Below, one piece after another: positions 1-64,000 of a stretch of DNA of 64,000 nucleotides. The notes beneath the pieces are model-generated. The model did not search any database. It saw only the letters and a list, made by a program, of their open reading frames with translations, and had not been told where the DNA came from. The translations under genes and the position numbers were made by a program. This stretch comes from Herbidospora sakaeratensis (GTDB lineage Bacteria; Actinomycetota; Actinomycetes; Streptosporangiales; Streptosporangiaceae): positions 41,640 to 105,639 of the forward strand of contig NZ_BBXC01000018.1 of NCBI RefSeq assembly GCF_001570525.1. Direction: 5' to 3'. Positions within the stretch are counted from its first letter, which is position 1, and every line of letters begins with the position of its first letter.

Positions 1-87
1 GACGTGCAGGTGAATCGCGATGACGAGCCGCGGAAGCCGCGCGGCGTTGCGGCGGCGCGCGGCGGGCCTGGTGTCCCGGCTCAATGA
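1..87 (+). CDS. Possible 3' end of a gene entering from the left edge
   Basis: A frame open from base 1 stops at TGA 85-87 and gives 28 residues rich in Arg, Pro, Ala and Gly, the kind of basic tail many actinobacterial proteins carry. Third positions are only moderately GC-rich. The stop codon lies in the left arm of the palindromic repeat that follows. Too little is visible to name it, and it may be non-coding. Confidence 0.22.
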   Translation, partial: DVQVNRDDEPRKPRGVAAARGGPGVPAQ

Positions 88-196
88 AGGTGGCACGACC
101 AAGGGACTTCGAGCTGGACGCGTGCCACTGTCCCGGTTCAACGAAGGTGGCACGGCCAAGGGGCTTCGAGCTGGACGCGTGCCACGCTCATTGAGC
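78..196. repeat. Tandem pair of palindromic (REP-like) units
   Basis: Two copies of a 57-bp unit lie head to tail. Each carries a hairpin with 8-bp arms, GTGGCACG (90-97, 147-154) and CGTGCCAC (121-128, 178-185). The pair is bracketed by GCTCAATGA (79-87) and TCATTGAGC (188-196), which are reverse complements, so the whole block is a nested palindrome. It lies between two genes that end toward each other. A diverged third copy is at 1004-1064. It could act as a bidirectional terminator or be a mobile REP-type element. Confidence 0.75.
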
Positions 197-269
197 TGTC
201 AGAGCCACCCGCGGCCTGGTGATCCAGGACAAGCGCCCCCTCTGGTGCCGCTCCGACCCGCCGGAACGG

Positions 270-845
270 TCAATAGGCGCACTGGACGACGACGTCGTCG
301 AGTTCGGCGCGTGAGGCGAACAGGTGGTTGAAGGCCTTTCCGACGGTCAGCCGCAGCACGACGTCGGAGCGCTGCGCGATCCAGCTCACCGTGTGCAGGC
401 GCCAGGCCGGGTCCACCGTCTGGTCCACCGGTACCGTCTTCAGGGCGATGTACGTCCAGTCGGCCGGGTTGATGACCTCCAGGTTGAAGGTCGCCGGGGC
501 GTTGCGCAGGTCCAGCCAGACGCCGGCGCTGCAGCGGGCGCCGGGGTGGGCGGGCACCGGGGTGAGGAAGATGGTCCGGCTGAGCGAGCACCAGCCGCCG
601 GTGTTGCTGACGCGCAGGCCGGCCATGCCGGTGCCGGTACGGGGCGAGGCGACCCCGACGCTCTGGAAGTACGGGGCCTCGCAGTCGCCCTGGTCGGTGA
701 ACGCCCACCGGGCAGCTGGGTTCGACACCGGTTCGAAGCCGTCGGAGAGCTGCCAGATGCCCGCGGACGCGGGCCCCGCCGGGACGAGTACCGCTGCCAG
801 GGCGATGACCACCGCCATCAGCGCGCGTAAGAGTGCTGAGCGCAT
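270..845 (-). CDS. Small secreted protein of unknown function
   Basis: The product is 191 residues. I chose the ATG at 845 because the protein then begins MRSALLRALMAVVIAL, a normal Sec signal peptide with a likely AxA cleavage after PAGPASA. The mature part has several Trp and Cys residues and a beta-rich pattern (for example DWTYIAL and VSWIAQ), which resembles secreted carbohydrate-binding-like modules. I do not recognise a family with certainty. It stands alone, with repeats downstream. It is likely exported and could bind a surface or polymer, but that is inference. Confidence 0.7.
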   Translation of the reverse strand: MRSALLRALMAVVIALAAVLVPAGPASAGIWQLSDGFEPVSNPAARWAFTDQGDCEAPYFQSVGVASPRTGTGMAGLRVSNTGGWCSLSRTIFLTPVPAHPGARCSAGVWLDLRNAPATFNLEVINPADWTYIALKTVPVDQTVDPAWRLHTVSWIAQRSDVVLRLTVGKAFNHLFASRAELDDVVVQCAY

Positions 846-1181
846 AACCGAGCTCCTTGTCAGACCTGAGACGACACCGTCATTCTGCGGGCCGCCGGGA
901 GATCCGTTCACCCTGGACTTTCCGCCCCGATAAACCAGGGTCGCCCCTGGCGCCGACCGGCCCGGCCACTCTCACCTGCACCGATGTCCTGCGGGTTGTC
1001 TCAGCTCAAGCAAGGTGACACGGCCAACGGGCTGCGAACTGGCCGCGCGCTGCTTTCACTGAGCCAGCACACCTGGCAGCGTTGCGGAGTGCTGGTGCAG
1101 CTCCACGTGACACATCAGCGAGATGCCGGCGAACGCCAAAACGCCGAGGATTTCGCCCAAGAGGGCTGGGCGGCCGGACCG
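846..1181. other. Intergenic region, no confident gene
   Basis: This stretch separates the start of the secreted protein from the 3' end of the E2 gene. It holds the diverged third copy of the left-edge repeat (1004-1064). In the minus frame just after the E2 stop there is a short hydrophobic frame of about 33 codons, roughly 1083-1165, without a Shine-Dalgarno sequence. I do not call it as a gene. Confidence 0.6.
1004..1064. repeat. Diverged third copy of the left-edge palindromic repeat
   Basis: The copy starts GCTCAAGCAAGGTGACACG and ends CTTTCACTGAGC. It keeps the order of arms and spacer seen at 78-196 but with several mismatches, so the hairpin is weaker. It lies 118 bp beyond the stop of the E2 gene. 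The repeat family therefore sits at gene 3' ends at both places where I see it. Confidence 0.6.
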
Positions 1182-2261
1182 TCACTCCGTGGCGACCAAC
1201 CCGCGTACCTCCCGCTGGAGGGCGTGCAGGAACCGGGCCGCGTCCCGCCCGTTGATGAGCCGGTGGTCGTAGGCCAGCCCGATGTGGGCCACCGCCCGCG
1301 ACCGCACCTCCCCGCCGTCGAGGTAGAGCACCTCCTGAGGCGCCGTCACGGCCAGTGCGCAGGCCGTGCCCGGGAAGATGAACGGGATCGCCAGCGTGAC
1401 GCCGCCGTCGTGGTGCAGGGTCACGGCGATGTTCGCGTCCGCCAGATCGGCGGCGCTGAAGTCGCCCTTCATCGCCGCGACGCGATACTCCATCAGCCGC
1501 GTCGCCACCTCCTGCATCGTCTTCGAGCCCGCGTCATGGACGACGGGCACGTACAGGCCGTCGCCGGTGTCGAAGGTGACGCCGACGTTGGCGCGCTCGG
1601 AGAGCACCGCCTGAGTGCGGTCGGGCCCGAGAGTGGCGAAGAACAGCGGAAACTCGCCGTGGAGCCGGGCCACGCCCATGACGAAGAGCTCGGCCAGGCC
1701 GACCGGACGGCGGACCTCCTTCGTCAGCCGCCGGGTCGCGGCGAGTTCCTCGTCCAGGGGCATGTCCACGACCGCGTAGGCGGCGGGGATGGTCGAGTGC
1801 GACAGCGTGACCGCCCGGCCGACGGCCTGCTGGACCTTCGACAAGGGGGCGGTCCGGGTGGAGGTCTCCGCCGCCAGTCGTTCCACGTCCGCCCGCCGGA
1901 CCACGTTGACGCCCAGGGCCGCCAGCTGGGCTTCGGTCACGCCCAGTTCGTCCATGGCCGCCCGTGCCGGAGCGGTGATCACCGGGCCCGCCGGCGCGGC
2001 CTGCGGGGCGGCCGCCACCGGGGCGACCGGGGTCGGGGCCGACGCGCCGATCGTCGCCAGGAGGTCTCCGGGGGCGCAGTCGGCCATCAGGGCGATCTCC
2101 TGCCGCAGCACTCCCGTCGCGTCGGCGGGCACCTCCTCGGCCGACTTCGAGGTCTCCAGGACGGCGATCGGGTCGCCCTCCTTGACCTCGGTCCCCGTCG
2201 CGGCCAGCCATTCGACCAGGACGTAGGTGTCGTCGTTGTTGTTGAGCTTGGGGACCTTCAC
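1182..2261 (-). CDS. 2-oxoacid dehydrogenase E2, lipoyl acyltransferase
   Basis: This 359-residue protein is the acyltransferase core of a pyruvate/branched-chain type dehydrogenase complex. A lipoyl domain (about 1-75) carries the lipoylated Lys39 in ETSKSAEEV. An Ala/Pro linker follows, then a peripheral subunit-binding domain (about 95-130) and a catalytic domain (about 145-359). The catalytic motif reads DHRLING (332-338): His333 is present, but the usual Asp of HxxxDG is Asn337. The GTG start at 2261 overlaps the E1beta stop (GTGA). It is the last gene of the minus-strand operon 6921-1182. No E3 gene is nearby, so a housekeeping E3 would be needed, or the acyl group may pass to a carrier protein instead. 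Confidence 0.88.
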   Translation of the reverse strand: MKVPKLNNNDDTYVLVEWLAATGTEVKEGDPIAVLETSKSAEEVPADATGVLRQEIALMADCAPGDLLATIGASAPTPVAPVAAAPQAAPAGPVITAPARAAMDELGVTEAQLAALGVNVVRRADVERLAAETSTRTAPLSKVQQAVGRAVTLSHSTIPAAYAVVDMPLDEELAATRRLTKEVRRPVGLAELFVMGVARLHGEFPLFFATLGPDRTQAVLSERANVGVTFDTGDGLYVPVVHDAGSKTMQEVATRLMEYRVAAMKGDFSAADLADANIAVTLHHDGGVTLAIPFIFPGTACALAVTAPQEVLYLDGGEVRSRAVAHIGLAYDHRLINGRDAARFLHALQREVRGLVATE

Positions 2262-3235
2262 TTCAGGGACTCCAGGACGGTGTCATAAACGGTGGTCTCG
2301 GTCAGCAGGACGGCACGTTCCAGGTGGCTCGCCGTCGGGATGATGCTGTCGGCCGAGTGGGCCAGCGCGACCGGATTGCGCAGCACGCCCCACAACTCCC
2401 GGTGCAGGGCGTGGGCGACCTCGGCGCCCCATGTCCCGCCGGCGGTGCTCTCCTCGGCGACGACGACCGCCTTGGCCTCGCGGGCCACGGCCACCAGCGG
2501 GGCCGCGTCCAGAGGGTGGAGGCGGGAGGGCACCAGCAGGGTGCAGACGATCTCCTGTTCCAGCAGGAGGCGGCGCATGGCGGCGAGGGCCCGGTGGGCG
2601 ACGCCGCCGGGGGCGATGATCACGCAGTCGGGGGGCGTGTCGACGTGGACGCGGGCCAGGCCGCCGGTGAGGTCCCAGGTGAACAGGTCGTCCACCTCGT
2701 GCATGCGCTTGGTGTAGAGGATCTTGTCCTCGAAGAAGACGCAGGGGCGCTCGGCGGCGATCATCTCGGCGAAGACGGCGCGGTTGTCGTGGAGGGGCGA
2801 CATCTCGTAGACGTCGAGGCCGGGCACGCCGATGAAGTGTTTCTGCAGGCTCTGGCTGTGGGTGGGGCCGTAGCCGCGACCGCCGCCGGTTGGCAGGCGG
2901 ACGATGAGGCGCATCGGGACGCGGGAGCCGTACATGGAGACGGATTTGGCGGCGAAGTTGACGATCTGGTCGAAGGCCAGCGTGACGAAGTCGCTGAACA
3001 TGATCTCGACGATCGCGGTGTCGCCGCACAGCGCGAGGCCCGCCCCGACGCCGGTGATGGCCGACTCGCTGATCGGGGTGGTGAGGACCTGCGCGGGAAA
3101 CCGCGTCGACAACCCGCGGGTGGCCTTGAAGGCGCCGCCGTAGGGGTCCAGGAGGTCCTCTCCCAGGAGGAAGGCCCTCGGGTCGCCGGCGAGCACCTCG
3201 TGCAGCGCCTGGTTCAGGTTCTCTACGACTCGCAT
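2258..3235 (-). CDS. 2-oxoacid dehydrogenase E1 beta subunit
   Basis: The 325-residue product matches E1 beta (transketolase-like pyrimidine-binding plus C-terminal domains) of pyruvate, acetoin or branched-chain dehydrogenases. Family blocks are GEDLLDPYGGAF near the start, TTPISESAITGVGAGLAL, and a C-terminal domain with VVVAEES. With E1 alpha it binds thiamine diphosphate and decarboxylates a 2-oxoacid. I chose ATG 3235 (MRVVENLNQ) because it is preceded by GGCGGGA and matches family starts. ATG 3259, overlapping the previous gene, is the alternative. Its stop overlaps the E2 start. Substrate is not evident from the sequence. Confidence 0.9.
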   Translation of the reverse strand: MRVVENLNQALHEVLAGDPRAFLLGEDLLDPYGGAFKATRGLSTRFPAQVLTTPISESAITGVGAGLALCGDTAIVEIMFSDFVTLAFDQIVNFAAKSVSMYGSRVPMRLIVRLPTGGGRGYGPTHSQSLQKHFIGVPGLDVYEMSPLHDNRAVFAEMIAAERPCVFFEDKILYTKRMHEVDDLFTWDLTGGLARVHVDTPPDCVIIAPGGVAHRALAAMRRLLLEQEIVCTLLVPSRLHPLDAAPLVAVAREAKAVVVAEESTAGGTWGAEVAHALHRELWGVLRNPVALAHSADSIIPTASHLERAVLLTETTVYDTVLESLK

Positions 3236-3245
3236 GCGTCCCGCC

Positions 3246-4136
3246 TCATGGCTTGGCACCGTGCAAAAGGCGTGGGTCAGAGCTGCCCTGACCCCACGTC
3301 GACAGGGGGCGGGCCTTCACATCCCGCACCACGGACTCGACCAGGTCCAGCGCCCGGGTGTCCGCCTCCGCAAATCCGGGCAGGTCAGACATCTCCCGAT
3401 ACCAGTCCCACAGGTCCGACACCCCTGACCGGGTGTCGTCGCCCTTGCTGTGAGGGCCGAGCCGGTTGACGGAGAACTCCACGACGAGAGGAGACCCGTC
3501 ACGCACGGAGGCGACCAACGGCGTGAGCACCGCGCGGATCGACGCGATGTCGCCGGCCGGCAGGGCCACATGGCGGACACCGAAGGCCGCACAGCGCATC
3601 CCGATGTTTCCGGACATCGCCATGGCCGTCGGGGTGGTCTGCGCGATGCCGTTGTGCTCGACCACGACCAGCAGCGGCAGCGACCACAGGGCCGCCAGGT
3701 TCAGGGCCTCGTAGACCGCCCCCTCGCCCCACGTCCCGTCGCCGATGTACGCGCAGGCCAGCGCCCCCGAGCCGCGCAGGTGCAGGGCGGCCCCGGCCGC
3801 GACGGGCAGGCTCTCGCCCTGCACGCCCGTCGACAGGTAGCCCTCGCGCAGGATGTGCTGGCTGCCGCCGACGCCGTCGCAGACCGCGCCCTCGCGGCCC
3901 ATGATCTCGGCCAGCAGGCCGGCCGGGTCGTCGAAGCGGGCCAGGTAGTGGCCGTGCCCCCGGTGGTTGCTGAAGACGTGGTCGCGCGGGCCGAGCAGCG
4001 GCGCCACCGCCACCGGCACGATCTCCTGGCCCAGGCAGGTGTGGGTGGTGCCGTTGAGCTCGCCCTTGGCGAACAGGTCGAGCAGGGCGCGCTCGAAGTG
4101 GCGGATGAGCAGCAGCCGGTCGAGGTCGGTGGTCAC
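3246..4136 (-). CDS. 2-oxoacid dehydrogenase E1 alpha subunit
   Basis: The 296-residue product is the thiamine-diphosphate-binding E1 alpha subunit. The ThDP motif runs from GDG (132-134) to EHNG (160-163), where the usual second Asn-type position is His-Asn. SNHRGHGHYLA (56-66) is the familiar E1 alpha block. The GTG start at 4136 overlaps the stop of the condensation-carrier gene in GTGA, so translation is probably coupled. Being slightly short at the N terminus is common in acetoin and biosynthetic E1 alpha proteins. Its place inside an NRPS operon suggests it makes an acyl or hydroxyacyl group for the assembly line. Confidence 0.9.
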   Translation of the reverse strand: MTTDLDRLLLIRHFERALLDLFAKGELNGTTHTCLGQEIVPVAVAPLLGPRDHVFSNHRGHGHYLARFDDPAGLLAEIMGREGAVCDGVGGSQHILREGYLSTGVQGESLPVAAGAALHLRGSGALACAYIGDGTWGEGAVYEALNLAALWSLPLLVVVEHNGIAQTTPTAMAMSGNIGMRCAAFGVRHVALPAGDIASIRAVLTPLVASVRDGSPLVVEFSVNRLGPHSKGDDTRSGVSDLWDWYREMSDLPGFAEADTRALDLVESVVRDVKARPLSTWGQGSSDPRLLHGAKP

Positions 4137-5548
4137 CTGACGGCCGGTTCCGCCTCGCGGATCGCCTGGACGACGCCCGCGATGGTCGGGGTGTCGAAGA
4201 AGACGTCCAGGGGGACCTCGACGCCGAGCCGCTTGCGCATGCGGGCGATGATCTGGGTGATGGTGAGGGAGTGCCCGCCGAGGTCGAACAGGTCCTCGTC
4301 GTCGCCGATCTCGTCGATGCCCAGGACGTCCTGCCAGATCTCGCGGACGGCGTCGTCGAGGCCGGTCGCCTGCGGGGCGCCGTCCACGGGGCTTTCTGGG
4401 TTGTTCATGATGGTGAGAAGGTCCTCCGCTATCCGGGCGACGTCCGGCTCCGTGCCGGAGCCGGCGCCATATTGCATGATCACGTAGAGGCCGTCGGGGT
4501 GGTCGACGGCCTGGAGGTGCAGGGTGCTGCGGACGGAATGGTTGAAGGCGGCCCAGTCGACGACGGTCTTCACGCCGGTGAAGACAGGGTCGGGGCGGCG
4601 TTTGCGATAGCTGACCGAGACCTGCGCGAGGGCGGTGCGCGGGCGCACCCCCCTGACGGCGCGGGCGTAGGGGACGTGCCGGAAGCGGTACATCGCGCGC
4701 AGGTCGCAGTGGAGCGTGCGGGCGACGTCGGCGACGGCGCCCTCCGGCGCGACGGTGACGGGCAGTTCGTTGACGAACAGGCCGATGTTGTCGCGCACGT
4801 CCGGGACGCGGGTCGACAGGTCGACGGCGACGGTCGGGGCGGGGTCGCCGTAGCGGTGCAGCAGGGTGTGCACGGAGGCCAGGAAGAGCTCGAAACGGGA
4901 GACGCCGGGCAGGTCCGGCAGTTGCCCCCGGAAGGTGTACACCGCCCCCTCGGCGGCCCCCCGGCCGGCCGGGGTCAGGCCCGGCAGCGTCGTCGCCTCT
5001 CCGGGCTGACGCGCCGACCAGTACGCCTTCGCCTCGCCGAGGTCGTCGCGCACCCGCTCCCGCTCGCCCTCGGCGAAGCTCGCGTAGGACATGCCGAGCC
5101 GGGGCCGCGACTCGCCGTTGTAGAAGTCGGCCAGGTCTCTGACCAGGATGTCCTTCGACTCGCCGTCGAACACCAGGTGGTGGGCCACGAACACCAGCAC
5201 GTGCCGTTCGGGGCCCAGCTTGGCCAGCGTGAACCGGGCGAGGGGCCCGTTCTCGACGTCGAACGGCCGCAGCGTCTCCTCCCGCACGAACCCGGGGAGG
5301 TCGTCGGCGGTGGTGAGCCTGATCGGCGGGCGCCGGCCGGGCACCATCACGGGCAGGCCGTCGACCTCGGCGACCGCGCTCGACAACACCGCGTGCCGCC
5401 GCACGACCGCCTCGCAGGCCGCGTGCAGCGCGCACGCGTCAAGCGGTCCGTCGAAGTCGACGACCAGCGGCATGTGGTAGGCGGTCCGGGCGCGGCCCAT
5501 GCGCTCGGTGATCCACATCCCGGTCTGCGCGAACGACGCCTCGGTCAT
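4133..5548 (-). CDS. NRPS condensation domain plus carrier protein (C-PCP)
   Basis: This 471-residue didomain protein starts at ATG 5548, overlapping the previous stop in ATGA. The condensation domain fills about 1-375 and has an intact HHLVFDG motif (His123-His124, Asp128). The peptidyl carrier domain (about 390-471) has DLGGHSL with Ser427 as phosphopantetheine site. It has no adenylation domain, so its carrier is probably loaded in trans by the enzyme encoded just upstream. It would join an acyl group to a carrier-bound amino acid. Which condensation partner it uses cannot be read from the sequence. Confidence 0.9.
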   Translation of the reverse strand: MTEASFAQTGMWITERMGRARTAYHMPLVVDFDGPLDACALHAACEAVVRRHAVLSSAVAEVDGLPVMVPGRRPPIRLTTADDLPGFVREETLRPFDVENGPLARFTLAKLGPERHVLVFVAHHLVFDGESKDILVRDLADFYNGESRPRLGMSYASFAEGERERVRDDLGEAKAYWSARQPGEATTLPGLTPAGRGAAEGAVYTFRGQLPDLPGVSRFELFLASVHTLLHRYGDPAPTVAVDLSTRVPDVRDNIGLFVNELPVTVAPEGAVADVARTLHCDLRAMYRFRHVPYARAVRGVRPRTALAQVSVSYRKRRPDPVFTGVKTVVDWAAFNHSVRSTLHLQAVDHPDGLYVIMQYGAGSGTEPDVARIAEDLLTIMNNPESPVDGAPQATGLDDAVREIWQDVLGIDEIGDDEDLFDLGGHSLTITQIIARMRKRLGVEVPLDVFFDTPTIAGVVQAIREAEPAVR

Positions 5549-6921
5549 GGCAGCGCCTTCTTGTCGACCTTGCCACCCCGGTTGCGCGGCAGCGCGTCCA
5601 TCGTGGTGACCTTCGCCGGCAGCTCGTGCGGGGCGAGCCGGTCGAGCAGGAAGGCCCGCAGGTCGGCGAGCGGGATCTCCTCCTGGACGACCAGAGCCGC
5701 CGCCACCACCGTCCCGAGCACCGGGTGGGGCACCCCGTAGGCGGCGGCCTCGGTGACCAGCGGGTGCGCGTGCAGCGCCTCCTCGACCTTCAGAGTGGAG
5801 ACCTTGTGGGCGCCCGACTTGACGACGTCGCCGGTCCGGTCGACCAGGAACAGGTAGCCCTCCTCGTCGAGGTAGCCGAGGTCGCCCATCCGCACCCAGC
5901 CGTCGCGGAAGGTGTCCGACACGGTCTCGCCGAGGTAGGCGCGCGGCGCGGCGGGTGAGCGCATCCACACCTCGCCGACCTCTCCGGGCGCGGCCGGGGT
6001 CCCGTCGCCGGCGGTGATCCGGACCGACCCGCCCGCCGCCGCCCGGCCCACCGAGCCGGGGCGCTCGGGGTCGAAGACCATGATCGTCTGCGCGGGGGCG
6101 GCCTCGGTCGAGGTGTAGTAGTTCGTGATCATCGCGGCCGGGAACAGGCCGGCCAGCCGGACCGCCACGGCCGAGGGCAGCGGCGCGGCGGCCGACCCGA
6201 GCAGCAGCACGCTGTCGAGGGGCTCGGCCTTGGCCGACAACATCTCGATCGCCATGGCGGGCACCAGGAACACCGTCCCGGCCTGGTACTTCGCGATGAG
6301 CGAGGCGAACCGGCCGGGGGTGAAGACGGGGGTGGTGACGACGGTCGGATGCGCCGCGATGGCGTTCACGAGCATCATCTGACCGGCGTTGGTGCCGATC
6401 GGGAACGCGTGCGCGAGGTGCCTGGAGTGCCGGAAGGCCCGGCGGCGCGGGTCGCGGGGCAGGCCGTGGGCCAGGTTGGCGTGGGTGGCGGTGACGCCCT
6501 TGGCCACACCGGTCGTGCCGGAGGTGAAGAGGATCTGCGCCGGGTCGGCCGGCGACACCCGTCGGACCTCTGTCAAGGGCCCTGTCATGAAACTTTCATT
6601 GCGCAGAATCCGAGTCATTCCGACACGTTCCGCTAGATGTCCGATCTCTCCCTCCGGCGTCCGGTCGGAGATCGGCACCGCGACGGCCCCCGCCCGCAGC
6701 ACCCCCATGAACGCCACCGCGTAGTCGAGCCACCCGGCGTGGGGGTACACGAGTCCCACCGGCTCCCCGGGGCGCACACCTTCGGTGATCAGCAGGTTCG
6801 CCAGACCGTCGGCGCGGTGGTCCCAGTCGGCGTGGGTCAGTTCCCCCACACCGTGGACGATCATGGCGACGCCGTCAGGCTCGGCGGCGGCGCGGGCCGC
6901 CAGCAGATCCGAGAGCGTCAT
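5545..6921 (-). CDS. Free-standing AMP-forming acyl/adenylating enzyme
   Basis: The 458-residue product belongs to the adenylate-forming (ANL) superfamily. The P-loop LFTSGTTGVAKG (131-142), the YTSTEAAP block and the A10 Lys (GGKVDKKAL, Lys451) are present. In the A4 region, where amino-acid-activating domains have an Asp that binds the alpha-amino group, this protein reads HAFPIGTNAG with no Asp. It therefore more likely activates a carboxylic acid without an alpha-amino group, which is inference. It is the first gene of the minus-strand operon, with a GAGGAAG Shine-Dalgarno sequence. It diverges from the large NRPS and overlaps the C-PCP gene it probably loads. Confidence 0.88.
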   Translation of the reverse strand: MTLSDLLAARAAAEPDGVAMIVHGVGELTHADWDHRADGLANLLITEGVRPGEPVGLVYPHAGWLDYAVAFMGVLRAGAVAVPISDRTPEGEIGHLAERVGMTRILRNESFMTGPLTEVRRVSPADPAQILFTSGTTGVAKGVTATHANLAHGLPRDPRRRAFRHSRHLAHAFPIGTNAGQMMLVNAIAAHPTVVTTPVFTPGRFASLIAKYQAGTVFLVPAMAIEMLSAKAEPLDSVLLLGSAAAPLPSAVAVRLAGLFPAAMITNYYTSTEAAPAQTIMVFDPERPGSVGRAAAGGSVRITAGDGTPAAPGEVGEVWMRSPAAPRAYLGETVSDTFRDGWVRMGDLGYLDEEGYLFLVDRTGDVVKSGAHKVSTLKVEEALHAHPLVTEAAAYGVPHPVLGTVVAAALVVQEEIPLADLRAFLLDRLAPHELPAKVTTMDALPRNRGGKVDKKALP

Positions 6922-7203
6922 TGGACTTCCTCAAAGATCGGATGAATACTGCCCGAGCACTGCATTACTGAAAAGATTCTTTCCAGTTAGATCAGTCGCC
7001 AGTGTGGCACGGTCCGGACGCTCGTCACAAGGGGTATCGGGCTCCGGCGGCCCAATGGGTGTGCCACGTTTAGAGCTTGTGAGAGGCGGCGGGGCGTGCC
7101 AGACTGACGCCGTCCACTAATTGCAAAGAACCTTTCCAGTTAGCTTCCCCGGCTGAGGCGTTTGGCCTCTTTGTGCTGCATTCGTCCGATCACTTGAGGG
7201 AAG
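6922..7203. promoter_or_regulatory. Bidirectional promoter region of the biosynthetic cluster
   Basis: This 282-bp region separates the two divergent operons. It contains two copies of the same 18-bp motif: AAGATTCTTTCCAGTTAG at 6973-6990 and AAGAACCTTTCCAGTTAG at 7126-7143. One lies 51 bp before the left start and the other 60 bp before the right start. A related sequence occurs at the ROK gene promoter (17476-17493). Local AT content is higher than in the flanking genes. No clear -35/-10 pair stands out by eye. Confidence 0.6.
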
Positions 7204-10200
7204 ATGCTCGCCGTCACACCGGCCAATCCGCTCTCGCTCGGACAGGAACGGCTCTGGTTCCTGCACGAGCTCAACCCCGACGACGCGTCGTACAACATCT
7301 GTGTGACCGAACGGCTCGTCGGCGATCTCGACGTGGCCGCTTTAGAGCGGGCACTTGACACGGTCATGCGAAGGCACGAGGTATTGCGGACGCGCTACCC
7401 CGCCGTCGACGGCAACCCGGTCGCACTGGTCGAGGACCGTGCCCTCCCCCTCGAACGCGTCTCCGGCGTGCCGCTGGCCGACCTCACCAACCGGCCGTTC
7501 GACCTGGCGAACGGTCCCGTCGTCAGGGCCTTTCTGACCGACGACCAGACGCTCGTCATCGTCCTGCACCACATCGCCGGCGACGGCTGGTCGCTCGGTC
7601 TCCTGTACGACGAGATCGCCGCCCTCTACGCCGGCCGCGACCTGCCCGACCTGCCGATGCAGTACGGCGACCACGCGCGCAGGCAGCGTGAGCAGCCGAT
7701 CGACACCTCTTACTGGCGCGACCGGCTCGACCGCGTGCCGGTGCTCGACCTGCCCGCCGACCTGCCCCGGCCGAGGATCCGCACCTCCAGAGGCGCGGTC
7801 GTGGCCCGAAGGCTGCCCCGGGAGCTCGCCGACCAGGTGAACGCGCTCGCCCGCAAGGAGCGCGTCACCCTGTTCATGCTGCTCATGGCGGCCTTCCAGA
7901 CCCAGCTCCACCGCTACACGGGGGCCGCCGACTTCGCCGTGGGCACCCCCGTCGCGGCCCGGCCCGACGAGGACCTCGAAAGGCTCATCGGGTTCTTCCT
8001 CAACACCGTCGTGCTGCGCGCCGACCTCACTGAAGATCCGACCTTCCGCGATCTGCTGAAGCGCACCCGGCGGACCGCGATCGACGCGTTCACCCACGCC
8101 GACACGCCGTTCGACCGGGTGGTGCAGGACCTCGGCGCAGCCCGCGACCTGAGCCGCACGCCCGTCTTCCAGACCCAGTTCAGCCTGCGCAGCGAGGCCG
8201 GCACCCGCCTCCACCTCGACGGACTGGTCGCCGAGCCGGTCGACCCCGACTTCCGCCAGGCCAAGTTCGACCTGTCGCTGGAGATCACCCCGACCGGCGA
8301 CGGCCTGGACGCCTTCTTCGTCTACTCGGCCGACCTGTTCCACCCCGAGACGGTCGAACGCTTCGCGGCCAACTTCGAGACGCTGCTGCGCTCGATCGTC
8401 GACGACCCGGAACAGCCGGTCTCCCGCCTCGGCCTCGTCTCGGCCCCTGAGCGGGAGCTTCTCGCCAGGTGGTCGGAGGGGCCCGACGACCCGGTCACGC
8501 CCGAGCGGGAGACCCTCGCCGAGGTCGTCTCGACCCGCTGCCCCGACCGGGTCGCGATCCGGCACGGGGACGACGCGATCACGTACCGGAGACTGCACCG
8601 GAGGGTCGCGGGCACCGCGCGGCGGCTGCGGGAGCGGGGCGTCGGCCCGGGGGTGCGGGTGGCGGTCTGCATGGAGCAGTCGATCGACCTGGCCGTCGCG
8701 CTGCTCGCGGTGCTGAAGGCGGGCGGGGCCTACGTGCCGATCGACCCCGAGTATCCCGACGAACGCCGCGCCTTCATGGTCGAGGACTCCGGCGCGGCGC
8801 TGCTGCTGACCGAGATCGACGACGCCGAGGCCGACGACCTGGCACCCGTCGGCGACGGCGACGACCTCGCCTACGTCATCTACACCTCGGGCTCGACCGG
8901 GAGGCCGAAGGGCGTCGCGGTCGCCAACCGCGAGATCCTCCGCTACCTGGCCGACGCGAAGCACCGCTTCTCGGTCGAGGACGACGCCGAGTACGCCCTC
9001 CTCCAGTCGCTCGCCTTCGACTTCGGCATCACGATCCTCTATCTGTGCCTGAGCACCGGCGGCACGCTGCACCTGCTGCCCGCCCGCATCTCCGGCCCCG
9101 AGCTCGCCGGGCACATGCGCGGCATCGACTACGTCAAGCTCACCCCGTCGCACCTGGGCGCGCTCGCCGCCGACACCGACGACGTCGCCACCCTCCTGCC
9201 GCGCAAGCTGCTCATCTTCGGCGGCGAGGGGTCGAGCTGGGAGTTCGCCCGCGACCTCGCCCGGCGGGTGCCGGTCGTCAACCACTACGGCCCGACCGAG
9301 GCCATCGTCGGCGTCTCGACCTACCGCGTCTCCCCGTCCACCGCGCCGACCAGGCCGATCACCCCGATCGGGCAGCCGCTGGGTCATTCGGTCCTGTACG
9401 TCCTGGACCGGCACCTCGCGCCGGTCCCGGCCGGCGTGGCGGGCGAACTGTGCATCGGCGGCCGGCTGGCCCGCGAGTACCTGGGCCGCCCCGACCTGAC
9501 CGCCGAGAAGTTCGTCGACCACCCGCTGTACGGCCGCCTCTACCGCTCGGGCGACCTGGCCCGCTGGCTCCCGACCGGCGACCTGGAGTTCCTGGGCCGC
9601 CGCGACCTCCAGGTCAAGATCCGCGGTTACCGGGTCGAGCTCGGCGAGATCGACGAGGCGCTGCGCCTCGTGCCCGGCGTCTCCCACGCCGTCACCGACG
9701 CCCGGGACGGCGAGCTCGTCGGCTACGTCGTCGCCGACCCCCGGCCCGCGATCGGCGACCTGCGCCGGACGCTGGCCGAGCGGCTGCCCGAGTACATGGT
9801 GCCGACCCGCTGGGTGTTCCTCGACGAGCTCCCGCTCAAGGGCCACGGCAAGGTCGACCGGGCGGCGCTGCCCGCCCCCGAGGACAGCCGCGCCGAGGAC
9901 GTGCCGTTCGAACCTCCGGCCGACGCCTGGGAGGAGGCCGTCGCCGCCGCCTGGTGCGAGGTGCTGGGGCTCCGGCAGGTGGGCGTCCTGGACGACTTCT
10001 TCGACCTGGGCGGCCACTCCCTGCTCGCGACCCGCGTCGTGGCCAAGCTGCGCCGGACCCTGCCCGAGGGGTCGTCGCCGATCGCCCTGATGGACCTGTT
10101 CCAGCACCCGACGGTCCGTGCCCTCGCCGCCGTCGCCCGGTCGGCCTCGGGCCCCCGGCCGCTGCTCTACCGGCTGACCGGGGCGGGCACGAAGGCGCTG

Positions 10201-12237
10201 GTCTGCGTGCCCTACGGCGGCGGCAGCGCGGTCGTCTACCAGCCGCTCGCCGACGCCCTGCCGCCCGAATGGGAGCTCTGGTCGGTCGCGGTGCCCGGCC
10301 ACGACCTCGGGCTCGCCGAGGAGTCGCAACCCCTGGAGGAGGTGGCCCGCCGCTGCGTCGAGGAGATCCTGCGTGTCGAGGCCCCCATCACCCTGTACGG
10401 CCACTGCGGCGTCGGCGGCGCCCTCACCGTCGAGATCGCCCGCCGCCTCGAAGCGGCCGGGCGCGCGGTCGACACCGTCTACCTCGGCGGCATCTTCCCG
10501 TTCGCCCGCCCCACCAAGGGCCTGCTCGGCCGCTGGGCCGGTCTGGCCCGGCTGGAGCGGTTCCGCAGCGACAAGGGCCAGCTCAACTGGCTCACCGCGC
10601 TCGGCGCCGACCTGTCCGATTTGGACGACGCCCAGAAGGCGTTCGTCATCGGCAACATGCGCCACGACGCCCGCGCCGCCGAGGACTACTTCACCGCGCT
10701 GATGGACAGCGGCGCCCCCAAGCTGAAGGCGCCGATCGTGTCCGTCGTCGGCGAGTACGACCCCGCGACGGACTACTACGAGGAACGCTTCGCGGAGTGG
10801 GGCTTCATCGCGGAGCGCACCCGGCTGGTCGTGCTGGACGAGGCGGGCCACTACTTCCTGAAATATCGCCCAGACGAGCTGGCCGCCATCGTCACGGCCC
10901 CGGCCCCGGCTCCCGTCGCCGCCCGCGCCGAGGCGGTCCCGGCCGGGCCCGCGCCCTCGGTCAGGCGGTTCCTGCTGGTGGCGTTCGGCCAGATGGTCTG
11001 CCTGGCCGGGTCGACGCTGACCGAGTTCGCGCTGCCCCTCTGGGTCTACCTCCAGCACCAGTCGATGACCCAGCTGGCCCTGCTCCAGGTCCTGGCCGTC
11101 ATCCCCGGCGTGCTGGCCGCGCCGCTGGCCGGGGCGCTGGTCGACCGGTCGTCCAAACGCGCCGTGATGATCGGCGGCAACGCGGCGGCGCTGGCCGTCC
11201 AGGCCGCGACGGGCGTGCTCGTGTGGACCGGGAACCTGCACGTCTGGACCCTCTACCTGCTGCTGCCGCTGTTGTCGGTCGCACTGACCACCCAGCGGCT
11301 GGCGTTCACGGCGGCCGTGCCGCAGCTGGTCCCCAAGCGGTATCTCGGCCACGCCAACGGCATCGCCCAGACCGCGCTCGGCATGGCCCAGTTCGTCGCG
11401 CCGCTCGCGGCCGTCGGCCTGATGGCGGTCTGGGGGCTGCAGGGCATCCTGATCCTGGACGTCGTCGGCCACGTCTTCACCATCGTCGTGCTGGTACTGG
11501 TGGCCTTCCCTGCCGCGCTGGCCATGCGCCGCCGGGAGACGGTCGGCCGGGAGATCGCCGAAGGGTTCAGGATCTCGTTCGGCAACCCCTACTTCCGGGC
11601 GATGGTCGTCTTCTTCGCGTTCCTGTCGCTCGGGTTGTCGCCGGTCTTCATGATGTACTCGCCGCTGGTGCTGGAGTTCGGCACCGTCCAGGAGGCGGGT
11701 GTGATCGCGCTGGTGGCCGGGTCGGGCGCCGTCGCGGGCGGTCTCACGATGGGCCTGTGGGGCGGGCCGTCGAAGCGCCGGATGCGGGGCATGCTGCTGC
11801 TCACGTTGATCATCGCCGTGTCGTGCGGCGTCGTGGCGCTCCGCGACGACCTGGTCGTCGTCGGGGTCGGCGCGTTCGGCGTCAGCTTCGGCCTGGCCCT
11901 GGTCAACGGCGTCTACAACACGATCATCCAGGTCAAGGTGCCGCAGCGGTTCCACGGCCGGGTGTTCGCGCTCAACCAGATGGTCGCCTGGTCGACCATC
12001 CCGATCGGCGTCGGGATCATCGCTCCCGTGGGCACCGGGCTCCTCGGCGACGTCTCCCTGATGTACGCCGTCTTCGCCGGATTCATCCTGCTGGTCGTGG
12101 CCGGGGCGCTGCTCACCAGGAGGCTGGCCCGGTTCGACGACGCGGTCCCCGACGCCACCCCCGACGACCTGGTCGGGCTGGAACGGAAGGTGCGGAATGA
12201 AGGAAAGACTGGCCGAACTGGTGTCGGAGTCGTGTGA
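7204..12237 (+). CDS. NRPS-exporter fusion: C-A-PCP-TE-MFS
   Basis: This single 1677-residue frame has five parts. A condensation domain (about 1-420) has HHIAGDG, His122-His123. An adenylation domain (about 430-880) has YTSGSTGRPKG and YGPTE, and its pocket residues read by eye as D-F-T-K-I-G-H-V-G-K, close to the published Asp code. A carrier domain has DLGGHSL, Ser939. A thioesterase (about 975-1235) has GHCGVGG, so the nucleophile is Cys1068 rather than Ser, with Asp in GEYDPATD and His in DEAGHYF. A C-terminal MFS permease (about 1250-1660) has many membrane segments. The enzyme would add and release an Asp-derived unit and may export it. ATG 7204 follows GAGGGAAG. The coding frame is unbroken across all joints. 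Confidence 0.93.
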   Translation: MLAVTPANPLSLGQERLWFLHELNPDDASYNICVTERLVGDLDVAALERALDTVMRRHEVLRTRYPAVDGNPVALVEDRALPLERVSGVPLADLTNRPFDLANGPVVRAFLTDDQTLVIVLHHIAGDGWSLGLLYDEIAALYAGRDLPDLPMQYGDHARRQREQPIDTSYWRDRLDRVPVLDLPADLPRPRIRTSRGAVVARRLPRELADQVNALARKERVTLFMLLMAAFQTQLHRYTGAADFAVGTPVAARPDEDLERLIGFFLNTVVLRADLTEDPTFRDLLKRTRRTAIDAFTHADTPFDRVVQDLGAARDLSRTPVFQTQFSLRSEAGTRLHLDGLVAEPVDPDFRQAKFDLSLEITPTGDGLDAFFVYSADLFHPETVERFAANFETLLRSIVDDPEQPVSRLGLVSAPERELLARWSEGPDDPVTPERETLAEVVSTRCPDRVAIRHGDDAITYRRLHRRVAGTARRLRERGVGPGVRVAVCMEQSIDLAVALLAVLKAGGAYVPIDPEYPDERRAFMVEDSGAALLLTEIDDAEADDLAPVGDGDDLAYVIYTSGSTGRPKGVAVANREILRYLADAKHRFSVEDDAEYALLQSLAFDFGITILYLCLSTGGTLHLLPARISGPELAGHMRGIDYVKLTPSHLGALAADTDDVATLLPRKLLIFGGEGSSWEFARDLARRVPVVNHYGPTEAIVGVSTYRVSPSTAPTRPITPIGQPLGHSVLYVLDRHLAPVPAGVAGELCIGGRLAREYLGRPDLTAEKFVDHPLYGRLYRSGDLARWLPTGDLEFLGRRDLQVKIRGYRVELGEIDEALRLVPGVSHAVTDARDGELVGYVVADPRPAIGDLRRTLAERLPEYMVPTRWVFLDELPLKGHGKVDRAALPAPEDSRAEDVPFEPPADAWEEAVAAAWCEVLGLRQVGVLDDFFDLGGHSLLATRVVAKLRRTLPEGSSPIALMDLFQHPTVRALAAVARSASGPRPLLYRLTGAGTKALVCVPYGGGSAVVYQPLADALPPEWELWSVAVPGHDLGLAEESQPLEEVARRCVEEILRVEAPITLYGHCGVGGALTVEIARRLEAAGRAVDTVYLGGIFPFARPTKGLLGRWAGLARLERFRSDKGQLNWLTALGADLSDLDDAQKAFVIGNMRHDARAAEDYFTALMDSGAPKLKAPIVSVVGEYDPATDYYEERFAEWGFIAERTRLVVLDEAGHYFLKYRPDELAAIVTAPAPAPVAARAEAVPAGPAPSVRRFLLVAFGQMVCLAGSTLTEFALPLWVYLQHQSMTQLALLQVLAVIPGVLAAPLAGALVDRSSKRAVMIGGNAAALAVQAATGVLVWTGNLHVWTLYLLLPLLSVALTTQRLAFTAAVPQLVPKRYLGHANGIAQTALGMAQFVAPLAAVGLMAVWGLQGILILDVVGHVFTIVVLVLVAFPAALAMRRRETVGREIAEGFRISFGNPYFRAMVVFFAFLSLGLSPVFMMYSPLVLEFGTVQEAGVIALVAGSGAVAGGLTMGLWGGPSKRRMRGMLLLTLIIAVSCGVVALRDDLVVVGVGAFGVSFGLALVNGVYNTIIQVKVPQRFHGRVFALNQMVAWSTIPIGVGIIAPVGTGLLGDVSLMYAVFAGFILLVVAGALLTRRLARFDDAVPDATPDDLVGLERKVRNEGKTGRTGVGVV

Positions 12238-12439
12238 CGGCGAACTCACCCCGGCCGACGTGCTGGCGGCGACCGTGCCGCTGGCCTACCTCGGCGTGAC
12301 CTCGCTGGCGCAGATGCGGCTCATCGACGCCGTCGAACGCGAATACGGCGTCGAGGTCGACCTGAGCGGCGACGTGACGTTCCTCGACAGCGTCGACGGG
12401 CTGGCGGCCTGGGTCGAGGCCGCCCGGTCACCGGCATGA
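12197..12439 (+). CDS. Discrete acyl carrier protein
   Basis: The 80-residue acidic protein has the carrier fold length and the site YLGVTSLAQMRL, with Ser36 as probable phosphopantetheine attachment (LGxTS in place of the common LGxDS). ATG 12197 follows GGAAGG and lies 41 bp inside the end of the NRPS-MFS gene, in another frame. The end overlaps the next gene by 4 bp. It may carry the acyl unit made by the dehydrogenase complex or by the free-standing ligase. That link is inference from context. Confidence 0.85.
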   Translation: MKERLAELVSESCDGELTPADVLAATVPLAYLGVTSLAQMRLIDAVEREYGVEVDLSGDVTFLDSVDGLAAWVEAARSPA

Positions 12440-13707
12440 CGGAGCGGGCCGCCTTCTCGGGCGGGCGTACGGGGACGGCGTCGTTCACCTGGGGTCAGCG
12501 CGCGATCTGGGAGGCGATCGAGCGCACCCGGCCGGACGACCACTACTTCAACTTCGGCCGGGTGCTGCCGCTCGGGGCGCGCCCGGCGTCGGTGTCGTCG
12601 GCCCTGTGGGCGCTGGGCCGCCTGGTCGAGCGGCACGAGTCGCTGCGCACCCTGGTCGCCGACGGCGGCCAGTCGCTCCGGGCGAGCGGGGAGCTGACCG
12701 TCCGGACCGGCGACGACCCCGCCGTCCTGCTGGCCGAGCTGGCGGCGACCCCGTTCGCCTACGCGGACGAATGGCCGCTGCGCGCCGGGCTGGTGCTCTC
12801 CCCCGACGGGCTGGTCACCCATCTGGTGCTGGTGTTCTGCCACCTGGCCGCCGACGGGCTGGGGGCCGAGCAGGCCATCCGCGACCTGCGGCTGCTGCTC
12901 CTGCGCGGCGGCGCGCCCGCGTCCCGGCCGCCGCAGCCGATGGACATCGCCCGCTGGCAGGGCTCGGACGCGGGCCGCCGGGTGGCGGCCGAGGCGGCGG
13001 CGTACTGGGAGGACGCGCACCGGCGCATCCCGCCGACGATGTTCCACGTGCCGTCGGGCGCCGGGGAGACGCCGCCCGTCTGGCGGGCGTCGTTGCGCTC
13101 CCCCGCCGTCGACCTGGCCGCGCAGCGCATCGCGGTCCGGCACGGCACGAGCACCTCGACGGTCCTGCTGACGGCGGTGACCGCGCTGGTGTCGGAGATG
13201 ACCGGGCACGAGACGGTGGCGATGTTGCCGATCGTGGGCAACCGGTTCCGGGCCGACACCCGGACCGCGGTGACCACGATGTCGCAGGAGGGGCTGTTCG
13301 TCCTGGACGTGGAGAAGGTGCGGTTCGACGAGCTGCTGGGCCTGGCGGGGCGGGCGGCGCTGCGGGCGTACCGGAGCGCCTATCACGATCCGGCCGACCG
13401 GTCGGCGGCGCTGGCGCGGGTCGCGGCCGAGCGGGGCACGGTGGTGCACCCGTGGTGCTGCTTCAACGACATGCGCTTCGCCGACAACCCCGTCTACCGC
13501 GACGAGGCGCTGATCCGCCGGGCGCTCAGTGAGAGCACGCTCAGCTGGCCGATGTCGCAGGACCAGCTGAACTGCCGGTTCTGCGTCCACCTCAGCGGCA
13601 CCATGGACGTGTCGGTGACCGCCGACACCCGGTGGTTGTCCAAGGCCGACATGGAGCGGTTCCTGCACGGCCTGGAGACCATGCTGGTCGAAGCGGCGCT
13701 GCGGTGA
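12436..13707 (+). CDS. Stand-alone condensation-like acyltransferase
   Basis: The 423-residue protein has the condensation-domain fold pattern, starting FTWGQRAIWEAIERTRP. The active-site motif reads CHLAADG (Cys135-His136, Asp140). The first His of HHxxxDG is Cys, but the catalytic second His and the structural Asp-Gly remain. It could be an active condensation enzyme acting on carrier-bound partners in trans. Its start overlaps the ACP stop in ATGA, and its own stop overlaps the next start in GTGA, so it is translated as part of one operon. Confidence 0.85.
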   Translation: MTERAAFSGGRTGTASFTWGQRAIWEAIERTRPDDHYFNFGRVLPLGARPASVSSALWALGRLVERHESLRTLVADGGQSLRASGELTVRTGDDPAVLLAELAATPFAYADEWPLRAGLVLSPDGLVTHLVLVFCHLAADGLGAEQAIRDLRLLLLRGGAPASRPPQPMDIARWQGSDAGRRVAAEAAAYWEDAHRRIPPTMFHVPSGAGETPPVWRASLRSPAVDLAAQRIAVRHGTSTSTVLLTAVTALVSEMTGHETVAMLPIVGNRFRADTRTAVTTMSQEGLFVLDVEKVRFDELLGLAGRAALRAYRSAYHDPADRSAALARVAAERGTVVHPWCCFNDMRFADNPVYRDEALIRRALSESTLSWPMSQDQLNCRFCVHLSGTMDVSVTADTRWLSKADMERFLHGLETMLVEAALR

Positions 13708-15551
13708 TCGCCTACGCCGAGGCGACCTCGTGCGCCCAGGGCCGCCCGCTGACCTTCCGGCTCGACGGCGACAGCGGCGTGCACGTCCACGACGCCACCA
13801 CGGGCGCCCACGTGCTGACGACCCGCGCCACCGGCCCGCGCTGGACGCTCGACATTCCCGGCCACTGGCCGAGCTCCCTCTACCGCGCCCACTTCACCGA
13901 CGCGCCCGCCTCCGAGGTGCCGAGGGCGACCGGTGAGCTGCCCGGCGTCGGCGTGTCCGGCGACGACGAGGTCTACTTCGTCGTGACGCCGGCCGGGCCG
14001 AAGAAGGACATCCTGGTGTCCATCCCGTTCGGCACCTGGCAGGCGTACAACCGCGCCGGGGTGCCCGGCGAGGGCCTCTACTGGACGGAGGACCCGTCGC
14101 GGGCCGTCGAGGTGACCTTCGACCGGCCGGGCGGCGGCCCGTCGCCCGAACGCTGGGAGGACGGCTTCCTGCGCTGGTTGCGCCCGGCGGGCTTCGACGC
14201 CGACTTCTGCGACGGCCTCGACCTGTCGCCCGGCCTGCTCGACGGCTACCGCCTTCTGGTCGTCAACGGCCACGACGAATACTGGACCCGCGAGATGCGC
14301 GACGCCTGCGAGGAGTTCGTGCGGCGCGGCGGCAACATGGCGATCTTCGCCGGCAACACCGCCTGGTGGCAGGCCCGCCTGGAGGGCCGCACCCTGGTCT
14401 GCCACCGCGACCCTTACACCGACCCCGTCGACGACCCGGCGCTGGTCACCGCCGAGTGGTCGACCGTCGGCCGCCCCGAGAACACGCTGACCGGCGTGTC
14501 GTTCCGCGCGGGCGCGGGCACCTGGGGCCCGTCGATGCCGCTGATGAACGAGGAGTCGTACGTCACCCGCTTCGCCGGCCACTGGGTCTTCGAGGGCACC
14601 GGCCTGACCGAGGGCGACAAGTTCGCCCAGGGAGCCCTGGGCTACGAGACCGACGCGGCCGAGTTCGTCGAGGTGGGCGGCGTCCCGAGGGTCACCTCGC
14701 GCGACGGCACCCCGCCGTCGTTCACCGTGCTCGCCACCGCCGACCTGCGCCACTGGCGCAGCGGCGGCCAGGGCGGCTGGGCGACCATGGGCGTCTTCAC
14801 CTCGGGCCGCGGCACCGTCTTCAACGCCGCCACGGTCAACTGGGGCAACACCCTCCACGACCCGGTCGTCGACCGCATCACCCGCAACGTCCTGACCCGC
14901 CTCGGTTCCGGGCACGACGGCTGGGACGTGATCGGCGAACCGTCGGACGTCCGCGCGCTGGCCGCCGACGCCCGCGTCCTCTACGGCGTGACCTCCGACG
15001 GCGCACTGGTGGCCCGCGAACTGTGCGGCCAGAACCTGACGTGGCGCCCCATCGGCTGGGCCGGCGACGTGACCTGCCTCGACACCCCGCGCGAGGCGGC
15101 GGGGCGACGCGGCGTGCTCCTCTACGGCGTCACCCCCGACGGCACCCTGCGCTCACGGGCGGCCGTGGAGATGCCCGCCCCCTGGACCGACGAGGCCCGC
15201 TGCCCCGAGGGCACCGTGGCCCTGGCCGTCGCCGACTGCACGTTCTGGGCCGCGACCGCGGCGGGCCGCCTGTGGGCGATGCCCTTCACCGGCGAGGAGT
15301 GGCTCGACCGAGGAGAGTGCGACGCGGTCGCGATGAGCGGCATGAACGGCCGCCTCTACGCCCTGACGAGCACCGGAGAGCTGGTCACCCGCCGCCCGGA
15401 CGCGACCGACACGTGGCAACCGGCGGGCGACCTCCCCGAGGGCACCACGACGTTCACCGCCCACGCGGGCCGCTTCGTCGCCACGGCCCCGGGAGAACCG
15501 CTGCGCTGGCGCGATACGCGCTTCACCAGACCCGAAAGGCCGTGTCGGTGA
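13704..15551 (+). CDS. N,N-dimethylformamidase large-subunit-like protein with repeat tail
   Basis: The 615-residue protein starts at GTG 13704, overlapping the previous stop. Residues about 60-415 match the C-terminal domain of N,N-dimethylformamidase beta subunits: VNGHDEYWTREMRDA and FAGNTAWWQ are typical, and these enzymes use iron to split an amide. Residues about 415-600 form about five repeats of the type (G)xLYxVTxDGxLxxR, which look like propeller blades. There is no signal peptide. In this cluster it may hydrolyse or rearrange an amide in the product or give self-protection. Neither is proven. A short gap and a convergent gene follow. Confidence 0.8.
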   Translation: MIAYAEATSCAQGRPLTFRLDGDSGVHVHDATTGAHVLTTRATGPRWTLDIPGHWPSSLYRAHFTDAPASEVPRATGELPGVGVSGDDEVYFVVTPAGPKKDILVSIPFGTWQAYNRAGVPGEGLYWTEDPSRAVEVTFDRPGGGPSPERWEDGFLRWLRPAGFDADFCDGLDLSPGLLDGYRLLVVNGHDEYWTREMRDACEEFVRRGGNMAIFAGNTAWWQARLEGRTLVCHRDPYTDPVDDPALVTAEWSTVGRPENTLTGVSFRAGAGTWGPSMPLMNEESYVTRFAGHWVFEGTGLTEGDKFAQGALGYETDAAEFVEVGGVPRVTSRDGTPPSFTVLATADLRHWRSGGQGGWATMGVFTSGRGTVFNAATVNWGNTLHDPVVDRITRNVLTRLGSGHDGWDVIGEPSDVRALAADARVLYGVTSDGALVARELCGQNLTWRPIGWAGDVTCLDTPREAAGRRGVLLYGVTPDGTLRSRAAVEMPAPWTDEARCPEGTVALAVADCTFWAATAAGRLWAMPFTGEEWLDRGECDAVAMSGMNGRLYALTSTGELVTRRPDATDTWQPAGDLPEGTTTFTAHAGRFVATAPGEPLRWRDTRFTRPERPCR

Positions 15552-15620
15552 CAAGATCGCCCGTGTCCTGCTGATGAACGAGCACGATGGCCGCGGCCAT
15601 CCGGGGCGGACTCTCTCAGG

Positions 15621-16259
15621 TCAGAGCTCGACCGGCCCGTAGACCGCCGCCTCGCGCCCCCGCGTCATGGCCCAGTAGCGGTCGCCGTAGGACCAGTGCC
15701 ACCACTCCGTCGGATAGTTGACCAGCCCGACCGCCTCCAGCGCCGTCGCCAGCACCTTGCGGTTCTGCATCGCCTCCGCCGAGATGGCGGTGGAGGCGGT
15801 GTAGCAGGCCCCGTCGCTCTGCTCGGGCGTCGCGTTGACCTCGGTCCCCATGTCGAGCTCGACGCCGTCGTCGTCGCACAGCGTCAGGTCGACGGCGGCC
15901 CCGGCCGTGTGGGGCGCGACCTCGACGGGCGAGACGAAGCGGCTGGCCGCCACGTGCAGCTCATCACTCGACATGTCCGGAAACGTCGCGCGCAACGTCT
16001 CCCGGTACTCCTCGAACCACTTCCGCTGCAACGACACCGGCCGATACCCCTCGACGACCACGAGGTGCACGCCCAGCGGCAGCACCACCCGCCGCAACCG
16101 CCCGGCCACCCCTTCGCGCAGGTGCGCGAACGCCCCGGCCGGGTCGGCCAGGCGCAGGTCGACACGGAGGAAAGCGCGCACGTCGACGAGCGGCTCAAGG
16201 CAATCGATCACCGGTATGGAGGTCACCCGGGGGTCGGAGATCAGAATGACGTCACCCAT
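15621..16259 (-). CDS. VanX-type D-Ala-D-Ala dipeptidase
   Basis: The 212-residue protein has the VanX/DdpX zinc peptidase signature. Zinc ligands are His117 and Asp124 in PHTAGAAVD, and His188 in EWWHW, with catalytic Glu185 and the GYRP Arg73. No signal peptide is present, so it should act in the cytoplasm on D-Ala-D-Ala. It lies 4 bp after the ROK regulator on the same strand, so the two are likely cotranscribed. Next to wall-sugar genes, a recycling role is more likely than glycopeptide resistance, because no VanH or VanA homologues are present. Self-resistance to the neighbouring cluster's product is an alternative. Confidence 0.88.
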   Translation of the reverse strand: MGDVILISDPRVTSIPVIDCLEPLVDVRAFLRVDLRLADPAGAFAHLREGVAGRLRRVVLPLGVHLVVVEGYRPVSLQRKWFEEYRETLRATFPDMSSDELHVAASRFVSPVEVAPHTAGAAVDLTLCDDDGVELDMGTEVNATPEQSDGACYTASTAISAEAMQNRKVLATALEAVGLVNYPTEWWHWSYGDRYWAMTRGREAAVYGPVEL

Positions 16260-16263
16260 ATCG

Positions 16264-17430
16264 TCAGACCGTATCCGAGAAGACCTGCTCCCTCGCCTCC
16301 TCCAGGGCGGCCACCAGCGCCCCCCGGAGCACCGGGTTGCCGTCGACCTCGGTCACCGCCACCCGGGGCCGCGAGGGGCAGACGCGCGCCACCTCGTCCT
16401 CCACCCGCGCGGCCAGTTCCTCGCCGCCGGCCCGGCCGACGTCGCCCGACAGCACGATGAGCCCCGGGTCCAGCACCACCGCCACGGCCGCGACCCCGAC
16501 GGCCAGGCGGTCGGCGAGTTCGTCGAGGAAGCTCCCGTTCCCCTCGGCGACGGCCTTGGCGACCAGTTCGGCCACGGGCGCCTCGCCCGGTCCCACCCCG
16601 TGGGCCAGGGCCATGCCGTGCAGGGCGTCGCCGCCGACCAGCCTCTGGAAGGAGCCGGACTGCGGGTCGCGTACATCGGAGGGAAGGGGCTCGCCCGGGA
16701 CGGGCAACCAGCCGATCTCGCCCGCGCCGCCGGTGATGCCACGGTGCAGGCGTCCGCCGAGCATGACGCCGAGGCCCTGTCCTATCCCGGCCCACATGAT
16801 GACGAAGTCGTCGAGGCCCCGGGCCGCCCCGTGGGCCTGTTCGGCCAGGGCGGCGAGGTTGACGTCGTTCTCTATGCGGACCGCCCGGCCGAGGTCGGCG
16901 CGGAGCTCGGCCAGCACGCCGAAGTGCCACGCGGGCAGGTCGAAGGAGTAGCGCACGTCGCCGCTGCGGGGGTCGACGACGCCGCGGGTGCCGATCACCA
17001 GGCCGCTGAGCTGGTCAAAAACAATCCCGGCGCGCTCGCAGGCGCGGACGAGCGCGTTGTGCACGAGCTTGACGGGGTCGCGGGCCTCGCTGGGGTCGAC
17101 GGTCACCTCGGCGATGGCCCGGCCGGTGATGTCGGCGACGCCGGCGGTGACGCTGTCGGGCGAGACCTCCAGGCCGGCGACGTACGCCGATTCGGGGTTG
17201 ACGGCGTAGAGGGCCGCGTTGGGGCCGCGGCCGCCGGCCCGTTCGCCGGCCGTCGTGACCAATCCCCGGTCTTCGAGGCGGGCCAGCAACTGGCCCGAGG
17301 TGACCTTGCTGAGTCCGGTGAGTTCGCCCAGCTCAGCACGGGTGAGGGGGCCCTGCAGGAGAAGGAGCTCCAGGGCCGATCTGTCGTTTATCTGCCGGAG
17401 CAGCCGGGGCGTGCCGGGACGTCGGGCCAC
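16264..17430 (-). CDS. ROK-family transcriptional regulator
   Basis: The 388-residue protein has an N-terminal winged helix (LTRAELGELTGLSKVTSGQLLARLEDRGLV) followed by a ROK sugar-sensing domain (IENDVNLAALAEQ, GAGEIGWLP). The CxCGxxGC zinc motif of many ROK proteins is missing. I chose GTG 17430 because it follows AAGGGAG and gives a start (ARRPGTPRLL) that matches the paralogue at 23645. Its own promoter region contains the palindrome at 17476-17488. It probably controls the divergent sugar transporter, and perhaps the NRPS cluster through the shared motif. Confidence 0.85.
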   Translation of the reverse strand: MARRPGTPRLLRQINDRSALELLLLQGPLTRAELGELTGLSKVTSGQLLARLEDRGLVTTAGERAGGRGPNAALYAVNPESAYVAGLEVSPDSVTAGVADITGRAIAEVTVDPSEARDPVKLVHNALVRACERAGIVFDQLSGLVIGTRGVVDPRSGDVRYSFDLPAWHFGVLAELRADLGRAVRIENDVNLAALAEQAHGAARGLDDFVIMWAGIGQGLGVMLGGRLHRGITGGAGEIGWLPVPGEPLPSDVRDPQSGSFQRLVGGDALHGMALAHGVGPGEAPVAELVAKAVAEGNGSFLDELADRLAVGVAAVAVVLDPGLIVLSGDVGRAGGEELAARVEDEVARVCPSRPRVAVTEVDGNPVLRGALVAALEEAREQVFSDTV

Positions 17431-17475
17431 CGCTGTCTCCCTTCTCGTCACGATCCGCTAACGCGGGTTTTTTTT

Positions 17476-17493
17476 AAGAAAGTTTCTTGTTAG
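17476..17493. promoter_or_regulatory. Likely ROK operator between divergent genes
   Basis: The sequence AAGAAAGTTTCTTGTTAG contains a perfect 13-bp inverted repeat, AAGAAA-G-TTTCTT (17476-17488). It lies 46 bp upstream of the ROK start and 140 bp upstream of the sugar-binding protein. Related 18-bp sequences are in the NRPS promoter (6973, 7126), agreeing at 14 of 18 positions with the 7126 copy. A weaker match lies near 23684-23705 before the second ROK gene. Confidence 0.6.
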
Positions 17494-17632
17494 TTTAACG
17501 GCAGTCACCCCATAGGCAAGCGATCAAGCCTCTGAGGTGCCACAAACGCCGACCGTCAGCAACCCCAAGGTGCGCGGCCCGCCGACACCTCAACTTGCCT
17601 AGACGAGAAGCCGGGAAGGGAGAACCCCCAAC

Positions 17633-18958
17633 GTGAAGATCGTGAAGATCGCCGGCGTAACAGCCGCCCTCGCCCTGGGTGTCGCCGCTTGTGGTGGTGG
17701 CGAGACCGCCGAGCCTGCACCCGCCGCCTCCGCCGCCGAATCGGCCCCCGCCGCCGCCGGTCCCAAGTTCGCCGGTCAGACGCTGACGATGTGGCGTCTC
17801 GGCGACTCGAACCCGCCGGCCCAGGCCTACATGGACGACCTGAACGCCGAGTTCCAGAAGGTCACCGGCGCCACGGTCAAGCTCGAGTGGATCCCGTGGC
17901 CGCAGGTGAACGACAAGTTCACCGCCGCCGCCGCGGGCGGCGCCGGCCCCGACGTCACCGAGATCGGCAACGACCAGGTGCCGCTGTGGGTCAGCCAGGA
18001 GGCCCTGAGCCCGATCACCCCGCTGACCAGCGCGGGCGACCAGGCCCAGATCCCGAAGAACCTCTTCGGCCTCGAGACCATCGACGGCGAGGTCTACGCC
18101 GTGCCGTGGGGCGCCGGCACCCGCGCGGTCCTCTACCGCAAGGACTGGTTCGACGAGCTGAAGATCGAGGTGCCGAAGACCTGGGACGAGGTCACCGCCG
18201 CCGCCAAGAAGATCCAGGACGAGAAGGGCAAGGACGTCGACGGCTTCGCCTTCAACGGCGGCTCCGACGCCAACCACCTCCTCGGCGCCATGGCCTGGTC
18301 CGAGGGCGGCGACTACGCCGTCAAGGAAGGCGACAAGTGGGTGGGCAAGCTCACCGACCCGACCTTCAAGGCCGGCTTCGAGACGTACACGAGCCTGGTG
18401 ACGGGCGGCCTGTCGGGCAAGTCGCGGCTGACCCAGAACACCGTGGACATCCGCACCCGCTTCGCCAACGACAAGGTCGGCATGTACCTGACCGCGTCGT
18501 GGGACATCCCCGGCATCGAGACCGACTCCAAGGGCAAGGTGAAGGCCGACCAGCTGGCCTTCTTCCCGCTCCCCGCCAAGTCGGGCGGTGAGGCCCCGGC
18601 GTTCTTCGGCGGCAACGACATCGCCGTCTGGGGCACCACCAAGAACACCGAGCTCGCCAACGAGTACATCAAGCTCGCCACGAGCAAGCAGTGGGCCGAC
18701 CGCTACGCCAAGGACGGCGGCCTGCTCCCGGTCTACCCGGACACCCTGGCCTCGCTGGCCAGCGACCCGGTCCAGGCCCCGTTCGCGGCGGCCTTCGCCA
18801 AGGCCCGGTCGTTCCCGGCCGACCCGAACTGGACCGAGGCGGGCGAGACCAAGGCGGTGCTGCAGAACGCGGCCCGCTCGGTCATCGAGGGCAAGGCCTC
18901 GGCCGATGAGGCGCTCGCGACGGCCAACAAGGAACTCGAAGACATCCTCAACCAGTAG
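17633..18958 (+). CDS. Sugar ABC transporter substrate-binding lipoprotein
   Basis: The 441-residue protein has a lipoprotein signal with lipobox LGVAAC (Cys20) followed by a flexible Ala/Glu/Pro stretch. The rest matches family 1 extracellular solute-binding proteins (LTMWRLGDSNPPAQAY, ATSKQWADRYAKDGGLLPVYP). The GTG start at 17633 has AAGGGAGA upstream. It is the first gene of a binding protein-permease-permease operon. With a NagZ-like hydrolase and ROK regulators around it, an amino-sugar or wall-derived oligosaccharide ligand is likely, but this is inferred from neighbours. Confidence 0.9.
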   Translation: MKIVKIAGVTAALALGVAACGGGETAEPAPAASAAESAPAAAGPKFAGQTLTMWRLGDSNPPAQAYMDDLNAEFQKVTGATVKLEWIPWPQVNDKFTAAAAGGAGPDVTEIGNDQVPLWVSQEALSPITPLTSAGDQAQIPKNLFGLETIDGEVYAVPWGAGTRAVLYRKDWFDELKIEVPKTWDEVTAAAKKIQDEKGKDVDGFAFNGGSDANHLLGAMAWSEGGDYAVKEGDKWVGKLTDPTFKAGFETYTSLVTGGLSGKSRLTQNTVDIRTRFANDKVGMYLTASWDIPGIETDSKGKVKADQLAFFPLPAKSGGEAPAFFGGNDIAVWGTTKNTELANEYIKLATSKQWADRYAKDGGLLPVYPDTLASLASDPVQAPFAAAFAKARSFPADPNWTEAGETKAVLQNAARSVIEGKASADEALATANKELEDILNQ

Positions 18959-18963
18959 CGACG

Positions 18964-19986
18964 ATGACCGACACGTCGATCGCCCGCCGGGGCGGAGGCC
19001 ACGCCTCCGCCCCGAGCGGGCGCCCCCGCCGCTCTCACCGTCCGCAGAAGGCCTCTGGTCTCAACCCGAAGCTCATCCCGTACGTCCTGCTGATCCCCGG
19101 CGTGCTGGTGATGGCAGCGCTGCTGCTCTACCCCATGATCCAGGCCGGGATCATGTCCTTCCAGAAGGTCGGGATCCCGCAGATCCGGGACGTCAACCCC
19201 CGGCCGGCCGACTGGGTGGGCTGGGAGAACTACACCAAGATCTTCGAGAACGACATCTTCTGGTCGGCTCTCCGCAACACCCTCGTCTTCGCCTTCGTGA
19301 CCGTCTCGCTCACCCTGATCGTGGGCACCGGCGTCGGGGTGCTGCTCCAGCAGCTCAGCAAGCGCATGTCGACCGTTCTGATCGTCGGCATCATGTTCGC
19401 GTGGGCGGTCCCACCGGTCGCGCAGGGCGTGATCTGGCGCTGGTTGTTCGACGCCGAGGCCGGGATCGTCAACTGGGCGCTGAACCTGCTGCCCGACTTC
19501 CTGTCCACCGCCCTGTTCGGGCGGGCCGACTGGACCGGCGTCCCGTGGCTCAACGAGGCGTACACCGTCTACATCGCGCTGATCATGACGGTGGTCTGGG
19601 CCTCGTTCCCGTTCATCGCGGTCTCGGTCCTGGCCGGGCTCAAGAGCATCCCGAACGAGCTCTACGAGGCCGCCAGGGTCGACGGGTCGAGCCCCTGGAG
19701 GACCTTCCGCACGATCACGTTCCCGCTGCTGAAGCCCGTGTTCGCGGTCCTGACGATCCTGTCGATCATCTGGGACTTCAAGGTCTTCTCGCAGCTGTAC
19801 GTGCTGCTGAACGGCCCCACCAACCGTGAGGCGTTCAACCTGTCGATGTTCTCCTACGCGGAGGCCTTCCGGCCGCCGCCGAAGATGGGCTCGGGCGCGG
19901 CCATCGCGGTGATCCTCACGATCATCCTGCTGATCGTCACCGCGTTCTACGTCCGCCAGATGATCAAGTCGGAGGAGGTGCAGTGA
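18964..19986 (+). CDS. Sugar ABC transporter permease, MalF type
   Basis: The 340-residue membrane protein has a basic N-terminal tail of about 40 residues and six hydrophobic segments. The EAA loop reads ELYEAARVDGSSPWRTFRTI, the contact site for the ATPase. It starts 5 bp after the binding-protein stop and overlaps the next permease by 4 bp. No ATPase gene is present, which is usual for actinomycete sugar importers served by a shared MsiK-type ATPase encoded elsewhere. Confidence 0.92.
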   Translation: MTDTSIARRGGGHASAPSGRPRRSHRPQKASGLNPKLIPYVLLIPGVLVMAALLLYPMIQAGIMSFQKVGIPQIRDVNPRPADWVGWENYTKIFENDIFWSALRNTLVFAFVTVSLTLIVGTGVGVLLQQLSKRMSTVLIVGIMFAWAVPPVAQGVIWRWLFDAEAGIVNWALNLLPDFLSTALFGRADWTGVPWLNEAYTVYIALIMTVVWASFPFIAVSVLAGLKSIPNELYEAARVDGSSPWRTFRTITFPLLKPVFAVLTILSIIWDFKVFSQLYVLLNGPTNREAFNLSMFSYAEAFRPPPKMGSGAAIAVILTIILLIVTAFYVRQMIKSEEVQ

Positions 19987-20873
19987 CCACTCTGACATCG
20001 CCCCAGGTCAGGCGCCCGCGCGACACCGCCAGGACCCGCAAGAAGCTGCGGAAGATCGCCCTCAACGGCACCGCCGTGGTGGTGTTCGTCATCGCGATGT
20101 TCCCCGTGTACTGGATGGTCTCGACCGGGTTCAAGACCAACGACCAGATCTTCACCACGGAGTTCATCCCGTTCCCGACGAGCTTCACCTTCGAGCACTT
20201 CGACCGGGTGCTCGACCAGGGCGTGGCGGGCAACTCGATCTGGCTCTACCTGCGCAACAGCGCGATCGTCGCCCTCGGCACGGTCGCGGTCGGCGCGGTC
20301 TTCTCGCTGCTGGCCGCCACGGCGGTCTCGCGGTTCCGCTTCAAGGGCCGCACCTCCTTCCTCATCACCCTGCTGATCGTGCAGATGGTGCCGGCGGAGG
20401 CGCTGCTCATCCCGCTGTTCCTGAGCGTCAAGCGCCTGGGCCTGTACGACCAGCTGCTCGGCCTCATCGTGGTCAACGTCGGCCTGACCCTGCCCTTCGG
20501 CATCTGGATGCTGCGCACGTTCGTGGCGGCCGTGCCGAAGTCGCTGGAGGAGGCCGCGTGGATCGACGGCGCGAGCCGGTTCACCACCTTCTGGAAGGTG
20601 CTCTTCCCGCTCGTCGCGCCGGGCCTGGTGGCGACCAGCATCTTCAGCTTCATCACCGCGTGGAACGAGCTGATCTTCGCGTTGGTGCTGATGAGCGACC
20701 CTTCGGGCTACACGATGCCCGTGGCGTTGCAGTATTTCTTCGGACAGCGGGGCACCGACTGGGGCGCCATCATGGCCAGCTCCACCCTGATGACGATCCC
20801 CGTCGTCGTGTTCTTCCTCCTGGTGCAGCGACGCATGGTCTCCGGCCTCGTCGCGGGCGCCGTCAAGGGCTGA
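19983..20873 (+). CDS. Sugar ABC transporter permease, MalG type
   Basis: The 296-residue inner-membrane protein has the MalG-type start (FPVYWMVSTGFKTNDQIF), six hydrophobic segments, and the EAA loop SLEEAAWIDGASRFTTFWKV. It pairs with the MalF-type permease to form the membrane channel. It begins with GTG overlapping the upstream stop. A strong terminator hairpin follows at 20954-20982. Confidence 0.92.
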   Translation: MTTLTSPQVRRPRDTARTRKKLRKIALNGTAVVVFVIAMFPVYWMVSTGFKTNDQIFTTEFIPFPTSFTFEHFDRVLDQGVAGNSIWLYLRNSAIVALGTVAVGAVFSLLAATAVSRFRFKGRTSFLITLLIVQMVPAEALLIPLFLSVKRLGLYDQLLGLIVVNVGLTLPFGIWMLRTFVAAVPKSLEEAAWIDGASRFTTFWKVLFPLVAPGLVATSIFSFITAWNELIFALVLMSDPSGYTMPVALQYFFGQRGTDWGAIMASSTLMTIPVVVFFLLVQRRMVSGLVAGAVKG

Positions 20874-20953
20874 CCGCCCACCTGTCTTCACGGCAGATTC
20901 CCGGCGCGAGCCACGGCCGGCCTTCGGCCGTCCGCGACTCGCTTTCCTGAGCG

Positions 20954-20982
20954 GGTACGGCCCCGGGACCCGGGGCCGTACC
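20954..20982 (+). terminator. Hairpin terminator after the sugar transporter operon
   Basis: Perfect complementary arms of 14 bp, GGTACGGCCCCGGG and CCCGGGGCCGTACC, are separated by one base, so the real loop opens a few pairs. TTCCC follows on the plus strand. A smaller hairpin (ACGGCCG/CGGCCGT) lies just upstream near 20918-20936. Together they separate the transporter from the GH3 gene. Confidence 0.75.
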
Positions 20983-21015
20983 TTCCCATGTCCATGATCG
21001 GAGTCATGAATCCCC

Positions 21016-22470
21016 ATGCCTGGAGTACCCGCGAGCCACAGCGATCGGGGGCTGCGCCGTCTCGCGGCCGGCACGCTGCTCGTGACCTTCCGGGGCCTGA
21101 CCGCGCCTGACTGGGTGCTGGACGGCCTGTCCGCAGGTCTCGGCGGCGTCTGCCTCTTCGGCTTCAACGTCGAAGGCCCCGGACAGGTCGCCACCCTGAC
21201 GTCGAGCCTGATGAACGCCGGCGACCCGGTGATCTCGCTCGACGAGGAGGGCGGCGACGTCACCCGGCTCGCCTACCACGTCGGCAGCGAGTACCCGGGC
21301 AACGCGGCCCTGGGCGCCGTCGACGACGTCGACCTGACCGAGCGGGTCTACCGCTCGATCGCGGGCGACCTGGTGAAGGCCGGCGTGAACCTCGACATGG
21401 CCCCGTCGGCCGACGTCAACACCGCCGACGACAACCCGGTGATCGGCACCCGCTCCTTCGGCGCCGACCCCGCGCTGGTGTCCCGCCACACGGTCGCCGC
21501 GGTGCGCGGCCTGCAGTCCCTCGGCGTGGCCGCGTGCGTCAAGCACTTCCCCGGCCACGGCGCGACCACGGAGGACTCGCACCTGTCCATCCCGGTCGTG
21601 GACGCCTCCCTGGAGCTGCTGCGCGAGCGCGAGCTGGCCCCGTTCAGGGCCGCGATCGAGGCGGGCACCCGGTCGATCATGACCGCCCACGTGGCGGTCC
21701 CGGCGCTCACCGGCGACACCCCCGCCACGCTCAGCCCGAGGGCGCTGACCACGCTGCTGCGCGGCGAACTCGGCTACGACGGCGTGGTGGTCACCGACGC
21801 CCTCGACATGCACGCCATCACCAAGAGCGTGGGCCTCGGCGGCGGCGCGGTCCTGTCGCTGAAGGCGGGCGCCGACCTGCTGTGCATGGGCTCGATCCCG
21901 ACGCAGGCGGAGACCGAGGCCGTCATCACCGCCATCGTGGCGGCCGTCCAGTCGGGCGACCTGAGCGCCGACCGCCTGGAGGAGGCCGTCGCCCGCGCCC
22001 AGAGCCTGCGCGACTGGGCCCGCGAGACCCGGGGCCAGCACACCGAGGACACCGTCGTCGGCCTGCAGGCCGCCCGCCGCGCGGTCAGGATCAGCGGGGC
22101 CACGCTGCCGCTGCGCAACCCGTTCGTGGTCGAGATCGACACCCCGCCCACGATCGCCGTGGGCGACGTGCCGTGGGGCGTCGCGCCCTGGTTGCCGGAG
22201 GCGGAGATCGTGCGCGTCAAGCCGGAGGACGCCCAGGCCGACGACCTGCTCACCCGGGCCCGGAACCGCTCACTGGTCGTGGTCGTCAAGGACGCTCACC
22301 GCTACCCCGCCAGCCGCGACCTGGTGACCGAACTCGTCTCGGCCCGGCCCGACAGCGTGGTCATGGAGATGGGCCTGCCGATCTGGCGGCCCGACCACGG
22401 CGTCCACATCGCCACCTACGGCGCCGCCCGGGCCAACGCCCAGGCGGCGGTGGAGCTCCTGACCGCCTAG
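21016..22470 (+). CDS. GH3 beta-N-acetylhexosaminidase (NagZ-like)
   Basis: The 484-residue protein is a glycoside hydrolase family 3 enzyme. The NagZ signature KHFPGHGATTEDSH (general acid/base His) and the nucleophile block VVTDALDMHAI are both present. There is no signal peptide, so it is cytoplasmic and should cut GlcNAc from imported muropeptide- or chitin-derived oligosaccharides. A C-terminal domain of about 150 residues follows the barrel, as in actinobacterial homologues. ATG 21016 is preceded by GGAG. Its stop shares the palindrome CTAG with the convergent ROK gene. Confidence 0.88.
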   Translation: MPGVPASHSDRGLRRLAAGTLLVTFRGLTAPDWVLDGLSAGLGGVCLFGFNVEGPGQVATLTSSLMNAGDPVISLDEEGGDVTRLAYHVGSEYPGNAALGAVDDVDLTERVYRSIAGDLVKAGVNLDMAPSADVNTADDNPVIGTRSFGADPALVSRHTVAAVRGLQSLGVAACVKHFPGHGATTEDSHLSIPVVDASLELLRERELAPFRAAIEAGTRSIMTAHVAVPALTGDTPATLSPRALTTLLRGELGYDGVVVTDALDMHAITKSVGLGGGAVLSLKAGADLLCMGSIPTQAETEAVITAIVAAVQSGDLSADRLEEAVARAQSLRDWARETRGQHTEDTVVGLQAARRAVRISGATLPLRNPFVVEIDTPPTIAVGDVPWGVAPWLPEAEIVRVKPEDAQADDLLTRARNRSLVVVVKDAHRYPASRDLVTELVSARPDSVVMEMGLPIWRPDHGVHIATYGAARANAQAAVELLTA

Positions 22471-23645
22471 GACGCGAAGATCTCCTCGCGCGCCTGTTCT
22501 AAAGCGGCGATGACCGCGCCGCGCAGCACCGGGTTGCCGGGCACCTCGGACGTCACGACCTGCGGCCGGATCGGGCAGATGCGGGCCACCGCCTGTTCGA
22601 CCCGGCCGGTCAGGGACACTCCCCCGGCCAGGCCGACCTCTCCGGCCAGCACGACCAGCCCCGGGTCGAGCACCACGCACACCGACGCCACCCCGAGCGC
22701 CAGCCGGGAGGCGATCTCGTCGAGCAGCCGGTCGCCCTGGTCGCCGGCGTCGACGGCGGCGGTCACGCACTCGGCCGCCGTGGCCCCCTCGAACCCGAGG
22801 TCGCGGGCCAGGTCGAGCACCGCCTCGGAGCTCACCAGCGACTGGAGGCCGCCCGCGAGCGAGGGCAGCCGCCCCGGCTCCGAGCGCACGTCCTCGGCCA
22901 GCGGCACCCCGGGCACCGGCAGATAGCCGATCTCGCCCGCGCTGCCCGAACGGCCGCGGTGCAACCGCCCGCCCAGCACGACGGCGAGGCCGATGCCGCG
23001 CCCCACCCACAGCAGCACGAAGTCGTCGGCCCGCCGCGCCGCGCCGTTCGACCGCTCGGCGATGGCGGCCAGGTTCACGTCGTTCTCGATGCGCACCGAC
23101 CGCTTCAGGTCGCGTGCCAGCGCCTCGTGGATGCCCTCGTGCCAGTGGGGCAGGTCGAACGAGAACTGCACGTCGCCGGTGCGCGGGTCGACGACGCCGG
23201 GCGTGCCGATCACGACGCCCTTCAGCCGCGACAACGCGACCTTGGCCGACCGGCACGCCTTCACGACGGCGTTGTGCACCATCGAGACGGGGTCGTCGGC
23301 GCCGTTGGGCGTCGCGGTGACCTCGGCGACCACGTCGCCCTTGATGTCGGCGATGGCCGCGGTGACGTGCTCGGGCCCGACGTCGAGCCCCGCCACGTAG
23401 GCGCACGAGGCGATCACGCCGTAGAGGGCCGCGTTGGGCCCCCGGTTGCCGGCCTGCTCGCCGACGACCTCGACGAGCCCCCGCTCCTCAAGGCGTGACA
23501 ACGTCTGGGAGGCGGTCACCTTGGACAGACCGGTCAGGTCGCCGATCTGGCCGCGCGTCAGCGGCCCGGAGGCCAGCAGAAGTTCGAGGGCGGCCCGGTC
23601 GTTGATCTCCCGGAGCAACCTGGGCACGCCAGGACGTCGCTCCAT
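22467..23645 (-). CDS. Second ROK-family transcriptional regulator
   Basis: The 392-residue protein is a clear paralogue of the ROK protein at 16264-17430, with MERRPGVPRLLREINDRAAL at its start against ARRPGTPRLLRQINDRSAL in the other. It has a winged helix then a ROK domain without the zinc motif. ATG 23645 follows AGGAG, and an upstream in-frame ATG at 23687 is less likely. Two ROK paralogues flanking one transporter-hydrolase locus suggest two sugar signals or a recent duplication. Confidence 0.85.
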   Translation of the reverse strand: MERRPGVPRLLREINDRAALELLLASGPLTRGQIGDLTGLSKVTASQTLSRLEERGLVEVVGEQAGNRGPNAALYGVIASCAYVAGLDVGPEHVTAAIADIKGDVVAEVTATPNGADDPVSMVHNAVVKACRSAKVALSRLKGVVIGTPGVVDPRTGDVQFSFDLPHWHEGIHEALARDLKRSVRIENDVNLAAIAERSNGAARRADDFVLLWVGRGIGLAVVLGGRLHRGRSGSAGEIGYLPVPGVPLAEDVRSEPGRLPSLAGGLQSLVSSEAVLDLARDLGFEGATAAECVTAAVDAGDQGDRLLDEIASRLALGVASVCVVLDPGLVVLAGEVGLAGGVSLTGRVEQAVARICPIRPQVVTSEVPGNPVLRGAVIAALEQAREEIFAS

Positions 23646-23771
23646 GCTCCTGCTTTCTATGATCGCCCCCGCGAAAACTGTCAACAAACTTTTCCGGCCA
23701 GCTTAGCGACTATACGAGCTCCCGGATATCGACCCTTGATACCGCTCCCATCGGGGCGGAAGGATCAGTTC

Positions 23772-25523
23772 ATGCGTCCCGTGGCGGCAGTGACCTTAGG
23801 TCTGATCCTCTTCCTGGACGCCGTGCGTGTCCTGCTCCCGTCGCTGATCACCATCTACGGCCAGGCCGGTGACACCCCGCCGGAGCAACTGGGCCTGTTC
23901 GCCGCGTTGTGGTTCGTGCTGCCGCTCCTGGCGCTGCTCGTCCCGCCGCGATGGGCGCTGCTGGGCGGCGCGGCGGTGCTGGCCGTGGGCCGGGTGGCCC
24001 TGCAGGCCACCGACGGCGGTCTCCCCCAGCTCTATGTGAGCGGCGTCTCCGTCACCGCCGCCATCGTCTTCCTGTACGGCTCCGCCAAGCTCGTGGCCGG
24101 GCCGCACGCCCGCCTGGCCCTCCCCCTCGGACTGGCCCTCTCCCCGGCCCTCCACCTGGCCATCGGCCATGTCGACCTGGTCTGGCGGGACGGTCTCCTC
24201 CCCTGGATCCCCGCGGTGCTGGCCGTCGGGGCCTTCGGGTGGGCCGTGCTCGGCGTCACCGAGACGGCCGACCCCGCCCCCGGCCGCCTGTGGTTCGCCC
24301 TCGGCCCCGCGCTGCTGCTGACCGGCATGTTCCTGGGCCCCTCAGCCCTGATCGGCAACGGCGTCACCCCCGGCGACCGCGTCTGGCCGACGCTGGCGCT
24401 GCTGGCCGCCCTGATCGTGCTGGCGCTGGCCGGCGCCACGGGTCATCCGGCCCAGCTCGCCCCCATCCTGGTGATCGTCGCCGTGTGGATCGCGCACGAC
24501 GAGGGCCGCCTCCAGGTGGCCACGCTGCCGGTCTTCGCCGTGGGCCTGGGCTGGTGCCTGCGCGTGGCCGGAGACGGCCCGCGAGGCCGCCGTCCGGGCG
24601 GCGCGCTGCTCGCCGGGATGATCGTCTTCTTCGCCGGCACCTTCCTCTACTACGCCGCCTACGACACGGTCATCGGCTTCGACAACGCCTATGTCGTGCT
24701 GGCCCTGGGCGTCGCGGTCGCCGCGACGGCCGTCCGGCTACCCGACCTCCCCCGGGGCCGCCCGGCGGTGGCCGCCGCGCTGGCGGTGCTCGCCCTGTGG
24801 GCGGTCCCCAAGCCGTCGGGCACCGACAGCCCCGGCCTGGCCGTGGACCGCGACGAGTTCACCCTGATCGCCTACAACATCAGGATGGGCTTCGGATTGT
24901 CCGGCACCCTCGACCTCGACGACATCGCCGACTGGGCCGCGTCCAGGAAGCCCGACGTCGTGCTGATCAGCGAGGTCGACCGAGGCTGGTTCCTCAACGG
25001 CGGCCACGACGACCTCGACCGCATCGCCACTCGTCTCGGCATGCACTACCACTTCGCCCCCGCAGCCGACGAGTTGTGGGGCGACGCCGTGCTGACCAAT
25101 CTCCCGGTCCGCGACATCCAGTCGGCGCCCCTGGTCACGGCCGGGTACCCGACCGGAGCACAGGCTCAGACGGTGCTGGTGGAGGTCGGCGGCAGGCAGG
25201 TCGGCATCGTCAACACCCACCTCCAGGAGCCCGCGATCCAGAGCGCCGCCCTTCGCGCCGTGACGCCCATGCCGCCGGCGCTGATCGCGGGCGACCTGAA
25301 CCTGACCCCCGGTGACCCCGCCTTCGCCGAACTGCTGCGCCGGACCGGGCTGACCGACCCGCTCACGGCGTTCGGCGACCCGCCGACCTCGCCCGCCGAC
25401 GATCCGGTCAGGCGCATCGACCACGTGCTGCTCAGCCCGGGGCTCACGGCCGTGTCCGCCGAGGTCCCGCGGGTGCCGTTCTCCGATCATCTGCCCGTGG
25501 TCGTACGGATCCGCGTCGACTGA
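23772..25523 (+). CDS. Membrane-anchored endonuclease/exonuclease/phosphatase family protein
   Basis: The 583-residue protein has about ten hydrophobic segments in its first 350 residues and a C-terminal EEP domain. The metal-dependent phosphodiesterase motifs appear in order: IAYNIRMG, ISEVD, NTHLQ, AGDLN and SDHLP. It probably cuts a phosphodiester outside or at the membrane, and the substrate could be a nucleic acid, a phospholipid or another ester. ATG 23772 follows GGAAGGA. It stands alone with no obvious functional neighbour. Confidence 0.82.
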   Translation: MRPVAAVTLGLILFLDAVRVLLPSLITIYGQAGDTPPEQLGLFAALWFVLPLLALLVPPRWALLGGAAVLAVGRVALQATDGGLPQLYVSGVSVTAAIVFLYGSAKLVAGPHARLALPLGLALSPALHLAIGHVDLVWRDGLLPWIPAVLAVGAFGWAVLGVTETADPAPGRLWFALGPALLLTGMFLGPSALIGNGVTPGDRVWPTLALLAALIVLALAGATGHPAQLAPILVIVAVWIAHDEGRLQVATLPVFAVGLGWCLRVAGDGPRGRRPGGALLAGMIVFFAGTFLYYAAYDTVIGFDNAYVVLALGVAVAATAVRLPDLPRGRPAVAAALAVLALWAVPKPSGTDSPGLAVDRDEFTLIAYNIRMGFGLSGTLDLDDIADWAASRKPDVVLISEVDRGWFLNGGHDDLDRIATRLGMHYHFAPAADELWGDAVLTNLPVRDIQSAPLVTAGYPTGAQAQTVLVEVGGRQVGIVNTHLQEPAIQSAALRAVTPMPPALIAGDLNLTPGDPAFAELLRRTGLTDPLTAFGDPPTSPADDPVRRIDHVLLSPGLTAVSAEVPRVPFSDHLPVVVRIRVD

Positions 25524-25573
25524 GTTCGGGGACCCAGGTCAACCAGTCCCAACCAGGCGGGATAATCGTTTAC

Positions 25574-26041
25574 ATGCGACTTTCTGCGCGTGTCGACTAC
25601 GCCCTGCGGGCGGCGGCCGAGCTGGCCGCGTCCGGCGACGGCCCGACCACGGTGGGCGAACTCGCCAAGGGCCAGGAGATGCCGCCCAAATATCTGGAGA
25701 ACATCCTGCTCCAGATGCGCCGGGCCGGGCTGGTCCGCGGCCAGCGGGGCCCCGAGGGCGGCTACGTCCTGGCCCGTCCCGCCAACCAGATCTCCCTGGC
25801 CGACGTGATCCGCGCGGTCGACGGCCCGCTGGCCAACGTCCGCGGCGAACGGCCCGAACACGTCGGCTACACCGGCGCGGCCCAGGCTCTCCAGCAGGTC
25901 TGGATCGCCCTGCGGGCCAGCGAGCGCGCCATCCTCGAAGAGGTCACCCTCGACCAGATCGCCACCGGCGACCTGCCGAAGCGGGTGACCGACCTGTCCG
26001 ACGACCCCTCCGCCTGGGACTCCCCCAACGCCCCCGTCTAA
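25574..26041 (+). CDS. Rrf2-family transcriptional regulator
   Basis: The 155-residue protein has the Rrf2 start MRLSARVDYALRAAAELA, the winged helix (VGELAKGQEMPPKYLENIL) and GPEGGYVLARP. It has no Cys residues at all, so it cannot hold an iron-sulfur cluster as IscR or NsrR do. This is the Cys-free actinobacterial type. Its stop overlaps the start of the Nei gene in TAATG, so the two are probably cotranscribed. Confidence 0.88.
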   Translation: MRLSARVDYALRAAAELAASGDGPTTVGELAKGQEMPPKYLENILLQMRRAGLVRGQRGPEGGYVLARPANQISLADVIRAVDGPLANVRGERPEHVGYTGAAQALQQVWIALRASERAILEEVTLDQIATGDLPKRVTDLSDDPSAWDSPNAPV

Positions 26042-26820
26042 TGCCCGAGGGCGACGCCGTCTACCGCACGGCGAAGCGGCTGCGGGCGGCGCTCGACGAC
26101 CGCGAGCTCACCCGCTCCGACTTCCGGGTGCCCCGCTACGCCACCGCCGACCTTCGCGGGCGGCGGGTGCTGACCACGGTGAGCCGGGGCAAGAACCTGC
26201 TCACCCGGGTCGAGGGCGGCGTGACCCTGCACACCCATCTGCGCATGGACGGATCGTGGCGGGTCACCCGGGCGGGCACCCCGCTGAGGGGCGGCGACGT
26301 CGTCCGGGTGGTGCTGGCCAACAGTGTTTGGCAGGCCGCCGGGATCAAGCTCGGCGTGGTCGACCTGCTGCCGACCGCCAGAGAAGACGAGGTCGTCGGG
26401 CATCTGGGCCCCGACCTGCTCGGCCCCGACTGGGACACGGAAAGGGCCGTCGCCAACCTGCTGGGCGATCCCGGCCGCACGATCGGGGAGGCGCTGCTCG
26501 ACCAGCGCAATCTCGCGGGGATCGGCACGATATGGCGTGCGGAGACGCTCTTCGTCGCCGGCGTCGGGCCGTGGCGGCACACCGGGGACGTGGCGGATCT
26601 GGCGGGGCTGGCCGAAACGGCCCACCGCCTCTTGGTGGAGAACAAGAACGAACATGGACCGGTCACGACCGGCGACCCGAGACCAGGTCGTGCGCTGTTC
26701 GTCTACGGCAGGGCACACCTTCCCTGCCGCGTCTGCGGAACGGTCATCGAACGTGGAGAGATGGGGTCACAACCGCAGCAGCGGTTGATCTACTGGTGCC
26801 CGCGCTGCCAGCGGGGCTAG
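26041..26820 (+). CDS. nei: Endonuclease VIII-like DNA glycosylase (Fpg/Nei)
   Basis: The 259-residue protein starts [14 protein letters not shown], where Pro2 and Glu3 after removal of Met are the catalytic pair of the Fpg/Nei family. A C-terminal zinc finger is present, CRVC plus CPRC. It removes oxidised bases and nicks the strand. It is slightly short, as in actinobacterial Nei2-type enzymes. The ATG overlaps the Rrf2 stop. Its own stop shares CTAG with the convergent clgR gene. Confidence 0.9.
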
Positions 26821-27173
26821 GCGGCCACCATGTCCTTGACCTCGGGGAAACCGTCGAACTCCGGCCCGGAGGGCACGGTCTCCGTGATGGGCAGACGCTC
26901 ACGCTCGGGCACGTCGGCCAAGACAGGCGCGTGCTGAAGCTCGGCGAGCGCGAACTGGTCGGAGACCTCCCGCAGCACCTGCGACAGCGGCACACCCAGC
27001 GCACCGCAGATCGAGGCGAGCAGCTCGGACGACGCCTCCTTCTGACCACGCTCCACCTCGGACAGATAGCCGAGGGAGACCCGTGCCAGCGTGGAGACCT
27101 CGCGCAGTGTGCGACTCTGCCGCACCCGTAGCCGCCGCAGGACGTCGCCGAGAAGCTGACGCAGCAGGACCAT
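26817..27173 (-). CDS. clgR: ClgR/PopR-type HTH regulator
   Basis: The 118-residue protein has an XRE-type HTH ([23 protein letters not shown]) that matches ClgR, the activator of Clp protease genes. ATG 27173 follows AAGGGAG. A much longer in-frame start exists but would give a 97-residue unrelated extension. The gene lies downstream of cinA and pgsA, the usual actinobacterial order. ClgR is normally itself degraded by Clp through its C terminus, here ending DMVAA, and the two-Ala end fits that. Confidence 0.88.
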
Positions 27174-27401
27174 CTGTCGCTCCCTTCCCGGCGCGGGAGC
27201 CGTCACGACGCTCCGCGCTTTCGGTTCATATCGCCCGTTCTTTCCGCGCCCTTCGTACATACTCCTCGCCGTCATCAGTGACTCGCTCGGCCCCTGCGCC
27301 GGGCGCGTCGTGGACTTGCTCATCGCCGATGGCTCACGGACCTCACTCACAGCTCCACCGTACCTGTATCGAGCGACACCACGGCAGACCATGGTGAGCA
27401 T

Positions 27402-27415
27402 GTTCGCTGGGGACG
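27402..27415. promoter_or_regulatory. Possible ClgR box upstream of clgR
   Basis: GTTCGC-TGGGG-ACG resembles the ClgR operator as I recall it, GTTCGC-N5-GCG, with one mismatch. It lies 229 bp before the clgR start and begins just before the cinA stop. ClgR proteins regulate their own genes, so a site here is expected. The long distance keeps confidence low. Confidence 0.35.
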
Positions 27416-27426
27416 TAACGCGGTAA

Positions 27427-27924
27427 TCACCCCGAATGTTCCCCCGAATTGGCCAGCACAACACCTAGAAGTAGATCCAAAGCCATCTCACACGTATGGA
27501 TACGGATGGCTTGGCGGTCTCCGGTCAATCGCAGGTCAACGACTTTCGAGACGTCTTCCGGACCGCTCACGCCGCAGAAGACGGTGCCGACGGGCCTGCC
27601 GTCCTGGGGCTCGGGGCCGGCCACGCCGGTCACGGCGACCGCCCAGGTCGCGCCGGTGAGCTCGCGCACACCGGCGGCCATCGCGGCGGCCACGTCGGGA
27701 TGGACGGCGCCCTCGCGGGCCAGCAGGTCGGCCGGCACGCCGAGCAGCCGGGCCTTCAGATCGGTGGCGTAACCGATCACCCCGCCGACGAAGGCGGCCG
27801 ACGCGCCGGCCACACCGGTCACGGTCGCCCCGATGAGCCCACCGGTGAGGGATTCGGCCACGGCGAAAGTCTCACCCCGCTCCGCGAGCAGGGAGATCAC
27901 CTTCGCGGCGGTCGAGTCGGTCAC
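27427..27924 (-). CDS. cinA: CinA C-terminal family amidase (PncC-like)
   Basis: The 165-residue protein is the CinA C-terminal domain alone, a nicotinamide-nucleotide amidase family that returns NMN to NAD synthesis. Typical blocks are [27 protein letters not shown] and [10 protein letters not shown]. The N-terminal ADP-ribose pyrophosphatase domain of full CinA is absent, as is usual for short actinobacterial and PncC forms. The ATG overlaps the pgsA stop by 4 bp. Confidence 0.9.
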
Positions 27925-28574
27925 ACCTGTTCCCTCCGGGCCACCTGGCGGAGTCGGACTGCTCGCACAACGTAGTCGACGCCGGTCGCCACCGTCACCA
28001 GTACGGCGGTTCCCATGGTGGCCCAGCGCACGACGTCGAGCAGGCCCGGCACCAGGAAGAAGCCGACGGCGAAGATCTGCAGCACCGTCTTGATCTTGCC
28101 GCCGGTGCTGGCCGGGATGATGCCGAACCGGATCACCACGAACCGCAGCGCGGTCACGCCCAGCTCACGGGCGATGATCACGACGGTCACCCACCACGGC
28201 AGCTCGCCGAGGAGCGACAGGCAGACCAGCGCCGACCCGATGAGCGCCTTGTCGGCGATCGGGTCGGCGATCTTGCCGAAGTCGGTGATCAGGCCGTACT
28301 TGCGGGCCAGGAAGCCGTCGAGCTGGTCGGTGATCGAGGCGAACATGAAGACGCCCAGGGCGGCCAGCCGCCAGCCGGTGCCGTCGAGGAACAGGAACAC
28401 GATGAACGCGGGAACGACCAGCAGCCGCATGACCGTGAGCGCGTTGGCGATGTTCCAGGCGCTCACGGGAGGCGTGGCCGGCTCGACCGGGTCGGTCACC
28501 ACCAGCCGCTCGGGGGCGGCGTCGGCCATGACCGACGGAGCCGAATCCCGTGCCGGGTCGTTGCTCTGGCTCAC
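27921..28574 (-). CDS. pgsA: CDP-diacylglycerol-glycerol-3-phosphate phosphatidyltransferase
   Basis: The 217-residue membrane protein has the CDP-alcohol phosphatidyltransferase signature spread over [20 protein letters not shown] and KIADPIADK (the D-x2-DG-x2-AR-x8-G-x3-D-x3-D pattern). It makes phosphatidylglycerol phosphate. A charged N-terminal tail of about 40 residues precedes the first membrane segment. Its start overlaps the rimO stop by 4 bp, so rimO, pgsA and cinA are translationally linked. Confidence 0.9.
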
Positions 28575-29977
28575 GTCGTGGCCTTGATCCTCGCGATCAG
28601 GTCAACCCCTTCCGAGTCGACCGCGACGGCGCGGACGATCTGCCCCGGCACCAGGCCGATGCCCTGGACCGTGACCGAACCGTCGACCTCGGGGCCCTGG
28701 TGGGCGGCGCGGCCCTCGTAGCCGCCGTCGCCCAGGTCGTCTTCGACCAGCACCGACAACTCGGTGCCGATGCGCTCTTCGGCCCGCTGGGCGGTGAGCT
28801 CCTCGGCCAGCTCGGTGAGGATCGCCACCCGCTCGTCGACCACGTCCTGGTCGAGCTTGTCGTCGAACCCGGCGGCCTCGGTGCCGTCTTCGTCGGAGTA
28901 GCCGAACACCCCGATGACGTCGAGACGCGCCTCTTCGAGGAACGCGACCAGCTCGCCGAACTGTTCCTCGGTCTCGCCGGGGAAGCCGACGATGAAGTTG
29001 GACCGCACGCCCGCCTCGGGGGCCCGCTCGCGGATCTGCTTGAGCAGGCCGAGGAACTGGGCCGGGTCGCCGAAGCGCCGCATGCGGCGCAGGACCGGGT
29101 TGCTGGCGTGCTGGAACGACAGGTCGAAGTAGGGCGCGACGCCCTCGGTGCCGGCGATCACGTCGAGCAGGCCGGGCCGCAGCTCGGCCGGCTGCAGGTA
29201 GCTGACCCGGACCCGGTCGATGCCGTCGACGGCGGCCAGCTCCGGCAGCAGCTTCTCGAGGGCCCTGAGGTCGCCCAGATCCTTGCCGTAGGAGGTGGAG
29301 TTCTCGCTGACCAGGACGAGCTCCCGCACGCCCTGACCGGCCAGCCAGACGGCCTCGGCGAGCAGGTCGTCGGGGCGGCGCGAGACGTAGGCGCCGCGGA
29401 AGGCCGGGATCGCGCAGAAGGTGCAGCGCCGGTCGCAGCCCGAGGCCAGCTTCAGCGAGGCGACCGGCCCGCCGGTCAGCCGCTTGCGCAGCGTGCGCGG
29501 GCCGGAGGCGGGCGCGAGCCCGGTCGGCAGGTCGCCGTGGCCGGGCACCGCGACGGGCGCGGCGTGCCGCTCGACCGGGCTGATGGGCAGCAGGGCCCGC
29601 CGGTCGCGCGGCGTGTGGGCGGTCAGCGACCGCCCTTCGAGCACGTCGTCGAGGCGGGCGCCGATGTCGGTGTAGTCGTCGAACGACAACACCGCGGCGG
29701 CCTCGGGCAGCGCCCCGGCCAGCTCGGTGCCGTAGCGCTCGGCCATGCAGCCGGCGGCCACGACCTTGGCGCCCGAGTCGGCCGCCGCGAGGATGGTGTC
29801 GATCGAGTCTTTCTTCGCCGACTCGATGAACCCGCAGGTGTTGACCACGATCACGTCGGGGTCGTCGTCGCCCAGCGCCCAGCCGGCGGATTCCAGGCGC
29901 GCGGCGAGCTCCTCTGAATCGACCTCGTTGCGGGCGCAGCCCAGCGTGATCATGGAAACGGTTCGGCGTGAAGACAT
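28571..29977 (-). CDS. rimO: Ribosomal protein S12 methylthiotransferase
   Basis: The 468-residue protein is a radical-SAM methylthiotransferase. In order it has an N-terminal UPF0004 domain with [14 protein letters not shown], a radical-SAM domain with [15 protein letters not shown] (three Cys), and a C-terminal TRAM domain (about 400-468). It adds a methylthio group to an Asp of ribosomal protein S12. I chose ATG 29977. There is no Shine-Dalgarno sequence, but TACCGT lies 9 bp before the ATG, so a leaderless message is possible. Confidence 0.92.
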
Positions 29978-30006
29978 GATGAAGCTACGGTATCGGGGAT
30001 CGGCCA

Positions 30007-30741
30007 CTACCGGGGACGCGGGACCTCGGCCCCGTACGTCCGCTTGACCGTCTCCCCCGCGCGGCCCGGGGCGCCCAGGTCGCGGCCGTTCACGTTGAGC
30101 TGGACCGAGCCCGCGTTGCCGAAGGTCAGGCGCGCCTTCTCCTTGATCCGGAAGCTGCGGGTGTCGCCGCTCGGGATCACGCCCATGAAGACGCTCTTGT
30201 TCTTGGCGTCGCGGACCTGGATCCACGCCTCGCTGGTCGCGGTGATCTTCACCGTGACGTGGCTGGCCGCCTTCGCCGGGGCGGCCGGAGCGGCCGCCGG
30301 AGGCGCCGCCTTGGCCGCCGCCGGAGCCGAGTTGACCTTGACCGACTGCTTCTCGGGCGCGTTGATCGCGCTGCCCATGATGCGGCCGACGCCGAACACC
30401 GCCACGATGGCGAGCGCGACCGCCATCGCCAGCGTCCAGTTGGGCGTGCGGCGCTCGCGCAGCTTGATGCCCTTGTCGATCGGGTACATCGCGCCCACGC
30501 CGGGGCGCGGGCCGCCCGTCAGGGCGTCGTACTCGCGGACCAGGGCGTCGCCCTCCAGGCCCAGCTCGCGGGCCAGGGCCCGGAGGTGGCCCCGGGCGTA
30601 GAAGTCTCCGTTGCAGGCGGAGAAGTCGTCGCCTTCGATCGCGACGATGATCGCCTCGCGGATCCGGGTGCGGCGGCTCAGGTCGGCTACGGACAGCCCC
30701 CTGTGCTCCCTCGCCTCCGAGATCGTTCCACCGATGGACAT
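30007..30741 (-). CDS. RodZ-like HTH membrane protein (DUF4115)
   Basis: The 244-residue protein has a cytoplasmic HTH ([19 protein letters not shown], about 2-75), one membrane segment ([19 protein letters not shown], about 120-140), an Ala/Pro spacer and an extracytoplasmic DUF4115 domain (about 165-244). This is the RodZ-like layout tied to cell shape and wall growth. ATG 30741 follows GGGGGG, and longer in-frame starts exist. It lies between ftsK and rimO, as in many actinobacteria. Confidence 0.88.
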
Positions 30742-30800
30742 CTGCGGCCCCCCGCCCATCCCGACGCTGAGTAGTGAGTTACATTCAATCAGTAACAACA

Positions 30801-33311
30801 CTATGATGTAGCGCCGGGGTCACCACCCCGGAGATCTGCGAGCAGCCCGGCGAGTTCGTCGGGCTTCACCATCACTTCACGGGCCTTGGAGCCCTCGCTC
30901 GGACCCACGACGTTGCGCGATTCGAGCAGGTCCATCAGGCGGCCCGCCTTGGCGAACCCGACCCGCAGCTTGCGCTGGAGCATCGAGGTCGAGCCGAACT
31001 GGGTCGTCACGATCAGCTCGGCGGCCTGGACTAGCAGGTCGAGGTCGTCGCCGATCTCCTCGTCGATCTCCTTCTTCGCGGTCGCCTGGGCGGCGACGTC
31101 GGAGCGGTATTCGACCTGCATCTGCGTCTTGCAGTGGCCGACGACCTCGGCGATCTCCTTCTCCGACACGAACGCGTTCTGCAGCCGCATCGGCTTGCTG
31201 GCGCCCATCGGGAGGAACAGCGCGTCGCCCTGGCCCACCAGCTTCTCGGCGCCCGGCTGGTCGAGGATGACCCGCGAGTCGGCCAGCGAGGAGGTGGCGA
31301 ACGCCAGCCGCGACGGCACGTTGGCCTTGATCAGGCCGGTGACGACGTCGACCGAGGGTCGCTGGGTGGCGATCACCAGGTGGATGCCGGCCGCGCGGGC
31401 CAGCTGGGTGATGCGCACGATCGAGTCCTCGACGTCGCGGGGGGCGACCATCATCAGGTCGGCCAGCTCGTCGACGATCACCAGCAGGTAGGGGTAGGGC
31501 TGGTAGACCCGCTCGCTGCCGGGCGGGGCGACCAGGCTGCCCGCCCTGACCGCCTTGTTGAAGTCGTCGACGTGCCGGAAGCCGCTGGCGGCCAGGTCGT
31601 CGTAGCGGCGGTCCATCTCCCCCACGACCCATTCGAGGGCCTCGGCGGCCTTCTTCGGGTTGGTGATGATCGGGGTGATGAGGTGGGGGATGCCCTCGTA
31701 CGCGGACAGTTCCACCCGCTTGGGGTCGACCAGGACCATCCGGACCTCGTCGGGGGTGGCCCGCATCAGCACCGAGGTGATCAGGCCGTTGATGCAGGTC
31801 GACTTGCCCGCGCCGGTGGCGCCCGCGATGAGGATGTGCGGCATCTTGGCCAGGTTGGCCACGATGGTGCGGCCCTCGACGTCCTTGCCGAGGCCGACGA
31901 TCATCGGGTGGTGGTCGGCCTGGGCCACCTGCGAGCGCAGCACGTCGCCGAGCGAGACCAGGTCCTTGTCGACGTTGGGGATCTCCACGCCGATCGCCGA
32001 CTTGCCGGGGATCGGCGACAGGATGCGCACGTCGGCCGACTTGACGGCGTAGGCGATGTTCTTGGTGAGCGCGGTGACCTTCTCGACCTTGACCGACGGC
32101 CCGAGCTCGATCTCGTAGCGGGTCACGGTCGGGCCGCGCGTGAAGCCGGTGACCTGGGCGTCGATGGCGAACTGCTCCAGCACGCTGGTCAGCGCGTTGA
32201 CGACGGTCTTGTTGGCCTTGGTCTCGGCCTTCGGCGCGCTGCCGGGACGCAGCATCTGGGCGTCGGGGAGCGTGTAGGGGCCGGCCTGCGGCGACAGCAT
32301 GAGCTGCTCGACCTTGCGGGGGGCCGGAGTGGGCTCGGGCGGCAGCGTCTGCTGGGGCGCCGGCGGCTCGTCGACCGGGGGCGGCGGCAGCGGCTCGTCG
32401 TCGACGAGGCCCGGCACGATCTCCGGCGAGTGGTCGGACGGCTTCTCGCGCAGGATCGGCGTGTCGTAGGGCTTGCGGTTCTCGCCCGGCTCGGGCTGCG
32501 CCTTCTTCTTCTTGGGCGCGGCGTTCTCGAAGGGCTTCTGGAACAGCAGCACCTTGATCTCGCCGAGCCGCTCGGGCACCCGGTGGATCGGCGTGGCGGT
32601 GACCACCAGCGCGCCGAACCCGGCCAGCATCAGCAGCAGCGGGATCGTGATGAACGACGGCAGGATGCTGTCGGGCGGCGCGGAGACGATGAACCCGAGC
32701 ATGCCGCCGGCGGCCGAGACCTTGTCCATGCCGTCGTCGGTGGTGCCCGCGGGATAGGGGGTGCCGTGGGCGACGTGCACGATGCCGAGGATGCCGGCCG
32801 CCAGCGCGGTGAAGCCGATCAGCATGCGGCCGGTCTCGCCGTTCTGGTCGGGGTGGCGCAGCAGCCGCCAGGCGATCAGGCCCATGATCAGGGGCACCGA
32901 CCAGAAGAGCGACCCGACCGTGCCGCGCACGACCGCGTCGACCACCGTGGCCACCGAGCCCTTGCTGGTCCGCCACGTCATCGCGGCCAGCACGATCGCG
33001 CCCGCCAGCACGGCCAGGCCGAGGCCGTCACGCCGGTGGGCGGGGTCGAGGTCGCGCGCGCCGTTGCCGATCGCCCGCGCCGCGCCGCCGATCGCGTTCG
33101 CGATCAGGCTCCAGATGCCGACGACGAGCTTGCCGATCATCAGGAACACCCAGGAGAGGGGGTCGTTCCCGGTGCCGATCGGCCGCTTCGGCGGCGGCGC
33201 GGGCTTCCGGCGGGGCGGCGGCCCCTTCTTCTTGACGGTCGGGCGGGGGGCGGGACGTGACGACTGCCGAGGCGTCGGCCGCTTCCCACCGGAGGACGCA
33301 CGGGTGGCCAT
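30801..33311 (-). CDS. ftsK: DNA translocase FtsK/SpoIIIE
   Basis: The 836-residue protein has a basic Pro-rich N terminus, four hydrophobic segments (about 55-240), a linker rich in Pro and Glu (about 260-330), the motor domain with Walker [10 protein letters not shown] and Walker [14 protein letters not shown], and a C-terminal gamma winged helix (about 770-830) that reads KOPS-type sequences. It pumps chromosomal DNA at division or sporulation septa. ATG 33311 was preferred over an upstream ATG at 33347 because [11 protein letters not shown] is the usual type of start. Confidence 0.93.
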
Positions 33312-33501
33312 GATGGTCACGGTATTGCGCAACCGTCGCATACACACGTAAGCGCGCCGCTCAAAAGCGCATCGCCGTCGAGGGTCTCAAAGCTTCTTTC
33401 CGTTACGGCTCCGCCTGGCCGGCCACACGACCGGCCCGGTCCACACGAGGTCCGGGCGCATGCCCGCACTCGGCCGTCCGGCCTGATGCCGGGATGGGCG
33501 G

Positions 33502-33533
33502 AAGCGCCGGTCCTCCGGAGAGGGCCGGCGCTT
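33502..33533 (-). terminator. Hairpin terminator after the ricin-lectin pectate lyase
   Basis: Arms of 14 bp (33502-33515 and 33520-33533) pair with one G-T wobble around a CGGA loop. The hairpin lies 46 bp beyond the stop of the lyase gene and would shield ftsK from its transcript. The rest of 33312-33578 has no gene that I can support. Confidence 0.7.
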
Positions 33534-33578
33534 CGTGTCGCGACGTCGCCCGGTCAGGTCAGGGGACCGGGTGAGGTT

Positions 33579-35036
33579 CTACAGGGAGATGCGTCCCGCG
33601 CCCGCGCCGTTCGTCACCGACGACTTGACGTTGGAGGCGGTCTCCAGGGAGTAGGAGTACGGGATCGAGGCGACGCTGCCGCCGGCCTGGCCCGTGCCCG
33701 AGTTCACGAAGTGGTTGTTGCGGGCGACGATGCTCCCCGGGCCCGAGTCGCCCTCGCCCAGGTGGTAGGGGTCGTCGGTGTTCTCGAAGTAGTTGCCCTC
33801 GACGAGCACGCCGGCGCCCTCGGTGGAGGCCACGCCGTAGCTGGTCACGCCGCCGTAGTAGTTGTTGTAGACGTGGACCGGGTTGCCGAACCGGACGCGC
33901 GGGTGGCGCTGGCCGGTGCCGTCGAACCAGTTGTGGTGGTAGGTCACCCGCAGGCGGCCGCGGTCCTCGGAGCCGTTGCCGTCGTCGTGGCCGAGCAGCA
34001 TCGACTTGTCGTGGTCGTAGATGCGGTTCCACGAGATCGTCACGTAGTCGCTGGCCCGCTTGACGTCGATGGCGCCGTCGTAGCCGTTGGACAGGGTGTT
34101 GTGGTCGATCCAGACCCGGGTGGAGTACTGGACGTTGATCGCGTCGTCGTTCCAGTTCCGGAAGGTCAGGTTGCGGATGATCACGTTGGTCGCCTCGGCG
34201 ACGTTCAGGCCGCAGCCCTGGATGACCGCGCCGGAGTTGCCGATGATCGTCTTGTTGGAGCCGATCCGGAGCATGCCGGAGCAGGAGATCGTCCCGGAGA
34301 CCCGGATCACGGCCGCGTTGGTGCCGGAGGCCGCGCTGGTCAGCGCGCTGGAGCTGGTCACGGTGGTGGGTGAGGCGTTGCCGCCGCCGGTGGTGCCGCC
34401 GCCCTGGGTGGCCCAGCCGACCAGCCCGCCCGGCGGCGGGCCGACGGTGGGAGTCGGCGTCGGGGTCGGGTTGGGGGTCGGGGTGACCGTGGGCGTGGGC
34501 TGCGGACCGCTCGACGGGGTGAACGTCCAGTGCTTGGTGACCACGTTGTCGCAGGAGTTCTGCTGGATCACGGCGTTGGAGGCGGTGGAGTTGTCGCGGG
34601 TGTTCACGCACTTGCCGCCGTTGCCGTTCACGATCCGGGTGCCGTTGGCGGCGTCGGAGAACGTCCACGTCTGCGAGGCGGAGCCGTTGCAGGTCTGCTG
34701 GACGATCGCCTTGCCCGCCGAACTGCTGTTGTCCTGGACGCCCAGGCACTTGCCGCTGTGCCCGGCGGTGATGCGGTAGCCGCCGTTCTGAGAGGCCAGG
34801 GTGAAGCGCTGGTTGGTGGTGCCGGTGCAGGCGTACTGGATCAGCCCGGCGTTGTCGGCCGTGCTGAAGTTCAGCACGTCGAGGCAGAGGTTGCTGCCCC
34901 GGTTGACCACGGAGTACGTACCGGCGCCCGGGGCCGCCTGGGCGCTCGTGGTCAGCGGGACCACGACGCCGGCGACGGCCAGGACGACGGCGGCGAAGAC
35001 GGCCGGCCACCGTCTTCTGACACTCAATCTGGACAC
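33579..35036 (-). CDS. Secreted pectate lyase with ricin-type lectin module
   Basis: The 485-residue protein has a Sec signal peptide (RRRWPAVFAAVVLAVAGVVV), a ricin B beta-trefoil (about 35-165, with three Q/KxW repeats: QRFTL, QTWTF, KHWTF), a Thr-Pro linker and a PL1 pectate lyase domain (about 205-485). The PL1 blocks are VWIDHN and RHPRVRFG, which contains the catalytic Arg. It should cut polygalacturonate outside the cell by calcium-dependent beta-elimination, with the trefoil holding plant wall sugars. GTG 35036 follows GAGGAG. An IclR-type palindrome lies 45 bp upstream (35081-35097). Confidence 0.93.
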   Translation of the reverse strand: MSRLSVRRRWPAVFAAVVLAVAGVVVPLTTSAQAAPGAGTYSVVNRGSNLCLDVLNFSTADNAGLIQYACTGTTNQRFTLASQNGGYRITAGHSGKCLGVQDNSSSAGKAIVQQTCNGSASQTWTFSDAANGTRIVNGNGGKCVNTRDNSTASNAVIQQNSCDNVVTKHWTFTPSSGPQPTPTVTPTPNPTPTPTPTVGPPPGGLVGWATQGGGTTGGGNASPTTVTSSSALTSAASGTNAAVIRVSGTISCSGMLRIGSNKTIIGNSGAVIQGCGLNVAEATNVIIRNLTFRNWNDDAINVQYSTRVWIDHNTLSNGYDGAIDVKRASDYVTISWNRIYDHDKSMLLGHDDGNGSEDRGRLRVTYHHNWFDGTGQRHPRVRFGNPVHVYNNYYGGVTSYGVASTEGAGVLVEGNYFENTDDPYHLGEGDSGPGSIVARNNHFVNSGTGQAGGSVASIPYSYSLETASNVKSSVTNGAGAGRISL

Positions 35037-35080
35037 GTGTGAAGCTCCTCTCTCAAGGTCGGTGCACACCATAAGCACAC

Positions 35081-35097
35081 GTTTCATGTAGTGAAAC
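35081..35097. promoter_or_regulatory. IclR-type operator at the pectate lyase promoter
   Basis: GTTTCATGTAGTGAAAC has perfect 6-bp arms around TGTAG. It is the best-formed member of a set of 17-bp palindromes in this locus (also 35152, 35192, 36975, 39622, 39642). It sits 45 bp upstream of the lyase start codon, a usual place for repression. The IclR protein at 37925-38689 is the natural binder. Confidence 0.7.
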
Positions 35098-35151
35098 GGT
35101 GAGGTCAGATCGATCTTCGCGACATGGGCGTACACGAAAAAGCCGTTGAAA

Positions 35152-35208
35152 GTTTCATGTGGCGGAACGATATTTCATGTGTTGACACGCCGTTCTGTGT
35201 AGTGGAAT
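35152..35208. promoter_or_regulatory. Clustered IclR-type operators before the symporter gene
   Basis: Two further copies of the 17-bp motif lie here: GTTTCATGTGGCGGAAC (35152-35168) and GTTCTGTGTAGTGGAAT (35192-35208), with a weak third at 35172-35188. A TTGACA hexamer at 35182-35187 suits a -35 box. The second copy would then cover the -10 region, so bound repressor would block the symporter promoter. Confidence 0.6.
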
Positions 35209-35216
35209 CTCCAGGC

Positions 35217-36701
35217 ATGTCTGCACTCGATTGGTCGGTCCTGGCCGCCTACTTCGTCGTGATGATCGGCATCGGCGTCTGGTCCAAGGGCCGCGTCCAC
35301 ACCGTCATCGACTTCTTCACCGCGCGCGGGCGCATCCCCTGGTGGCTCGCGGGGATCTCGCACCACATGTCCGGCTACAGCGCGATCATGTTCGTCGCGT
35401 TCGCGGCGGTCGCCTACAACTACGGCCTGGCCATGTACGTGTGGTGGGCCCTCACCATCGGCATCGGCGTCGGCATCGGGGCGTTCCTGTGGGCGGCCCG
35501 GTGGAACCGGCTGCGCGCGGTGCACGGCGTCGCCTCGCCGCTCGAATACCTGGCGCGGCGCTACAACCTGCCGGCCCAGCAGGTGCTCGCCTACAGCGGC
35601 GCGCTGCTGAAGGTGGTCGACATCGCGGCCAAGTGGGTGGCCATCGCGATCCTGCTGCGCGGCTTCGCGGGCATCCCGATCTTCTGGGGCATCCTGGTCA
35701 CCGGGCTGGTCACGATGGTCTACATCACGGCCGGGGGCCTGTGGGCCGACGTGCTGACCGACTTCGGGCAGTTCGTCATCCAGGGCGTCGCCGGGATCGC
35801 GATGTTCTTCGCGGTGCTGAGCCACCTCGACGGGCTGCCGACGCTCTGGACGATGTGGGACAAGCTCCCCGAGGGCCACGGCGACCCGTTCGCGGGGCCC
35901 TACACGGTGACGTTCTTCCTGGCGCTGCTGTTCATCAAGACCTTCGAGTACAACGGCGGCATGTGGAACCTGGCGCAGCGCTACATGGCCGCGCCGAGCG
36001 GCAGCGAGGCGAAGCGGTCGGCGTTGTTGTCGAGCGCGCTCTGGCTGGTCTGGCCGCTGATCCTGTTCATCCCGATGTTCGCCGCGCCGCTCATCGTGCC
36101 GGGCCTGGCCAACGCCGAGGAGGCCTACGTGAAGCTGGCGCAGACCCTGCTGCCACAGGGGGTCATCGGCCTGGTGCTGGCCGGGTTCTTCTCCCACACC
36201 ATGGCGATGGTCTCCTCCGACGCCAACGTGATCTCCTCGGTGATCACCCGCGACATCGCGCCGGTGCTGATGCCCCGGTTACGCCGCCTGGCCGACGCGG
36301 CCCAGCTCACCTTCGCCCGCGTGACGACCTTCGCGTTCGTGCTGATCAGCATGGTCATCGCGATCACCACCGAGGGCCAGGGGGTGGTGCTGAAGATCGT
36401 GGTCGACCTGGTGGCGGCGACGATGGGCCCGATCTCGATCCCGCTGATGCTCGGCATGCTGCCCTGGTTCCGGCGCAGCGGCCCGCTGGCGGCCATCGTC
36501 TCGTGGGCGGCCGGCCTGGGCGTGTGGGCCTACGTGAAGTGGATCGCCGGCTCGACCGACCAGGCCGTGGTGGTCGGCGTGCCCCTCGTCACCTCTCTGG
36601 TCCTGTACGTCGCCGTCGGCCTCCTGCGGCCCGAGCGCACCCGCGACCGCGACGAGCTGATCGACTCACTGAACGACGACCGTGATCCGGCGCGTACCTG
36701 A
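35217..36701 (+). CDS. Sodium/solute symporter (SSS family)
   Basis: The 494-residue protein has about 13 hydrophobic segments and SSS family blocks such as GISHHMSGYSAIMFVAFAA and FFSHTMAMVSSDANVISS. Between pectin genes it most likely imports galacturonate, oligogalacturonides or their cleavage products. ATG 35217 gives the usual short N terminus, and only a weak CCAGG precedes it. It is controlled by the operators just upstream. A bidirectional terminator follows at 36708-36735. Confidence 0.88.
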   Translation: MSALDWSVLAAYFVVMIGIGVWSKGRVHTVIDFFTARGRIPWWLAGISHHMSGYSAIMFVAFAAVAYNYGLAMYVWWALTIGIGVGIGAFLWAARWNRLRAVHGVASPLEYLARRYNLPAQQVLAYSGALLKVVDIAAKWVAIAILLRGFAGIPIFWGILVTGLVTMVYITAGGLWADVLTDFGQFVIQGVAGIAMFFAVLSHLDGLPTLWTMWDKLPEGHGDPFAGPYTVTFFLALLFIKTFEYNGGMWNLAQRYMAAPSGSEAKRSALLSSALWLVWPLILFIPMFAAPLIVPGLANAEEAYVKLAQTLLPQGVIGLVLAGFFSHTMAMVSSDANVISSVITRDIAPVLMPRLRRLADAAQLTFARVTTFAFVLISMVIAITTEGQGVVLKIVVDLVAATMGPISIPLMLGMLPWFRRSGPLAAIVSWAAGLGVWAYVKWIAGSTDQAVVVGVPLVTSLVLYVAVGLLRPERTRDRDELIDSLNDDRDPART

Positions 36702-36707
36702 AGCAAG

Positions 36708-36735
36708 AAGGCCCCCATGGCGCGGTGGGGGCCTT
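36708..36735. terminator. Bidirectional terminator between convergent genes
   Basis: Perfect 10-bp arms AAGGCCCCCA and TGGGGGCCTT flank an 8-base loop. The stem is preceded by AAGCAAG and followed by TTTCTTGACTT. It lies between the ends of the symporter and the tautomerase and suits both. Confidence 0.8.
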
Positions 36736-36752
36736 CACCGTTTCTTGACTTC

Positions 36753-36938
36753 CTAACGGTCCGACTCCAGGACGCCGCCGTTGGCGACGTCGGACTTCTC
36801 GATCTCCCAGTACACGATGCGCACCGCCTCCGGCCGAGCCTTCAGAATGTCCACGGCGGCCTCGGTGACGGCGGCGACGAAGTCCCTGCGCTGGTCCATG
36901 GTCCGGCCGGACAGCAGTTCCACGGTGATGTTGGGCAT
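36753..36938 (-). CDS. 4-oxalocrotonate tautomerase family protein
   Basis: The 61-residue protein starts MPNITVELLSGRTMDQ. Pro1 after Met removal is the catalytic base of the tautomerase superfamily, and the length fits a small 4-OT subunit. ATG 36938 follows GGGAGG. It diverges from kdgK with an operator between them, so it likely belongs to the uronate regulon, perhaps acting on a keto/enol intermediate. No pectin-pathway tautomerase of this kind is known to me. Confidence 0.82.
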   Translation of the reverse strand: MPNITVELLSGRTMDQRRDFVAAVTEAAVDILKARPEAVRIVYWEIEKSDVANGGVLESDR

Positions 36939-36974
36939 GACGTCCTCCCTAGGCGTTGCGTAGAATAAGACCAT

Positions 36975-36991
36975 ATTCCACTACATGGAAC
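36975..36991. promoter_or_regulatory. IclR-type operator between tautomerase and kdgK
   Basis: ATTCCACTACATGGAAC is a near-perfect 17-bp palindrome. In reverse it reads GTTCCATGTAGTGGAAT, matching the 35081 site at 14 of 17 positions. It lies 36 bp upstream of the tautomerase start and 17 bp upstream of the kdgK start, so it can act on both. Confidence 0.7.
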
Positions 36992-37008
36992 AACAGAAGA
37001 AGGTGCGC

Positions 37009-37938
37009 ATGGATGTGGTCGTCGCAGGCGAACCGCTGGTCGAATTCTCCGCCGACCGGCCGCTGACCGAGGCCGAGACCTTCCGCCTGTCCTTCTCCGG
37101 CGACGCCCTCAACGTGGCGGTCGCCGCGGCCGCCGCCGGGGCCCGCACCGCCCTGGTGTCCCGGCTGGGCGACGACGAGTTCGGCGAACGGCTGATCCGG
37201 TTCGCCGCCGGCCACGGCGTCGACACCCGCTGGCTCACGCCGGGCCCCGGGCCGACGGGCGCCTACGTGGTGGGCGCCGACCCGTCGGGCGAACGCGCCT
37301 TCGCCTATCTCCGGCAGGGGTCTGCCGCCTCCCGCCTGACCGCCGCCGACCTCCTCGACTCCCCCGCGGCGCTGGCCCGGGTGCTGGTGCTGAGCGGCAT
37401 CACCGCGGCGTTGTCGGCCACCTGCGACCAGGCGGTCAGATCGGCCGCCGAGCAGGCGACCGGCCAGGTCGTCTACGACGCGAACTTCCGGGCCCGCCTG
37501 ACCGCCCCGGAAGCCGCCGCCGCGACCCTGCGCGCCGTCGCCCCGCACACCGCGGTCGTGAAACTTTCAGTCCCCGCCGACAGCCTGGCCCTCGTGGGCA
37601 CCGCCGATCCGGTCGAGACGGCCCGGCGGGTCCGCGACCTGGGAGCCCCGGCGGTGGCCGTGACCATGGGGGCCGACGGGGTGCTGCTGGCCGAGGGCGG
37701 CCACCTGCACGAGATCCCGGCGGTGCCCGCGCCGCTGGTCGTCGACCAGACGGGCGCGGGCGACAACTTCACCGGGGCGATGGCGGCCTGGCTGGCCCGG
37801 GGCGCGTCGTTGCCGGAGGCGGTCAGGGCGGGCACCGCCGCCGCGTCGTTGTCGCTGGCGGGACGCGGCGGAACGGGCCGGGTCGCGGCGGCGGCCGAGA
37901 TCGTGGACCTGCTGGGAGACCCGGTCAGCGGCGGGTGA
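37009..37938 (+). CDS. kdgK: 2-keto-3-deoxygluconate kinase (PfkB family)
   Basis: The 309-residue protein is a ribokinase/PfkB sugar kinase. The first block VVVAGEPLVEFSAD and the C-terminal DQTGAGDNFTGAMAAWLARG (anion hole and catalytic Asp) are clear. In this pectin locus 2-keto-3-deoxygluconate is the best substrate. ATG 37009 follows GAAGG. An in-frame ATG at 36985 lies inside the operator and is unlikely. The end overlaps the convergent IclR gene by 14 bp. Confidence 0.85.
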   Translation: MDVVVAGEPLVEFSADRPLTEAETFRLSFSGDALNVAVAAAAAGARTALVSRLGDDEFGERLIRFAAGHGVDTRWLTPGPGPTGAYVVGADPSGERAFAYLRQGSAASRLTAADLLDSPAALARVLVLSGITAALSATCDQAVRSAAEQATGQVVYDANFRARLTAPEAAAATLRAVAPHTAVVKLSVPADSLALVGTADPVETARRVRDLGAPAVAVTMGADGVLLAEGGHLHEIPAVPAPLVVDQTGAGDNFTGAMAAWLARGASLPEAVRAGTAAASLSLAGRGGTGRVAAAAEIVDLLGDPVSGG

Positions 37939-38689
37939 GGGTCGTCGGGGCGCCCAGCGCCAGCGACACCTCGCGGGCCGCCGAGACGATCTCGGGGGCC
38001 AGTTCGTTCAGCGCGTCGGGCTCCAAATCCATCGCCAGGGTCGAGATGGAGATGCCGCCGAGCACCTGGCCGGTGTGGTCGAAGACGGCCGCGCCGACGC
38101 AGCGGATGCCCGGCACGTTCTCCTCGTCGTCGACGGCGTAGCCGGCCGCGCGGACGCCGACCAGGTGGGCGAGCAGCTCCTCCTCGCCCACGACGGTGTT
38201 GGGGGTCAGCTTGACCGGCTGGGTGCGGGCCACGATGGCGCGCACCTCGTCGTCGTCGAGCTGGGCCAGCACCGCCTTGCCGATGGCCGTGGAGTAGAGG
38301 CGCAGGCTCATGCCCACGCGCGAGGGCATCTGGTAGGGGCGGCGGCCCTCCAGCTTCTCGACGTAGACGGCCTCGTCGCCGCTGCGGATGGCGAAGTGGG
38401 TGGTGAAGCCGGTGCGCTCGTGGAGGGCCCGCAGGGCCGTGGCGGCCTGGCGGGCCGGGTCGAAGCGGCTCATCACGCGCCCGGCCAGGGTGAGGATGCG
38501 GGGGCCCGGTTCGTAGCCGCCGTTGCCGTCGGTGCGGGCGAAGTCCCACTCCACCAGCGACTGGAGGATGCGGTGCACCGTGGACTTCGAGACACCCGTG
38601 GCGGCCGCGATGTCGGTGATCCGGTGATGTTCGGCGATCGCCTCGAGAACCGCGAGCGCCTTGTCGATGGAACTGCCTTCCCTGACCAC
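37925..38689 (-). CDS. IclR-family regulator, likely KdgR-like
   Basis: The 254-residue protein has an N-terminal winged helix (ITDIAAATGVSKSTVHRILQSL) and a C-terminal IclR effector domain (about 75-250, with GMSLRLYSTAIGKAVLA). IclR proteins of the KdgR group repress pectin genes and respond to 2-keto-3-deoxygluconate. Location between kdgK and kduI and six matching palindromes nearby fit that role. The start is GTG 38689, 12 bp after the kduD remnant, so it is likely read from the kduI promoter and feeds back on itself. Confidence 0.87.
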   Translation of the reverse strand: MVREGSSIDKALAVLEAIAEHHRITDIAAATGVSKSTVHRILQSLVEWDFARTDGNGGYEPGPRILTLAGRVMSRFDPARQAATALRALHERTGFTTHFAIRSGDEAVYVEKLEGRRPYQMPSRVGMSLRLYSTAIGKAVLAQLDDDEVRAIVARTQPVKLTPNTVVGEEELLAHLVGVRAAGYAVDDEENVPGIRCVGAAVFDHTGQVLGGISISTLAMDLEPDALNELAPEIVSAAREVSLALGAPTTLTRR

Positions 38690-38701
38690 GCCCCGAGCCT
38701 A

Positions 38702-38809
38702 CTAGCGGGCCGGCCAGCCGCCGTCCACGGCCAGAACATGACCGTTGACGTAATTCGACACCGGGCCCGCCGGGAACACCGCGGCCTCGCGCGACGGGTC
38801 GGGGTTCAC
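38702..38809 (-). pseudogene. kduD: kduD remnant with internal deletion
   Basis: A 35-codon frame starts at GTG 38809, overlapping the kduI stop in GTGA as expected of a coupled next gene, and ends YVNGHVLAVDGGWPAR. That ending is the C terminus of KduD, the short-chain dehydrogenase that turns 2,5-diketo-3-deoxygluconate into 2-keto-3-deoxygluconate. Full KduD is about 250 residues. Only the start codon region and the last 28 or so residues remain in frame, so about 215 codons are missing. No complete kduD is in the window. Confidence 0.75.
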
Positions 38810-39612
38810 CGCAGGTCGCCGATCGGCACCGGCACCAGGTCCTGGTAGTCCTGGTTCTCGCCGCCCATGGCCCAGACGAAGGCGTAGCTGCGGGTGCCGA
38901 AGCCGCAGTGCACCGACCACGGCGGCGAGACGACCGCCTCGCGGTCGGCCACCACGAGGTGGCGCGTCCGCGCCGGTTCGCCCATCAGGTGGACCACGCG
39001 GTCGTCGGGGCCCAGATCGAAGTAGAGGTAGACCTCGGTGCGGCGGTGGTGGGTGTGGCAGGGCATGGTGTTCCACATGCTGCCGGGGGCCAGCACCGTG
39101 ACGCCGAGCACGAGCCGGCAACTGCGGATCCCGCCGGCGTGGATGTGCTTGTGCACGACCCGCTCGTTGGCGCCCTCCGGCCCGCCGAGGGCGAGCTGTT
39201 CGGGGTCCTTCGACAGGGTGGTCGGGTGGCTCGTGTCGGCGGCCGTGGAGACCAGGTAGAAGGCGCCGCCCTCGAACGTCACGTCGAGCGCGCCGCGGCC
39301 GACGTAGAGGACCTCGCGGGTGCCCAGTTCGTACACCGAGCCGTCGACCGTGACGGCGCCGGGCGGGCCGATGTTGACCACGCCCAGTTCGCGGCGTTCG
39401 AGGAAGGTCGCCGAACCCAGCACCGACGGGTTCGGCAACGGCAGGGGCTCGGCGGCCGGGAGCGCGCCGCCGAGCACGAGCCGGTCTTCGTGGGTGTAGA
39501 GCAGGCGCACCTCGCCCGGCCGGAACAGGCCGCCGGCCAGGAAACGCGCCCGGAGCTGCTCGGTCGTCAGGTCGGGGAGCTGATCGGGGGCGGTGGCGTA
39601 CCGGACGTCCAT
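38806..39612 (-). CDS. kduI: 5-keto-4-deoxyuronate isomerase
   Basis: The 268-residue protein matches KduI throughout, starting MDVRYATAPDQL. The zinc site is visible as PCHTHHRRTEVYLYF, with a later ligand in WSVHCGFG. It converts 5-keto-4-deoxyuronate, formed from unsaturated galacturonate, to 2,5-diketo-3-deoxygluconate. ATG 39612 directly follows GGATGGGAG. Two IclR-type palindromes lie upstream. The next gene of the pathway, kduD, is only a remnant. Confidence 0.93.
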   Translation of the reverse strand: MDVRYATAPDQLPDLTTEQLRARFLAGGLFRPGEVRLLYTHEDRLVLGGALPAAEPLPLPNPSVLGSATFLERRELGVVNIGPPGAVTVDGSVYELGTREVLYVGRGALDVTFEGGAFYLVSTAADTSHPTTLSKDPEQLALGGPEGANERVVHKHIHAGGIRSCRLVLGVTVLAPGSMWNTMPCHTHHRRTEVYLYFDLGPDDRVVHLMGEPARTRHLVVADREAVVSPPWSVHCGFGTRSYAFVWAMGGENQDYQDLVPVPIGDLR

Positions 39613-39621
39613 CTCCCATCC

Positions 39622-39658
39622 TTTCCATGAGACGGAATGATGTACCGCTACATGGAAC
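39622..39658. promoter_or_regulatory. Two IclR-type operators upstream of kduI
   Basis: TTTCCATGAGACGGAAT (39622-39638) and GTACCGCTACATGGAAC (39642-39658) are two 17-bp palindromes spaced 20 bp start to start, about two DNA turns. They lie 10 and 30 bp before the kduI start, between kduI and galM. Confidence 0.65.
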
Positions 39659-39661
39659 AGC

Positions 39662-40603
39662 TTAGCGCATGGGGAAACGATATTCCGTCCACGACCGGAA
39701 CTCCTCGCCCGGCCGGAGCACCACCGACGGGAAGCCCGGCCGGTTCGGCGAGTCGGGGAAGTGCTGGGTCTCCAGGCACAGCCCGGCGTGCGGGCCGTAG
39801 GGGGTGAGCTCGGGCGACAACATGCCGCCGGCGTAGAACTGCACGCCGGGCTGGTCGGTCCGGACCTCCATCACCCGGTCGCCGCACTCGACCCGCACCA
39901 GGCCGCCGGGGTTGAGCACGAAGTTGTGGTCGTAGGCGCCGCCCATCCGAGCGCCGACCGCGGCCGGCGCGCGGAAGTCGAACGGGGTGCCCTCGACCGG
40001 GGCGAGCTCGCCCGTCGGGATCTTGTGCTCGTCGACCGGGGTGTACGCGTCGGCGTCGATCGTCACCACGTGGCCGAGCACGTCGCCGCCGCCCGCCAGG
40101 TTGAAGTAGCTGTGGTTGGTCAGGTTCAGCACGGTCGGGGCGTCGGTGACGGCGGCGTAGTCGATGCGGAGGGCGCGGTCGGCCAGGGTGTAGGTGACCG
40201 CCGCCGACAGCTCCCCCGGGTAACCCTCCTCGCCCGCCGGGCTGAGGTAGCGCAGCGTGATGGCGTCGGAGACCGCCGAGGCCGACCAGACCCGTTTGTC
40301 GAACCCGCGCACCCCCCCGTGCAGGGCGGCCGTGCCGTTGTTGCGGGCCAGCCGGTGGGTGACGCCGTCGAGGTCGAAGCGGCCCCCGGCGATGCGGTTG
40401 CCGTAGCGGCCGACGACCGCGCCGAAGTAGCGGCTGCGGGTCAGGTAGTCGTCGAGGGTGTCGCAGCCGAGCACGACGTCGACGCCGTCGACCTCCAGCG
40501 ACTGGATCACGCAGCCGTAGGTGAGGACCGCGGCGGTCAGCCCGCCGCCGGTCAGGACGTGCCGTTCGACCTTCTCGCCCTCAGGGGTCTGTCCGAAGTC
40601 CAT
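39662..40603 (-). CDS. galM: Aldose 1-epimerase (mutarotase)
   Basis: The 313-residue protein has the GalM blocks RYGNRIAGGRF, NHSYFNLAG (substrate His) and ETQHFPDSPN (catalytic Glu). It interconverts alpha and beta sugar anomers, here probably galactose or a uronate set free from pectin. ATG 40603 lies 23 bp inside the end of the lacI-type gene, so the two are cotranscribed. Confidence 0.92.
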   Translation of the reverse strand: MDFGQTPEGEKVERHVLTGGGLTAAVLTYGCVIQSLEVDGVDVVLGCDTLDDYLTRSRYFGAVVGRYGNRIAGGRFDLDGVTHRLARNNGTAALHGGVRGFDKRVWSASAVSDAITLRYLSPAGEEGYPGELSAAVTYTLADRALRIDYAAVTDAPTVLNLTNHSYFNLAGGGDVLGHVVTIDADAYTPVDEHKIPTGELAPVEGTPFDFRAPAAVGARMGGAYDHNFVLNPGGLVRVECGDRVMEVRTDQPGVQFYAGGMLSPELTPYGPHAGLCLETQHFPDSPNRPGFPSVVLRPGEEFRSWTEYRFPMR

Positions 40604-41576
40604 GCCGCACCGGTCCCGTCGAGTCGCGGATGATCAGGTTGGTGGCCAGGGTGGCGAGCGCCGGAGTGGCCGTCTCCCCCGCGCCGACGAGCTGGAGCAG
40701 CAGGTCGACGGCGGTCCGCCCGGCGGCTTCGGCGGGCATGGCGACGGTGGTCAGCTTGGGCCGGCTGACCCGCCCGGCCACGATGTCGTCTATGCCGACC
40801 ACGCTCACCTGGTCGGGCACCTCGACGCCGAGCTCGGTCAGCCCCTCGACCAGGCCGATCGCCATCAGGTCGTTGTAGGCCAGCACGCCGGTGACGTCGG
40901 CCGACGCGACCGCCTCGGCCAGCGCCAGGCCGCCGTGCTCGGTTGGGGAGTTGGGGCCGATGACGGTCAGGTCGATGCCGGGCACCGCGTGGGCGGCGTC
41001 GGTGATCTCCCTGGACGTCCACGACCCGGCCGGGCCCGCCAGCAGGGCGATCCGGCGGTGGCCGAGCGACACCAGGTGGCCGATGGCCTCGCGGGCCCCG
41101 CTGCCGACGTCCATCAGCACGTTGGACATGCCCTTCATGCGCCGGTTGACCACGACGAACGGCACGTCCTCGCGCAGCTTCTCGATCACCCGGTTGGACA
41201 GCCGGGGGGAGCACAGCAGCACGCCGTCGACCTGTTTGGCCAGCGTCTGGATGAGCTCCTCCTCGACCTGCGGGTCTTCGTCGGTGTCGGCGACGAACAC
41301 GTGGTAGTCGCGGGTCCGGGCGTGGGCCTGGGCGCCCTTGATCAGGTGGGAGAAGAACGGGTTGGCGATGTCGGCCACGATGAGCCCGAGGTTGTGGGTG
41401 CGCCCGGTGGTCAGGGCGCGGGCGGCCCGGTTGGGCCGGTAGCCGAGATCCTCCGCCGCCGCCAGAACCCTGTTCCTGGTCTCGGTGTTGACCAGGTGCG
41501 GCGCCGAGAACGTGCGCGAGACGGTCGACACGTGCACCCCGGACGCCTGCGCCACGTCGCGGATCGTCGCTGCCAC
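40581..41576 (-). CDS. LacI-family transcriptional regulator
   Basis: The 331-residue protein has the LacI headpiece (TIRDVAQASGVHVSTVSRTF, with hinge RPNRAARALTTGRT) and a periplasmic-binding-like effector domain. The start is GTG 41576, after GGAGCTTC. Two LacI-type palindromes lie between it and the divergent ABC transporter operon. It probably represses that operon and itself, with a galacturonate-type inducer. Confidence 0.9.
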   Translation of the reverse strand: MAATIRDVAQASGVHVSTVSRTFSAPHLVNTETRNRVLAAAEDLGYRPNRAARALTTGRTHNLGLIVADIANPFFSHLIKGAQAHARTRDYHVFVADTDEDPQVEEELIQTLAKQVDGVLLCSPRLSNRVIEKLREDVPFVVVNRRMKGMSNVLMDVGSGAREAIGHLVSLGHRRIALLAGPAGSWTSREITDAAHAVPGIDLTVIGPNSPTEHGGLALAEAVASADVTGVLAYNDLMAIGLVEGLTELGVEVPDQVSVVGIDDIVAGRVSRPKLTTVAMPAEAAGRTAVDLLLQLVGAGETATPALATLATNLIIRDSTGPVRHGLRTDP

Positions 41577-41610
41577 GAAGCTCCTTCCGTTCTTGCCTGC
41601 CGAGAATTAA

Positions 41611-41624
41611 TGCAAACGGTTGCA
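41611..41624. promoter_or_regulatory. LacI-type operator near the lacI-like gene
   Basis: TGCAAACGGTTGCA is a LacI-type palindrome with central CG and one mismatched pair. It lies 35 bp before the regulator start, a position for autoregulation. Confidence 0.7.
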
Positions 41625-41696
41625 CGAGTGTCAAGGCGGAAAAGCCTTCTGGAAATTGACCCCTTGACGTTTCTGGCGAGTGAAGGGAATGTTTCG

Positions 41697-41710
41697 TGCA
41701 ACCGGTTGCA
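41697..41710. promoter_or_regulatory. LacI-type operator before the galacturonate transporter operon
   Basis: TGCAACCGGTTGCA is a perfect 14-bp palindrome, 41 bp before the first permease gene. TTGACG at 41664-41669 could be the -35 box, so this operator would cover the transcription start. It lies 86 bp from the companion site, about eight DNA turns, which would allow looping. Confidence 0.75.
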
Positions 41711-41751
41711 GTCCGCTCCCCGCTTCCCCCTCCTCATAAGGAGTCACGGCC

Positions 41752-42633
41752 ATGCGTGTCGCACGGTCGCCGCGCACCCCCTATGTCCTGATCGCCCCGG
41801 CGGTCGTCGCGATGCTCGGGTTCCTCGTCTACCCGATGGGCAGCGTGATCTATTACAGCCTGCAGCACTACGACGTCACCCAGCCCTGGGACAACGGCTT
41901 CGCCGGCCTGGAGAACTTCCGGGTCCTGCTGTTCGAGGACCCGCTCTTCTGGCAGAGCCTCGGTTTCAGCGTGAAGTGGGTGGTCGTCGAGGTCGTGCTC
42001 CAGCTGCTCTTCGGGCTGGCGCTGGCGTTGATCGTCAATGAGACGTTCATCGGCCGCGCCGTCTCGCGGGCCCTGGTGTTCTCGCCGTGGGCGGTGTCGG
42101 GGGTGCTCACCACCGGCATCTGGATTTTGCTCTACAACCCGTCGACCGGGATCTTCCGCTACCTCGCCGACCTCGGCATCGGGAGCTACGACACCGCGCC
42201 GCTGGCCGACCCCTCGACCGTGTTCACGGCCGCGGTGGTCGCCGAGTTGTGGCGCGGGGTGCCGTTCTTCGCGATCCTGCTGCTCGCCGACCTGCAAACG
42301 GTCTCAGGCGACCTGTACGAAGCCGCGTCGGTCGACGGCGCGAGCCGGATCAGGCGGTTCGTGCACATCACGCTCCCGCACCTGAAAGACGCGATCATCC
42401 TGTCGACCCTGCTCAGGGCGGTGTGGGAGTTCAACAACGTCGACCTGCTCTACACGCTGACCGGCGGCGGCCCCGCCCATCAGACGACGACCCTGCCGCT
42501 CTACGTGGCCGCCAAGGCCGTGCAGTCGCACGACTTCGGCTACGGCTCGGCGCTGACCACGGCCGCGTTCGTGGTGCTGACCTTCTTCTCGATCGCCTAC
42601 CTGAGGCTGAGCAAGTTCGGAGCCCGCACGTGA
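41752..42633 (+). CDS. Sugar ABC transporter permease, MalF type (pectin locus)
   Basis: The 293-residue membrane protein has six hydrophobic segments and the EAA loop DLYEAASVDGASRIRRFVHI. ATG 41752 follows AAGGAG. It opens an operon of permeases, galacturonate enzymes and a binding protein under the LacI-type operator. No ATPase gene is present. Confidence 0.92.
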   Translation: MRVARSPRTPYVLIAPAVVAMLGFLVYPMGSVIYYSLQHYDVTQPWDNGFAGLENFRVLLFEDPLFWQSLGFSVKWVVVEVVLQLLFGLALALIVNETFIGRAVSRALVFSPWAVSGVLTTGIWILLYNPSTGIFRYLADLGIGSYDTAPLADPSTVFTAAVVAELWRGVPFFAILLLADLQTVSGDLYEAASVDGASRIRRFVHITLPHLKDAIILSTLLRAVWEFNNVDLLYTLTGGGPAHQTTTLPLYVAAKAVQSHDFGYGSALTTAAFVVLTFFSIAYLRLSKFGART

Positions 42634-43499
42634 CCACGACCCTGACCCGGCCCGTCGCGCCGACGGCGCCGCCGGTCGCCAGAAAACCGGCGAACCGGGT
42701 GAGCCGCTGGCAGATCTACCTGCCGCTGGGCCTCTACCTGCTGTTCACGCTGGTCCCCTTCTACTGGATGGTGGTCTTCGCGTTCCGGCCGCGCGGCTCG
42801 AACTCGCTGCTGCCGTGGCCGGTCACGCTCGACAACTTCGAGCACGTGTGGACCGGCATGGGGTTCTCGATCTTCTTCCAGAACTCCCTGCTGGTCGGCG
42901 TCGCCTCGCTGGTCTCGACCACGGTGATCGCCCTGGCGGGCGGCTACGCGCTGGCCCGCTACGACTTCCGGGGCCGGCAGGCGTTCCTGATCGGCATGCT
43001 CTGCACCCAGTTCATCCCGGGCGCGATGATGCTGATCCCGCTGTTCGAGATCTTCCGCACGCTCGGCCTGGTCAACTCGTTGTGGGCGCTGGTGATCGCC
43101 GAGACCGTCTTCCAGCTGCCGCTGTCGCTCATCCTGATCAGCGGTTTCGTGAAGAACATCCCGATCGAGCTGGAACAGGCGGCCTGGGTCGACGGCTGCT
43201 CGCGGCTGCGCGGCTTCTTCGCGGTCGTGTTGCCGATGTTGCGGCCCGCGCTGGTGGCGGTCGGCTCGTTCGCGTTCATCCACTCCTGGAACAACTTCCT
43301 CTTCGCGCTGATGTTCGTGAACGAGCAGGACAAGTTCACCCTGCCGGTCGGGCTGGCGTTCACGATCGGCGAGTTCAGCGCCGACTTCGGGGCGCTGGCC
43401 GCCGGCGGCGTGGTCGCGGCGGTGCCCGTCGTGCTCGTCTTCGCGGTCATCCAGCGCTATCTCGTGCAGGGCCTGTCGGCGGGGGCGGTGAAGGGCTGA
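42630..43499 (+). CDS. Sugar ABC transporter permease, MalG type (pectin locus)
   Basis: The 289-residue membrane protein has the MalG start FTLVPFYWMVVFAFRPRGSN and EAA loop ELEQAAWVDGCSRLRGFFAV. GTG 42630 overlaps the MalF stop (GTGA), and the next gene overlaps its stop (TGATG). Its binding protein is encoded 4.8 kb further on (48258-49547), an unusual separation within one operon. Confidence 0.92.
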   Translation: MTTTLTRPVAPTAPPVARKPANRVSRWQIYLPLGLYLLFTLVPFYWMVVFAFRPRGSNSLLPWPVTLDNFEHVWTGMGFSIFFQNSLLVGVASLVSTTVIALAGGYALARYDFRGRQAFLIGMLCTQFIPGAMMLIPLFEIFRTLGLVNSLWALVIAETVFQLPLSLILISGFVKNIPIELEQAAWVDGCSRLRGFFAVVLPMLRPALVAVGSFAFIHSWNNFLFALMFVNEQDKFTLPVGLAFTIGEFSADFGALAAGGVVAAVPVVLVFAVIQRYLVQGLSAGAVKG

Positions 43500-44383
43500 T
43501 GAGAGTACTGGTCACGGGCAGCGCCGGGCGGTTCGGGCGCAGCGTGGTGGTGGCGCTGGCCGACGCGGGCCACGAGGTGGTCGGCATCGACACGGTCGCG
43601 GGCACTCCCGCGCAGGCCGTGTGGTTGCCCGCCGACCTCACCGATCCGGGCGAGGCGTTCGGGGTGATGAGCCGGTTCCGGCCCGACGCCGTCGTCCACC
43701 TCGCCGCCGTCGCGACGCCGTTCTCGCGGACGGACGGGCTGACCTTCCGGGTCAACACGCAGCTGGCCTTCAACGTGTGCGAGGCCGCGACGGCTCTCGG
43801 GGTGGGCCGGGTGGTCGTGGCCTCCAGCCCGACCGTCATCGGCTACGGCGCGCCCGACGGGTGGACGCCCACCTACCTGCCGATCGACGAAGACCACCCG
43901 GCCCGGCCCTGGAACGCGTACGCGGTGTCGAAGCTGGTGGCCGAGCAGGTGATGGCCTCGTTCGCGCGGTCGGGCACGGCCACCCGCTTCGCGGCGGTCC
44001 GGCCCTGCTTCGTGGTCGCGCCCGAGGAGTGGGAGGGCGCGCCGACGCAGTCGGGGCACACCATCAGGGAGCGGCTCGACCGGCCCGACGTCGCCGGGGT
44101 GTCGCTGTTCAACTACATCGACGCGCGCGACGCCTCCGACCTGGTGCGCACCCTCGTCGACCGGCTGCACGAGGTGCCCAGCGGCGAGGTGTTCTTCGCC
44201 GGGGCCCCCGACGCGCTGGCCAGGGAGCCGCTGGCCGACCTGCTCCCCCGGGTGATCCCGTCGACGGCCGGCCACGCCGCCGCGCTGACGGGCACCTCCC
44301 CCGCGTTCTCCGCGGCCAAGGCCGGGCGGCTGCTCGGCTGGCAGGCCAAGCGGAGCTGGCGTACCGAGATGGGAGACCACTGA
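43499..44383 (+). CDS. NAD-dependent epimerase/dehydrogenase, probable uronate dehydrogenase
   Basis: The 294-residue protein is an extended short-chain dehydrogenase with the NAD loop VLVTGSAGRFGRS and the catalytic YAVSK. With KdgD and an enolase-family enzyme next to it, the best role is uronate dehydrogenase, oxidising galacturonate to galactaro-lactone. Other sugar epimerases share the fold, so the substrate is inferred from neighbours. ATG 43499 overlaps the permease stop. Confidence 0.8.
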   Translation: MRVLVTGSAGRFGRSVVVALADAGHEVVGIDTVAGTPAQAVWLPADLTDPGEAFGVMSRFRPDAVVHLAAVATPFSRTDGLTFRVNTQLAFNVCEAATALGVGRVVVASSPTVIGYGAPDGWTPTYLPIDEDHPARPWNAYAVSKLVAEQVMASFARSGTATRFAAVRPCFVVAPEEWEGAPTQSGHTIRERLDRPDVAGVSLFNYIDARDASDLVRTLVDRLHEVPSGEVFFAGAPDALAREPLADLLPRVIPSTAGHAAALTGTSPAFSAAKAGRLLGWQAKRSWRTEMGDH

Positions 44384-44384
44384 T

Positions 44385-45239
44385 ATGGACCTCAGCGGGG
44401 TGCTGTTCTTCCCCGTCACCCCCTTCGACGCCGACGGCGCGGTGGCGGAGGACGTGCTGGCCGAGCACCTGCGCGCCGGCCTGGCCCACGGGCCGGGCGC
44501 GGTGTTCGCGGCCTGCGGCACCGGCGAGTTCACCTCCCTGTCGGAGGAGGAGCACGCCCGGGTCGTCGCGGTCGCCGCCGCGCAGACCGCCGGGCGGGCG
44601 CCCCTGTTCGCCGGGGCCGGCGGGCCGCTCGGGGCCGCGCTCCGGCACGCCCGCACCGCGCGGGAGGCCGGGGCCGACGGGGTGCTGCTGCTGCCGCCGG
44701 CCGCCCGGGGCCCGCGCTACGCCGACTACGTGCGGGCGGTCGCGGCCGAGGGCGTGCCGGTCGTCCTCTACGCGCGCGACCACCTGGTGCTCTCGCCCCG
44801 CGAGGTGCTCGACCTCGCCGAGATTCCGGGCGTGGTCGGGCTGAAGGACGGCGTCGGCGACATCGACCGCATGCAGCGCATCGTGCGGGCGATGGACGGG
44901 CGCGACTTCACCTTCTTCAACGGGCTGCCGACCGCCGAGCTGACCATGCCGGCCTACCGGGCCATCGGGGTCGACCTGTACTCCTCGGCCGTGTTCGCGT
45001 TCGCGCCGGAGATCGCGGTGGCGTACCGGCAGGGGAACGAACGTCTGCTCGACGCGTTCTACGCGCCTCTCGTGGAGCTGCGCTCGAAGGTCCCCGGGTA
45101 CGCCGTCTCGCTGGTCAAGGCCGGGGTCCGGCTGCGCGGGCTGGACGCCGGGGCGGTGCGGCCGCCGCTGGCCGACCTCGCGCCCGACGACCTGGCCGAA
45201 CTCGACCGGCTCATCAAGATAGGGCTGGATCTGACATGA
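44385..45239 (+). CDS. 5-dehydro-4-deoxyglucarate dehydratase (KdgD-like)
   Basis: The 284-residue protein belongs to the dihydrodipicolinate synthase superfamily. It has FFPVTPF, GTGEFTSLS and the Schiff-base Lys in VVGLKDGVGD, followed by YSSAVFAF as in KdgD rather than DapA. It removes water and CO2 from 5-dehydro-4-deoxyglucarate to give 2-ketoglutarate semialdehyde. The true dapA of this genome is at 61380-62297. ATG 44385 lies one base past the previous stop. Confidence 0.87.
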   Translation: MDLSGVLFFPVTPFDADGAVAEDVLAEHLRAGLAHGPGAVFAACGTGEFTSLSEEEHARVVAVAAAQTAGRAPLFAGAGGPLGAALRHARTAREAGADGVLLLPPAARGPRYADYVRAVAAEGVPVVLYARDHLVLSPREVLDLAEIPGVVGLKDGVGDIDRMQRIVRAMDGRDFTFFNGLPTAELTMPAYRAIGVDLYSSAVFAFAPEIAVAYRQGNERLLDAFYAPLVELRSKVPGYAVSLVKAGVRLRGLDAGAVRPPLADLAPDDLAELDRLIKIGLDLT

Positions 45240-46291
45240 CGCGCATCGCGGGCCTGCACACGCTCCCGCTGCGGGCGGACCTGCCCCGGCCGTGGGGGCC
45301 CGACGTGCCGTACCACCACGTGATCGCCTGCACGCTCGTCCTGGACGACGGGCGGACCGGCACCGGTTTCTCCTGGACCCCCTCGATCGGGGCGGCGGCG
45401 GTGGCCGCCCTGCTCGACCACGACATCGCCGCGTTCGTGAAAGGGCTGCCCCCGCACCCGGAGGTGGTCTGGGACCACCTGTGGCGGCACCTGCGCGAGG
45501 CGGGCGGCGGCGGCGTCACGACCATGGCCATGGCCGCGGTGGACATCGCGTTGTGGGACCTGCGGGCCTCGGCCCAGGGGCTCGGCCTGGCCGACGCGAT
45601 CGGGCGGCGGCGCGACGCCGTGCCCGTCTACGCCAGCGGGGTCAACCGGCACTATCCGCTGCCGGAGCTGGTCGAACAGGCCCGGCGCTGGATCGGCTAC
45701 CCCGCCGTGAAGATCAAGGTGGGCCGCGACGACGACGTCGAGCGGGTGGCCGCCGTCAGGGAGGTGCTCGGGCCGGGCACCCTGCTGATGGTCGACGCCA
45801 ACCAGCGCTGGGACCTGTTCCGGGCCCGCGCGATGATCCGGGAGCTGGAACCCTTCGGGCTCACCTGGGTCGAGGAGCCGCTCCCCGCCGACGACCTCGA
45901 CGGGCTGCGGCGGCTGCGCGAATCGGTGGACGTGCCGATCGCGGCCGGCGAGAGCCTCTCCACCATCCACGACTTCCGCCGGCTGCTGAACGCCGTCGAC
46001 GTCGTGCAGCCCAACGTGGTCAGGGTCGGCGGCGTCACCCCGCTGCTGCGGATCGCCGAACTCGCCCGCGTCCAGGGCGTGCCCACCTTCCCGCACCTGC
46101 TGCCGGACCTCTCGGCGCAGCTCGCGCTGGCGCTCCCGCTGCCGTGCATGGTCGAGGACGTCGAGGACGCCTCCCTGGCCGCGCTCGGCCTCCTCGACGG
46201 GCCGCCGCCGGTCGAACTCGGCCCCGGCGGGGCCCGGGTCGGCGCCCACTTAGGTCATGGCCTGCGCTTCCCGACTTTGGAGGGCCGCTGA
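45236..46291 (+). CDS. Enolase-superfamily enzyme, probable galactarolactone cycloisomerase
   Basis: The 351-residue protein is a mandelate racemase/muconate lactonising type enzyme. The KxK base pair (VKIKVG), metal ligands in VDANQRW, WVEEPL and AGES, and a C-terminal His (FPHLLPDL) are present. Between uronate dehydrogenase and KdgD, the missing step is opening and dehydration of galactaro-1,4-lactone, done in Agrobacterium by an enolase-family enzyme (Gci). A glucarate or galactarate dehydratase is the alternative. It overlaps both neighbours by 1-4 bp. Confidence 0.82.
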   Translation: MTRIAGLHTLPLRADLPRPWGPDVPYHHVIACTLVLDDGRTGTGFSWTPSIGAAAVAALLDHDIAAFVKGLPPHPEVVWDHLWRHLREAGGGGVTTMAMAAVDIALWDLRASAQGLGLADAIGRRRDAVPVYASGVNRHYPLPELVEQARRWIGYPAVKIKVGRDDDVERVAAVREVLGPGTLLMVDANQRWDLFRARAMIRELEPFGLTWVEEPLPADDLDGLRRLRESVDVPIAAGESLSTIHDFRRLLNAVDVVQPNVVRVGGVTPLLRIAELARVQGVPTFPHLLPDLSAQLALALPLPCMVEDVEDASLAALGLLDGPPPVELGPGGARVGAHLGHGLRFPTLEGR

Positions 46292-48252
46292 TGAACGGCA
46301 CCACCACGCGCACCGTCCCGGTGGTCCTGGCCGGGGCCTACGGCCACGGCTGGTGGCACCTGGAGAACCTGCGCCGCCTGACCGAGGGCGGCCTGGTCCG
46401 GCTGGCGGGCGTCTGCGACGTACGGGACATCGAGCCCGGCCTGCTGCGCGGGCTGGGCGACCCCGAACGGTCGACCGACCTCGGGCGGCTGATCGAACGG
46501 ACCGGCGCGGAGATCACCGTCCTGGTCACGCCCATCCAGACCCACCGCGACCTGGCGATCCGCGCGCTGGAGGCCGGGTCGCACCTGCTGCTGGAGAAGC
46601 CGCCCGCCTCGACCCTGGCCGGGTTCCGGGAGATCGAGGCGGCCGTACGGAGAACCGGCCTGGCCTGTCAGGTCGGGTTCCAGAGCCTCGGCTCGGCGGC
46701 GATCCCCGCGATCCGCCGCCTGGTCGCCGAGGGCGTCATCGGCCGGGTGCGCGGCATCGGCGTCGCCGGTGCCTGGGAGCGCCCCTCGGCCTACTTCACC
46801 CGCTCGGCGTGGGCGGGCAGACGCCGCGCCGGGCGGGTCGACGTCATGGACGGCGCCCTCACCAACCCGTTCGCGCACGCCGTCGCCACCGCCCTGGCCG
46901 TGGCCGGGAAGGACACGGCCGACGACGTCGCCGGGGTCGACGCGGAGCTCTTCCACGCCAACCCGATCGAGGCCGACGACACCTCCTGCCTGCGCATCCG
47001 CCTGTCGGACGGGCCGCCGATCACGATCGCGGTGACCCTGACGGCCGACCGCAGGCACGAGCCCTACGTGACCGTGCACGGCACCGAGGGGCGCATCACG
47101 CTGACGTACACCCTCGACCAGGTGCGGGTGGAGAGCCGGGCGCGCGGCGGGTCCACCACCACCTACGCCCGCGCCGACCTGCTGGAGAACCTGGTCTCCC
47201 ACGTCAGGGACGGTGTTCCGCTGCTGGTGCCGCTGCACCGGACGGGCGCGTTCATGCGGGTGCTGGAGGAGATCCGGCTCGCGCCCGACCCGCTGCCGAT
47301 CCCCGACGCCCACCAGGAGATCGAGCAGGAGAACGGTGTCGTGGTGCGCCGCACCATCCCCGGCGTCGCCAACCTGACCGCGCGCAGCGCCGAGCACCTG
47401 GCGCTGTTCTCCGAGCTCGACGTGCCGTGGGCGGCCCCGCGCGCGGTGCTGAAGGTGGCCGGGCGGGCGGTCGCCGAGTACAACTGGCGGCCCGAACTGG
47501 CCACCACGCTCTCGCCCCGCCCCTACCTGCACCCGGTGCGCACGCTGGCGGGCGTCCCGGTGACCGAGGTCAACCCGGCCGACCACGTCCACCACCTCGG
47601 GGCCTCGATCGCGGTCGCCGACGTGTCGGGCCGCAACTTCTGGGGCGGCCGGACCTACGTCAGAGGCCGCGGCCCGACCTGGCTGAACAACCACGGCGTG
47701 CAGAACCACGTCGCCTTCACCCGCCGCGACGAGCACGCCTTCACCGAGACCCTGCGCTGGACCGGCGTCGACGGCCTCGACCTGATCGAGGAGAGCCGCC
47801 GGGTCACGGCCCACCGGCTGCGCCGGGGCTGGGCCCTCGACGTGGAGTTCACCCTGACCAACCTCACCCGCGAGCCGCTCACGATCGAGAGCTCGGCCAC
47901 CAAGGGCCGCGCCGGCGCGGGGTACGGCGGCTTCTTCTGGCGCGCCCCCGGCGCGTCGGCCGACCGGACCGCGTTCACCGCGTGGGACGACGAGCCGCAC
48001 GGCAGCCGCGCGCCCTGGCTGGCCATGTCGGGCGACGACTGGACGCTGGTCTTCGTCCAGGACGCCGACCCGTGGTTCGTGCGGATCGACGAATACCCGG
48101 GCGCCGGACCGGCGCTGGCCTGGGACCGCCCGCTCGTCGTCGAGCAGGCGCTGACCCGCCGCGTCGTCACCGCCATCACCGACGGCCGCCTCACCAGAGC
48201 CGAGGCCGCCGCTCTGGTCACAGACATCGGGGACATCCAACGAGAAAGGTAG
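46291..48252 (+). CDS. Gfo/Idh/MocA oxidoreductase fused to DUF6807 (PmoA-like)
   Basis: The 653-residue protein has two parts. Residues about 5-345 are a Gfo/Idh/MocA oxidoreductase with a nucleotide fold (VVLAGAYGHGWWHLENL) and the LLLEKPPAS motif. Residues about 350-650 are a DUF6807/PmoA domain with HVHHLGASIAVADVSGRNFWGG and a Trp-rich core. In other genomes these are often neighbouring genes. The N-terminal nucleotide loop reads GAYGHGWW instead of GxGxxG, so cofactor binding may differ. It starts in TGATG overlap with the enolase gene. Its substrate is unknown, perhaps a methylated or acetylated pectin sugar. Confidence 0.85.
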   Translation: MNGTTTRTVPVVLAGAYGHGWWHLENLRRLTEGGLVRLAGVCDVRDIEPGLLRGLGDPERSTDLGRLIERTGAEITVLVTPIQTHRDLAIRALEAGSHLLLEKPPASTLAGFREIEAAVRRTGLACQVGFQSLGSAAIPAIRRLVAEGVIGRVRGIGVAGAWERPSAYFTRSAWAGRRRAGRVDVMDGALTNPFAHAVATALAVAGKDTADDVAGVDAELFHANPIEADDTSCLRIRLSDGPPITIAVTLTADRRHEPYVTVHGTEGRITLTYTLDQVRVESRARGGSTTTYARADLLENLVSHVRDGVPLLVPLHRTGAFMRVLEEIRLAPDPLPIPDAHQEIEQENGVVVRRTIPGVANLTARSAEHLALFSELDVPWAAPRAVLKVAGRAVAEYNWRPELATTLSPRPYLHPVRTLAGVPVTEVNPADHVHHLGASIAVADVSGRNFWGGRTYVRGRGPTWLNNHGVQNHVAFTRRDEHAFTETLRWTGVDGLDLIEESRRVTAHRLRRGWALDVEFTLTNLTREPLTIESSATKGRAGAGYGGFFWRAPGASADRTAFTAWDDEPHGSRAPWLAMSGDDWTLVFVQDADPWFVRIDEYPGAGPALAWDRPLVVEQALTRRVVTAITDGRLTRAEAAALVTDIGDIQRER

Positions 48253-48257
48253 ACACG

Positions 48258-49547
48258 ATGGCCAGACGCCTGCTGTGTGCCCTGTTGATAGGCGCCGGTC
48301 TGACCATGACCGGATGCGGCGGCGACCCCGCCCCGTCCGGCGACGGCACGACCACCATCACCTTCTGGGACGACAACGGCGGCCCCGCCCGCACGCCGGT
48401 GTGGCAGCACATCATCGCCGAGTTCCAGAAAGCCAACCCGAAGATCAAGGTCGAGTACGTGGGCATCCCCATCGCCCAGGTGCAGCAGAAGTACGACACC
48501 GCCATCGCCGGCGGCGGCCTGCCCGACGTGGGCGGCGTCTCGACGGCGATGCTGGCCAACCTGGTCGCCCAGAAGGCGCTCGACCCGGTCGACCTGGCCG
48601 GCCTGCCGCTGAACGAGCAGGTGGTGAACTCGGTCAAGTCGACGGTGCCCGACGGGAAGACGTACATGATGCCGATGTCCACCAACATGGGCGTCTTCTG
48701 GTACCGCACCGACTGGTTCAAGGAGAAGAACCTCACCCCGCCCGAGACGTGGGACCAGTTCTTCGACGCGGTCGGCGCGCTGACCGACAAGGGCCAGAAC
48801 CGCTACGGCTTCACCATCCGCGGCGGCGCGGGCTCGATCGCCCAGGCCCTGGAGGTCGTGTACGGCCAGTCGGGCATCCCCCAGATGTTCGACGCGAGCG
48901 GCGTCTCGACCGTGAACGACCCCAAGAACGTGGCCGCGCTGGAGAGGCTCGCGGGGCTGTTCAAGACCAACACGCCCGAGGCCGACGCGACCAACGACTA
49001 CGCCAAGATGGTCGCCCAGTTCGACGGCGGCTCCATCGCGGTCATGCAGCACAACCTGGGGTCCTACAACGACCATGTGAAGACCCTCGGCGCCGACAAG
49101 GTCGCCGCGCTGCCCGTCTTCCGGCCGGCCGACGGCGCGCCCCGCGCGGTGTTGTCGAACCCGATCGCCGGCATCGGCCTGTTCGCGAGCGGTGAGAAGA
49201 AGGACGCCGCGCTGGCGTTCGCCACCTTCGCCGCGAGCAAGGCGATGAACAGCTACTGGGCCGACAAGACGGGCGTGCTGCCCGCCAACACCGAGGTGAA
49301 CTCCGAACCGTGGATCAAGGAACGCCAGCACGTCTCGGCGGCCCTGGACGTGCTGAACGACCCGGCCACGGCGGTCGTACAGATGCCCTACCACCTGCCG
49401 GAGTTCAACGCCATCACCAAGACCGACGCCGAGCCGAACTTCCAGAAGGTGCTCCTCGGGGAGCTGCCGGCCAAGGAGTTCCTCGACGGCATGGCGGCCG
49501 CGCTGACCGAGGCGCAGGCCAAGTGGAAGCAGCGCAACGGCGGCTGA
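48258..49547 (+). CDS. Sugar-binding lipoprotein of the pectin-locus ABC transporter
   Basis: The 429-residue protein has a lipoprotein signal (RLLCALLIGAGLTMTGC, Cys20) and a family 1 solute-binding fold (TITFWDDNGGPARTP, PMSTNMGVFWYRTDWF). It should deliver galacturonate or oligogalacturonides to the permeases at 41752-43499. It starts 5 bp after the previous stop and is followed by a strong hairpin terminator. Confidence 0.9.
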   Translation: MARRLLCALLIGAGLTMTGCGGDPAPSGDGTTTITFWDDNGGPARTPVWQHIIAEFQKANPKIKVEYVGIPIAQVQQKYDTAIAGGGLPDVGGVSTAMLANLVAQKALDPVDLAGLPLNEQVVNSVKSTVPDGKTYMMPMSTNMGVFWYRTDWFKEKNLTPPETWDQFFDAVGALTDKGQNRYGFTIRGGAGSIAQALEVVYGQSGIPQMFDASGVSTVNDPKNVAALERLAGLFKTNTPEADATNDYAKMVAQFDGGSIAVMQHNLGSYNDHVKTLGADKVAALPVFRPADGAPRAVLSNPIAGIGLFASGEKKDAALAFATFAASKAMNSYWADKTGVLPANTEVNSEPWIKERQHVSAALDVLNDPATAVVQMPYHLPEFNAITKTDAEPNFQKVLLGELPAKEFLDGMAAALTEAQAKWKQRNGG

Positions 49548-49556
49548 CCTCGTTCT

Positions 49557-49599
49557 CCCGTACGTCTCCCGCCCCCTGACCTGGCGGGAGCCGTACGGG
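49557..49599 (+). terminator. Hairpin terminator after the sugar-binding protein
   Basis: Arms CCCGTACG-T-CTCCCGCC and GGCGGGAG-C-CGTACGGG pair over 16 bp with one internal mismatch and a 9-base loop. CTCTTCCTC follows. The hairpin stands between the operon end and the next lyase gene, so it may end or reduce transcription into that lyase. Confidence 0.75.
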
Positions 49600-49622
49600 C
49601 TCTTCCTCTAGGAGACACTCCT

Positions 49623-50870
49623 GTGCGCAGCATGCTCGTTTTCGCCCTGACGGTGGGCGCCCTGGCCGGGCCCGGCTCCGATCCGGCCCGGCAGACGCTG
49701 GGAGCCGGCGACGGCTGGGGTTCCCACGGCACCGGCACCACCGGCGGTTCGGCGGCGCCCGCCGCGAACGTCCACACCGTCTCGACCCGCGACCAGCTCG
49801 TGACCGCCCTCGCGGCGCCCGGCCCGAAGATCATCAAGGTGCGGGGGGTCGTCGACGGCAACCTGCCCTGTTCCTCCTACGCGACCGGCGGCTACTCCCT
49901 GGACGCCTACCTCGCGGCGTACGACCCCGCCACCTGGGGCCGCGTCGACCCGTCGGGCCCGCTGGAGGACGCCCGCGCGGCCTCGGCCGCCCGGCAGACC
50001 GCGTACGTCAAGCTCAAGGTCGGCTCGAACACCACCATCGTCGGCGAGGGGAAACACGCCCGGATCAAGGGCGTCAACCTGCACGTCGACAAGGCCGACA
50101 ACGTGATCATCCGCAACCTCACGTTCGAGGACGCCCACGACTGCTTCCCCCAGTGGGACCCGCTCGACGGCGCCGAGGGCAACTGGAACTCCCTCTACGA
50201 CAACATCTCGCTGACCGGCTCGACCCACGTGTGGGTCGACCACAACACCTTCACCGACGGCGCCAACCCCGACAGCGCCCAGCCGGTCTACTTCGGCCGC
50301 CCGTGGCAGGTCCACGACGGCCAGCTCGACATCACCGGCGGCAGCGACCTGGTGACCGCGTCGTGGAACCGTTTCACCGGCCACGACAAGACGATGCTGA
50401 TCGGCTCGACCAACAACCCGTCACAGGACCTCGGGAAACTCCGGGTCACCGTGCACCACAACCACTTCGAGAACACCCTGCAACGGCTGCCCCGGGTCAG
50501 GTTCGGCCAGGTGCACGTCTACAACAACTACTACGAGGCGTACGACCCGGCGTCGTTCGTCTACGCGCTGGGGGTCGGCGTGCAGTCGCAGATCTACAGC
50601 GAGAACAACTTCTACCGCCTCGGCCGGGGCGTCGACCCGGCGAAGATCCTCTACAACTGGGGCGGCACGACCCTGACGGCCAGGGGCGACCTGCTCCGGG
50701 TCGGCGGCACGGTGACCCCGTTCGACCCGATCGCGGCGTACAACGCGGCCAACGACCCCGACCTGGGCTCCGACGCGGGCTGGACCCCCACCCTGCACAC
50801 GGGCGTCGACCCCGCGTCGAAGGTCCACAAGGACGTGTCGAAGCACGCGGGCGCGGGCGAGATCGCCTAG
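49623..50870 (+). CDS. Second secreted pectate lyase (PL1)
   Basis: The 415-residue protein has a short signal sequence (MRSMLVFALTVGALAG) and a PL1 lyase fold. Its blocks are IIRNLTFEDAHDCFPQWDPL, VWVDHNTF and LPRVRFG with the catalytic Arg. It has no lectin module, unlike the lyase at 33579. It differs enough in sequence to be another PL1 subfamily, so the two lyases may prefer different pectins. GTG 49623 follows AGGAGA. Confidence 0.92.
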   Translation: MRSMLVFALTVGALAGPGSDPARQTLGAGDGWGSHGTGTTGGSAAPAANVHTVSTRDQLVTALAAPGPKIIKVRGVVDGNLPCSSYATGGYSLDAYLAAYDPATWGRVDPSGPLEDARAASAARQTAYVKLKVGSNTTIVGEGKHARIKGVNLHVDKADNVIIRNLTFEDAHDCFPQWDPLDGAEGNWNSLYDNISLTGSTHVWVDHNTFTDGANPDSAQPVYFGRPWQVHDGQLDITGGSDLVTASWNRFTGHDKTMLIGSTNNPSQDLGKLRVTVHHNHFENTLQRLPRVRFGQVHVYNNYYEAYDPASFVYALGVGVQSQIYSENNFYRLGRGVDPAKILYNWGGTTLTARGDLLRVGGTVTPFDPIAAYNAANDPDLGSDAGWTPTLHTGVDPASKVHKDVSKHAGAGEIA

Positions 50871-50873
50871 ACC

Positions 50874-50914
50874 GGCGGCGCCGTGTCTCGACTTGCGGGA
50901 GACACGGCGCCGCC
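50874..50914. terminator. Perfect bidirectional terminator between convergent genes
   Basis: Perfect 16-bp arms GGCGGCGCCGTGTCTC and GAGACACGGCGCCGCC surround a 9-base loop. The hairpin fills the 49-bp gap between the lyase stop and the aldehyde dehydrogenase stop. No T-run follows, as is common in actinomycetes. Confidence 0.8.
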
Positions 50915-50919
50915 TCACG

Positions 50920-52317
50920 TCACGACGGCACGCCGTCGACCCGGCGCGGGACGCCGAGCGGGTTGTCGTCGCGCAGTTCGAGAGGCAGCAGCGGCTCGGG
51001 CAGGTCCTGGTAGGCGACCGGCGTCTGCCAGCGGCGGATCGCCGTCGCGCCCACCGAGGTGTGCATCGGCGTGGTGCTGGCGGGCCAGGGTCCGCCGTGG
51101 TGCATCGCCCACGTCACGGCGACGCCGGTCGGCCAGCCGTTCCAGATCACCCGGCCGGCCAGCCGCGCGAGCTCCGGCACCAGCGGGGCCGCCTCGACCG
51201 GGTCGGCCGAGTGGACGGTCGCCGTCAGCGAGCCGGGCAGGTTGCGCAGCACCTCGGGCAGGTCGGAGATCTCCTTGTACGTCACCACGATCGCCGACGG
51301 CCCGAACGTCTCCTCGGCGAACTCAGGCAGGCCCAGGGAGAAGGTGGTCAGGTCGGCGGTGTAGACGCGCGGCGCGACGGCCCCCTCGGCCGGGCCGGCC
51401 AGGCCGCGGGCCAGCTCGGTCAGGCGCTCGCCGAGCCGGGAGACGCCCGACTCGAATCCCTCGCAGATGGCCGGGGTGAGCATCGTGCCGCCGGTGGTGG
51501 CCGAGACGGCGGCCGTGATCGCCTTGAGCAGGTCGGCGTCGTCGGGCACGAACAGCAGGCCGGGGTTGGTGCAGAACTGCCCGACGCCGAGGGTCAGGGA
51601 GGCGGCGAAGCCCTCGGCCAGGCCGGCCGGGTCGGCCAGGGCCGACGGCAGCACCACGACCGGGTTCACGCTGCCGAGCTCGCCGTAGAACGGGATCGGG
51701 TCGGGCCGCTCGTCGATCAGCGCCTGGATCGCCTTCCCGCCGCGCAGCGAGCCGGTGAAGCCGACCGCCGCCACGAGCGGGTGCTGCACGAGTTCCTTGC
51801 CGGCCTCGAACCCTTCGAGCAGGCCGAGCAGCTCGGGGTCGGGCAGGGCGGCCCGGATCACCTCGGCGACCCGCCGCGAGAGCACCGGGTGCCCGGGGTG
51901 GGCCTTCACCACGACCGCGCAGCCCGCCGCGAGCGCGGAGGCCACGTCGCCGCCCGCGACCGAGAACGCGAACGGGAAGTTGGAGGCGGCGAACACCCCC
52001 ACCACGCCCGGCACCGGCTGGAACATGCGCCGCACGTCGGGCCGGGGCGGGGTCGCCGACGGGTCGGCGTGGTCGATGATCGCCTCCACGTGCCCGCCGT
52101 CGCGCAGGACCCCGGCGAACAGCCGGAACTGGACCGCCGACCGGGCGATCTCGCCGCGGAGCCGTACCTCGCCGAGCGAGGTCTCCTCGGCCGCCACGGG
52201 CCACAGGTCGTCGGCGGCGGCCAGCAGCGCGTCGGCGACCCGGTCGAGCACGTCGGCCCGCTCGGCGGCCGGGCGGGTGCGCCAGACCTCCCCCGCGCGG
52301 GCGGCTTCGTTGATCAT
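50920..52317 (-). CDS. 2-ketoglutarate semialdehyde dehydrogenase
   Basis: The 465-residue protein is an aldehyde dehydrogenase of the ketoglutarate-semialdehyde type. Catalytic Cys lies in GQFCTNPGL and Glu in GELGSVNPV, with the family-typical SNFPFAFSVAGGD. It completes oxidative galacturonate breakdown by making 2-ketoglutarate from the KdgD product. ATG 52317 follows GGAGGAG. It has its own AT-rich promoter region with an ATGTAACAT palindrome. Confidence 0.88.
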   Translation of the reverse strand: MINEAARAGEVWRTRPAAERADVLDRVADALLAAADDLWPVAAEETSLGEVRLRGEIARSAVQFRLFAGVLRDGGHVEAIIDHADPSATPPRPDVRRMFQPVPGVVGVFAASNFPFAFSVAGGDVASALAAGCAVVVKAHPGHPVLSRRVAEVIRAALPDPELLGLLEGFEAGKELVQHPLVAAVGFTGSLRGGKAIQALIDERPDPIPFYGELGSVNPVVVLPSALADPAGLAEGFAASLTLGVGQFCTNPGLLFVPDDADLLKAITAAVSATTGGTMLTPAICEGFESGVSRLGERLTELARGLAGPAEGAVAPRVYTADLTTFSLGLPEFAEETFGPSAIVVTYKEISDLPEVLRNLPGSLTATVHSADPVEAAPLVPELARLAGRVIWNGWPTGVAVTWAMHHGGPWPASTTPMHTSVGATAIRRWQTPVAYQDLPEPLLPLELRDDNPLGVPRRVDGVPS

Positions 52318-52330
52318 CGAACTCCTCCGA

Positions 52331-52354
52331 ATTGTAATATGTAACATTTTTATA
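52331..52354 (-). promoter_or_regulatory. AT-rich promoter with short palindrome before the aldehyde dehydrogenase
   Basis: This stretch is strikingly AT-rich for the window. It holds ATGTAACAT (52339-52347), a 9-bp palindrome of the kind GntR-type regulators use. Read on the minus strand, TACAAT lies 14 bp before the Shine-Dalgarno block and could be the -10 box. I see no good -35 hexamer. Confidence 0.4.
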
Positions 52355-52384
52355 CAGCGAGCCGGAAAAATCTTCGCGGCGGGT

Positions 52385-52411
52385 TGTCGATTCCCCGGTC
52401 CCCCGCACGTC
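52385..52411 (+). promoter_or_regulatory. ECF42-type promoter before the YCII-sigma operon
   Basis: TGTCGA (52385-52390) and CGTC (52408-52411) are separated by 17 bp. This equals the ECF42 promoter as I recall it from Streptomyces venezuelae work, TGTCGA then CGA/TC. It lies 40 bp before the first gene, so the operon is probably driven by its own sigma factor. Confidence 0.7.
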
Positions 52412-52450
52412 GGATGGATGAAGGCGACCGACCCGACCAAGGAGCTTGCG

Positions 52451-52801
52451 ATGCCGCAGTACGCCGTCATCATCCACTCGCCCGCCCCGGCCGACCCCGC
52501 GGCCCTGACGCCCGACTACCTCGCGCTGCTCGAACGCTACCCCGCACAGATCGAGGAACTCGGCGGCAAGGAGATCGCCGGCTTCGCCCTGGAGGCCGGC
52601 ACCACCGCCACCTCGATCCGCGGCGACGTCGTCACCGACGGCCCCTTCACCGAGGCCAAGGAGGTGGTGGCCGGCTTCTTCGTCCTGGAGGCCCCCGACC
52701 TGGACGTCGCCCTCGACATCGCCAAACTGAATCCGGCCTGCGCCGACGGCGGCGTGGAGGTCCGCCCGCTGTTCGCGTGGGCGCCCGACGGCCGGGCGTG
52801 A
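52451..52801 (+). CDS. YCII-related (DGPF) protein
   Basis: The 116-residue protein starts MPQYAVIIHSP and carries the name-giving DGPFTEAKEVVAGF motif of DGPF/YCII proteins. Such proteins are the constant genomic partners of ECF42 sigma factors. Their molecular role is unknown, though the fold resembles small dehydratase or isomerase-like proteins. ATG 52451 follows AAGGAG. The stop overlaps the sigma start in GTGA. Confidence 0.9.
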   Translation: MPQYAVIIHSPAPADPAALTPDYLALLERYPAQIEELGGKEIAGFALEAGTTATSIRGDVVTDGPFTEAKEVVAGFFVLEAPDLDVALDIAKLNPACADGGVEVRPLFAWAPDGRA

Positions 52802-54021
52802 ACGAGCTCGAGCGCGCGGTCGCCGACGCGCACCGTCGTGAGTGGGCCTTCGTGCTCGCCGCGACGGCGCGCGTCACCGGCGACCTCGACCTCGCCGAGG
52901 AGTGCGTCCAGGACGCCTACCTCGCCGCCCTGGACGCCTGGACGCGCGACGGCGTGCCGGGGAAACCGGGCGCCTGGCTGACCCGGACGGCCACCCGCAA
53001 GGCCCTGGACCTGCTGCGCAGGGACAAGGTCTTCCGGGCGAAGATGCCCCTGCTCGTCGAACCGGACCCGGAAATGGACCTGACCGACGCGACGGACGAG
53101 ATCCCCGACGACCGCCTTCGGCTGATCTTCACCTGCTGCCATCCGGCGCTGGCCCGCGAGGCCCAGGTGGCGCTGACCCTGCGGCTGGTGTGCGGGGTCG
53201 CCACGCCCGACATCTCCCGCGCCTTCCTGGTCTCCGAGCCGACCATGGCGGCCCGGCTGACCCGCGCCAAGAAGAAGATCGCCGCGGCCCGCATCCCCTA
53301 CCGGGTGCCCGGCCCGGCCGACCTGCCCGAGCGCCTCGACGCCGTGTTGTCGGTGATCCACCTGCTCTACACGACGGGCCACACCGCCCCCTCGGGCGCC
53401 GGGCTGGTCCGCGCCGACCTGGTCGAGCGCGCGATCACGCTGGCCCGCATGCTGCTGGCGCTGATGCCCGACGAGCCGGAGGTGCGCGGGCTGCTGGCGC
53501 TGCTGCTGCTCACCGACGCCCGCCGGGCCGCCCGGACCGACGCCGAGGGGCGGCTCGTCCTGCTGGCAGACCAGGACCGCTCGCTCTGGGACCACGCCGC
53601 CATCGCCGAGGGCCGCGACCTGGCCGTGGCCGCCTTCCGGACCGGCCGGGTGGGCCGCTACGCCGTCCAGGCCGCCATCGCCTCGCTGCACGCCGTCACC
53701 CCGACCGACTGGCCGCAGGTGGTCGGGCTGTACGACCTCCTCCTGCGGATCTGGCCCTCTCCCGTGGTGGCCCTCAACCGGGCGGTCGCGGTCGCCATGG
53801 CCGACGGCCCGGAGACGGCGCTGGCCGAGGTCGAGCGGCTGGCCGCCGACGACCGGCTGGCCGGATACCACTACCTGCCGGCGGTCCGGGCCGACCTGCT
53901 GCGCCGCCTGTCGCGCTTCGAGGAGGCCGCCGACGCCTACCGCGCGGCCATCGCGCTGGCCGACAACGACGCCGAGAGGGAGTTCCTGCAATCCCGGCTC
54001 GCCGAGGTCGTCAGCGGGTGA
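52798..54021 (+). CDS. ECF sigma factor, group ECF42
   Basis: The 407-residue protein has an ECF sigma-2 region (LAEECVQDAYLAALDAW), a sigma-4 HTH (TPDISRAFLVSEPTMAARLTRAKKKI) and a long C-terminal extension (about 180-407) with helical TPR-like repeats. That extension and a YCII partner define ECF42. It needs no classical anti-sigma factor, and the extension is thought to control it. The start is GTG 52798. Confidence 0.92.
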   Translation: MNELERAVADAHRREWAFVLAATARVTGDLDLAEECVQDAYLAALDAWTRDGVPGKPGAWLTRTATRKALDLLRRDKVFRAKMPLLVEPDPEMDLTDATDEIPDDRLRLIFTCCHPALAREAQVALTLRLVCGVATPDISRAFLVSEPTMAARLTRAKKKIAAARIPYRVPGPADLPERLDAVLSVIHLLYTTGHTAPSGAGLVRADLVERAITLARMLLALMPDEPEVRGLLALLLLTDARRAARTDAEGRLVLLADQDRSLWDHAAIAEGRDLAVAAFRTGRVGRYAVQAAIASLHAVTPTDWPQVVGLYDLLLRIWPSPVVALNRAVAVAMADGPETALAEVERLAADDRLAGYHYLPAVRADLLRRLSRFEEAADAYRAAIALADNDAEREFLQSRLAEVVSG

Positions 54022-54523
54022 CGAGCCCCTCCAGCCGGTCGAGCCACCCCTCATGGACGCGCCCGAAGGGCTCCCGCCGCTCGGCGACCGCGTCCATGAG
54101 CCATTCGGCGGCCCGTTCGGCCTGCTCGACGACGTCGGGCGGGTAGCCGAACCGCACCTGGTGGTCTTCGAACTCGTCGGCGTCGTCGAGGAAGATGCGC
54201 CCGTTGGTCTTGCGGATCACGTCGAGGTCGAGGTCGATCATGGTGATGTCGACGTCGGAGACGACCGGGACGGTCGTCACGTCGACGTAGACCTCGGTCT
54301 CGTGGGGGTAGGCGTTGAACGAGGCCGCCCACCACGCGTTCCGGGGGAACAACATGACGAACGGGAACTCGTAGACGAACTTCGGTTCATGCCCCTTGCG
54401 GCCCACGATCCCCTTGCGGTGGCCCGTCCAGACGCCGTGCTCGTCTTCGCCGAGAAGGACGCCGGGGAAGTTCCAGTGGAGGGATTCGTCGTACTTGCGG
54501 TAAACGATCGCCAGGTCCGTCAC
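54011..54523 (-). CDS. DUF402 family protein
   Basis: The 170-residue protein has the DUF402 pattern (LAIVYRKYDESLHWNF, ITMIDLDLDVIRKTNGRIFLDDADEFEDH), with conserved acidic residues that bind metal in this nucleotide-phosphatase-like family (FomD, SC4828). I chose GTG 54523. A longer frame from 54577 would cross the start of the divergent regulator. It overlaps the sigma gene end by 11 bp, convergent. Its substrate is unknown. Confidence 0.85.
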   Translation of the reverse strand: MTDLAIVYRKYDESLHWNFPGVLLGEDEHGVWTGHRKGIVGRKGHEPKFVYEFPFVMLFPRNAWWAASFNAYPHETEVYVDVTTVPVVSDVDITMIDLDLDVIRKTNGRIFLDDADEFEDHQVRFGYPPDVVEQAERAAEWLMDAVAERREPFGRVHEGWLDRLEGLVTR

Positions 54524-54563
54524 GTCATCCGACCCTAACCGAAGGTGCGACAGAATCGGAGGT

Positions 54564-57500
54564 ATGCGTTTCGCCATTCTGGGCCCCCTCGACGTGCGCC
54601 GCGACGACGGCACCCCCGTCGAGCTGACCGGCCCGCGCGGACGCACCCTCCTGGCCGCCCTCGCCCTCGACGCCGGCCGGGTCGTGCCGGCCGCCCGCCT
54701 CATCGACGTCCTCTACGGCGCGACGCCCCCCGCCGGGGCGGCCAACGCCCTCCAGGCCCAGGTCAGCAGGCTCCGCACCGCCCTGGGCGGGCACATCTCC
54801 CACACCCCGGCGGGCTACCGCCTCGACACCGACCCCGGCGACGTCGACGCCCACCGCTTCGAACGCCTCACGGCCGAACACCGCTTCGCGGAGGCCCTGG
54901 CCCTGTGGCGCGGCCCGGCCCTCGACGGCCTCCCCGAGACGCTGCACCACGCCGCCGCCCGGCTGACGGAACTGCACCTCACGGCCTACCTGGGCCTGGT
55001 CGACGCCGACCCCGCGTCTCCATCCCTGCTGACCGGCACCGCGACCGTCCCGGGCCTGCCCGGGATGATCGCCCGCCACCCGCTCCACGAGGGCCTGCGC
55101 GCCCGCCACATCACGCTCCTGGCCGCCGCGGGCCGCCCCGCCGAGGCGCTGACCGCCTACGAGGAGGCCCGCCGCCTCCTCGACGAGGAACTCGGCGCGA
55201 CCCCGTCGGCCGAACTGACGGCGGCCTACCTGTCGGTGCTGCGCGGCGAGACCACAGCCGCATCGGCGGCGCCGGAGGCGGCGGAGCCGGGTCCGGCGCC
55301 CGAGCGCGTCGGGGTGCCCGTGCTCTTCACCGGGCTGGTCGGGCGGGACACCGAGCTCGCCGCCATCAGGGAGATGATGGCCACCGCCCGTCTGGTCACC
55401 CTGACCGGCCCCGGCGGCACCGGCAAGACACGGCTGGCCGCCGAGGCCTGCGCCCACGCCGTCTCCTCCGTCTACTTCGTCGAGCTCGCCCCGCTGGCCG
55501 ACGCGGGCGAGGTGCCCCAAACCGTGCTCAGCACCCTCGGCCTGCGGGAGGGCCGGCTGCTCGCGCAGGGCGCCCAGCCCGTCGCCGACCCGGTCGACCG
55601 CATCGTGGCCGGGATCGGCGACCGCCCGATGCTCATCGTGCTCGACAACTGCGAGCACCTCGTCGAGGCCGTGGCCGCCTTCGCCGGACGGCTGCTGGCC
55701 GCCTGCCCGGGGTTGCGCATCCTGGCCACCAGCCGCGAACCCCTCGCCATCGCCGCCGAACGGTTGTGCCCGATCCCGCCGCTGGCCCTCCCGCCGTCGG
55801 GGGTCGACCCCGCCGACGCCCTCTCCTACCCTTCGGTACGCCTGTTCGCCGACCGCGCCGCCGCCGTGCGGCCGGGCTTCTGGGAGGCGGCCGACGCGGG
55901 CGAACTCGACGCCGTCATCCGGATCTGCCGCGCCCTCGACGGGCTGCCGCTCGCCATCGAACTGGCCGCGGCCCGGGTCCGCACACTCCCGGTGACCGAC
56001 ATCGCCGACGCCACCGACCCGTTCGCGGTGCTGGCGCGCGGCAGCCGGACCGCCGAACCACGCCACCGCACCCTCCGGGCCGTGATCGCCTGGAGCTGGG
56101 ACCTGCTCGACAACGACGAACGCACCCTCGCCCGCCGCCTGACCGTCTTCCGCGGCGGCGCGACCCTCAAGGCGGCGCAGGAGGTCTGCGGGCTGCCCCG
56201 CCACGACGTGCTCGACCTGCTCGCGGGCCTGGCCGACAAGTCGCTCGTCGAGGTCGCCGGCACCCACTACCGCATGCTCGACACCATCCGGGCGTTCTGC
56301 GCCGAGCAACTGGCCGAGGCGGGCGAGGAGGAACACTTCCGGCAGGCCCACGCCGGCTACTTCCGCGACTTCGCGCTGGCCGCCGACCCCCACCTGCGCA
56401 CCGGCGACCAGCTCGAATGGCTGCGCCGCATGGACGCCGACCACGAGAACATGCTGGCCGCCCTGCGCCACGCCGGCCCCGACGACGCCCTGCTGCTCTA
56501 TTCCGGCCTGACCGGCTACTGGTGGCTGCGCGGCCTGCGCAGCGAGTCGATCGCCTCCGCCACCGAGCTGCTGGCCCGCCTGGGCCCGCAGGCCGAGGTG
56601 ACCGAGGAGTTCGCGGTGTGCGTGCTGAGCGCCGTCGTCGGCGGCCACGCCGACCCCGTGCTGCGCGCCCAGCTCGACCGCGTCCGCGGCTGGCTCGACG
56701 GCTTCCGGGCGCCGAACCGCCAGCCGTTGTTGTGGGTGCTCTGGTCGCAGGCCGTCGGCCCGCCCGACCCGGCGACGGCCGACGAGCTGATCGCCGTCCA
56801 GGCCACCTACGACCTCGACCCGTGGACCCGCTCGTTGTCGCGGTTCGGCTGGGGCCTGCTGGCCCTCTTCGAGGGCGACCACGTGCGGGCCGAGGAGAAC
56901 CTCAGGCCCGCGCTGGCCGGTTTCACCACGATCGGCGACCGCTGGGCCATGTCGATGGCCACGACCGGCCTGGCCGAGATCGCCGAATGGACCGGCCGCC
57001 GCGACGAGGCCCTCGCCCTCATCGACCGGGCCCTCACCCTCCTCCAGGCGCTCGGCACCACCGTCGACATCGCCGAACTACTGTGCCGCCGGGCCCAGAA
57101 CCGGCTCGTGTTGTCCGAAGGACCGGGCCCCGACCTGCGGGCCGCCGCCCGCGCCGACTTCACCCGCGCCGCAGAGCTGGCCCGCGCCGCCGGCGCCGTC
57201 GAGATGGACGGCCGCGCCCGCCTCGGCCTGGCCGACCTGGCCCGCCTCCACGGCTCTCTCGAGGAGGCCCGCGAGCTGGCCGAACAGGTGCTGGCCGACC
57301 TGGGCGGCGACTGGTTCAGCCTCGACGAGATCCGCGTCGCCGCCAACCTCACCCTGGGCTGGATCGCCTACGCCGAAGACGACCCCGACCGCGCCGAGTT
57401 CCACCACCGCCAGGCCCTGTCGTCGGTGTACGTCCAGCGCAACCGCCTCCAGGCCGCCCGGGTGACCGAGGGCCTGGCCGGCGCGGTCCTCCTCCGCGAC

Positions 57501-57707
57501 GACCCGGCGGGCGCGGCGGCCCTCCTCGGCATCAGCACGGCGCTGCGCGAGGGCGTGCCCAGCGACGAACCCGACCCCACACGCCTGGCCGCCCGCTGCC
57601 GCGCCGCCCTCGGCGAGGCCGGCTACACGGCCGCCCACACGCGCGGCCTGCTGATGCCGCGCGACCGGCTGATCCCCGTCGTGCTGGAACTCGCCCCGCC
57701 CGGCTGA
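54564..57707 (+). CDS. SARP/AfsR-like regulator with NTPase domain
   Basis: The 1047-residue protein has an OmpR-type winged helix (about 1-90), a bacterial transcriptional activation domain (about 95-230), an NTPase with Walker A GPGGTGKTRL and LIVLDNCEH (about 255-520), and a long TPR-like C-terminal half. This layout is the AfsR/large SARP class that activates secondary metabolism genes by binding direct repeats. ATG 54564 follows ATCGGAGG. Six phased GTCAGC repeats lie right after it, before an exporter gene. Confidence 0.9.
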   Translation: MRFAILGPLDVRRDDGTPVELTGPRGRTLLAALALDAGRVVPAARLIDVLYGATPPAGAANALQAQVSRLRTALGGHISHTPAGYRLDTDPGDVDAHRFERLTAEHRFAEALALWRGPALDGLPETLHHAAARLTELHLTAYLGLVDADPASPSLLTGTATVPGLPGMIARHPLHEGLRARHITLLAAAGRPAEALTAYEEARRLLDEELGATPSAELTAAYLSVLRGETTAASAAPEAAEPGPAPERVGVPVLFTGLVGRDTELAAIREMMATARLVTLTGPGGTGKTRLAAEACAHAVSSVYFVELAPLADAGEVPQTVLSTLGLREGRLLAQGAQPVADPVDRIVAGIGDRPMLIVLDNCEHLVEAVAAFAGRLLAACPGLRILATSREPLAIAAERLCPIPPLALPPSGVDPADALSYPSVRLFADRAAAVRPGFWEAADAGELDAVIRICRALDGLPLAIELAAARVRTLPVTDIADATDPFAVLARGSRTAEPRHRTLRAVIAWSWDLLDNDERTLARRLTVFRGGATLKAAQEVCGLPRHDVLDLLAGLADKSLVEVAGTHYRMLDTIRAFCAEQLAEAGEEEHFRQAHAGYFRDFALAADPHLRTGDQLEWLRRMDADHENMLAALRHAGPDDALLLYSGLTGYWWLRGLRSESIASATELLARLGPQAEVTEEFAVCVLSAVVGGHADPVLRAQLDRVRGWLDGFRAPNRQPLLWVLWSQAVGPPDPATADELIAVQATYDLDPWTRSLSRFGWGLLALFEGDHVRAEENLRPALAGFTTIGDRWAMSMATTGLAEIAEWTGRRDEALALIDRALTLLQALGTTVDIAELLCRRAQNRLVLSEGPGPDLRAAARADFTRAAELARAAGAVEMDGRARLGLADLARLHGSLEEARELAEQVLADLGGDWFSLDEIRVAANLTLGWIAYAEDDPDRAEFHHRQALSSVYVQRNRLQAARVTEGLAGAVLLRDDPAGAAALLGISTALREGVPSDEPDPTRLAARCRAALGEAGYTAAHTRGLLMPRDRLIPVVLELAPPG

Positions 57708-57711
57708 GCCC

Positions 57712-57770
57712 GTCAGCGGCCGGTCAGCGCGCCGTCAGCGGCGTCAGCCGGTGGTCAGCGGCGGGTCAGC
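57712..57770 (+). promoter_or_regulatory. Six phased GTCAGC direct repeats
   Basis: GTCAGC occurs at 57712, 57723, 57734, 57743, 57754 and 57765. Spacings are 11, 11, 9, 11 and 11 bp, so the array is two triplets each in exact 11-bp phase. SARP proteins bind heptamer repeats spaced 11 bp on one DNA face. The array ends 21 bp before the DHA2 exporter start, which leaves little room for a leader, so the message may be leaderless. Confidence 0.7.
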
Positions 57771-57791
57771 GGCCCGGACCAGCCTGGGGTC

Positions 57792-59354
57792 ATGACTTCC
57801 ACCACCCCCGCCGCCGCCGGGAAGAAGTGGGGCACGCTGGTCATCTCGTGCCTCGCGATGCTGCTGCTCGCCCTTGACGTCACCGTTCTCCACCTGGCCA
57901 CCCCGAAGCTGGTCGAGGACATGACCCCGTCCGCGACCCAGGTGCTCTGGATCCTGGACGTCTACGGCTTCGCCCTGGCCGGTCTGCTGATCACCTTCGG
58001 CAACATCGGCGACCGCGTCGGGCGCAAGAAGCTGCTGCTGATCGGCACGGTGGCGTTCGGCGCCGCCTCCGCGCTGACCGCCTACGCGCCGACCCCCGAA
58101 CTGCTGATCGCCGCCCGCGCCCTGCTGGGCGTGGCCGGGGCGACGATCATGCCGTCGACCTTGTCGATCATCCGGAACGTGTTCACCGATCCGAAGGAGC
58201 GCACCACCGCCGTCGGCATCTGGAGCAGCGTCTCGGCCCTCGGTTTCGCCATCGGCCCGGTGGTCGGCGGCGCTCTGCTCGACCACTTCTGGTGGGGTTC
58301 GGTGTTCCTGATCAACGTCCCCATCACGATCGTGCTGGTCGTCTTCGGCGCGTTCGTCCTGCCGGAGTCGCGCAACCCGAACCCGGGCCGCCTCGACGTC
58401 GTCAGCGTCCCGCTGTCCATCGTCGGCGTCATCTCCTTCGTGTACGCCGTCAAGGTCGCCGCCCACGACGGCCTCGCCGAACCGGCCGTCTGGATCTCCG
58501 CCGCGCTCGGCCTGATCACCATGGTCGTGTTCGTCCGCCGCCAGACCCGGCTGGCCGAGCCCCTGATCGACGTGCGGCTGTTCCGGGTGCGCGCCTTCTC
58601 CGGCGCCGTCGGCGCCAACGTGGCCGTCATCTTCGGCACGTTGTCGATCTCGGTGGCCTTCGCCCAGTACTTCCAGCTCGTGCGGGGCTGGTCGCCGCTG
58701 ATCTCGGGCCTGGCCGGGCTGCCCGGCGGCATCGGCGCCGCCATCGCCGGCGGCCTGGCGGGCACCCTGATCATGGCGCTCGGCCGGGCCAAGACGGTCG
58801 CCCTGGGCCTGTTCCTGACCTCGGTCGGCTTCTTCCTCTACGGCCTGGTCGACGTCGACACCAGCTACGGCTTCATGCTGCTGCCAATGATCGTCGCGGG
58901 CCTCGGCATGGGCTTCACCTTCGCCGTGACCAACGACACGATCATCGCCTCGGTCCCCCGCGAACGCGCCGGCGCCGCCTCCGCCATCTCCGAGACGGCC
59001 ACCGAGGTCGGCGGCGCCCTCGGCATCGCGGTGCTGGGCAGCGTGCTCGGCGGCCTCTACACCGCCAACCTCGCCGTGCCCGCCGGAATCCCGGCGGAGG
59101 CGGCCCACGTGGCCGGGGAGTCGCTGGGCGGGGCGGTCCACGTGGCGTCCCAGCTACCGGCCTCACTCGGCGCCCAGCTCCTGGACGCCGCCCAGCGCAC
59201 CTTCGTCGACTCGATGCACGCGACCCTCGTGGTCGGCGGCGTCTCGATGATCGTGCTGGCGGGCGCGTGCCTGTGGTCCCTGCGCGGCACCCCGAAGGAG
59301 ATCCCCGAGGTCATCCGCGACGACACCGGCCGAGTCGAGGAGCCAGTGGGCTGA
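57792..59354 (+). CDS. MFS drug exporter, DHA2 family (14 TM)
   Basis: The 520-residue protein has 14 hydrophobic segments, the MFS motif GNIGDRVGRKKLLL and the antiporter motif C block ALGFAIGPVVGGAL. It starts LDVTVLHLATPKL, as QacA/SmvA proteins do. It should pump lipophilic cations or antibiotics using protons. It lies just after the SARP-like regulator and its phased repeats, which probably control it. A hairpin terminator follows. Confidence 0.9.
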   Translation: MTSTTPAAAGKKWGTLVISCLAMLLLALDVTVLHLATPKLVEDMTPSATQVLWILDVYGFALAGLLITFGNIGDRVGRKKLLLIGTVAFGAASALTAYAPTPELLIAARALLGVAGATIMPSTLSIIRNVFTDPKERTTAVGIWSSVSALGFAIGPVVGGALLDHFWWGSVFLINVPITIVLVVFGAFVLPESRNPNPGRLDVVSVPLSIVGVISFVYAVKVAAHDGLAEPAVWISAALGLITMVVFVRRQTRLAEPLIDVRLFRVRAFSGAVGANVAVIFGTLSISVAFAQYFQLVRGWSPLISGLAGLPGGIGAAIAGGLAGTLIMALGRAKTVALGLFLTSVGFFLYGLVDVDTSYGFMLLPMIVAGLGMGFTFAVTNDTIIASVPRERAGAASAISETATEVGGALGIAVLGSVLGGLYTANLAVPAGIPAEAAHVAGESLGGAVHVASQLPASLGAQLLDAAQRTFVDSMHATLVVGGVSMIVLAGACLWSLRGTPKEIPEVIRDDTGRVEEPVG

Positions 59355-59364
59355 CACATCACGG

Positions 59365-59397
59365 GGAACGGCCCTCCTTCGGGGGAAGGGCCGTTCC
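59365..59397 (+). terminator. Hairpin terminator after the DHA2 exporter
   Basis: Perfect 11-bp arms GGAACGGCCCT and AGGGCCGTTCC flank an 11-base loop rich in G. It lies 10 bp after the exporter stop. Confidence 0.8.
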
Positions 59398-59427
59398 TCC
59401 ATGTACGACCTCTCGCCGGGACGGCCC

Positions 59428-59512
59428 GAGTCGGGTCGGCCCAGTCCGGTCGACCCAAATCGGGTCGCCCCGACTCCAGTCGCCTCAGGTCCGATCGGCC
59501 CCAGTTTGGTCG
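59428..59512. repeat. Degenerate 15-bp tandem repeat
   Basis: About six imperfect units of 14-16 bp follow one another. The first is GAGTCGGGTCGGCCC (59428-59442), then AGTCCGGTCGACCC, AAATCGGGTCGCCCC and further variants. They lie in the 301-bp gap between two terminators, so they are not in any gene. The rest of that gap (59513-59613) is G-rich and I see no other feature. Confidence 0.5.
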
Positions 59513-59613
59513 TTGCGGGGGCGGGCCCGAGCGGCTGGGTGGCGCCGGTTGCGGTGCGCGGGTGGGGCGGTGGTCGGGGTCGGGGTGGGCGGAGCCGTAA
59601 CGGAGCAAAAAGG

Positions 59614-59639
59614 AAGGCCCTTCCCGGGGGAAGGGCCTT
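59614..59639 (-). terminator. Rho-independent terminator of rnj
   Basis: Arms AAGGCCCTTCCC and GGGAAGGGCCTT (12 bp) are separated by two bases. On the minus strand, downstream of rnj, the stem is followed by CCTTTTTGCTCC, giving a run of five T. This is the most classical intrinsic terminator in the window. Confidence 0.85.
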
Positions 59640-59655
59640 GCCGTGTGCGGCGAGG

Positions 59656-61341
59656 TCAGACTTCGACGACGACCGGGATGATCATCGGGCGGCGGCGGTA
59701 GGTGTCGCTCACCCAGCGGCCGACGGTGCGGCGGACGACGCGGCGGATCTGCAGCACGTCGGCCACTCCCGCCGCGGCCGACTCCTGGAGCGCCTTCTCG
59801 ATCTGGGGGATCACCGCGTCGAGCGAGTCGGGGTCGATGCCCGATCCGCGCGCGGTGATCTCGGGGCCGCCCGTGAGGCGGCCGCTGGTCGAGTCGACGA
59901 CCACCACGATCGAGATGAAGCCCTCGTCGCCCAGGATGCGCCGGTCTTTCAGCGCCACCTCGGTGATGTCGCCGACCGAGGTGCCGTCGACGAAGACGTA
60001 ACCGGCCGGGACCGCGCCGACCACCTTCGCCTGCCCGTCGACCAGGTCGACCACGACCCCGTCTTCGGCGATGACGACGTTCTCGTCGGGCACCCCGGTG
60101 AGCCGCGCCAGCCGCGCGTGGGCCCGCAGGTGCCGCCATTCACCGTGAACAGGCATGAAGTTCGACGGCTTGGTGGCGTTGAGGACGTAGAGCAGCTCCC
60201 CGGCGGCGGCGTGACCCGACACGTGGACCAGCGCGTTGCCCTTGTGGACGACCTTCGCCCCCCACCGCGTCAGCCCGTTGATGACCTTGTTGACCGCCGT
60301 CTCGTTGCCCGGGACCAGCGACGACGCCAGCAGCACCGTGTCGCCCTCGGCGATGCGGATCGGGTGGTCGCGGTTGGCCATGCGCGACAGCGCCGCCATC
60401 GGCTCACCCTGCGAACCGGTGCAGATGAGCACGACGTCTTCCGGCGGCCACTCCTCGATCTCGCGCGAGTCGACCAGGATCCCGGCCGGCACCTTGAGAT
60501 AGCCGAGCTCCCGCGCGACGCCCATGTTGCGGACCATCGACCGCCCGATGAGGGCGATCTTGCGGCCGTGCTTCTGGGCCGAGTCGACCACCTGCTGCAC
60601 GCGGTGGATGTGGGAGGCGAAGCACGCCACGATGATGCGCTTGTCGGCCACCCGGATCACGTCGTCGATCACCGGCGCGATGTCGCGCTCGCTGGTGACG
60701 AACCCGGGCACCTCGGCGTTGGTCGAGTCGGACATCAGCAGGTCGACGCCCTCGGCGCCGAGCCGGGCGAACCCGCCCAGGTCGGTCAGCCGGCCGTCCA
60801 TCGGCAGCTGGTCCATCTTGAAGTCGCCGGTGTGCAGCACGATCCCGGCGGGCGTGCGCACGGCGACCGCCAGCGCGTCGGGGATCGAGTGGTTGACCGC
60901 GAAGAACTCGAGCTCGAACGGCCCGAACCGGCGCCGCTCCCCCTCGACGACCTCGACGGTCGTCGGCTGGATGCGGTGCTCGGTGAGCTTGGCCTCGATC
61001 AGCCCGAGCGTCAGCCGCGCCCCGACGAGCGGGATGTCGCGCCGCTCGCGCAGCAGGTAGGGCACCGCGCCGATGTGGTCTTCATGGGCGTGCGTCAGCA
61101 CGACGGCCTCGACGTGGTCGAGCCGGTCGCGGATGTATTCGAAGTCGGGCAGGATCAGATCGACTCCGGGCTGGTCGACCTCGGGGAACAGCACCCCGCA
61201 GTCGACGATCAGCAGACGGCCGTCGAATTCGAAGACCGCCATGTTCCGGCCGATCTCCCCGAGCCCGCCCAGGGCGACGATCCGCAAGCCTCCTTCGGGT
61301 AGCGGCGGAGGCGGACCGAGTTCCGGATGGGGATGACTCAT
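59656..61341 (-). CDS. rnj: Ribonuclease J
   Basis: The 561-residue protein is a metallo-beta-lactamase/beta-CASP ribonuclease. The zinc motif THAHEDHIGAVPYLL, the GDFK and DSTNAE blocks, and SGHAAAGEL in the C-terminal part match RNase J. It degrades and matures RNA from the 5' end and internally. ATG 61341 gives the usual short leader. It follows dapA on the same strand with a 38-bp gap that holds a weak CACCCC/GGGGTG hairpin. Confidence 0.93.
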   Translation of the reverse strand: MSHPHPELGPPPPLPEGGLRIVALGGLGEIGRNMAVFEFDGRLLIVDCGVLFPEVDQPGVDLILPDFEYIRDRLDHVEAVVLTHAHEDHIGAVPYLLRERRDIPLVGARLTLGLIEAKLTEHRIQPTTVEVVEGERRRFGPFELEFFAVNHSIPDALAVAVRTPAGIVLHTGDFKMDQLPMDGRLTDLGGFARLGAEGVDLLMSDSTNAEVPGFVTSERDIAPVIDDVIRVADKRIIVACFASHIHRVQQVVDSAQKHGRKIALIGRSMVRNMGVARELGYLKVPAGILVDSREIEEWPPEDVVLICTGSQGEPMAALSRMANRDHPIRIAEGDTVLLASSLVPGNETAVNKVINGLTRWGAKVVHKGNALVHVSGHAAAGELLYVLNATKPSNFMPVHGEWRHLRAHARLARLTGVPDENVVIAEDGVVVDLVDGQAKVVGAVPAGYVFVDGTSVGDITEVALKDRRILGDEGFISIVVVVDSTSGRLTGGPEITARGSGIDPDSLDAVIPQIEKALQESAAAGVADVLQIRRVVRRTVGRWVSDTYRRRPMIIPVVVEV

Positions 61342-61379
61342 GCGCGCACCCCGTGATCATGGGGTGTTGCCAGCAGCAC

Positions 61380-62297
61380 TCAATCTCCTATGACCTTCAG
61401 GCCGCCCGCGACGAGGTCGGCGCGGAGCAGCGCGATCTGTTCAGGTGTTGCCTCGACCAGCGGCAGCCGCATGGGACCGGCTTCCTGGCCGACAAGTCTC
61501 AGTGCGGCCTTCGCCATGATCGCCCCACCGGCCTGGTTCATGATCCCCGAAATGACGGGGGTCAGGCGCAGGTGGATCTCGCGGGCTCCCGCGACGTCAC
61601 CCTGGCGATACCGCTTGATCATCTCTGCGAGGTCGGCCCCCGCGACGTGCCCGATGACGCTCACGAACCCGGCCGCGCCGACCGACAACCACGGCAGGTT
61701 GACCGCGTCGTCGCCGGAGTAGAAGACCAGGTCGGTCGCGAGCATGACCTCGGACGTGGTGTGGAAGTCGGCCTTGGCGTCCTTCACCGCGACGATGCGC
61801 GGATGCTGCGCCAGCCGTATCAGCGTCTCACGCGCGATGGGGATGACCGACCGCCCGGGGATGTCGTAGAGCATCACCGGCAGCCCGGTCGCATCGGCGA
61901 TCGAGACGAAGTGGCGGTAGACCCCCTCCTGCGGGGGACGGCTGTAATAAGGCGTGACCGCCAGCAGACCGTGGGCGCCGGCCCGTTCTGCCGCCTTCGC
62001 CGCCTTCACGCTGTGGGCGGTGTCGTAGGTGCCGACACCGGCGACCACGAAGGCCCGGTCTCCGACCGCCTCGACCACGGCGCGCACGAGGAGCTCTTTC
62101 TCCTCGTCGGTGGTCGTGGGGCTCTCACCCGTGGTCCCGCTCACGACGAGGCCGTCATTCCGCTGCTCGTCGACGAGGAAGCCGGCCAGGCGCTGCGCCG
62201 CGTCGTAGTCGACGGCTCCGTCGACGGTGAAAGGGGTCACCATCGCGGTCAGCATGCGGCCGAAGGGGGCGTCAGAGGTTCCAGTTGGCGATGCCAT
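61380..62297 (-). CDS. dapA: 4-hydroxy-tetrahydrodipicolinate synthase
   Basis: The 305-residue protein has the DapA blocks GTTGESPTTT, TPYYSRPPQEG and the Schiff-base Lys in IVAVKDAKAD. It joins pyruvate and aspartate semialdehyde on the way to lysine and diaminopimelate for the wall. I chose ATG 62297 (ASPTGTSDAPFGRM) over a longer frame from 62411 that would cross a strong hairpin. Its place beside rnj is the usual actinobacterial order. Confidence 0.93.
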   Translation of the reverse strand: MASPTGTSDAPFGRMLTAMVTPFTVDGAVDYDAAQRLAGFLVDEQRNDGLVVSGTTGESPTTTDEEKELLVRAVVEAVGDRAFVVAGVGTYDTAHSVKAAKAAERAGAHGLLAVTPYYSRPPQEGVYRHFVSIADATGLPVMLYDIPGRSVIPIARETLIRLAQHPRIVAVKDAKADFHTTSEVMLATDLVFYSGDDAVNLPWLSVGAAGFVSVIGHVAGADLAEMIKRYRQGDVAGAREIHLRLTPVISGIMNQAGGAIMAKAALRLVGQEAGPMRLPLVEATPEQIALLRADLVAGGLKVIGD

Positions 62298-62380
62298 AGA
62301 CCGAACGGTACCCGGATCCGCCCAAACGGTGGACCCCGCCACCCCGCCTGTGGATAACGGCGTGGGCCTACGGGCACGAA

Positions 62381-62426
62381 AGAGGCCGCCGATATGTGCT
62401 CGGGGGTACACACATCAGCGGCCTCT
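62381..62426. terminator. Strong hairpin between divergent genes
   Basis: Arms of 18 bp (62381-62398 and 62409-62426) pair with two wobble positions around a 10-base loop. The left arm begins AGAGGCCGC and the right ends GCGGCCTCT. It looks like an intrinsic terminator, but both flanking genes start here rather than end. Confidence 0.6.
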
Positions 62427-62486
62427 ATCCCTCAATCGAGCCGTCTTACGGCCGCGTTACAGACTCTTGGAACTTATTTTCCCGCG

Positions 62487-62516
62487 TTGACATGCAGCCG
62501 TTTGGCTGCCTATCGT
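62487..62516 (+). promoter_or_regulatory. Promoter with embedded operator for the ArsR-SRPBCC gene
   Basis: TTGACA (62487-62492) and TATCGT (62511-62516) form a -35/-10 pair with an 18-bp spacer. The spacer holds the perfect palindrome GCAGCC-GTTT-GGCTGC (62494-62509), placed for repression. The predicted transcript starts about 62523-62525, right at the GTG codon. Confidence 0.6.
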
Positions 62517-62524
62517 GCGATGGC

Positions 62525-63322
62525 GTGGACGACGAGGTTTTCCGTGCGCTGGCCGACCCCAGCCGCCGTCAGTTGCTCGACCGGCTGAACGCCGCCAACG
62601 GCCAGACCCTGCGTCAGCTGTGTGACGGCCTGACGATGGCCCGCCAGTCGGTGAGCAAGCACCTGGCCGTCCTGGAGTCGGCCGGCCTGATCACCACGAC
62701 CCGGCGCGGCCGCGAAAAACTCCACTACCTGAACGCCGAACCGATCAACGCCATCGCCGACCGCTGGCTCGGCCGATACACCCGGGCCCGGGCGAGCGCC
62801 CTGGCCGATCTCAAGACCGCATTGGAGCACCGCCCCATGAGCCCGACCGCGTTCGCCTACACGACGTACATCAAGACGACCCCCGAACGCCTCTGGGAGG
62901 CCCTGACCACTCCGGAGTTCACCCGCCAGTACTGGGGCGTGTCGCTGGAGTCGACGTGGGAAGTGGGCGCGCCGGTGACGTGGGGAATGGGCGAGGTCCG
63001 CATGGACGACCCCGCCCACCAGGTCGTTTTGGAGTCGAAGCCCCACGAGCGGCTGTCGTACACCTGGCACACCCTGACCGACGAGTTCGCCGCCGCCGTT
63101 GACCTGACGGGGGACAAACTGGCCGCCTGGCGGGCCGAGCCGCGCTCGAAGGTGACCTTCACTCTGGAGCCGATGGGCGAGCTGGTGAAACTGACGGTGA
63201 TCCACGACGACTTCATGGAGGGCTCGGCGATCCTGCCCGAGATCAGCCAGGGGTGGCCGGCGATCCTGTCGAACCTGAAGACCTACCTGGAGACGGGCGA
63301 AACCCTGCCCGCCCTGAACTGA
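62525..63322 (+). CDS. ArsR-type regulator fused to an SRPBCC (AHSA1) domain
   Basis: The 265-residue protein has an ArsR winged helix (about 1-95, DDEVFRALADPSRRQLLDRL and TMARQSVSKHLAVLESAGLI) and a C-terminal SRPBCC/AHSA1 domain (about 105-265, YIKTTPERLWEALTTPEFTRQYWG). These are usually two neighbouring genes, and here they are one frame. The GTG at 62525 has no Shine-Dalgarno sequence and fits a leaderless message from the promoter just upstream. ATG 62492 is the alternative but overlaps the -35 box. The SRPBCC pocket may sense a hydrophobic ligand. Confidence 0.8.
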   Translation: MDDEVFRALADPSRRQLLDRLNAANGQTLRQLCDGLTMARQSVSKHLAVLESAGLITTTRRGREKLHYLNAEPINAIADRWLGRYTRARASALADLKTALEHRPMSPTAFAYTTYIKTTPERLWEALTTPEFTRQYWGVSLESTWEVGAPVTWGMGEVRMDDPAHQVVLESKPHERLSYTWHTLTDEFAAAVDLTGDKLAAWRAEPRSKVTFTLEPMGELVKLTVIHDDFMEGSAILPEISQGWPAILSNLKTYLETGETLPALN

Positions 63323-63506
63323 GCCTCGGCCCGCGCCGACGCGAAGGCTTCCGGACCGACCCTCCCAGACGAACGGACCGCGCACTTTCAGGACCGCTTC
63401 AGGACAGGGCGGGGCGCACTGAGCCACCCAGCCCCTCACCGGACCTGCCACTGGACCTCTCGCCGGATTGTTGCTGGGCAAGCTTGGTCCAGGAGATGGC
63501 TTGGCC
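63323..63506. other. Non-coding stretch before the minisatellite
   Basis: No frame here has convincing coding character and no strong hairpin is visible. Frames that run through it continue into the repeat array and are by-products of GC-rich sequence. Confidence 0.5.
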
Positions 63507-64000
63507 GGGCACGCGGCCTGTCCCGGCGAGAACCTGCCCGAGCACGCGGCGCGGGCTGGCTGCCCAGGCGAGAGCCTCCTGCCCGAGCACGCGGCCCGTG
63601 TCCAGGCGAGGGCCTGTACGGGCACACGGCGCGGGCTGGCTGCCCAGGCGAGACCTTCCTGCCTGGGCACGCGGCCCGTGTCCAGGTGAGGGCCTGCTCG
63701 GGCACGCGGCCTGGCCAGGTGAGAACCTGCCCGAGCACGCAGCCTGGCCAGGTGAGAGCCTCCTGCCCGAGCAGGCGGCCTGTGTCCAGGCGAGAGCCTG
63801 ACCGAGCACGCGGCCTGGCCAGGTGAGGGCCTGCCTGAGCACGCAGCCTGGCCAGGTGAGAGCCTCCTGCCCGAGCAGGCGGCCTGTGTCCAGGCGAGAG
63901 CCTGACCGAGCACGCGGCCTGTCCCGGCGAGAACCTGCCCGAGCACGCGGCCTGGCCAGGTGAGGGCCTGCCTGAGCACGCAGCCTGGCCAGGTGAGAGC
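63507..64000. repeat. Minisatellite array, 33-45 bp units, cut by the window edge
   Basis: I count 14 units, each beginning GAGCAC or GGGCAC, at 63507, 63540, 63585, 63620, 63665, 63700, 63733, 63769, 63804, 63837, 63873, 63908, 63941 and 63974 (the last cut off). Unit lengths are 33, 35, 36 or 45 bp. Larger blocks also repeat: 45+35 twice (63540-63619, 63620-63699), and 36+35+33 from 63733 returns at 63837 (36+35). Many units hold CCTGGCCAGG, a perfect palindrome, or CAGGC-GAGA-GCCTG, a hairpin with a GNRA-type loop. Units of 35 bp would break any reading frame, so I treat the array as non-coding. Confidence 0.85.

Follow-up and report, generated by a model that had tools for sequence, protein, structure and literature searches.

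Nine genes of Herbidospora sakaeratensis (NZ_BBXC01000018.1), at positions 1182-15551 of the window (the whole stretch of 64,000 nucleotides that was analysed), form a discrete biosynthetic cassette that is present or absent at one chromosomal site. They lie in two tightly coupled divergent operons (Table 1) and include an E1alpha/E1beta/E2 trio that, judging from its sequences, is not an ordinary 2-oxoacid dehydrogenase. The cassette probably makes and exports a small acylated glycolyl-amino-acid product, composed of a sugar-derived two-carbon unit, an acid and an amino acid. What is new is the arrangement of parts that are familiar from a few natural-product pathways; few pathways are known in which peptide assembly draws on a two-carbon unit derived from sugar. 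With E1/E2 genes beside a module lacking an adenylation (A) domain in a compact, widely inherited cassette, the locus offers a directly testable candidate case of E1/E2 loading in place of an A domain, and the fused TE-MFS exporter gives a predicted handle on product release. We detected an E1beta match (E 1e-60 or better) in 48 of 150 family genomes, and an uncharted metabolite group may therefore lie behind the cassette.

Table 1. Features of the cassette (positions in the window)
Feature	Position	Strand	Evidence and remarks
E2	1182..2261	-	PF00364 lipoyl (ETSK) and PF00198 2-oxoacid_dh acyltransferase; HRLING replaces HxxxDG
E1beta, ThDP-dependent	2258..3259	-	PF02779, PF02780; tree; alternative start 3235 possible
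E1alpha	3246..4136	-	PF00676; NCBIfam; motifs SNHRGHGH and GPHSKGDD
C-PCP didomain without adenylation domain	4133..5548	-	PF00668, PF00550; HHLVFDG and GGHSL intact; proposed glycolyl carrier
Acyl-AMP ligase, FadD/oxalate-CoA-ligase-like	5545..6921	-	PF00501, PF13193; NCBIfam; PDB matches
Divergent intergenic region, 282 bases	6922..7203	.	Gene coordinates; presumed promoter region of both operons
NRPS C-A(Asp-like)-PCP-TE fused to MFS exporter	7204..12237	+	Pfam; A-domain code DFTKIGHVG
Discrete ACP	12197..12439	+	PF00550; carrier comparison
Lone condensation-domain protein, motif CHLAADG	12436..13707	+	PF00668, weak (32.0 bits, cut-off 30.6)
Dimethylformamidase-type amidohydrolase domain with C-terminal beta-propeller	13704..15551	+	PF20254 (DMFA2_C); profile match; AlphaFold2/Foldseek

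All named genes were confirmed using Pfam, in agreement with the initial annotation, which had described five overlapping minus-strand genes diverging from an NRPS-MFS gene, an ACP, a lone condensation (C) protein and a dimethylformamidase-like hydrolase. Both the NRPS and the MFS parts are present as it had stated, but it had omitted the TE domain between PCP and MFS. With the E1beta start taken as 3259, adjacent genes of an operon share 4 to 41 bases. Longer open reading frames at 3246-5435 (E1alpha, over-extended) and 4133-5968 were rejected as real gene starts because their domains begin late (Pfam).

The grouping of these genes exceeds chance. All nine were matched in 6 of 6 same-genus genomes (76-100% protein identity), and 32 of 39 close DMFA-like orthologues in the 150 family genomes have both E1beta and the ligase no more than 20 kb away (38 weaker rows of the match listing were left out before counting). 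At 7 of the 8 fetched M15 sites without the cluster, the same two flanks (Lhr helicase and M15/ROK) stand side by side with the slot empty; at the eighth (L164), Lhr is outside the view. One slot between these flanks in cluster-less genomes holds a lone C-domain relic. Since M15 orthologues border the empty slot and are present even where the cluster is missing, this peptidase and the ROK regulator were not counted among the cluster's genes. Versions of the cassette are also found in other genera. The label NRPS cluster, given initially, fits this cassette but not all of its relatives, as the NRPS protein is not in view in 6 of the 19 type-A cassettes seen whole. NRPS-less cassettes occur in Planotetraspora and Microbispora corallina. 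In L140 and L142, fused ligase-carrier-C proteins are the counterparts of the discrete ligase, ACP and C protein, and the paralogous locus of the same genome (L038) has E1/E2, with the ligase and lone C not in view.

ThDP-dependent E1alpha and E1beta domains and a lipoyl/acyltransferase E2 are all present (Pfam), as for glycolyl-forming E1/E2 systems. In a tree of E1 proteins made with a quick method (10 loci with missing or short E1 pieces were excluded), the window trio, its paralogue in the same genome, the UvrA-bearing L098 and L091 fall into one clade of 76 of the 91 rows (73 distinct; SH-aLRT 100), apart from the genome's own canonical E1. The window trio thus groups with those of tetrahydroisoquinoline clusters, as represented by L091 and its kin, which were picked by gene content and stand in for the NapB/D, QncN/L and SclQ sequences. 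One canonical E1 (L044) sits on a long branch. The neighbours of L091 that match the portion of the dnacin table compared (PMC7570522) are chorismate-binding/GATase (707 aa), HpaB, FAD monooxygenase, KASIII-family and E1beta-E2-fusion-family genes; an asparagine-synthase gene next to them is absent from that portion. L098 carries a UvrA-like gene; KASIII and the E1beta-E2 fusion were recognised by family.

The HxxxDG motif of canonical 2-oxoacid dehydrogenase E2 was not found in the window E2. Its Asp is replaced by Asn in 74 of the 76 E2s called, including those of the window and L091, a count that leaves out eight proteins belonging to another lipoyl-domain family (L110, L112, L113, L115, L116, L119, L122 and L124). 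Among the six PF00198 proteins of the same genome, three have DG, one QG and two NG, with NG only in the two of the window kind. No E3-type gene was detected among the nine genes (Pfam), and the set is therefore not the complete 2-oxoacid dehydrogenase that the initial annotation had named. This is a weak sign against a canonical complex, because 2-oxoacid dehydrogenase complexes may share a distantly encoded E3.

Published relatives are reported or proposed to form glycolyl-S-carriers. The scl cluster of Streptomyces sclerotialus encodes SclQ1, an ACP, and discrete SclQ2/Q3/Q4, to which together the glycolyl of (2-(benzoyloxy)acetyl)-L-proline is attributed, and the involvement of sclQ1-4 was confirmed by knockouts (PMC6335953, PMC13307308). 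Both clusters have discrete E1alpha, E1beta and E2 (305, 338 and 386 aa in scl), an ACP (in scl, assigned with them to glycolyl), one C-A-PCP module, a TE, an MFS exporter and two divergent gene sets. In contrast, the benzoate genes (anthranilate synthase-like, DAHP synthase and isochorismatase) and ATP-grasp of scl are absent from the nine genes of the window, which add the acyl-AMP ligase, the A-less C-PCP, the lone C and the amidohydrolase; moreover, the NRPS includes the TE and MFS in one polypeptide, and its A code is Asp-like, not Pro. The two-component transketolases of naphthyridinomycin, quinocarcin and dnacin (NapB/C/D, QncN/M/L and DinU/T/S) likewise combine E1alpha, E1beta, a lipoyl E2 and a carrier, and the dnacin-like L091 shares the E1 clade and the E2 Asn motif. 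However, E1beta and E2 of the window are separate and unfused, and KASIII, the UvrA-like gene, the E1beta-E2 fusion and the tetrahydroisoquinoline NRPS are absent from its nine genes. The pepteridine cluster of Photorhabdus also joins pyruvate-dehydrogenase-like E1/E2 to T and C domains, but differs in its pteridine product, its proposed alpha-keto acid substrate and an E2 that is itself fused to T and C (PMC5384830). We found no described pathway with this gene set in the open-licence literature searched, and within that scope the same statement in the initial annotation stands. Its analogy with quinocarcin and naphthyridinomycin is supported by the E1 tree, the E2 motif and the published scleric acid trio assigned to glycolyl; for the same reasons, of the acyl or hydroxyacyl group that it had suggested, the hydroxyacyl is favoured.

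From the domain content, gene order, conservation and E1/E2 family described above, we infer the product, its substrates, the carrier and the bond type as follows. With ThDP as cofactor, E1alpha and E1beta would detach a two-carbon ketol unit from a ketose phosphate and send it via the E2 lipoyl group to give glycolyl on a carrier, with the reduced lipoyl re-oxidised by an E3 encoded elsewhere; by analogy with the relatives, this transfer is likely. The carrier would be the PCP of the A-less C-PCP directly upstream of E1alpha, an assignment towards which we lean slightly, and E1/E2 would then do the job of the missing A domain. In the acyl-AMP ligase, the A4 Asp of amino-acid-activating domains was not seen (sequence read by eye). 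This ligase may charge the discrete ACP with a carboxylic acid, which a C domain could join to the glycolyl, most simply as an ester on the glycolyl hydroxyl; we regard this acyl supply and joining as evenly balanced. The A-domain code of the NRPS, which we take to be Asp-like, is in line with the Asp unit predicted earlier. The module would activate Asp and receive the acyl-glycolyl chain, the TE would release it and the fused MFS would export it, a sequence of events that seems reasonably probable. Possible roles are a second condensation or a transfer for the lone C protein and, for the iron-type amidohydrolase, trimming of an amide (for example, of a temporary acyl group) or protection of the host. 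The general scheme, meaning its core (a carrier charged with glycolyl in this cluster) and not each step, is in our view rather probable. Tentatively, and with somewhat less than even confidence, we suggest the full route, in which a ThDP/lipoyl transketolase replaces an adenylation domain and puts glycolyl from a sugar phosphate on the A-less C-PCP, followed by an acyloxyacetyl ester, an Asp amide and export by the transporter-bearing synthetase.

The cassette contains the PCP of the C-PCP beside E1alpha and the ACP in the opposite operon, and the initial annotation had named either as the loading target. Position beside E1alpha and the missing A domain favour the C-PCP, whereas the similarity of the ACP to NapC-like carriers points the other way. 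Of the 76 clade loci, 32 have a GGxSL-type PCP motif no more than 500 bp upstream of E1alpha, and each of these carries the ligase and C-PCP as well. Where the ligase is followed by a C-PCP-type C domain and E1 is in view, the protein is A-less in 40 of 40 cases (35 distinct, among which 28 come from other genera), compared with nine A-less and eight with an A domain where E1 is not in view (14 ligase rows were excluded, eight with E1 but cut off near the locus end and six without E1, differently arranged). These nine indicate that the A domain can be missing even without E1/E2; one of them (L043) has an E2 piece at the contig end, and E1/E2 encoded elsewhere in the genome might load an A-less C-PCP in trans. 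Nor is the adjacency of PCP and E1alpha universal, since a NapC-type carrier precedes E1alpha in eight clade loci and nine loci have the ligase and C-PCP in another operon than E1 (L061, L073-L075, L077, L079, L081, L085 and L108). The same glycolyl chemistry might be wired differently, with E2 charging the discrete ACP (as for NapC, QncM and SclQ1), the ligase loading the PCP of the C-PCP with the acid and the lone C moving the glycolyl onward. Those eight loci agree with this arrangement, as do the identities to three NapC-like carriers (24-28% for the window ACP, 14-17% for the window PCP) and the rule of discrete carriers in scl and in the portion of the dnacin cluster compared (PMC6335953, PMC7570522). 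We nevertheless consider it unlikely, given the 32 loci with a PCP immediately before E1alpha, the PCP-type discrete carrier near E1 in type-B loci (33-40% identity to the window PCP, 20-31% to the ACP) and the loci where ligase, ACP and lone C occur together with E1 not in view (L127, L130, L132, L133, L135-L137).

The domain families of the trio are those of 2-oxoacid dehydrogenases (Pfam, NCBIfam), as expected if it were a branched-chain or pyruvate dehydrogenase copy that, in line with the proposal for pepteridine, charges the carrier with an ordinary acyl group (acetyl or isobutyryl) derived from a 2-oxo acid. This is quite improbable in view of the clade shared with dnacin/naphthyridinomycin-like trios, from which the canonical E1 of the genome stands apart, the Asn of E2 and the E1alpha motif SNHRGHGH, which reads PTYREHG in that canonical protein. 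The two E1alpha motifs also occur beyond the clade: L119, outside it, contains both of them, and close variants are present in further outgroup loci. E1/E2 genes in a plain catabolic setting without NRPS genes, which the initial annotation had raised as a counter-case, were not seen, but in 12 of the 65 named loci nothing matched the ligase, carrier, C or A sequences of the window. The type-A cassettes without an NRPS in view, together with L158, where a C domain alone remains, and L054/L154, with NRPS C pieces only, are what a decaying or non-functional remnant of a larger NRPS cluster might leave behind. Such decay is very improbable here, as all six same-genus genomes keep the nine genes at the identities given above, the E2, C and PCP motifs are retained across them, the amidohydrolase residues are invariant, and the single TGA in the DMFA matches of two of these genomes coincides with the called gene end.

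The last gene encodes, as judged from conserved residues, a dimethylformamidase-type amidohydrolase. Plain phmmer searches of this protein returned mainly designed propellers, and the dimethylformamidase match came via profile. Profile and fold both match dimethylformamidase (6lvb) and N-acetyl-(R)-beta-phenylalanine acylase (8huy), but the window protein has about 615 aa with a C-terminal beta-propeller, and no small subunit gene is present among the nine. The profile places H190, E192, N218 and E315 opposite H519, E521 (a ligand), N547 and E657 of 6lvb (positions hand-counted); the counterparts of these four essential residues are thus retained, and they are invariant in 16 of 16 aligned proteins. 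The Tyr ligands Y399 and Y440 lie outside the aligned stretch, and an invariant Y115 is at about the right spacing for Y440.

The nine-gene composition of the cluster stands as first annotated, with two corrections: E3, part of what the initial annotation called a complete 2-oxoacid dehydrogenase set, is absent from the nine genes, and a TE domain sits between the PCP and the MFS part of the NRPS protein.

Coordinates of the cluster and associated features (window positions unless a contig or locus is named; G000, the H. sakaeratensis genome)
Feature	Position	Strand	Content	Basis
Nine-gene cluster	1182-15551		two divergent operons, genes overlapping	Pfam and gene coordinates
Minus operon		-	in transcription order: acyl-AMP ligase, C-PCP, E1alpha, E1beta, E2	
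Plus operon		+	C-A-PCP-TE-MFS, ACP, lone C, DMFA2_C protein	
Pectate lyase	33579-35036		ricin-type lectin repeats	
Regulator and transporter	54564-59354		BTAD (SARP-like) regulator, then MFS transporter; same-family genes in some fetched loci	
L038, second cluster in G000	G000:C7:594000-613900		related E1alpha/E1beta/E2 trio adjoining NRPS-TE-MFS; PCP, two glycosyltransferases, GH1, aldose epimerase, APH-type kinase	
Lone C domain in L158	L158:8397-9551		56% to the C domain of C-PCP; site otherwise empty	
NRPS proteins with C-terminal TE-MFS fusion	C18:51558, C7:654066, C8:567532, C7:606359, C23:98767		at least five in G000	

All nine genes are present in the six same-genus genomes fetched (76-100% protein identity), and 12 of 100 relatives, the genome itself counted in, have a match to the lone C at 60% identity or more. 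Across 150 genomes of the family, we detected 72 E1beta matches in 48 genomes (E <=1e-60) and 95 ligase matches in 52 genomes (E <=1e-90), with the ligase at most 20 kb from E1beta in 52 of the 72. The dimethylformamidase-type (DMFA) protein has 39 close orthologues (the lowest-ranked at E 2e-156, with 38 weaker matches excluded), 32 of them at most 20 kb from both E1beta and ligase. Among the remaining seven, two have the ligase near and E1beta on a different contig, one is at a contig end, one has the ligase about 22 kb off and three have neither ligase nor E1 within the stretch fetched.

The cluster site is bordered by an Lhr helicase gene and by M15 peptidase and ROK regulator genes. The latter two were considered as cluster members and rejected; M15 orthologues occur without the cluster, thus M15 and ROK are flanks rather than parts. 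Eight M15 sites that lack a DMFA orthologue were fetched (L158-L165). At seven of them, Lhr and M15/ROK are adjacent (about 120 bases between the matches in L165) and the nine genes are absent between them, except for the lone C domain of L158, which is a relic; at the eighth, L164, Lhr is outside the stretch in view. Related E1beta genes are encoded elsewhere in three of these genomes (G109, G140 and G180), so it is the site that is empty, not the genome.

The E1alpha and E1beta alignments were concatenated and a tree of 91 rows was built by a quick method with SH-aLRT as the only support measure; 76 rows (73 distinct) group in a single clade (support 100) on a long stem. This clade includes the window, its paralogue L038 and the Actinosynnema locus L091. 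The canonical E1 of G000 (L044) falls outside on a very long branch, and long branches were flagged by the program. L038 has as its sister row L080, a locus from Herbidospora yilanensis, both end branches measuring 0.022; compared with L038, L080 has in addition an FAD monooxygenase and a class II DAHP synthase. The E2 motif HRxxNG was found in 74 of 76 called proteins, with Thr in L065 and Asp in the canonical L044, and among the six PF00198 proteins of the genome, Asn occurs only in the two of the trio's kind (DG in three, QG in one). Both E1alpha family motifs are present in 71 of 81 called proteins, only the second in two short ones and neither in eight, including the canonical L044_04 and L071_00. 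Because both also occur in L119, which lies outside the clade, and close variants occur in further outgroup loci, the E1alpha motifs are less telling than that of E2.

The putative function of the clade rests on published relatives. In the text available from the scleric acid studies, SclQ2, SclQ3 and SclQ4 (305, 338 and 386 aa) are assigned with the ACP SclQ1 to the glycolyl unit, and involvement of sclQ1-4 was confirmed by knockouts (PMC6335953; PMC13307308). In the available fragment on dnacin B1, DinS and DinU are named two-component transketolases through homology to NapD and NapB, and UvrA is the deduced resistance gene (PMC7570522); a UvrA-like gene is present in clade locus L098. In L091, genes of the E1beta-E2-fusion and KASIII families adjoin E1alpha (families by BLAST; Pfam on other members), and the neighbouring genes further encode a chorismate-binding/GATase protein of 707 aa, along with HpaB and FAD monooxygenase proteins. 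This set resembles DinU/S/Q/V/W/X, although L091 also has an asparagine-synthase-like gene that is not listed in the fragment of the dnacin table (PMC7570522). The part of PMC9570651 available holds nothing bearing on the trio. No clade locus was seen in a clearly catabolic setting, 12 of the named loci L045-L109 being only lightly inspected. The original study of NapB/D and QncN/L is reportedly Peng 2012. ThDP/lipoyl glycolyl loading of an NRPS carrier is known chemistry; it is the gene set, the C-PCP arrangement without an adenylation (A) domain, the fusion of TE to MFS and the amidohydrolase that set this variant apart. As the initial annotation had supposed, no described pathway with this gene set was found in searches of an open-licence library.

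Two carriers are possible for the glycolyl unit, the PCP of C-PCP or the ACP. The PCP is favoured by its motif, which precedes E1alpha by no more than 500 bp in 32 of the 76 clade loci; each of these loci also has the ligase and C-PCP, the PCP being either fused or encoded by a small gene of its own. The discrete PCP-type carriers near E1 in type-B loci, 33-40% identical to the window PCP versus 20-31% to the ACP, argue likewise. The missing A domain points the same way: where the ligase is followed by a C-PCP-type C domain and E1 is in view, it is absent in 40 of 40 cases (35 distinct, 28 outside the genus), and with E1 not in view nine lack it and eight have it; 14 ligase rows were skipped for these counts and the relatives are not independent. 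Against the PCP speak NapC-type carriers just before E1alpha in eight clade loci, nine loci with ligase and C-PCP outside the E1 operon, and the likeness of the ACP to three NapC-like carriers (24-28% identity versus 14-17% for the PCP). Fused ligase-carrier-C proteins near C-A modules, with E1 not in view (L140 and L142 by Pfam, L125 and L149 by BLAST), favour a reading in which the ligase, ACP and lone C form a single unit. Weighing PCP position, missing A domain and fused proteins, we favour a putative loading in which the ligase would charge the ACP and E1/E2 the PCP.

In the ligase, the A4 Asp was not seen by eye and the nearest solved structures are FadD5 and oxalate-CoA ligase, which suggests that the substrate is probably an acid other than an alpha-amino acid. 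The C domain motif is HHLVFDG in C-PCP and CHLAADG, with the second His kept, in the lone C protein. The A-domain code of the TE-MFS module, DFTKIGHVG, which we take to specify Asp, is identical or nearly so in many of the modules listed, others being Ser-like or different. Given the number of NRPS proteins in the genome with this TE-MFS fusion, synthetase-exporter fusion seems to be a general habit there. In a profile search the DMFA protein matched dimethylformamidase (6lvb, E 1.6e-10) as well as N-acetyl-(R)-beta-phenylalanine acylase (8huy, E 9.5e-9), and its AlphaFold2 model (pLDDT 80.7) gave Foldseek matches to these enzymes with probability 1.00 but a query TM of only 0.40-0.45. Its H190, E192, N218 and E315, identical in all 16 members aligned, stand opposite H519, E521, N547 and E657 of dimethylformamidase (hand-counted positions), whose alanine mutants are reported to be inactive (PMC7686228). 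With these residues kept, the protein is likely an active amide hydrolase.

Nineteen distinct cassettes of the window's kind (type A) were seen whole (window, L025-L033, L035, L047-L049, L060 and L150-L153), and in six of them (L032, L047, L048, L060, L150 and L151) the stretch in view has no NRPS protein. NRPS-TE-MFS proteins are encoded elsewhere in G028 and G049, the two genomes searched with NRPS-less cassettes, so supply in trans is possible. Larger relatives of the cassette have additional modules; L051, L055, L056, L062, L066 and L043 carry modules coded DILQLG and DTEDIGTII, presumably Gly-like and probably basic, followed in several by an Asp or other TE-MFS module. Probing with window genes gave one or more matches to ligase, carrier, C or A, in addition to E1/E2, in 53 of the 65 loci L045-L109 and none in 12 (L067, L078, L082-L084, L086, L087, L097, L104, L105, L107 and L109), of which L067 and L097 nevertheless contain ACP-family genes. 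Four Micromonospora loci (L093, L095, L101 and L102) encode an NRPS-TE-MFS with Ser-like code, a KASIII-family protein, a NapC-like ACP, E1alpha, a fused E1beta-E2 and a protein resembling lantibiotic dehydratases, the last by Pfam in L101 alone.
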